Of a DNA stretch of 25,822 nucleotides, positions 1 through 25,822 are shown one piece after another. Source of the stretch: Polychytrium aggregatum (taxonomy: Eukaryota > Chytridiomycota > Chytridiomycetes > Polychytriales); NCBI RefSeq assembly GCF_025602895.1, contig NW_026516531.1:1-25822 (forward strand), read 5' to 3'. A model generated the notes under the pieces. That model did no database searches. It was not told the DNA's origin and saw only the letters and a program-made list of their open reading frames with translations. The position numbers were made by a program, and so were the translations under genes. Each line of letters starts with the position of its first letter. The stretch's first letter is position 1.

Positions 1-229
1 TGCGTTTTCACGCACCGCAGGCAGGCCACCGCAGGGTATACCTGCGGGTTGCCCCCGTTCCCCCCCGTTGTCTGGAGTTCGGTTTTATCGTGAATAAACG
101 TAAGTGCTTCCCCGAGCTCACCCGTCCGCTAGAGTAGCCTAGCACCGGCCCTGTTCTGCCCCGTCCTGTCCTTGTCTTGTACCCCCTCCCTCCCCGTCTT
201 GCCCCAACGTCCCAGTAGTGGAAGTTACA
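1..229 (+). repeat. Gypsy-family LTR, partial (cut by window start)
   Basis: This stretch matches, in opposite orientation, the last ~227 bases of the 309-bp LTRs at 1181-1489 and 6339-6647. It ends in the LTR terminus ...GTTACA at 229, and an AATAAA polyadenylation signal lies at 93-98. Compared with the other two LTRs it has five single-base indels in short runs plus one substitution (GGAAGTT for GGACGTT near the end). It interrupts ORF2 of LINE copy A after the codon for residue 304. The expected 5-bp target duplication would be CGCAC at 230-234, but the partner lies outside the window. It could be a solo LTR or the 3' LTR of a full + strand element; this cannot be told from here. Confidence 0.9.
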
Positions 230-1142
230 CGCACTCTCCGAGATCGGAATGACCGATCCCCTTGAGATTGGCCGGAGTGCAGCCTGGATGCGCTGCAGAC
301 CGCGTTCGCGCTCGTCCAGCAGCGCCAAGAGGTACTGGGCGCGGACGGCAGGATCCTCGAGCTGGGCGATCTTCCACTGCCATTGGTCGACCTTTGGGGT
401 AGTACTTTGGCTGTACCCGCAGAGTCGCCCAGATGGGGAAGTGGTCGGACTGGCCACGGAAGGCACCGGCAGTGTCGACCTGCAGCAGCGGGTCGTTGTT
501 GGCCTGGCGATGCGACACAAAGATGTAGTCGATCGTTGTCCAGCTGGGACCCCCGCTGCCGGGTGTGGGTCGGGATCACAGCTGGAGGCACAACGCGGAG
601 ACCGGCGCGGGAGACAGTGTCCTCGAGGATCTTCTCCCTGCCACGGAGCGGCGTGGGCAGTCCGCTCAGGGCACTGAGGTGGGCATTGAAGTCACCCACC
701 ACAATGACCTGGGCGTCGGGGAGGGCGGCCTTGGTGTGGATCGACTGGAGGGCCTCGCGGTAGTCGTCCAGCTTGAGGCTCGGGGACAGGTAGAAGTTGC
801 CGATGTGGATGACGTGTTTGTATGTCACCCACATGGCGTCGCCCTTGTCGCTGACTTCAATGTTGGTGAAGTCGTGCGGGTCGATCCTGGCCGGGTTGTA
901 GAGGATGGCGATGCCTCTACCGGCGCGGCAACGGGACCAGGGACCTTGACGGCATAGCCACAGAGAGGGCTGCGGGGTTCGAGGTCGGCGAGGGTTTCTT
1001 GGACACCGACAAAGTCGATGTCGTTGGTGTCGATGAGGTTCTTGAGTTCAACGTCGTTGACGTTGATGCCACAGACATTGAAGGAAGCGACGGTCAGGGA
1101 TGTCTGGGCCCTGCCGCCTCCCTGCGAGGGGTGTGGATTCAT
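230..1142 (-). pseudogene. LINE copy A ORF2 N-terminal fragment (endonuclease domain), frameshifted
   Basis: It encodes residues 1-304 of the 1224-residue ORF2 protein seen intact in copies B, C and D, covering the whole APE-type (endonuclease/exonuclease/phosphatase) domain. The start ATG is at 1142-1140 and overlaps the ORF1 stop as ATGA. Against the intact copies there are three single-base length changes: G3 for G4 at about 933-935, C5 for C4 at about 550-554, and G4 for G3 at about 396-399. Together they destroy the frame. After residue 304 the sequence runs into the gypsy LTR at 229. All three changes are in homopolymers close to the window edge, so some may be sequencing errors. The LTR disruption is real regardless. 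Confidence 0.88.
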
Positions 1143-1175
1143 TGGAGTCGTGCAGCGCTGCTGCTGGCCCGGGGG

Positions 1176-1180
1176 CCCTC
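1176..1180. repeat. Target site duplication (left) of the gypsy element
   Basis: CCCTC lies immediately left of the LTR start at 1181. The same five bases follow the other LTR at 6648-6652. The uninterrupted LINE copies carry a single CCCTC at this place (for example about 12811-12815), which shows this is the 5-bp duplication made by integrase. Confidence 0.95.
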
Positions 1181-1489
1181 TGTAACGTCCACTACTGGGA
1201 CGTTGGGGCAAGACGGGGAGGGAGGGGGTACAAGACAAGACAGGACGGGGCAGAACAGGGCGGTGCTAGGCTACTCTAGCGGACGGGTGAGCTCGGGGAG
1301 CACTTACGTTTATTCACGATAAAACCGAACTCCAGACAAACGGGGGGAACGGGGGCAACCCGCAGGTATACCCTGCGGTGGCCTGCCTGCGGTGCGTGAA
1401 AACGCAAAGCGCAGCACAGGTCACGACCCACTGCGCCGCGCAGTACGCGCAGTACGCGCAGCACAGCGTCGGAGATACCATCTCCTACA
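1181..1489 (-). repeat. Gypsy 3' LTR (309 bp)
   Basis: It begins TG and ends CA on either strand. Read in the element's direction (minus) it starts TGTAGGAGATGG and ends GGACGTTACA. An AATAAA signal is at 1314-1309 on the minus strand. Two short inverted repeats sit near the ends: GGAGAT-GGT-ATCTCC at the 5' end and AACGTCC...GGACGTT at the 3' end. An internal run contains GCGCGTACT repeated twice. It looks identical to the LTR at 6339-6647. Confidence 0.96.
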
Positions 1490-1498
1490 CTCCCACAC
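1490..1498 (-). promoter_or_regulatory. Putative polypurine tract
   Basis: The nine bases between the pol stop codon (1501-1499) and the 3' LTR read GTGTGGGAG on the element strand. A purine-rich stretch directly upstream of the 3' LTR primes plus-strand DNA synthesis in LTR elements. This one is short and imperfect (two T), so the call rests mainly on its position. Confidence 0.6.
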
Positions 1499-4400
1499 TT
1501 AAGAAGGCTTCCTGCGAGGAGCCCTGCGTGTGCTCTTTATTTGGGGCTCCTCGAGGTGTTTACCGTATTTACTCAGCTCCTCGGGTGCATGGGACAAGTC
1601 CTCCAGTGTTTGCCATGTGTTGCCCGAGTGTGGGTAACCAACCCACTTGACATAAAACCGAAGTGACCCATCAGCCACTTTCTTGTGCCTCACGATCCTT
1701 TCGACTTCATATTCTTGAGTATAGTATTGTCCGAGGTCGTCTTCCAGTGGTGCGTCGTCCGGGACACCTTCGTCGGCGTCGGGGAACTGTGCTGGACTGC
1801 GGGTCGTGTGGCGACGCAGCTTGGACACATGGAAGACAGGATGGAGCTTGCTTCCAGGTGGCAAGTCCAACAGGTAGTTGAGGGGACTGGGTCGGGCCGC
1901 TATCTTGAACGGTCCTCGGTACTTGGGCAACAACTTCTTTGACTGGGCTTCGGGGACCTTGATGTTGTCGGCGTCCAGGTAGACAAGGTCTCCAACTTCA
2001 AAGGAGACATCCTGGTGTCGGCGGTCGTAGTACTTCGCCATCACTTGTTGCGCATCCGTGAGCGCGTCGGCGATCATCTTGTGTCGGACTTGATGATCTT
2101 TGACAAAGGCACTTGGTTTGGGAGGCAATCCAGCCGTGGACTCGGTCAGTGTCAAGGAGGTGGGAACATCAGGCTGGAATCCGTAGAGCGCCTCAAAGGG
2201 GCTCAAGCCAGTTGTGCTCGACTTGGCGGTGTTGTATGCAAACTCTGCATGACTCAGCTGTATGTCCCAGTCGTCTTGGCTGGTCGAGGCGTATGTCCTC
2301 AGGTATTGCTCGAGGGTGCGGATCGTCCGCTCGGACTGTCCATCCGTTTGTTGGTGGTGCGAGGTTGACATGTTCAGCTTGGTGCCGAGATGGTCGAACA
2401 GACTTGTCCAAAACAAGGAGGTGAATCGGGGGTCTCGATCACTGACGATGGACTTTGGGAGGCCGTGGTGCTTGAACACATGCTTGAAGAACAGCAGTGC
2501 AAGGTCAGGCGCGGAGCATGTCGTCTGGCACGGCACAAAGTGTGCCATCTTGCTGAACCTGTCGACAAAGACAGCGATTGCATCGTGGTCCAACTTGGTC
2601 GTCGGTAGATGCGTGATGAGATCCATGGACATGCTGGTCCAGGGGCGGTCGGGAACAGGCAGGGGTTGCAGCAATCCTTGCTCTCGGGTCGTGCGTGACT
2701 TGACCATCTTGCAGGTATGGCAGGACTCGATGTACTTCTCGACGGTGCGCTTCATTCCAGGCCAGTATGCGACTTTGGCCAGTCGGTCGTATGTCTTCTC
2801 GACTCCAAAGTGTCCAGCGAGGGGCGAGTCGTGGACCTCTTGGAGCAACTTGGTCTTCAACGACGGAATGTCCGGCACACAGACACGGCTGTCCTTCTTC
2901 AGGAGGAGCAGGCCATCACGCACTGTGTACTCGGATGATTCGTCGTCCTTGGGGAGCTTAGACACCTTTCGGAACAGTTCTCCGAACTGTTTGTCGTTGG
3001 CGATGTTGTCTCGGACAACATCCAGCATCGTGTTGTCGACACTGACAGTCGACTCGTACAGTGACGCCAATTGGTAGTCGGGGCGTCGGGACAGTGCGTC
3101 AGGCACCACATTGAGTTTGCCTTTCTGGTATACAACCTCGTAGTTGTACTCGGCGAGGAACTCCATCCATCGCGCTTGGCGTCGGCTCAGGTTCTTCTTG
3201 GTGTCGAGGTAACGCAGTGACTGGTGGTCCGTCACAATCTTGAAGGGCTTGGCGGTACCGTGGAGGTACACTCGGAACTTCTGCAGCGCGTAGATGATCG
3301 CAAGCTGCTCCTTCTCGTGCACGGGATAGTTGATCTCGTGTTGGGACAGTTTGCGCGACTCGAAGGCAACGGGCCTTCCCTCCTGCATCAAAACAGCTCC
3401 CACCGCAAAGTCGGAGGCGTCGGTGTGCACGGAGACATCCGTGTTCGGGTCGAACACAGCGAGGACAGGAGCGTTCGTCAAGGCGTGCTTGAGGGTCTCG
3501 AACGCTTGGCGTTGTGGGTGGTCCCACACGAAGGGGCACTCTTTGCGGAGTAGGTCTGTGAGTGGACCGGCAGTGCGCGCCAGATCGGGGATGAATCGGC
3601 GGTAGTAGTTGACGAGACCGAGAAACGACTGCACGTCAGAGACGCATGCGAGCGGCGGCCACTCGACCACAGACTTGACCTTGGCGGGGTCGACTTCGAT
3701 TCCTCTTCCTGAGACAACGTGTCCCAGGAACGGGACTTGATTCTTGAAGAACTCACACTTGGACAGTTTGGCATACAACTTGTGCTCGCGTAGCTTGGCC
3801 AGCACGCGGGCGACATGACCTTCATGGGTCGCTTCATCCTTGCTGTACACAAGGATATCATCCAGGTACACGATGACAGAGTTGTCGAGCTCTTGGCGGA
3901 ACACATCGTTCATCAGCTGCATGAACGTGGCAGGTGCGTTCGTCAATCCGAACGGCAGCACTAGGAACTCGTACAGTCCGTAGCGAGTCCTGAAGGCGGT
4001 CTTGTGGACATCATCCTCGTGGATGCGGATCTGATGGTAGCCTGAGCGGAGGTCTATCTTGCTAAAGACCTTTGCTCCACTCAGACGATCCATCAACTCG
4101 TCGATCCTGGGCAACGGGTAGGTGTTCTTGATGGTCTGTTTGTTTAGTGCGCGATAGTCGACGCACATCCTGAGATCACCTTCTTTCTTCTTGACAAAGA
4201 GCACTGGTGCACCATACGGTGACTGGCTCGGGCGGATGAACCCATGGGCGAGGAGGTCATCCAACTGGCGCTTGAGTTCGTCCATCTCCGTCAGCGACAG
4301 TTGGTACGTCGGTCTTGACGGAGGCGACGAGCCTGGTTCGATGTCGATGCGATGATCGACGGTGCGTTGGGGTGGCAGGCATTGTGGCAACTGGTCGGGG

Positions 4401-5431
4401 AATACGTCCTTGTACTCGTCGAGCAGCTTGGTCACCACAGGCGGGGGACCGGGACCGGCTTGGTCGGTGTCGTCGACCTCACGCACGACACAGAGGAACG
4501 ACGTGTCCTTCTTGATCAGCCTCTTGAATTGCATGGCTGAGAGGAGAGGTGGCATGTTGGGTGAGGCCATGCCCTGCAGGACAATGTCAGGGCCAACACG
4601 GACAGTGCGGCCTTTCCAGTCGACGACTGGAGTCGGCTCGGCACGAGCAAGCCAGCTCATGCCGAGGATGGCATCGAACTTGGTGTCGATCACTTGGAAC
4701 AACAGGACAGGATGGTACTTGGGATGGAGGGCCACTCGCAGGACCACTTGGTGTGTGCACTGCTGCACACGATCGTCTGCAAGCGCCACACTCATCGGCG
4801 ACTTCTTCTTGGTTGCATGTATGTTGAGCTCCTGGAGCAAGCGTCTGCTGACAAAGTTGCAGCTTGCTCCAGAGTCCACCATCATTCGGACGGTGTGACC
4901 TTGGACGGTGGCAGGGAGGTACAGCAGGGACTCTTCATGGTCCTCCTGCACAGCCTCCTGCACCATGACTTGACTTGGGGGAACGGGCGACACTTGGTCT
5001 TGGTTGGCTTCATCACGGCCACTCGGACATTTTGGATAGGGTTCGGCCATTGCGGGGGCCTGCGGCGTCAGCACGCCATTGCACACGACGTCCACGGCTT
5101 GCGGACACATGTCGGAAGCATCCGACACACACGACTTGACAGGGGTGAGGGCACAGGCGGTCCTGTCCCTCAAGGGTTCTTGATTTTCTTTTTTGTTTTG
5201 GTTTTCAATTTTGGTTTTCTCTTCACGTTCGTGGAGAGGCAGGCGGCTTGCGCCACCATGCACCTCTCGCACGACGCACAACACTTGGTTTGTTTCTCCT
5301 TCGGGGGAGGGGGCGAGGTGAACTTCCTCTGGAGACGCGTGGACTGCATTGAGCAATCCACGGCGTTGGTCTCCTACTAGGGCTCCAGAGCCACCTAGTA
5401 GGGTCGGCCGTTTCCCGACTTCATGGGGCAC
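1499..5431 (-). CDS. pol: Gypsy Pol polyprotein: protease, RT, RNase H, integrase, chromodomain
   Basis: The open frame has 1310 residues and begins with GTG, not ATG. The real entry is almost certainly a -1 frameshift from gag at 5410-5416. Numbering from 5431: aspartic protease DSGA at 186-189 with a later ILG motif (~255); reverse transcriptase ~375-545 with Asp460 (KIDLRSGY) and YLDD 522-525; RNase H with Asp671 (TDAS), Glu706 or Glu708, and Asp735; integrase zinc finger H867, H874, C904, C907; integrase core D937, D998, E1034, with the usual 35-residue gap between the last two; GPY/F motif RGPF at 1172-1175; chromodomain ~1240-1293 with Y1241, W1263 and W1273 as candidate methyl-lysine cage residues. 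No frameshift or internal stop is seen. The order and the C-terminal chromodomain are those of chromoviruses. The enzymes copy the RNA to DNA in the particle and insert it; the chromodomain is known in relatives to steer integration to heterochromatin. Confidence 0.96.
5373..5416 (-). promoter_or_regulatory. Programmed -1 frameshift cassette (GGGAAAC slippery site plus hairpin)
   Basis: On the element strand the heptamer G GGA AAC (5416-5410) sits in the gag frame exactly as X XXY YYZ requires. Seven bases later comes a strong hairpin: CCTACTAG (5402-5395), a two-base GT bulge, GGCT, a CTGG loop, AGCC, then CTAGTAGG (5380-5373). That is 12 perfect base pairs. The gag stop TAG lies inside the stem. 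Pol is open in the -1 frame and has no ATG near its start. The layout matches known retroviral and retrotransposon -1 frameshift signals, and would set the Gag to Gag-Pol ratio. Confidence 0.9.
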
Positions 5432-6216
5432 TCCTTGGCCTGGTGTCCCGGTCGGTGACAGAAGAAGCAGGAACCATGGCGGAGGTCCTCCTGCTTCTGT
5501 CTGTCCTTGGGGGAGACAGTGGCAGCTTGCTGGAACCGGGAGCGGGGAGGGCCACGAGCCTCCATGGCGTTGACGTCAACGTCCATGGGCTCAGGCATGG
5601 GTCTTGCGGGCGGGGCCGGGCGAGGCGGACGGGCTGGGACGTGATGAGACCGATGGCCGCCTGCCAGCTGCGGGTAGAACTGGCGGCCATGGTACTGGAC
5701 GTTGTCGAGGTTCTCGGCAACGTCCATCATCACGTCCAGGGACTTGCGGGCATCAGGGTTGCTGGCGATGTACTCTCTGATCTTGGGCTTGAGGCCCTTC
5801 TGGAAGAGGTACATCGCATCAGCAGAGCCCAGCTCCTCAATCTGGGAGGAGAGGTCTTCAAACTCCTCGATGTAGCGGGTCACAGAACCACGCTGCACGA
5901 GAGAGTATAGCTTGTCACGGGCAATGAGTTCAGCATTGGGGCTGCCGAAGCGGCGACGGAGGCGGTCCTTGAAGTCGTCAAACACACCTTCGCTCTGCTC
6001 GTCGAACCCTTGGCGGCGGTACCAACGGTACGCCTGGTCCTTTAAGCAGAGCTTGGCGGCGACGATGTGGTGGGTGGGGGCGACTTGGGCAGCATCGAGG
6101 TAGTCCTCGAGTTGCTGCAGCCAGTCCTCCACCGAGGAGGAGCGGCTCTTCCCAGTAAACACTGGGGCACGGAAGGTCTTGAGGAAGGCTTCCGGAAGTG
6201 GGCGGGGGTTGCTCAT
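5395..6216 (-). CDS. gag: Gypsy Gag (capsid/nucleocapsid) protein
   Basis: This is a 273-residue protein with an ATG start at 6216-6214, 122 bases from the 5' LTR. The middle (~30-150) looks like a retrotransposon capsid (Retrotrans_gag-type) domain, helix-rich with the W62-type signature AYRWYRR and a later RLRRRFG. A Pro/Arg-rich linker (~195-225) follows. The C-terminus carries one CCHC zinc knuckle with C250, C253, H258 and C263 in the standard C-X2-C-X4-H-X4-C spacing, used to bind the element's RNA. The stop TAG at 5397-5395 lies within the frameshift hairpin; pol overlaps in the -1 frame. The gene appears complete. Confidence 0.94.
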
Positions 6217-6320
6217 GGCAGGGGCAGGCTCCAGGGACAGAGAGGAGAGTCGGTCGGCAAGAGAGGCGGGATCCAGCTTGAGGATCTAGAAAGAGGACAA
6301 ACAGGACGAAAACAAGACGA
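6217..6320 (-). other. Gypsy 5' leader between primer binding site and gag
   Basis: This short untranslated leader is purine-poor on the + strand but otherwise unremarkable. RNA packaging signals are usually found in such leaders. I see no specific motif here. Confidence 0.5.
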
Positions 6321-6338
6321 GGATTTCCGATGCTACCA
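6321..6338 (-). promoter_or_regulatory. tRNA primer binding site of the gypsy element
   Basis: Directly after the 5' LTR the element strand reads TGGTAGCATCGGAAATCC. The leading TGG pairs with a tRNA 3' CCA end. The implied tRNA would end ...CGATGCT-A-CCA, giving an A1:U72 first pair, which is characteristic of eukaryotic initiator methionine tRNA. Initiator tRNA-Met is a common primer for fungal LTR elements. The tRNA identity is inferred, while the position and TGG are direct. Confidence 0.8.
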
Positions 6339-6647
6339 TGTAACGTCCACTACTGGGACGTTGGGGCAAGACGGGGAGGGAGGGGGTACAAGACAAGACA
6401 GGACGGGGCAGAACAGGGCGGTGCTAGGCTACTCTAGCGGACGGGTGAGCTCGGGGAGCACTTACGTTTATTCACGATAAAACCGAACTCCAGACAAACG
6501 GGGGGAACGGGGGCAACCCGCAGGTATACCCTGCGGTGGCCTGCCTGCGGTGCGTGAAAACGCAAAGCGCAGCACAGGTCACGACCCACTGCGCCGCGCA
6601 GTACGCGCAGTACGCGCAGCACAGCGTCGGAGATACCATCTCCTACA
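6339..6647 (-). repeat. Gypsy 5' LTR (309 bp)
   Basis: It is the same length as, and visually identical to, the LTR at 1181-1489. It begins TGTAGG at 6647 on the element strand and ends TTACA at 6339, next to the primer binding site. It should hold the element's promoter. No convincing TATA box is visible; GGGTATACC is the closest. Confidence 0.96.
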
Positions 6648-8896
6648 CCCTCTCCTTCAGAGTCAGTGTCCATGACGGACAGCGGGACTCTGTAGGCGGG
6701 GTGAGGCTTGCTGGGCTTTGACGAGGCACCAGCGGCGGGGGCAGCAGCAGCAGCGACAGCAACGACAACGGCAGGGGCAGCGGTAGCGGCAGCGGCAGAG
6801 GCAGACGACGAGGCAGCGGCAGCGGCAGAACCAGGGACCTTGGGGACGGCGGTGATGTCCGCCCGCTTGACCTCCTTGCCGGATAGGGCCTTCTTGAGGA
6901 GCGAGTCGTACTCGTCGCGGTACTCCTCGGGGATGCGCATCTGGATGCAGCGGCGGACAGGGGCGGTCTTGGCCTTGGCTGCCTGGCGGAGGGACTTTGC
7001 CATAAAGTTCTTGATGGCATCGGATCGGGACAGGGCCAGTCCATGGTGCTTGAGACCATGGATGACGTCGTAGGCCGGTACGACCCTGACCCTGCCATGT
7101 GTGGACGACAGCGACTCCAGACGGGCACCAAGGTCGGCCTTGTTGGATTTGTCGCGGACAAGGACCTCCATGACCGTGGCCTCAGGGAAGTTGATCTCGG
7201 CCAACTCCCTGGTGTCGATGCCGCATCGCTTGAGGTTGCGGCGGACACTGCCGAGGTCGCCACAGCGGATGCCCTCGACGTACAGCCAGTCCATGTTGGT
7301 GACGGCCTCCCTGAACTTGTCGTTCCGGAGCTCAGAGTTGGCGACCGTCCCGGGGACAAGGACTGGCTGGCGGTGCTGGTTGGGCTGGATCGGCTTGGAG
7401 GAGCCTGGCATTCGGCCGGTGGTCAGCATCCTCTTCCATTCGTCGAGCTGGCTGGCCTCGGACATGCGGCCGACACGGCTCTCGGCCTCCCGAACGTTCT
7501 TCAAGAGAGCGGCCTTGTACGAGGGAGACGGGGCGGAAACAGGGGCAGAGCCAGGGAGGGAGCCGGAGGACTGGGTCTTGGAACCGGGGGACTGGGTCTT
7601 GGGGGTGGCAGTCTTGTTGGCAACAGACTTGCGGAGCTGCTCCGTGGCACGGCTGATTGCCACATTGGACTTGGCGATCTTCTGGACCATGGCCTTGGTG
7701 GCAGCATCCATGTTGTCGGCCACGAGTGCCTCGAACAGGATGGACTGCACCCGGTCAGCCTCTCGCTTGAGGATAGCGAGGGCCTCCTCGGGTTTCATCG
7801 CAGGGACGGGAGCCTGGGACGGAGGAGGGGTCTTGGCCTTGACGACGGGTCGGGGCGGAAGGACGGGCCTGGCCTTGGGGACAGGGGACGCAGTGCCAAC
7901 AGCATCAACAGCTCGACGAGCTGGATCGACGGGGTCAGCAGTGGAAGCAGGGGCTGCTCGAGGGGCGCCTTCAGAGGCACCACGGGGGACGGCGCGCTGC
8001 TTGTCCATGGTCTTGAGGCCGCACTTGGTGTGGAAGTTCTCCTTGAACTTGTCCGAGAACGCATCCACAAACAGCTTGCGGGACTCCTTGGTGGTGCGGC
8101 TCATGTGGGCCCAGAACTGGAAGGCCGACATCTGGCCGGGGCAGGGTCCGTCCTCGAGGGCCTGGGGACACTTGAGCTGGAGCTCGTCCTTGCCGTGCTT
8201 GACGACGATCCAGGGATCGGCCGAGGCGAGCTTGCACTTGCGGCACAGGACAGTGCACTGCAGCTTGGCGGTCACGGCCATCCACAGCTGGTTGTTCATC
8301 TTGGTGACGTCGATGATCTGGGTTGCAGCCTTCTGATCATCGACGTCGGACGAGGCGTGCCACTTGCGCCAGAACTCGTCGCGCCAAGGAACCGAGACGA
8401 CGTCGGCACTGGGCTGGACAACAATGTCCATGGCACAGTGGTCTTGGTGGGGAGCGGCGGAGGAGGACACGGGAGCCAGGGACTCGGCAGGGTGGTCTTG
8501 GTCGGCACAGGAGGACGAGGGCTCAGCGTCAGGCTCTTGGTCCGGGCTGAGGTCTTCTTCGACATTGATGTCCTCCAGTTCATCAATGTCGACGGCGGCA
8601 CGGGCGGCAGCGCGGTCCAAGGGCGGGAACGAAAAGTCGGGTTCGGCCGGGAACCTGAACTCGGGCGGGGCCGGGAGCCTGGACTCGGGCACGGACACGG
8701 ACGGGAACTCGGACTCGGGGAGACGCTCGTCATGCTCCGGCCTGGGGAGCATGGTCATTGCGTCGGGCAAGGACAGGCGACGCTTGGCGGGGGAGGAAGG
8801 GGTGGCCACGGGTCGCTCCTTGCGCTTGAAGATCAAGCTGCCGACAGCGATGGTCGAGGCCGGGAGAAGGGACTGCTGGGGTCTGTCCTTGGACAT
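6434..8896 (-). CDS. LINE copy A ORF1 protein with LTR-encoded C-terminus
   Basis: The start ATG at 8896 and residues 1 to ~750 are as in the intact ORF1 of copy D. At 6652-6648 the gypsy insertion replaces the last 11 residues. The frame stays open into the LTR and adds about 70 unrelated residues before stopping at 6434. Recognisable parts are the N-terminal Pro/Ser-rich acidic region, the cysteine cluster (C214, C218, C221, C243, C252), a basic Pro-rich linker, a folded-looking segment ~520-610, and an Ala-rich tract ~690-725. Because the lost piece is tiny the protein could still work. Separation from ORF2 by 5.5 kb of gypsy sequence makes the copy as a whole non-autonomous. Confidence 0.85.
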   Translation of the reverse strand: MSKDRPQQSLLPASTIAVGSLIFKRKERPVATPSSPAKRRLSLPDAMTMLPRPEHDERLPESEFPSVSVPESRLPAPPEFRFPAEPDFSFPPLDRAAARAAVDIDELEDINVEEDLSPDQEPDAEPSSSCADQDHPAESLAPVSSSAAPHQDHCAMDIVVQPSADVVSVPWRDEFWRKWHASSDVDDQKAATQIIDVTKMNNQLWMAVTAKLQCTVLCRKCKLASADPWIVVKHGKDELQLKCPQALEDGPCPGQMSAFQFWAHMSRTTKESRKLFVDAFSDKFKENFHTKCGLKTMDKQRAVPRGASEGAPRAAPASTADPVDPARRAVDAVGTASPVPKARPVLPPRPVVKAKTPPPSQAPVPAMKPEEALAILKREADRVQSILFEALVADNMDAATKAMVQKIAKSNVAISRATEQLRKSVANKTATPKTQSPGSKTQSSGSLPGSAPVSAPSPSYKAALLKNVREAESRVGRMSEASQLDEWKRMLTTGRMPGSSKPIQPNQHRQPVLVPGTVANSELRNDKFREAVTNMDWLYVEGIRCGDLGSVRRNLKRCGIDTRELAEINFPEATVMEVLVRDKSNKADLGARLESLSSTHGRVRVVPAYDVIHGLKHHGLALSRSDAIKNFMAKSLRQAAKAKTAPVRRCIQMRIPEEYRDEYDSLLKKALSGKEVKRADITAVPKVPGSAAAAASSSASAAAATAAPAVVVAVAAAAAPAAGASSKPSKPHPAYRVPLSVMDTDSEGEGVGDGISDAVLRVLRVLRGAVGRDLCCALRFHAPQAGHRRVYLRVAPVPPVCLEFGFIVNKRKCSPSSPVR
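6648..6652. repeat. Target site duplication (right) of the gypsy element
   Basis: CCCTC directly follows the LTR terminus at 6647 and repeats the bases at 1176-1180. LINE sequence resumes in register (TCCTTCAGAG...). Confidence 0.95.
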
Positions 8897-8978
8897 CGCT
8901 CAGCAGTGGGGAAGGGGACAGGGAGTGTGGGAGCGAGGGCGGGGAACTGGAGGGGCAGAGCTGGAACAAACACAGAGG
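8897..8978 (-). other. LINE copy A 5'UTR remnant
   Basis: These 82 bases upstream of ORF1 appear identical to 25137-25218 of copy D. They stop exactly where copy D continues into GTGAAAGC and the 20-bp repeats. No clear core promoter is visible. Confidence 0.75.
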
Positions 8979-9101
8979 TTTTTTTTGTTACTATAGTCAA
9001 CTTTATTCAAGAAGACAAGCCATCAGGTCCAACAGGTTGGTACCCCGGCACGTTGAGTACACAGGCAAGCCTATTTACTCCTGTTGCAGCCTAGTGCTGC
9101 C
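8979..9101 (-). promoter_or_regulatory. LINE copy B 3'UTR, poly(A) signal and tail
   Basis: On the minus strand a 115-base 3'UTR ends in AATAAA (9007-9002), then 15 bases (GTTGACTATAGTAAC), then A8. The same signal and spacing recur in every copy. A small hairpin (GGT, A bulge, CCAA, CCTG loop, TTGG, ACC) lies in the middle of the 3'UTR. Confidence 0.88.
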
Positions 9102-12100
9102 TCAGCTGCCCACAAGGTCTGAGACCAAGCGGGTGAACACATTTTCGAGCAGTTCCCACAAGGGAACAGCAGGATCGAGGGGGGGTCGGGGTGGAGGAAT
9201 GACAAGTGCTGACACTATACTACGCTGTGATGAGGGTGCAGGGAGAGACTGCAAGGGTGGGACTACACTGGGTGTGGGAGTGGGTGGTGGTGCTGGGTGT
9301 GCACCAAGTGCGAATGCTCGGAAGGCAGTGCGGGGAGCGGGTACATGAGCAGCAAGTGATCCAAGTGCGGGAGGGGTGCGACTGCGAGGGGGAGTGCGAT
9401 CGAAACTGAGCAGGTCCAGCAGCTTGTCCACTGGTCCCACTCCGGCTATACCACTTTCCACCCAAGTCGGGTGGGCCGTCTTGAGGGCTGCGACCTTGCG
9501 GACCAGGACTTGATGCGGATCCACACACTGCTGTGCGTGGGTCCTGGTCAAGTCGATCCCGGATCCGTGTCGAGCCAGGTTCTTGCACTTGCGGTAGCCA
9601 AATCTGAAGTGGCCTGGGAGAGCACCGAGTCGCCATCGGACCATGAACATGAGCATGATCATGGATCCTTGGTACCCGCGAGCCTCCCAGAGTCCCGACA
9701 TCTTGGTCGACGGGGTGCAGGCGGCGGTGAGCTGCTTGGAGCGGTCGAAGCCGTTCTTCATGTGGTCCTCGAAGATGAGGGTCTTGATCGGGACGGGCTG
9801 GGGTCGGGGCGGTCCGGGCGGCGGCGGCTGGTGTCGGGTCTTGCCTCGGTAGATCTCCGTGGCCGTGAGGGAGTGGTCGGCCTCTTGTCGGCGGACCACC
9901 ATGGCCCAGTGCGGATCGGCTCGGACTCCTTGGCCGAGGAACTGGTCGGGGTGGTAGGGCGCAATGATCTTGTTGCGCAGGATCATCGACAGCATCTTGT
10001 CGCCGTCAGAGACTTGGTCGTCCCAGCGGGCCCAGTTCTGCAGGGCCAGCATCTTGACACGGACCGACATCTTGGGAAGGCCGCAGTTGAGGTGCATGGC
10101 ACCGACGGGAGTGCCGGGGCCGACGCGGAACATGGTGCGGAGGGCCGTCATCTGGGCGTCGTCGAGGCGGTCGCGCAGAGCTGGGTCGGGGATGTCCATG
10201 GCCATCCCGTATTCGAGGGTCGGCCGCACAAAGGTCTTGTAGACCTGGGTGATGGTCTTGGCCGAGACCTTGCCGAGGGTGATGCCGAGTCCAACCACGG
10301 TGTCGGTGACCATGTGGACCTTGCGGAGGAGCTTGTCGAACTGGAGGTCCGGGCGGAATCCGTCAATGTCGACCATGACACCGAGGTAGCGGAACTGGAG
10401 GACCTTGGGCAGCTCGGTGCCGTACAGCTTGGCGGGATGGAGCTGGTCGACGTTGCAGGCCGAGTACAGCACCTCGCACTTGGGAGGCGAGAAGCGGTAC
10501 CGGTTGTCGATGCTGTGGCGTTCGCAGATATCCAGCATGGCCTGGGTGCGGCCAGCCGGACAGATGAGGACACCGTCATCGGCAAACCAGAGCGAGTTGA
10601 CCCGGAGACGGTGGTGGCGACTCGAGGCAAGCACAAGTCCGTCCTCGGCTCGGAGCAGTCCAGGCAGGTCGTCAATGTGGGCACTGAACAGAAGGGGACT
10701 CAGGACCGAGCCTTGGATGAGACCCTTCTGCAGCCACACAGGCTGCGACGTGCGGCCCTTGCTGGCGACGCGGACAAGAGTGCGGTCGAACATGGCCCTG
10801 AGGACCCCGACGGCGACCGGACCAGCACCTCGGGTGGCGATCTTGTCCCAGAGGCGCTCCCGCCAGACAGTGTCGTAGGCGGCCTTGATGTCGAGGAAGA
10901 CCAGGCTGTACTCGTCGTCGCGGATCTTGTTCATGCGGACAAGAGCGTCGAGCGAGTACACCTGGTCGAGGGTGCCTCGGTCCGGGCGGAAGCCTCCCTG
11001 GGCAATGTCCATGATGCCGATCTCGCGGGTGAGGAACGGCAGCAGGACTCGCTCGGCGATCTTGCGGAGGACCTGGGTCAACCCGATGGGCCGGTACATG
11101 GCCGGATCGAGGATCGAACCCTTGTTCTTGTAGACCGGGTGGATCAGGACAGTGTTCCACTCGGTCGGGACGACGGAGGCCTTGAGGGCGGCCAGCAGGA
11201 TGGCCCGGAGCCAGGGAGCGACCACGGGAGCGACAGGGTGCAGCATCTCGGCCTTGATCTTGTCCGGGCCGGAAGACTTGCGCTTGGGGGACTTGACGAT
11301 GGCATCGGCCACCTCGTCCGACGACAATCGGGGAATGGAGCGGTCCTCGGGGAGCAGGCGCGGAACAGTGTCCAGGGGTCTTGGGCCGACGGTCCGGTCA
11401 AAGGCGGCACCGGGGGTGTCCTGGGAGTGCGAGGAGACCTTGCCGTAGTGGACCACAAGTCGCTCGAGGGCCTCGTCCGAGTTGTCAAAGTGGAAGGCGT
11501 CGTCGAGCTCCTTGCGCTTCTTCATGGCGGCCAGGGACTTGGCGACCTCGGAAGCGTTGAGGGAGTGCAGCTTGTTCATGGCCAGGGTCTCGGCTGCTCG
11601 GCGGGACTGGACGATGAGGTTCTTTTCTTGTTTGCGGACAGCGCGGAGTTCGGCGCGCTTGTCCTCGGCGACGCGGAGGGAGAGCCCGGGCAACTTGAGC
11701 TGGTAGATGAGATCGCGGCGCCTCTCGCGAAGCTGCCGCATCTCGGGGATCAGGGCCGGGTCCTTCCAGACGGTCTTGATGGAAGCCTTGCCGATGGTGG
11801 AGTCGGCAGCGGTGGTGATCAGGGCGATCATGATGGACCAGGCGCGGTCGATGCAGTCCTGGGCCGCACTCTCCGAGATCGGAATGACCGATCCCCTTGA
11901 GATTGGCCGGAGTGCAGCCTGGATGCGCTGCAGACCGCGTTCGCGCTCGTCCAGCAGCGCCAAGAGGTACTGGGCGCGGACGGCAGGATCCTCGAGCTGG
12001 GCGATCTTCCACTGCCATTGGTCGACCTTTGGGTAGTACTTTGGCTGTACCCGCAGAGTCGCCCAGATGGGGAAGTGGTCGGACTGGCCACGGAAGGCAC

Positions 12101-12776
12101 CGGCAGTGTCGACCTGCAGCAGCGGGTCGTTGTTGGCCTGGCGATGCGACACAAAGATGTAGTCGATCGTTGTCCAGCTGGGACCCCGCTGCCGGGTGTG
12201 GGTCGGGATCACAGCTGGAGGCACAACGCGGAGACCGGCGCGGGAGACAGTGTCCTCGAGGATCTTCTCCCTGCCACGGAGCGGCGTGGGCAGTCCGCTC
12301 AGGGCACTGAGGTGGGCATTGAAGTCACCCACCACAATGACCTGGGCGTCGGGGAGGGCGGCCTTGGTGTGGATCGACTGGAGGGCCTCGCGGTAGTCGT
12401 CCAGCTTGAGGCTCGGGGACAGGTAGAAGTTGCCGATGTGGATGACGTGTTTGTATGTCACCCACATGGCGTCGCCCTTGTCGCTGACTTCAATGTTGGT
12501 GAAGTCGTGCGGGTCGATCCTGGCCGGGTTGTAGAGGATGGCGATGCCTCTACCGGCGCGGCAACGGGGACCAGGGACCTTGACGGCATAGCCACAGAGA
12601 GGGCTGCGGGGTTCGAGGTCGGCGAGGGTTTCTTGGACACCGACAAAGTCGATGTCGTTGGTGTCGATGAGGTTCTTGAGTTCAACGTCGTTGACGTTGA
12701 TGCCACAGACATTGAAGGAAGCGACGGTCAGGGATGTCTGGGCCCTGCCGCCTCCCTGCGAGGGGTGTGGATTCAT
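9102..12776 (-). CDS. LINE copy B ORF2: APE-type endonuclease and reverse transcriptase
   Basis: The frame is complete at 1224 residues, with ATG at 12776 overlapping the ORF1 stop as ATGA. The endonuclease domain (~15-240) shows N22, E49, Y118, GDFNAH 150-155, D205 and SDH 232-234, which are the catalytic and metal-binding positions of the APE family. The reverse transcriptase (~490-800) shows SSGPDKIKAEM (501-511), YRPIGL, GGFRPDRGT, D629 (FLDIKAAYD), the GLIQGSVLSPLLF motif and FADD 731-734. The C-terminal region has a degenerate Cys/His cluster (C1064, H1070, H1080, C1084) and a Pro-rich tail. I see no RNase H domain. The protein would nick a target or use an existing DNA 3' end and copy its own RNA. 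All key residues are present, so it is potentially active. Confidence 0.95.
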   Translation of the reverse strand: MNPHPSQGGGRAQTSLTVASFNVCGINVNDVELKNLIDTNDIDFVGVQETLADLEPRSPLCGYAVKVPGPRCRAGRGIAILYNPARIDPHDFTNIEVSDKGDAMWVTYKHVIHIGNFYLSPSLKLDDYREALQSIHTKAALPDAQVIVVGDFNAHLSALSGLPTPLRGREKILEDTVSRAGLRVVPPAVIPTHTRQRGPSWTTIDYIFVSHRQANNDPLLQVDTAGAFRGQSDHFPIWATLRVQPKYYPKVDQWQWKIAQLEDPAVRAQYLLALLDERERGLQRIQAALRPISRGSVIPISESAAQDCIDRAWSIMIALITTAADSTIGKASIKTVWKDPALIPEMRQLRERRRDLIYQLKLPGLSLRVAEDKRAELRAVRKQEKNLIVQSRRAAETLAMNKLHSLNASEVAKSLAAMKKRKELDDAFHFDNSDEALERLVVHYGKVSSHSQDTPGAAFDRTVGPRPLDTVPRLLPEDRSIPRLSSDEVADAIVKSPKRKSSGPDKIKAEMLHPVAPVVAPWLRAILLAALKASVVPTEWNTVLIHPVYKNKGSILDPAMYRPIGLTQVLRKIAERVLLPFLTREIGIMDIAQGGFRPDRGTLDQVYSLDALVRMNKIRDDEYSLVFLDIKAAYDTVWRERLWDKIATRGAGPVAVGVLRAMFDRTLVRVASKGRTSQPVWLQKGLIQGSVLSPLLFSAHIDDLPGLLRAEDGLVLASSRHHRLRVNSLWFADDGVLICPAGRTQAMLDICERHSIDNRYRFSPPKCEVLYSACNVDQLHPAKLYGTELPKVLQFRYLGVMVDIDGFRPDLQFDKLLRKVHMVTDTVVGLGITLGKVSAKTITQVYKTFVRPTLEYGMAMDIPDPALRDRLDDAQMTALRTMFRVGPGTPVGAMHLNCGLPKMSVRVKMLALQNWARWDDQVSDGDKMLSMILRNKIIAPYHPDQFLGQGVRADPHWAMVVRRQEADHSLTATEIYRGKTRHQPPPPGPPRPQPVPIKTLIFEDHMKNGFDRSKQLTAACTPSTKMSGLWEARGYQGSMIMLMFMVRWRLGALPGHFRFGYRKCKNLARHGSGIDLTRTHAQQCVDPHQVLVRKVAALKTAHPTWVESGIAGVGPVDKLLDLLSFDRTPPRSRTPPALGSLAAHVPAPRTAFRAFALGAHPAPPPTPTPSVVPPLQSLPAPSSQRSIVSALVIPPPRPPLDPAVPLWELLENVFTRLVSDLVGS

Positions 12777-14458
12777 TGGAGTCGTGCAGCGCTGCTGCTG
12801 GCCCGGGGGCCCTCTCCTTCAGAGTCAGTGTCCATGACGGACAGCGGGACTCTGTAGGCGGGGTGAGGCTTGCTGGGCTTTGACGAGGCACCAGCGGCGG
12901 GGGCAGCAGCAGCAGCGACAGCAACGACAACGGCAGGGGCAGCGGTAGCGGCAGCGGCAGAGGCAGACGACGAGGCAGCGGCAGCGGCAGAACCAGGGAC
13001 CTTGGGGACGGCGGTGATGTCCGCCCGCTTGACCTCCTTGCCGGATAGGGCCTTCTTGAGGAGCGAGTCGTACTCGTCGCGGTACTCCTCGGGGATGCGC
13101 ATCTGGATGCAGCGGCGGACAGGGGCGGTCTTGGCCTTGGCTGCCTGGCGGAGGGACTTTGCCATAAAGTTCTTGATGGCATCGGATCGGGACAGGGCCA
13201 GTCCATGGTGCTTGAGACCATGGATGACGTCGTAGGCCGGTACGACCCTGACCCTGCCATGTGTGGACGACAGCGACTCCAGACGGGCACCAAGGTCGGC
13301 CTTGTTGGATTTGTCGCGGACAAGGACCTCCATGACCGTGGCCTCAGGGAAGTTGATCTCGGCCAACTCCCTGGTGTCGATGCCGCATCGCTTGAGGTTG
13401 CGGCGGACACTGCCGAGGTCGCCACAGCGGATGCCCTCGACGTACAGCCAGTCCATGTTGGTGACGGCCTCCCTGAACTTGTCGTTCCGGAGCTCAGAGT
13501 TGGCGACCGTCCCGGGGACAAGGACTGGCTGGCGGTGCTGGTTGGGCTGGATCGGCTTGGAGGAGCCTGGCATTCGGCCGGTGGTCAGCATCCTCTTCCA
13601 TTCGTCGAGCTGGCTGGCCTCGGACATGCGGCCGACACGGCTCTCGGCCTCCCGAACGTTCTTCAAGAGAGCGGCCTTGTACGAGGGAGACGGGGCGGAA
13701 ACAGGGGCAGAGCCAGGGAGGGAGCCGGAGGACTGGGTCTTGGAACCGGGGGACTGGGTCTTGGGGGTGGCAGTCTTGTTGGCAACAGACTTGCGGAGCT
13801 GCTCCGTGGCACGGCTGATTGCCACATTGGACTTGGCGATCTTCTGGACCATGGCCTTGGTGGCAGCATCCATGTTGTCGGCCACGAGTGCCTCGAACAG
13901 GATGGACTGCACCCGGTCAGCCTCTCGCTTGAGGATAGCGAGGGCCTCCTCGGGTTTCATCGCAGGGACGGGAGCCTGGGACGGAGGAGGGGTCTTGGCC
14001 TTGACGACGGGTCGGGGCGGAAGGACGGGCCTGGCCTTGGGGACAGGGGACGCAGTGCCAACAGCATCAACAGCTCGACGAGCTGGATCGACGGGGTCAG
14101 CAGTGGAAGCAGGGGCTGCTCGAGGGGCGCCTTCAGAGGCACCACGGGGGACGGCGCGCTGCTTGTCCATGGTCTTGAGGCCGCACTTGGTGTGGAAGTT
14201 CTCCTTGAACTTGTCCGAGAACGCATCCACAAACAGCTTGCGGGACTCCTTGGTGGTGCGGCTCATGTGGGCCCAGAACTGGAAGGCCGACATCTGGCCG
14301 GGGCAGGGTCCGTCCTCGAGGGCCTGGGGACACTTGAGCTGGAGCTCGTCCTTGCCGTGCTTGACGACGATCCAGGGATCGGCCGAGGCGAGCTTGCACT
14401 TGCGGCACAGGACAGTGCACTGCAGCTTGGCGGTCACGGCCATCCACAGCTGGTTGTT
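12773..14458 (-). pseudogene. LINE copy B ORF1, 5'-truncated
   Basis: It retains residues ~201-761 of ORF1 in frame and ends with TGA at 12775-12773 inside the ATGA overlap. The start codon and the first ~200 residues are missing because the copy is 5'-truncated. An in-frame ATG at 14443 (residue 206) could start a 556-residue product that keeps the cysteine cluster, but nothing suggests it is expressed. Confidence 0.88.
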
Positions 14459-14585
14459 TTTTTTTTTTTTGTTACTATAGTCAACTTTATTTAAGAAGAC
14501 AAGCCATCAGGTCCAACAGGTTGGTACCCCGGCACGTTGAGTACACAGGCAAGCCTATTTACTCCTGTTGCAGCCTAGTGCTGCC
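14459..14585 (-). promoter_or_regulatory. LINE copy C 3'UTR, poly(A) signal and tail
   Basis: The poly(A) signal AATAAA lies at 14491-14486 (minus), with the same 15-base spacer to the A-tail as in the other copies. One nearby difference (TTAAATAAAG rather than TGAATAAAG) keeps the signal intact. Confidence 0.88.
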
Positions 14586-17500
14586 TCAGCTGCCCACAAG
14601 GTCTGAGACCAAGCGGGTGAACACATTTTCAAGCAGTTCCCACAAGGGAATAGCAGGATCGACGGGAGGTCGGGGTGGTGGAGTGACAAGTGCTGGCACT
14701 ATACTACGCTGTGATGAGGGTGCAGGGAGAGACTGCAAGGGTGGGACTACACTGGTTGTGGGAGTGGGTGCTGGTACTGGGTGTGCACCAAGTGCGAATG
14801 CTCGGAAGGCAGTGCGGGGAGCGGGTACATGAGCAGCAAGCGATCCAAGTGCGGGAGGGGTGCGAGTGCGAGGGGGAGTGCGATCGAAAGAGAGCAGGTC
14901 CAGCAGCTTGTCCACTGGTCCCACTCCGGCTATACCACTTTCCACCCAAGTCGGGTGGGCCGTCTTGAGGGCTGCGACCTTGCGGACCAGGACTTGATGC
15001 GGATCCACACATTGCTGTGCGTGGGTCCTGGTCAAGTCGATCCCGGATCCGTGTCGAGCCAGGTTCTTGCACTTGCGGTATCCGAACCTGAAGTGGCCTG
15101 GGAGAGCACCGAGTCGCCATCGGACCATGAACATGAGCATGACCATGGATCCTTGGTACCCGCGAGCCTCCCAGAGTCCCGACATCTTGGTCGACGGGGT
15201 GCAGGCGGCGGTGAGCTGCTTGGAGCGGTCGAAGCCGTTCTTCATGTGGTCCTCGAAGATGAGGGTCTTGATCGGGCCGGGCTGGGGTCGGGGCGGTCCG
15301 GGCGGCGGCGGCTGGTGTCGGGTCTTGCCTCGGTAGATCTCCGTGGCCGTGAGGGAGTGGTCGGCCTCTTGTCGGCGGACCACCATGGCCCAGTGCGGAT
15401 CGGCTCGGACTCCTTGGCCGAGGAACTGGTCGGGGTGGTAGGGCGCAATGATCTTGTTGCGCAGGATCATCGACAGCATCTTGTCGCCGTCAGAGACTTG
15501 GTCGTCCCAGCGGGCCCAGTTCTGCAGGGCCAGCATCTTGACACGGACGGACATCTTGGGGAGGCCGCAGTTGAGGTGCATGGCACCGACGGGAGTGCCG
15601 GGGCCGACGCGGAACATGGTGCGGAGGGCCGTCATCTGGGCGTCGTCGAGGCGGTCGCGCAGAGCCGGGTCCGGGATGTCCATGGCCATCCCGTATTCGA
15701 GGGTCGGCCGCACAAAGGTCTTGTAGACCTGGGTGATGGTCTTGGCCGAGACCTTGCCGAGGGTGATGCCAAGTCCAACCACGGTGTCGGTGACCATGTG
15801 GACCTTGCGGAGGAGCTTGTCGAACTGGAGGTCCGGGCGGAATCCGTCAATGTCGACCATGACACCGAGGTAGCGGAACTGGAGGACCTTGGGCAGCTCG
15901 GTGCCGTACAGCTTGGCGGGATGGAGCTGGTCGACGTTGCAGGCCGAGTACAGCACCTCGCACTTGGGAGGCGAGAAGCGGTAGCGATTGTCGACACTGT
16001 GACGCTCACAGATGTCCAGCATGGCCTGGGTGCGGCCAGCCGGACAGATGAGGACACCATCGTCGGCAAACCAGAGCGAGTTGACCCGGAGACGGTGGTG
16101 GCGACTGGAGGCAAGCACAAGTCCGTCCTCGGCTCGGAGCAGTCCAGGCAGGTCGTCAATGTGGGCACTGAACAGAAGGGGACTCAGGACCGAGCCTTGG
16201 ATGAGACCCTTCTGCAGCCACACAGGCTGTGACGTGCGGCCCTTGCTGGCGACGCGGACAAGAGTGCGGTCGAACATGGCCCTGAGGACCCCGACGGCGA
16301 CCGGACCAGCACCTCGGGCGGCGATCTTGTCCCAGAGGCGCTCCCGCCAGACAGTGTCGTAGGCGGCCTTGATGTCGAGGAAGACCAGGCTGTACTCGTC
16401 GTCGCAGATCTTGTTCATGCGGACAAGAGCGTCGAGCGAGTACACCTGGTCGAGGGTGCCTCGGTCCGGGCGGAAGCCTCCCTGGGCAATGTCCATGATG
16501 CCGATCTCGCGGGTGAGGAACGGCAGCAGGACTCGCTCGGCGATCTTGCGGAGGACCTGGGTCAACCCGATGGGCCGGTACATGGCCGGATCGAGGATCG
16601 AACCCTTGTTCTTGTAGACCGGGTGGATCAGGACAGTGTTCCACTCGGTCGGGACGACGGAGGCCTTGAGGGCGGCCAGCAGGATGGCCCGGAGCCAGGG
16701 AGCGACCACGGGAGCGACAGGGTGCAGCATCTCGGCCTTGATCTTGTCCGGGCCGGAGGACTTGCGCTTGGGGGACTTGACGATGGCATCGGCCACCTCG
16801 TCCGACGACAAGCGGGGAATGGATCGATCCTCGGGGAGCAGGCGCGGAACAGTGTCCAGGGGTCTTGGGCCGACGGTCCGGTCAAAGGCGGCACCGGGGG
16901 TGTCCTGGGAGTGCGAGGAGACCTTGCCGTAGTGGACCACAAGTCGCTCGAGGGCCTCGTCCGAGTTGTCAAAGTGGAAGGCGTCGTCGAGCTCCTTGCG
17001 CTTCTTCATGGCGGCCAGGGACTTGGCGACCTCGGAAGCGTTGAGTGAGTGCAGCTTGTTCATGGCCAGGGTCTCGGCTGCTCGGCGGGACTGGACGATG
17101 AGGTTCTTTTCTTGTTTGCGGACAGCGCGGAGTTCGGCGCGCTTGTCCTCGGCGACGCGGAGGGAGAGCCCGGGCAACTTGAGCTGGTAGATGAGATCGC
17201 GGCGCCTCTCGCGAAGCTGCCGCATCTCGGGGATCAGGGCCGGGTCCTTCCAGACGGTCTTGATGGAAGCCTTGCCGATGGTGGAGTCGGCAGCGGTGGT
17301 GATCAGGGCGATCATGATGGACCAGGCGCGGTCGATGCAGTCCTGGGCCGCACTCTCCGAGATCGGAATGACCGATCCCCTTGAGATTGGCCGGAGTGCA
17401 GCCTGTATGCGCTGCAGACCGCGTTCGCGCTCGTCCAGCAGCGCCAAGAGGTACTGGGCGCGGACGGCGGGATCCTCGAGCTGGGCGATCTTCCACTGCC

Positions 17501-18260
17501 ATTGGTCGACCTTTGGGTAGTACTTTGGCTGTACCCGCAGAGTCGCCCAGATGGGGAAGTGGTCGGACTGGCCACGGAAGGCACCGGCAGTGTCGACCTG
17601 CAGCAGCGGGTCGTTGTTGGCCTGGCGATGCGACACAAAGATGTAGTCGATCGTTGTCCAGCTGGGACCCCGCTGCCGGGTGTGGGTCGGGATCACAGCT
17701 GGAGGCACAACGCGGAGACCGGCGCGGGAGACAGTGTCCTCGAGGATCTTCTCCCTGCCACGGAGCGGCGTGGGCAGTCCGCTCAGGGCACTGAGGTGGG
17801 CATTGAAGTCACCCACCACAATGACCTGGGCGTCGGGGAGGGCGGCCTTGGTGTGGATCGACTGGAGGGCCTCGCGGTAGTCGTCCAGCTTGAGGCTCGG
17901 GGACAGGTAGAAGTTGCCGATGTGGATGACGTGTTTGTATGTCACCCACATGGCGTCGCCCTTGTCGCTGACTTCAATGTTGGTGAAGTCGTGCGGGTCG
18001 ATCCTGGCCGGGTTGTAGAGGATGGCGATGCCTCTACCGGCGCGGCAACGGGGACCAGGGACCTTGACGGCATAGCCACAGAGAGGGCTGCGGGGTTCGA
18101 GGTCGGCGAGGGTTTCTTGGACACCGACAAAGTCGATGTCGTTGGTGTCGATGAGGTTCTTGAGTTCAACGTCGTTGACGTTGATGCCACAGACATTGAA
18201 GGAAGCGACGGTCAGGGATGTCTGGGCCCTGCCGCCTCCCTGCGAGGGGTGTGGATTCAT
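14586..18260 (-). CDS. LINE copy C ORF2: APE-type endonuclease and reverse transcriptase
   Basis: The frame is complete at 1224 residues with all endonuclease (E49, D151, N153, D205, D233, H234) and RT (D629, D733, D734) residues. Compared with copies B and D it carries R619C, T648A, I756V, V995G, I1040V, S1132T, A1162V, P1164A, P1169T, S1189P, I1193T, L1200V and V1204I. Eight of these fall in the last 93 residues, a Pro-rich tail likely under weak constraint. R619C lies 10 residues before the catalytic Asp629 and is not itself catalytic. It keeps the ATGA overlap with ORF1, and the reading frame is preserved, so function may be retained. Confidence 0.95.
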   Translation of the reverse strand: MNPHPSQGGGRAQTSLTVASFNVCGINVNDVELKNLIDTNDIDFVGVQETLADLEPRSPLCGYAVKVPGPRCRAGRGIAILYNPARIDPHDFTNIEVSDKGDAMWVTYKHVIHIGNFYLSPSLKLDDYREALQSIHTKAALPDAQVIVVGDFNAHLSALSGLPTPLRGREKILEDTVSRAGLRVVPPAVIPTHTRQRGPSWTTIDYIFVSHRQANNDPLLQVDTAGAFRGQSDHFPIWATLRVQPKYYPKVDQWQWKIAQLEDPAVRAQYLLALLDERERGLQRIQAALRPISRGSVIPISESAAQDCIDRAWSIMIALITTAADSTIGKASIKTVWKDPALIPEMRQLRERRRDLIYQLKLPGLSLRVAEDKRAELRAVRKQEKNLIVQSRRAAETLAMNKLHSLNASEVAKSLAAMKKRKELDDAFHFDNSDEALERLVVHYGKVSSHSQDTPGAAFDRTVGPRPLDTVPRLLPEDRSIPRLSSDEVADAIVKSPKRKSSGPDKIKAEMLHPVAPVVAPWLRAILLAALKASVVPTEWNTVLIHPVYKNKGSILDPAMYRPIGLTQVLRKIAERVLLPFLTREIGIMDIAQGGFRPDRGTLDQVYSLDALVRMNKICDDEYSLVFLDIKAAYDTVWRERLWDKIAARGAGPVAVGVLRAMFDRTLVRVASKGRTSQPVWLQKGLIQGSVLSPLLFSAHIDDLPGLLRAEDGLVLASSRHHRLRVNSLWFADDGVLICPAGRTQAMLDICERHSVDNRYRFSPPKCEVLYSACNVDQLHPAKLYGTELPKVLQFRYLGVMVDIDGFRPDLQFDKLLRKVHMVTDTVVGLGITLGKVSAKTITQVYKTFVRPTLEYGMAMDIPDPALRDRLDDAQMTALRTMFRVGPGTPVGAMHLNCGLPKMSVRVKMLALQNWARWDDQVSDGDKMLSMILRNKIIAPYHPDQFLGQGVRADPHWAMVVRRQEADHSLTATEIYRGKTRHQPPPPGPPRPQPGPIKTLIFEDHMKNGFDRSKQLTAACTPSTKMSGLWEARGYQGSMVMLMFMVRWRLGALPGHFRFGYRKCKNLARHGSGIDLTRTHAQQCVDPHQVLVRKVAALKTAHPTWVESGIAGVGPVDKLLDLLSFDRTPPRTRTPPALGSLAAHVPAPRTAFRAFALGAHPVPAPTPTTSVVPPLQSLPAPSSQRSIVPALVTPPPRPPVDPAIPLWELLENVFTRLVSDLVGS

Positions 18261-19051
18261 TGGAGTCGTGCAGCGCTGCTGCTGGCCCGGGGGCCCTCTC
18301 CTTCAGAGTCAGTGTCCATGACGGACAGCGGGACTCTGTAGGCGGGGTGAGGCTTGCTGGGCTTTGACGAGGCACCAGCGGCGGGGGCAGCAGCAGCAGC
18401 GACAGCAACGACAACGGCAGGGGCAGCGGTAGCGGCAGCGGCAGAGGCAGACGACGAGGCAGCGGCAGCGGCAGAACCAGGGACCTTGGGGACGGCGGTG
18501 ATGTCCGCCCGCTTGACCTCCTTGCCGGATAGGGCCTTCTTGAGGAGCGAGTCGTACTCGTCGCGGTACTCCTCGGGGATGCGCATCTGGATGCAGCGGC
18601 GGACAGGGGCGGTCTTGGCCTTGGCTGCCTGGCGGAGGGACTTTGCCATAAAGTTCTTGATGGCATCGGATCGGGACAGGGCCAGTCCATGGTGCTTGAG
18701 ACCATGGATGACGTCGTAGGCCGGTACGACCCTGACCCTGCCATGTGTGGACGACAGCGACTCCAGACGGGCACCAAGGTCGGCCTTGTTGGATTTGTCG
18801 CGGACAAGGACCTCCATGACCGTGGCCTCAGGGAAGTTGATCTCGGCCAACTCCCTGGTGTCGATGCCGCATCGCTTGAGGTTGCGGCGGACACTGCCGA
18901 GGTCGCCACAGCGGATGCCCTCGACGTACAGCCAGTCCATGTTGGTGACGGCCTCCCTGAACTTGTCGTTCCGGAGCTCAGAGTTGGCGACCGTCCCGGG
19001 GACAAGGACTGGCTGGCGGTGCTGGTTGGGCTGGATCGGCTTGGAGGAGCC
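18257..19051 (-). pseudogene. LINE copy C ORF1, C-terminal fragment
   Basis: It keeps residues ~498-761 of ORF1: the folded-looking region ~520-610, the Ala-rich tract and the C-terminus ending in ATGA. The frame remains open to the right through the adjacent copy's A-tail (Lys codons) and a few 3'UTR codons, with only a TTG near the start. It has no proper initiation codon of its own. Confidence 0.87.
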
Positions 19052-19179
19052 TTTTTTTTTTTTTGTTACTATAGTCAACTTTATTCAAGAAGACAAGCCA
19101 TCAGGTCCAACAGGTTGGTACCCCGGCACGTTGAGTACACAGGCAAGCCTATTTACTCCTGTTGCAGCCTAGTGCTGCC
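19052..19179 (-). promoter_or_regulatory. LINE copy D 3'UTR, poly(A) signal and tail
   Basis: AATAAA lies at 19085-19080 (minus), followed by 15 bases and A13. The small 3'UTR hairpin is at 19104-19122. Confidence 0.88.
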
Positions 19180-22100
19180 TCAGCTGCCCACAAGGTCTGA
19201 GACCAAGCGGGTGAACACATTTTCGAGCAGTTCCCACAAGGGAACAGCAGGATCGAGGGGGGGTCGGGGTGGAGGAATGACAAGTGCTGACACTATACTA
19301 CGCTGTGATGAGGGTGCAGGGAGAGACTGCAAGGGTGGGACTACACTGGGTGTGGGAGTGGGTGGTGGTGCTGGGTGTGCACCAAGTGCGAATGCTCGGA
19401 AGGCAGTGCGGGGAGCGGGTACATGAGCAGCAAGTGATCCAAGTGCGGGAGGGGTGCGACTGCGAGGGGGAGTGCGATCGAAACTGAGCAGGTCCAGCAG
19501 CTTGTCCACTGGTCCCACTCCGGCTATACCACTTTCCACCCAAGTCGGGTGGGCCGTCTTGAGGGCTGCGACCTTGCGGACCAGGACTTGATGCGGATCC
19601 ACACACTGCTGTGCGTGGGTCCTGGTCAAGTCGATCCCGGATCCGTGTCGAGCCAGGTTCTTGCACTTGCGGTAGCCAAATCTGAAGTGGCCTGGGAGAG
19701 CACCGAGTCGCCATCGGACCATGAACATGAGCATGATCATGGATCCTTGGTACCCGCGAGCCTCCCAGAGTCCCGACATCTTGGTCGACGGGGTGCAGGC
19801 GGCGGTGAGCTGCTTGGAGCGGTCGAAGCCGTTCTTCATGTGGTCCTCGAAGATGAGGGTCTTGATCGGGACGGGCTGGGGTCGGGGCGGTCCGGGCGGC
19901 GGCGGCTGGTGTCGGGTCTTGCCTCGGTAGATCTCCGTGGCCGTGAGGGAGTGGTCGGCCTCTTGTCGGCGGACCACCATGGCCCAGTGCGGATCGGCTC
20001 GGACTCCTTGGCCGAGGAACTGGTCGGGGTGGTAGGGCGCAATGATCTTGTTGCGCAGGATCATCGACAGCATCTTGTCGCCGTCAGAGACTTGGTCGTC
20101 CCAGCGGGCCCAGTTCTGCAGGGCCAGCATCTTGACACGGACCGACATCTTGGGAAGGCCGCAGTTGAGGTGCATGGCACCGACGGGAGTGCCGGGGCCG
20201 ACGCGGAACATGGTGCGGAGGGCCGTCATCTGGGCGTCGTCGAGGCGGTCGCGCAGAGCTGGGTCGGGGATGTCCATGGCCATCCCGTATTCGAGGGTCG
20301 GCCGCACAAAGGTCTTGTAGACCTGGGTGATGGTCTTGGCCGAGACCTTGCCGAGGGTGATGCCGAGTCCAACCACGGTGTCGGTGACCATGTGGACCTT
20401 GCGGAGGAGCTTGTCGAACTGGAGGTCCGGGCGGAATCCGTCAATGTCGACCATGACACCGAGGTAGCGGAACTGGAGGACCTTGGGCAGCTCGGTGCCG
20501 TACAGCTTGGCGGGATGGAGCTGGTCGACGTTGCAGGCCGAGTACAGCACCTCGCACTTGGGAGGCGAGAAGCGGTACCGGTTGTCGATGCTGTGGCGTT
20601 CGCAGATATCCAGCATGGCCTGGGTGCGGCCAGCCGGACAGATGAGGACACCGTCATCGGCAAACCAGAGCGAGTTGACCCGGAGACGGTGGTGGCGACT
20701 CGAGGCAAGCACAAGTCCGTCCTCGGCTCGGAGCAGTCCAGGCAGGTCGTCAATGTGGGCACTGAACAGAAGGGGACTCAGGACCGAGCCTTGGATGAGA
20801 CCCTTCTGCAGCCACACAGGCTGCGACGTGCGGCCCTTGCTGGCGACGCGGACAAGAGTGCGGTCGAACATGGCCCTGAGGACCCCGACGGCGACCGGAC
20901 CAGCACCTCGGGTGGCGATCTTGTCCCAGAGGCGCTCCCGCCAGACAGTGTCGTAGGCGGCCTTGATGTCGAGGAAGACCAGGCTGTACTCGTCGTCGCG
21001 GATCTTGTTCATGCGGACAAGAGCGTCGAGCGAGTACACCTGGTCGAGGGTGCCTCGGTCCGGGCGGAAGCCTCCCTGGGCAATGTCCATGATGCCGATC
21101 TCGCGGGTGAGGAACGGCAGCAGGACTCGCTCGGCGATCTTGCGGAGGACCTGGGTCAACCCGATGGGCCGGTACATGGCCGGATCGAGGATCGAACCCT
21201 TGTTCTTGTAGACCGGGTGGATCAGGACAGTGTTCCACTCGGTCGGGACGACGGAGGCCTTGAGGGCGGCCAGCAGGATGGCCCGGAGCCAGGGAGCGAC
21301 CACGGGAGCGACAGGGTGCAGCATCTCGGCCTTGATCTTGTCCGGGCCGGAAGACTTGCGCTTGGGGGACTTGACGATGGCATCGGCCACCTCGTCCGAC
21401 GACAATCGGGGAATGGAGCGGTCCTCGGGGAGCAGGCGCGGAACAGTGTCCAGGGGTCTTGGGCCGACGGTCCGGTCAAAGGCGGCACCGGGGGTGTCCT
21501 GGGAGTGCGAGGAGACCTTGCCGTAGTGGACCACAAGTCGCTCGAGGGCCTCGTCCGAGTTGTCAAAGTGGAAGGCGTCGTCGAGCTCCTTGCGCTTCTT
21601 CATGGCGGCCAGGGACTTGGCGACCTCGGAAGCGTTGAGGGAGTGCAGCTTGTTCATGGCCAGGGTCTCGGCTGCTCGGCGGGACTGGACGATGAGGTTC
21701 TTTTCTTGTTTGCGGACAGCGCGGAGTTCGGCGCGCTTGTCCTCGGCGACGCGGAGGGAGAGCCCGGGCAACTTGAGCTGGTAGATGAGATCGCGGCGCC
21801 TCTCGCGAAGCTGCCGCATCTCGGGGATCAGGGCCGGGTCCTTCCAGACGGTCTTGATGGAAGCCTTGCCGATGGTGGAGTCGGCAGCGGTGGTGATCAG
21901 GGCGATCATGATGGACCAGGCGCGGTCGATGCAGTCCTGGGCCGCACTCTCCGAGATCGGAATGACCGATCCCCTTGAGATTGGCCGGAGTGCAGCCTGG
22001 ATGCGCTGCAGACCGCGTTCGCGCTCGTCCAGCAGCGCCAAGAGGTACTGGGCGCGGACGGCAGGATCCTCGAGCTGGGCGATCTTCCACTGCCATTGGT

Positions 22101-22854
22101 CGACCTTTGGGTAGTACTTTGGCTGTACCCGCAGAGTCGCCCAGATGGGGAAGTGGTCGGACTGGCCACGGAAGGCACCGGCAGTGTCGACCTGCAGCAG
22201 CGGGTCGTTGTTGGCCTGGCGATGCGACACAAAGATGTAGTCGATCGTTGTCCAGCTGGGACCCCGCTGCCGGGTGTGGGTCGGGATCACAGCTGGAGGC
22301 ACAACGCGGAGACCGGCGCGGGAGACAGTGTCCTCGAGGATCTTCTCCCTGCCACGGAGCGGCGTGGGCAGTCCGCTCAGGGCACTGAGGTGGGCATTGA
22401 AGTCACCCACCACAATGACCTGGGCGTCGGGGAGGGCGGCCTTGGTGTGGATCGACTGGAGGGCCTCGCGGTAGTCGTCCAGCTTGAGGCTCGGGGACAG
22501 GTAGAAGTTGCCGATGTGGATGACGTGTTTGTATGTCACCCACATGGCGTCGCCCTTGTCGCTGACTTCAATGTTGGTGAAGTCGTGCGGGTCGATCCTG
22601 GCCGGGTTGTAGAGGATGGCGATGCCTCTACCGGCGCGGCAACGGGGACCAGGGACCTTGACGGCATAGCCACAGAGAGGGCTGCGGGGTTCGAGGTCGG
22701 CGAGGGTTTCTTGGACACCGACAAAGTCGATGTCGTTGGTGTCGATGAGGTTCTTGAGTTCAACGTCGTTGACGTTGATGCCACAGACATTGAAGGAAGC
22801 GACGGTCAGGGATGTCTGGGCCCTGCCGCCTCCCTGCGAGGGGTGTGGATTCAT
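19180..22854 (-). CDS. LINE copy D ORF2: APE-type endonuclease and reverse transcriptase
   Basis: This 1224-residue protein is identical to that of copy B. N-terminal APE-type endonuclease: N22, E49, Y118, D151, N153, D205, D233-H234. Central reverse transcriptase: D629, FADD 731-734, with the LINE-type GLIQGSVLSPLLF motif at 685-697. The thumb/connection region lacks any recognisable RNase H. The C-terminal Cys/His cluster (C1064, H1070, H1080, C1084) only loosely resembles the CCHC finger usual at LINE ORF2 ends. It starts at ATG 22854, sharing ATGA with the ORF1 stop. As the partner of the only intact ORF1, this is the best candidate for an active copy. Confidence 0.96.
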   Translation of the reverse strand: MNPHPSQGGGRAQTSLTVASFNVCGINVNDVELKNLIDTNDIDFVGVQETLADLEPRSPLCGYAVKVPGPRCRAGRGIAILYNPARIDPHDFTNIEVSDKGDAMWVTYKHVIHIGNFYLSPSLKLDDYREALQSIHTKAALPDAQVIVVGDFNAHLSALSGLPTPLRGREKILEDTVSRAGLRVVPPAVIPTHTRQRGPSWTTIDYIFVSHRQANNDPLLQVDTAGAFRGQSDHFPIWATLRVQPKYYPKVDQWQWKIAQLEDPAVRAQYLLALLDERERGLQRIQAALRPISRGSVIPISESAAQDCIDRAWSIMIALITTAADSTIGKASIKTVWKDPALIPEMRQLRERRRDLIYQLKLPGLSLRVAEDKRAELRAVRKQEKNLIVQSRRAAETLAMNKLHSLNASEVAKSLAAMKKRKELDDAFHFDNSDEALERLVVHYGKVSSHSQDTPGAAFDRTVGPRPLDTVPRLLPEDRSIPRLSSDEVADAIVKSPKRKSSGPDKIKAEMLHPVAPVVAPWLRAILLAALKASVVPTEWNTVLIHPVYKNKGSILDPAMYRPIGLTQVLRKIAERVLLPFLTREIGIMDIAQGGFRPDRGTLDQVYSLDALVRMNKIRDDEYSLVFLDIKAAYDTVWRERLWDKIATRGAGPVAVGVLRAMFDRTLVRVASKGRTSQPVWLQKGLIQGSVLSPLLFSAHIDDLPGLLRAEDGLVLASSRHHRLRVNSLWFADDGVLICPAGRTQAMLDICERHSIDNRYRFSPPKCEVLYSACNVDQLHPAKLYGTELPKVLQFRYLGVMVDIDGFRPDLQFDKLLRKVHMVTDTVVGLGITLGKVSAKTITQVYKTFVRPTLEYGMAMDIPDPALRDRLDDAQMTALRTMFRVGPGTPVGAMHLNCGLPKMSVRVKMLALQNWARWDDQVSDGDKMLSMILRNKIIAPYHPDQFLGQGVRADPHWAMVVRRQEADHSLTATEIYRGKTRHQPPPPGPPRPQPVPIKTLIFEDHMKNGFDRSKQLTAACTPSTKMSGLWEARGYQGSMIMLMFMVRWRLGALPGHFRFGYRKCKNLARHGSGIDLTRTHAQQCVDPHQVLVRKVAALKTAHPTWVESGIAGVGPVDKLLDLLSFDRTPPRSRTPPALGSLAAHVPAPRTAFRAFALGAHPAPPPTPTPSVVPPLQSLPAPSSQRSIVSALVIPPPRPPLDPAVPLWELLENVFTRLVSDLVGS
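22851..22854 (-). promoter_or_regulatory. ORF1/ORF2 stop-start overlap (ATGA)
   Basis: The ORF1 stop TGA and the ORF2 start ATG share four bases, ATGA. The same arrangement is kept in copies A (1139-1142), B (12773-12776) and C (18257-18260). Such overlaps are known in non-LTR elements, for example UAAUG in silkworm SART1, to allow ORF2 translation by termination-reinitiation. That mechanism is inferred here. Confidence 0.85.
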
Positions 22855-25136
22855 TGGAGTCGTGCAGCGCTGCTGCTGGCCCGGGGGCCCTCTCCTTCAG
22901 AGTCAGTGTCCATGACGGACAGCGGGACTCTGTAGGCGGGGTGAGGCTTGCTGGGCTTTGACGAGGCACCAGCGGCGGGGGCAGCAGCAGCAGCGACAGC
23001 AACGACAACGGCAGGGGCAGCGGTAGCGGCAGCGGCAGAGGCAGACGACGAGGCAGCGGCAGCGGCAGAACCAGGGACCTTGGGGACGGCGGTGATGTCC
23101 GCCCGCTTGACCTCCTTGCCGGATAGGGCCTTCTTGAGGAGCGAGTCGTACTCGTCGCGGTACTCCTCGGGGATGCGCATCTGGATGCAGCGGCGGACAG
23201 GGGCGGTCTTGGCCTTGGCTGCCTGGCGGAGGGACTTTGCCATAAAGTTCTTGATGGCATCGGATCGGGACAGGGCCAGTCCATGGTGCTTGAGACCATG
23301 GATGACGTCGTAGGCCGGTACGACCCTGACCCTGCCATGTGTGGACGACAGCGACTCCAGACGGGCACCAAGGTCGGCCTTGTTGGATTTGTCGCGGACA
23401 AGGACCTCCATGACCGTGGCCTCAGGGAAGTTGATCTCGGCCAACTCCCTGGTGTCGATGCCGCATCGCTTGAGGTTGCGGCGGACACTGCCGAGGTCGC
23501 CACAGCGGATGCCCTCGACGTACAGCCAGTCCATGTTGGTGACGGCCTCCCTGAACTTGTCGTTCCGGAGCTCAGAGTTGGCGACCGTCCCGGGGACAAG
23601 GACTGGCTGGCGGTGCTGGTTGGGCTGGATCGGCTTGGAGGAGCCTGGCATTCGGCCGGTGGTCAGCATCCTCTTCCATTCGTCGAGCTGGCTGGCCTCG
23701 GACATGCGGCCGACACGGCTCTCGGCCTCCCGAACGTTCTTCAAGAGAGCGGCCTTGTACGAGGGAGACGGGGCGGAAACAGGGGCAGAGCCAGGGAGGG
23801 AGCCGGAGGACTGGGTCTTGGAACCGGGGGACTGGGTCTTGGGGGTGGCAGTCTTGTTGGCAACAGACTTGCGGAGCTGCTCCGTGGCACGGCTGATTGC
23901 CACATTGGACTTGGCGATCTTCTGGACCATGGCCTTGGTGGCAGCATCCATGTTGTCGGCCACGAGTGCCTCGAACAGGATGGACTGCACCCGGTCAGCC
24001 TCTCGCTTGAGGATAGCGAGGGCCTCCTCGGGTTTCATCGCAGGGACGGGAGCCTGGGACGGAGGAGGGGTCTTGGCCTTGACGACGGGTCGGGGCGGAA
24101 GGACGGGCCTGGCCTTGGGGACAGGGGACGCAGTGCCAACAGCATCAACAGCTCGACGAGCTGGATCGACGGGGTCAGCAGTGGAAGCAGGGGCTGCTCG
24201 AGGGGCGCCTTCAGAGGCACCACGGGGGACGGCGCGCTGCTTGTCCATGGTCTTGAGGCCGCACTTGGTGTGGAAGTTCTCCTTGAACTTGTCCGAGAAC
24301 GCATCCACAAACAGCTTGCGGGACTCCTTGGTGGTGCGGCTCATGTGGGCCCAGAACTGGAAGGCCGACATCTGGCCGGGGCAGGGTCCGTCCTCGAGGG
24401 CCTGGGGACACTTGAGCTGGAGCTCGTCCTTGCCGTGCTTGACGACGATCCAGGGATCGGCCGAGGCGAGCTTGCACTTGCGGCACAGGACAGTGCACTG
24501 CAGCTTGGCGGTCACGGCCATCCACAGCTGGTTGTTCATCTTGGTGACGTCGATGATCTGGGTTGCAGCCTTCTGATCATCGACGTCGGACGAGGCGTGC
24601 CACTTGCGCCAGAACTCGTCGCGCCAAGGAACCGAGACGACGTCGGCACTGGGCTGGACAACAATGTCCATGGCACAGTGGTCTTGGTGGGGAGCGGCGG
24701 AGGAGGACACGGGAGCCAGGGACTCGGCAGGGTGGTCTTGGTCGGCACAGGAGGACGAGGGCTCAGCGTCAGGCTCTTGGTCCGGGCTGAGGTCTTCTTC
24801 GACATTGATGTCCTCCAGTTCATCAATGTCGACGGCGGCACGGGCGGCAGCGCGGTCCAAGGGCGGGAACGAAAAGTCGGGTTCGGCCGGGAACCTGAAC
24901 TCGGGCGGGGCCGGGAGCCTGGACTCGGGCACGGACACGGACGGGAACTCGGACTCGGGGAGACGCTCGTCATGCTCCGGCCTGGGGAGCATGGTCATTG
25001 CGTCGGGCAAGGACAGGCGACGCTTGGCGGGGGAGGAAGGGGTGGCCACGGGTCGCTCCTTGCGCTTGAAGATCAAGCTGCCGACAGCGATGGTCGAGGC
25101 CGGGAGAAGGGACTGCTGGGGTCTGTCCTTGGACAT
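22851..25136 (-). CDS. LINE copy D ORF1 protein (intact, 761 aa)
   Basis: This is the complete ORF1 with ATG at 25136. Residues 1-200 are Pro/Ser-rich and acidic, likely disordered, with a basic KRKE/KRR patch near 24-40. A cysteine cluster (C214, C218, C221, C243, C252, spacing X3, X2, X21, X8) may bind zinc. Residues ~300-365 form a Pro/Ala/basic linker and ~365-425 look helical. Segment ~520-610 (DWLYVEGIRCGDLGSVRR onward) looks folded and resembles, from memory, a segment in ORF proteins of LINEs from early-diverging fungi. An Ala-rich tract ~690-725 precedes a short acidic DTDSEGEG. LINE ORF1 proteins usually bind the element RNA and form the RNP; this is inferred by position. No CCHC knuckle or certain RRM is seen. 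Confidence 0.9.
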   Translation of the reverse strand: MSKDRPQQSLLPASTIAVGSLIFKRKERPVATPSSPAKRRLSLPDAMTMLPRPEHDERLPESEFPSVSVPESRLPAPPEFRFPAEPDFSFPPLDRAAARAAVDIDELEDINVEEDLSPDQEPDAEPSSSCADQDHPAESLAPVSSSAAPHQDHCAMDIVVQPSADVVSVPWRDEFWRKWHASSDVDDQKAATQIIDVTKMNNQLWMAVTAKLQCTVLCRKCKLASADPWIVVKHGKDELQLKCPQALEDGPCPGQMSAFQFWAHMSRTTKESRKLFVDAFSDKFKENFHTKCGLKTMDKQRAVPRGASEGAPRAAPASTADPVDPARRAVDAVGTASPVPKARPVLPPRPVVKAKTPPPSQAPVPAMKPEEALAILKREADRVQSILFEALVADNMDAATKAMVQKIAKSNVAISRATEQLRKSVANKTATPKTQSPGSKTQSSGSLPGSAPVSAPSPSYKAALLKNVREAESRVGRMSEASQLDEWKRMLTTGRMPGSSKPIQPNQHRQPVLVPGTVANSELRNDKFREAVTNMDWLYVEGIRCGDLGSVRRNLKRCGIDTRELAEINFPEATVMEVLVRDKSNKADLGARLESLSSTHGRVRVVPAYDVIHGLKHHGLALSRSDAIKNFMAKSLRQAAKAKTAPVRRCIQMRIPEEYRDEYDSLLKKALSGKEVKRADITAVPKVPGSAAAAASSSASAAAATAAPAVVVAVAAAAAPAAGASSKPSKPHPAYRVPLSVMDTDSEGEGPRASSSAARLQ
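22975..23070 (-). repeat. GCN triplet-rich tract in ORF1 (poly-alanine coding)
   Basis: An imperfect GCA/GCG/GCC run codes for the Ala-rich segment (~690-725) of ORF1. The same tract occurs in copies A (~6735-6830), B (~12897-12992) and C (~18381-18476) with no visible length change, so it is not an expanding microsatellite on this timescale. Confidence 0.75.
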
Positions 25137-25240
25137 CGCTCAGCAGTGGGGAAGGGGACAGGGAGTGTGGGAGCGAGGGCGGGGAACTGGAGGGGCAGAG
25201 CTGGAACAAACACAGAGGTGAAAGCAGTGTGGTGCAGGCC
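25137..25240 (-). other. LINE copy D 5'UTR
   Basis: The first 82 bases upstream of the ORF1 start appear identical to copy A (8897-8978). The next 22 bases, up to the first 20-bp repeat, are seen only here. No TATA box is visible. LINEs often carry internal promoters in this region. Confidence 0.7.
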
Positions 25241-25380
25241 ACACGGTGCAGCAAGAGCAATACAGGTGCAGCAGGAGCAGGACAGGTGCAGCAAGAGCAG
25301 GACAGGTGCAGCAAGAGCAGGACAGGTGCAGCAAGAGCAGGACAGGTGCAGCAGGAGCAGGATAGGTGCGGCAGGAGCAG
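25241..25380. repeat. Seven tandem copies of a 20-bp repeat
   Basis: Back-to-back units start at 25241, 25261, 25281, 25301, 25321, 25341 and 25361. The consensus is GACAGGTGCAGCAAGAGCAG on the + strand. The three central units are identical; the first and last differ at several bases. The array lies between the LINE 5'UTR and the TTAGG repeats. It may be a 5'UTR monomer array with promoter function, or subtelomeric satellite added after the LINE. Only one copy is present in the window, so the two cannot be separated. Confidence 0.95.
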
Positions 25381-25394
25381 AGAACTCGATGTGT

Positions 25395-25424
25395 CAGGGT
25401 TAGGTTAGGTTAGGTTAGGTTAGG
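25395..25424 (+). repeat. Telomere-type (TTAGG)5 tract
   Basis: Five exact TTAGG units occupy 25400-25424, preceded by CAGGG (25395-25399), which may be a degenerate unit. The G-rich strand runs left to right, so the chromosome tip should be to the right. T13 and a LINE 3' end follow immediately. Confidence 0.9.
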
Positions 25425-25626
25425 TTTTTTTTTTTTTGTTACTATAGTCAACTTTATTCAAGAAGACAAGCCATCAGGTCCAACAGGTTGGTACCCCCGG
25501 CACGTTGAGTACACAGGCAAGCCTATTTACTCCTGTTGCAGCCTAGTGCTGCCTCAGCTGCCACAAGGTCTGAGACCAAGCGGGTGAACACATTTTCGAG
25601 CAGTTCCCACAAGGGAACAGCAGGAT
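25425..25626 (-). mobile_element. LINE copy E, 3'-end fragment joined to TTAGG
   Basis: T13 (25425-25437) directly follows TTAGG. Then come the full 3'UTR with AATAAA (25458-25453) and ~70 bases of the ORF2 end, broken at CAGGAT where the T-run of copy F begins. Two single-base indels occur in C-runs relative to copy D (C5 for C4 near 25498; C2 for C3 near 25561). Confidence 0.9.
25554..25626 (-). pseudogene. LINE copy E ORF2 C-terminal remnant
   Basis: It holds the stop codon (25556-25554) and the last ~24 codons of ORF2, with one base missing in a C-run near the end. It is far too short to be functional. Confidence 0.8.
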
Positions 25627-25822
25627 TTTTTTTTTTTTTTTTGTTACTATAGTCAACTTTATTCAAGAAGACAAGCCATCAGGTCCAACAGGTTGGTACC
25701 CCGGCACGTTGAGTACACAGGCAAGCCTATTTACTCCTGTTGCAGCCTAGTGCTGCCTCAGCTGCCCACAAGGTCTGAGACCAAGCGGGTGAACCACATT
25801 TTCGAGCAGTTCCCACAAGGGA
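25627..25822 (-). mobile_element. LINE copy F, 3' end, runs off window
   Basis: It begins in a T17 run (25626-25642), then has the 3'UTR with AATAAA (25663-25658) and the ORF2 end. It continues to the window edge, so its full length is unknown. A single extra C near 25796 (AACCACA for AACACA) breaks the frame relative to copies B to D. Confidence 0.9.
25758..25822 (-). pseudogene. LINE copy F ORF2 C-terminus, partial
   Basis: It shows the stop codon at 25760-25758 and the last ~21 codons of ORF2, cut by the window edge, with a single-base insertion near 25796. Whether the copy is otherwise intact is unknown. Confidence 0.75.

Follow-up and report, generated by a model that had tools for sequence, protein, structure and literature searches.

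In the chytrid fungus Polychytrium aggregatum, a short tract of TTAGG telomere repeats runs directly into the 3′ end of a LINE, which raises the question of whether the LINE was attached to an exposed chromosome end or inserted into telomere repeats. The stretch of DNA analyzed here (the window, 25,822 nucleotides) is the entire contig C256 of an assembly of 64.68 Mb in 418 contigs, and all of our results are drawn from this one genome assembly. An earlier note on this DNA had described (TTAGG)5, T13, and the complement of the LINE 3′UTR in immediate succession, and this junction is present as claimed (...GTGTCAGGG-(TTAGG)5-T13-GTTACTATAGTCAACTTTATTC..., with the units at 25400–25424 and the T-run at 25425–25437). 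One point needs correcting: the copy nearest to the tract extends for only 201 bp with its T-run counted in, and what comes after it is the 3′ end of a further LINE copy, not TTAGG. The G-rich strand of the tract points right, toward the presumed chromosome end; the window's right end is a contig end that lies within a LINE, and we inferred the direction of the chromosome end from other contigs.

Six copies of one LINE lie in the window, every one on the minus strand and head-to-tail (Table 1), with a T-run and 3′UTR complement additionally at 8979, 14457, 19052, and 25626. The poly(A) complements of copies B to F are runs of T8 to T17 that abut the full or truncated 5′ end of the left-hand copy, the exception being copies D and E, which have TTAGG between them. 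Copies A to C have differing end points in the 5′UTR or ORF1; the 5′ end of copy A (8978) corresponds to U6167, where U coordinates are those of copy D read on the plus strand. Copy A is also interrupted by a Ty3/gypsy element, and its left edge is cut by a second, inverted LTR piece (window 1–229). The LTRs of the nested element (1181–1480 and 6339–6638) were 100% identical over the 300-base stretches compared, by which measure it appears young, and its ORF (1499–5575) contains RVT_1, RNase H, and Chromo domains above the Pfam cut-off and an integrase core below it.

Table 1. Positions of the LINE copies and other features in the window.
Feature	Positions	Strand	Description
LINE copy A	230..8978	-	5′UTR, ORF1, part of ORF2; repeat families and inverted pairs
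Ty3/gypsy chromodomain LTR retrotransposon	1181..6638	-	nested in copy A
LINE copy B	8979..14456	-	5′-truncated in ORF1; T8 at 8979-8986 is the poly(A) complement
ORF2 of copy B	9102-12818		open
LINE copy C	14457..19051	-	5′-truncated in ORF1; T14 from 14457
ORF2 of copy C	14586-18302		open
LINE copy D	19052..25399	-	fullest in the window; 5′UTR repeats, ORF1, ORF2, 3′UTR, T13 at 19052-19064
ORF2 of copy D	19180..22896	-	1238 codons between stops; encodes an APE-type endonuclease followed by a reverse transcriptase
ORF1 of copy D	22851..25139	-	762 codons between stops
20-bp tandem repeats	25245..25380		6.8 copies in the 5′UTR of copy D (TRF)
(TTAGG)5 telomere tract	25400..25424	+	separates copy D (5′ end) from copy E (3′ end)
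LINE copy E	25425..25625	-	3′ fragment of 201 bp including T13 (25425-25437), joined to TTAGG
LINE copy F	25626..25822	-	T17 and 3′ end of one more copy, which runs off the contig

Pfam identified the endonuclease (PF03372, E 1.7e-13; PF14529, E 4e-11) and the reverse transcriptase (PF00078, E 2.4e-24) in ORF2 of copy D, the endonuclease domain being matched across its full Pfam length, and the best solved-structure match of the reverse transcriptase was LINE-1 ORF2p; ORF1 of the same copy had no Pfam match at E 0.1. An ORF1, an ORF2 with endonuclease and reverse transcriptase, poly(A), and 5′ truncation together place the element among APE-class non-LTR retrotransposons. A database search with ORF2 returned only 15 matches, the best with 27% identity and none with a name indicating a telomeric element. 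The ORF2 sequences of copies B and D are identical, and that of copy C differs from both at 46 of 3717 nucleotides (31 synonymous). Other copies of the LINE have a 5′ end ∼790 bp longer than that of copy D, and in this subfamily the extra sequence is itself cut at several joints (L031:365–1152, L037:984–1491). Telomeric elements have been reported to show a G-quadruplex bias (PMC10088271). In copy D the strand that carries TTAGG contains 2 such motifs and the sense strand 0, no excess over the 2.5 and 0.08 obtained from shuffles, and we rejected this feature for it.

Genome-wide, the LINE 3′ end had 203 matches (94 plus, 109 minus) and its reversed control 0; 185 of these, on 62 contigs, were characterized, the rest being unlisted or flanked too shortly. 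Thirty contigs with a length of at least 100 kb carry the LINE, in 87 copies. The 5′ end faces the nearer contig end in 84 of the 87, and 85 are no more than 65 kb from an end, a zone that makes up 20.6% of those contigs; counted per contig end, 30 of 32 are entirely outward. Two interior copies aside, the suggestion that such joints would be found at contig ends and in one orientation is borne out by these counts, in which we equated a contig end with a chromosome end only where TTAGG or shared orientation supports it. Four of the 87 joints are exceptional, namely the interior copies C112:710310 (+) and C375:462365 (−); C335:1844 (+), which faces inward near the contig start and is cut after 834 bp by a putative LTR; and C28:132376 (−), which is inverted 1.9 kb from the contig end. 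The first three may be relics of former chromosome ends or the product of infrequent ordinary insertion. On C28 (121036–132376) and the smaller C262 (3138–25469), copies face each other within one contig, as in an end-to-end fusion, a fold-back, or a mis-join. An assembly artefact was rejected as the source of the joints, as like joints recur across contigs with differing T-run lengths and neighbors. The gypsy family taken for contrast is a weak control, consisting of strand counts and listed positions only; its LTR-end pattern had 693 matches (343 plus, 350 minus), and there were interior places among the 100 of 693 listed.

The TTAGG-T(n)-3′UTR pattern itself had 48 matches genome-wide and 0 in the reversed control, so the junction is not due to chance. 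These matches represent 39 places, 38 with at least two TTAGG units and one (C112:710310) with a single GGTTAGG. A pattern with no LINE sequence in the query, TTAGGTTAGG-T8, gave 38 matches (reversed control, 1), and all 38 sites are the same 38 LINE joints. They fall into 10 distinct classes, and the perfect TTAGG tracts internal to arrays are short, with 3–5 units in eight of the ten classes and 10–11 in the other two; one might guess that the LINE prefers worn tracts, and short tracts could equally be remnants. All 39 places change from repeat to T-run after GG, reading GG-T(n), a phase that would fit the pairing of a ...GGT or ...GGTT end with poly(A) and, equally, a TT^AGG cut.

The second of these possibilities deserves attention because the TRAS1 endonuclease of Bombyx mori nicks TT^AGG (PMC7265360), matching the phase seen here, so that the 38 TTAGG joints by themselves would fit endonuclease insertion into TTAGG. 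The LINE could then be a parasite of the TRAS/SART kind, whose APE endonuclease cuts TTAGG between T and A and which enters the tract, with recombination, erosion, and nesting producing the head-to-tail arrays. The endonuclease domain is indeed APE-type, SART and TRAS are endonuclease-plus-reverse transcriptase elements that use TTAGG (PMC4700185, PMC7265360), and on contigs C39 and C40 TTAGG flanks short LINE pieces on both sides. TRAS-like cutting may therefore contribute at TTAGG joints, but as an account of the arrays we consider it unlikely, because it fits the TTAGG joints alone and a TTAGG tract is present at only 38 of the 185 joints.

What the LINE 3′ ends sit on is more varied. Upstream of the 185 are a TTAGG tract in 38, the body of the same LINE in 74, a related LINE in 6, and other sequence in 66, with one upstream too short to assign; judged by their last 20 upstream bases, the 185 joints collapse to 119. 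The joints on the LINE body occupy 53 distinct points. We dropped four of these, which left 49: two that have a T but lie <60 bp from the 3′ end, and two that lack a T and have 1 and 17 bases unmatched. In 45 of the 49 the intact target continues with T (one T in 36, two in nine), where 33% would be expected for random breaks; p is about 1e-17 if the distinct joints are taken as independent, and because the joints are partly copies of one another, the counts exceed the number of independent events and the p-values overstate significance. T is absent from four of the 49, as it is from two more joints outside them. The base that follows the T or Ts is G or C in 47 of the 47 joints having T and never A, so a TT^A nick like that of TRAS1 is not required. 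Since A follows T in just 6% of cases within the LINE, this count excludes a required TT^A cut and does not prove a bias. Joints on the LINE body require only a T, which also argues against insertion of the TRAS/SART kind.

The ∼790 bp of added 5′ sequence described above accounts for eight of the 66 other upstreams. A T comes next in five of the eight, which represent two distinct joints; two more carry 5 unmatched bases and lack a T, and the eighth lies where the reference sequence stops, so the T count covers the other seven. Several further upstreams are reading frames of related LINEs or gypsy elements, that on C28 is sequence adjoining a host gene, and many stay in no named class. The reading frame of the host gene on C28 (L042) matches BJ171DRAFT_539672 of Polychytrium aggregatum with 99% identity in the best local alignment, which spans 37% of a query that included an apparent intron. 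A LINE copy at C300:19661 has a broken gypsy body beneath it, likewise with the joint at a T.

If the LINE had been inserted into older sequence, that sequence should resume beyond each copy, and the spacing of consecutive joints bears directly on this point. Of the 83 consecutive pairs open to this test, 72 are spaced by the length of a single LINE 3′ part, 60 of them exactly and the others to within 23 bases; 35 pairs whose distal joint is not on this LINE were left out of the 83. Because these 72 pairs hold only one LINE copy, the older target does not resume, as the earlier note had anticipated, and we rejected ordinary insertion with target duplication, for which they leave no space. The same absence of resumed targets counts against a parasite entering TTAGG. 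The remaining 11 pairs are longer by 1.4–13.5 kb, and among the matches listed gypsy LTRs lie inside at least four of these intervals (C20, C38, and C39 twice). TTAGG resuming beyond full-length copies had been named as a sign of ordinary insertion into the repeat tract, and half of this pattern was found. Full-length copies do have TTAGG beyond their 5′ end, and eight of them tile exactly or nearly, but the 3′ sides of these eight are LINE body in six, other DNA in one, and TTAGG in only one. Ordinary insertion into a tract of TTAGG therefore does not account for most of them, which again do not match the TRAS/SART-like explanation. Outward orientation, terminal position, T at the joint, and a target that does not resume can all be read from the sequence. 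LINE-TTAGG units also occur in tandem, alternating between 2.81 and 2.95 kb (5.76 kb repeats) at C207:4260–26233 and repeating every 5178 bp at C374:34575–50109 and C182:30862–36040, as if copied by recombination or rolling replication.

We looked for the other partner, telomerase, in the same assembly. Three stretches on C408 matched the telomerase (TERT) RNA-binding domain above the Pfam cut-off. Among the 100 of 140 matches listed, perfect TTAGGx15 tracts lie within 400 bases of the contig end with the G-rich strand outward on six of six contigs (C39, C40, C112, C204, C239, and C323), and all six bear LINE 3′ ends within 13.1 kb of that end. The telomere repeat appears to be TTAGG, with a few TCAGG and TTAGGG variants at contig ends; for the assembly of another chytrid, Batrachochytrium, TTAGGG is reported (PMC11797018), and no paper joining Polychytrium aggregatum with telomere was found in the literature searched. 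Two loci have TTAGGx4 away from LINE arrays (L013, C20:91023; L014, C24:99375), with no LINE match within the 3-kb loci.

In all four terminal joins that we read, TTAGG is joined to a truncated LINE body, starting after a 36-base LINE piece on C39, after about 240 bases on C40, at U1217 on C204, and at U2208 on C323; the terminal tracts of C39 and C40 are about 340–360 bases long. On C323, the LINE beneath the terminal TTAGG has its own 3′ end on a LINE body, so that LINE was not inserted into TTAGG, a further point against the TRAS/SART-like explanation. That TTAGG stands on truncated LINEs, that LINEs stand on short TTAGG tracts, and that there is a TERT gene are likewise findings at the level of the DNA letters. 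The proposed alternation of TTAGG and LINE thus held and extends to TTAGG added onto truncated LINEs, whereas no support emerged for a LINE that caps chromosome ends, where the terminal cap seen is TTAGG, or that is needed to maintain them.

We conclude that serial terminal attachment of the LINE, alternating with telomerase, is probably the correct reading of these sequences and the best of those considered. The poly(A) RNA of the LINE would be reverse-transcribed from an exposed chromosome 3′ end wherever that end finishes in T. Such ends would include TTAGG repeats that stop at ...GGT(T), worn remnants of earlier LINE copies, broken gypsy elements, and further kinds of subtelomeric DNA. Priming of this kind would leave the 5′ end of the new copy outward, and erosion of the end or an early stop of synthesis would then truncate the 5′ end. 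Another LINE would attach next, or telomerase would put TTAGG on the broken LINE, and the cycle would repeat. On this reading the T-ended free 3′ end would itself be the primer, endonuclease cutting would be dispensable for attachment, the TTAGG tracts would be made by telomerase, and attachment, erosion, and TTAGG addition would have followed one another in the order given. Serial attachment with telomerase accommodates joints on TTAGG, LINE, and gypsy sequence alike. Against attachment to ends stands the whole-length endonuclease domain of ORF2, which a purely end-primed element does not need.

We were concerned that arrays of this form could also arise in a single step, with one reverse transcription event at an end passing from LINE RNA to the next poly(A) and so producing a concatemer. 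Template jumping of this kind is known for R2-type elements; it would give truncated copies in this head-to-tail order, with brief microhomology where they join, and some adjacent pieces are very short (33–78 bp). It may contribute inside arrays, but we regard it as very unlikely to explain them, given that the RNA of this LINE is not the source of the TTAGG, gypsy elements, related LINEs, or other DNA on which joints are found, that TTAGG tracts lie between copies, and that neighboring copies in the window are different sequence variants.

Recombination or break-induced replication could alternatively have built the arrays from a by now largely passive LINE that made only one or a few attachments. 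Identical joints do recur (U2641 six times, U3277 four times), the C207 pair and the C374 and C182 units are repeated, and MoTeR arrays expand likewise (PMC7367193, PMC8381367). This explanation nevertheless seems extremely improbable to us, because the LINE must have attached many separate times to yield 53 distinct joint points on its body and 10 TTAGG classes, mostly at T; the open ORFs and the identical ORF2 of copies B and D would also fit recent activity, though homogenization could produce them too. Serial attachment remains our preferred reading, with some joints likely spread later among chromosome ends by recombination.

How, then, does the chytrid LINE compare with known telomeric elements? 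The HeT-A, TART, and TAHRE elements of Drosophila are also non-LTR elements arranged head-to-tail at chromosome ends, with poly(A) centromere-ward and the 5′ end outward, and their addition to the 3′-OH of the end is assumed (PMC4700185, PMC10088271). The chytrid LINE shares this orientation in the outward copies and tiling pairs counted above. As described in PMC4700185, Drosophila is without telomerase and canonical telomere repeats, whereas Polychytrium aggregatum has the TERT domain on C408, TTAGG at contig ends, and TTAGG intermixed with LINE, so the LINE has not replaced telomerase. The likeness to HeT-A and TART that the earlier note drew therefore stands for geometry and not for membership; the LINE resembles them in geometry and likely way of working, a comparison made apart from reverse transcriptase clade.

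The TRAS and SART elements of Bombyx mori likewise have two ORFs, with endonuclease and reverse transcriptase, and lie in (TTAGG)n telomeres; SART has a poly(A) tail and an AP-like endonuclease, in an animal whose telomerase is described as barely detectable (PMC4700185, PMC7265360). The chytrid LINE has the two ORFs, the APE-type endonuclease and reverse transcriptase, and the poly(A). TRAS and SART insert into the tract and, as reported in PMC4700185, only as full-length copies; most joints of the chytrid LINE are off TTAGG, and many copies are truncated, with 53 distinct 5′ end points, which is also hard to reconcile with the TRAS/SART-like explanation.

The fungal telomeric LINEs MoTeR (Magnaporthe/Pyricularia oryzae) and FoTeR (Fusarium oxysporum) also have telomere tracts at their joints, and the chytrid LINE resembles them in its mosaic of relics and short telomere tracts. 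Short telomere tracts lie between copies in MoTeR arrays (PMC7367193, PMC8381367), and 5′ truncations healed by telomere repeats as well as interior relics are described for both elements (PMC7367193, PMC8381367, PMC12857005). They encode a restriction-like endonuclease, C-terminal in FoTeR, and are grouped with SLACS, CRE1/2, and Cnl1 (PMC12857005). The endonuclease of the chytrid LINE is N-terminal and APE-type, with Pfam finding only N-terminal PF03372/PF14529 and RVT_1 in ORF2, and its 3′ ends often sit on LINE bodies without TTAGG rather than on telomere repeats. GilM and GilT (Giardia) and Zepp (Chlorella), compared here by description and not by joints, are telomeric LINEs beside telomerase repeats, and GilM and GilT are oriented with reverse transcription toward the end (PMC10088271). 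Endonuclease-independent LINE-1 insertion at dysfunctional telomeres is alike in that reverse transcription occurs at an exposed telomere end (PMC4700185), but it is a laboratory event in DNA-PKcs-deficient cells, as that source presents it, while the chytrid case is a standing feature of a natural genome. The chytrid LINE therefore departs from HeT-A/TART, TRAS/SART, and MoTeR/FoTeR in one defining feature each, namely the presence of a TERT gene, a majority of joints off TTAGG, and an endonuclease that is not restriction-like. Its combination is one of apparently HeT-A-like geometry in an APE-type LINE coexisting with telomerase.

These joints provide a genome-scale, base-by-base record of the same chromosome ends receiving LINEs and telomere repeats in alternation, two end-building systems recorded in succession in the same DNA, in an early-branching fungus that carries a telomerase gene. 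How telomerase gives way to retrotransposon telomeres, as in flies, is an open question, and the intermediate becomes directly testable in a genome where both states coexist and dozens of joints are resolved; the joint rule, a T-ended 3′ end with no cutting motif, is a simple biochemical prediction. We tentatively propose, while leaning toward doubt, that two telomere-extending reverse transcriptases work side by side. Telomerase would re-cap worn LINEs, and LINEs of at least two families (A and B) would extend any T-ended end without sequence choice or cut, as a standing backup once TTAGG wears to about 3–5 repeats. Such a system, if true, would be a natural intermediate between telomerase and Drosophila-type telomeres.

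The second, related LINE family has the 3′ end T14-GTTTACAATAG (GTTTACAATAGTTGTATATT; loci L005 and L053) and 30 copies, 22 exact and eight with one or two mismatches. On C38 it is attached to the truncated 3′ part of its own kind, and on C20 to a related, truncated ORF1. All 12 of the exact copies placed on contigs of at least 100 kb are outward and within 33 kb of the end, a bias shared with the first family that adds to the case for serial attachment; six other exact copies are on contigs of unknown size and four on small ones. One relative with two mismatches lies in the interior of C212.
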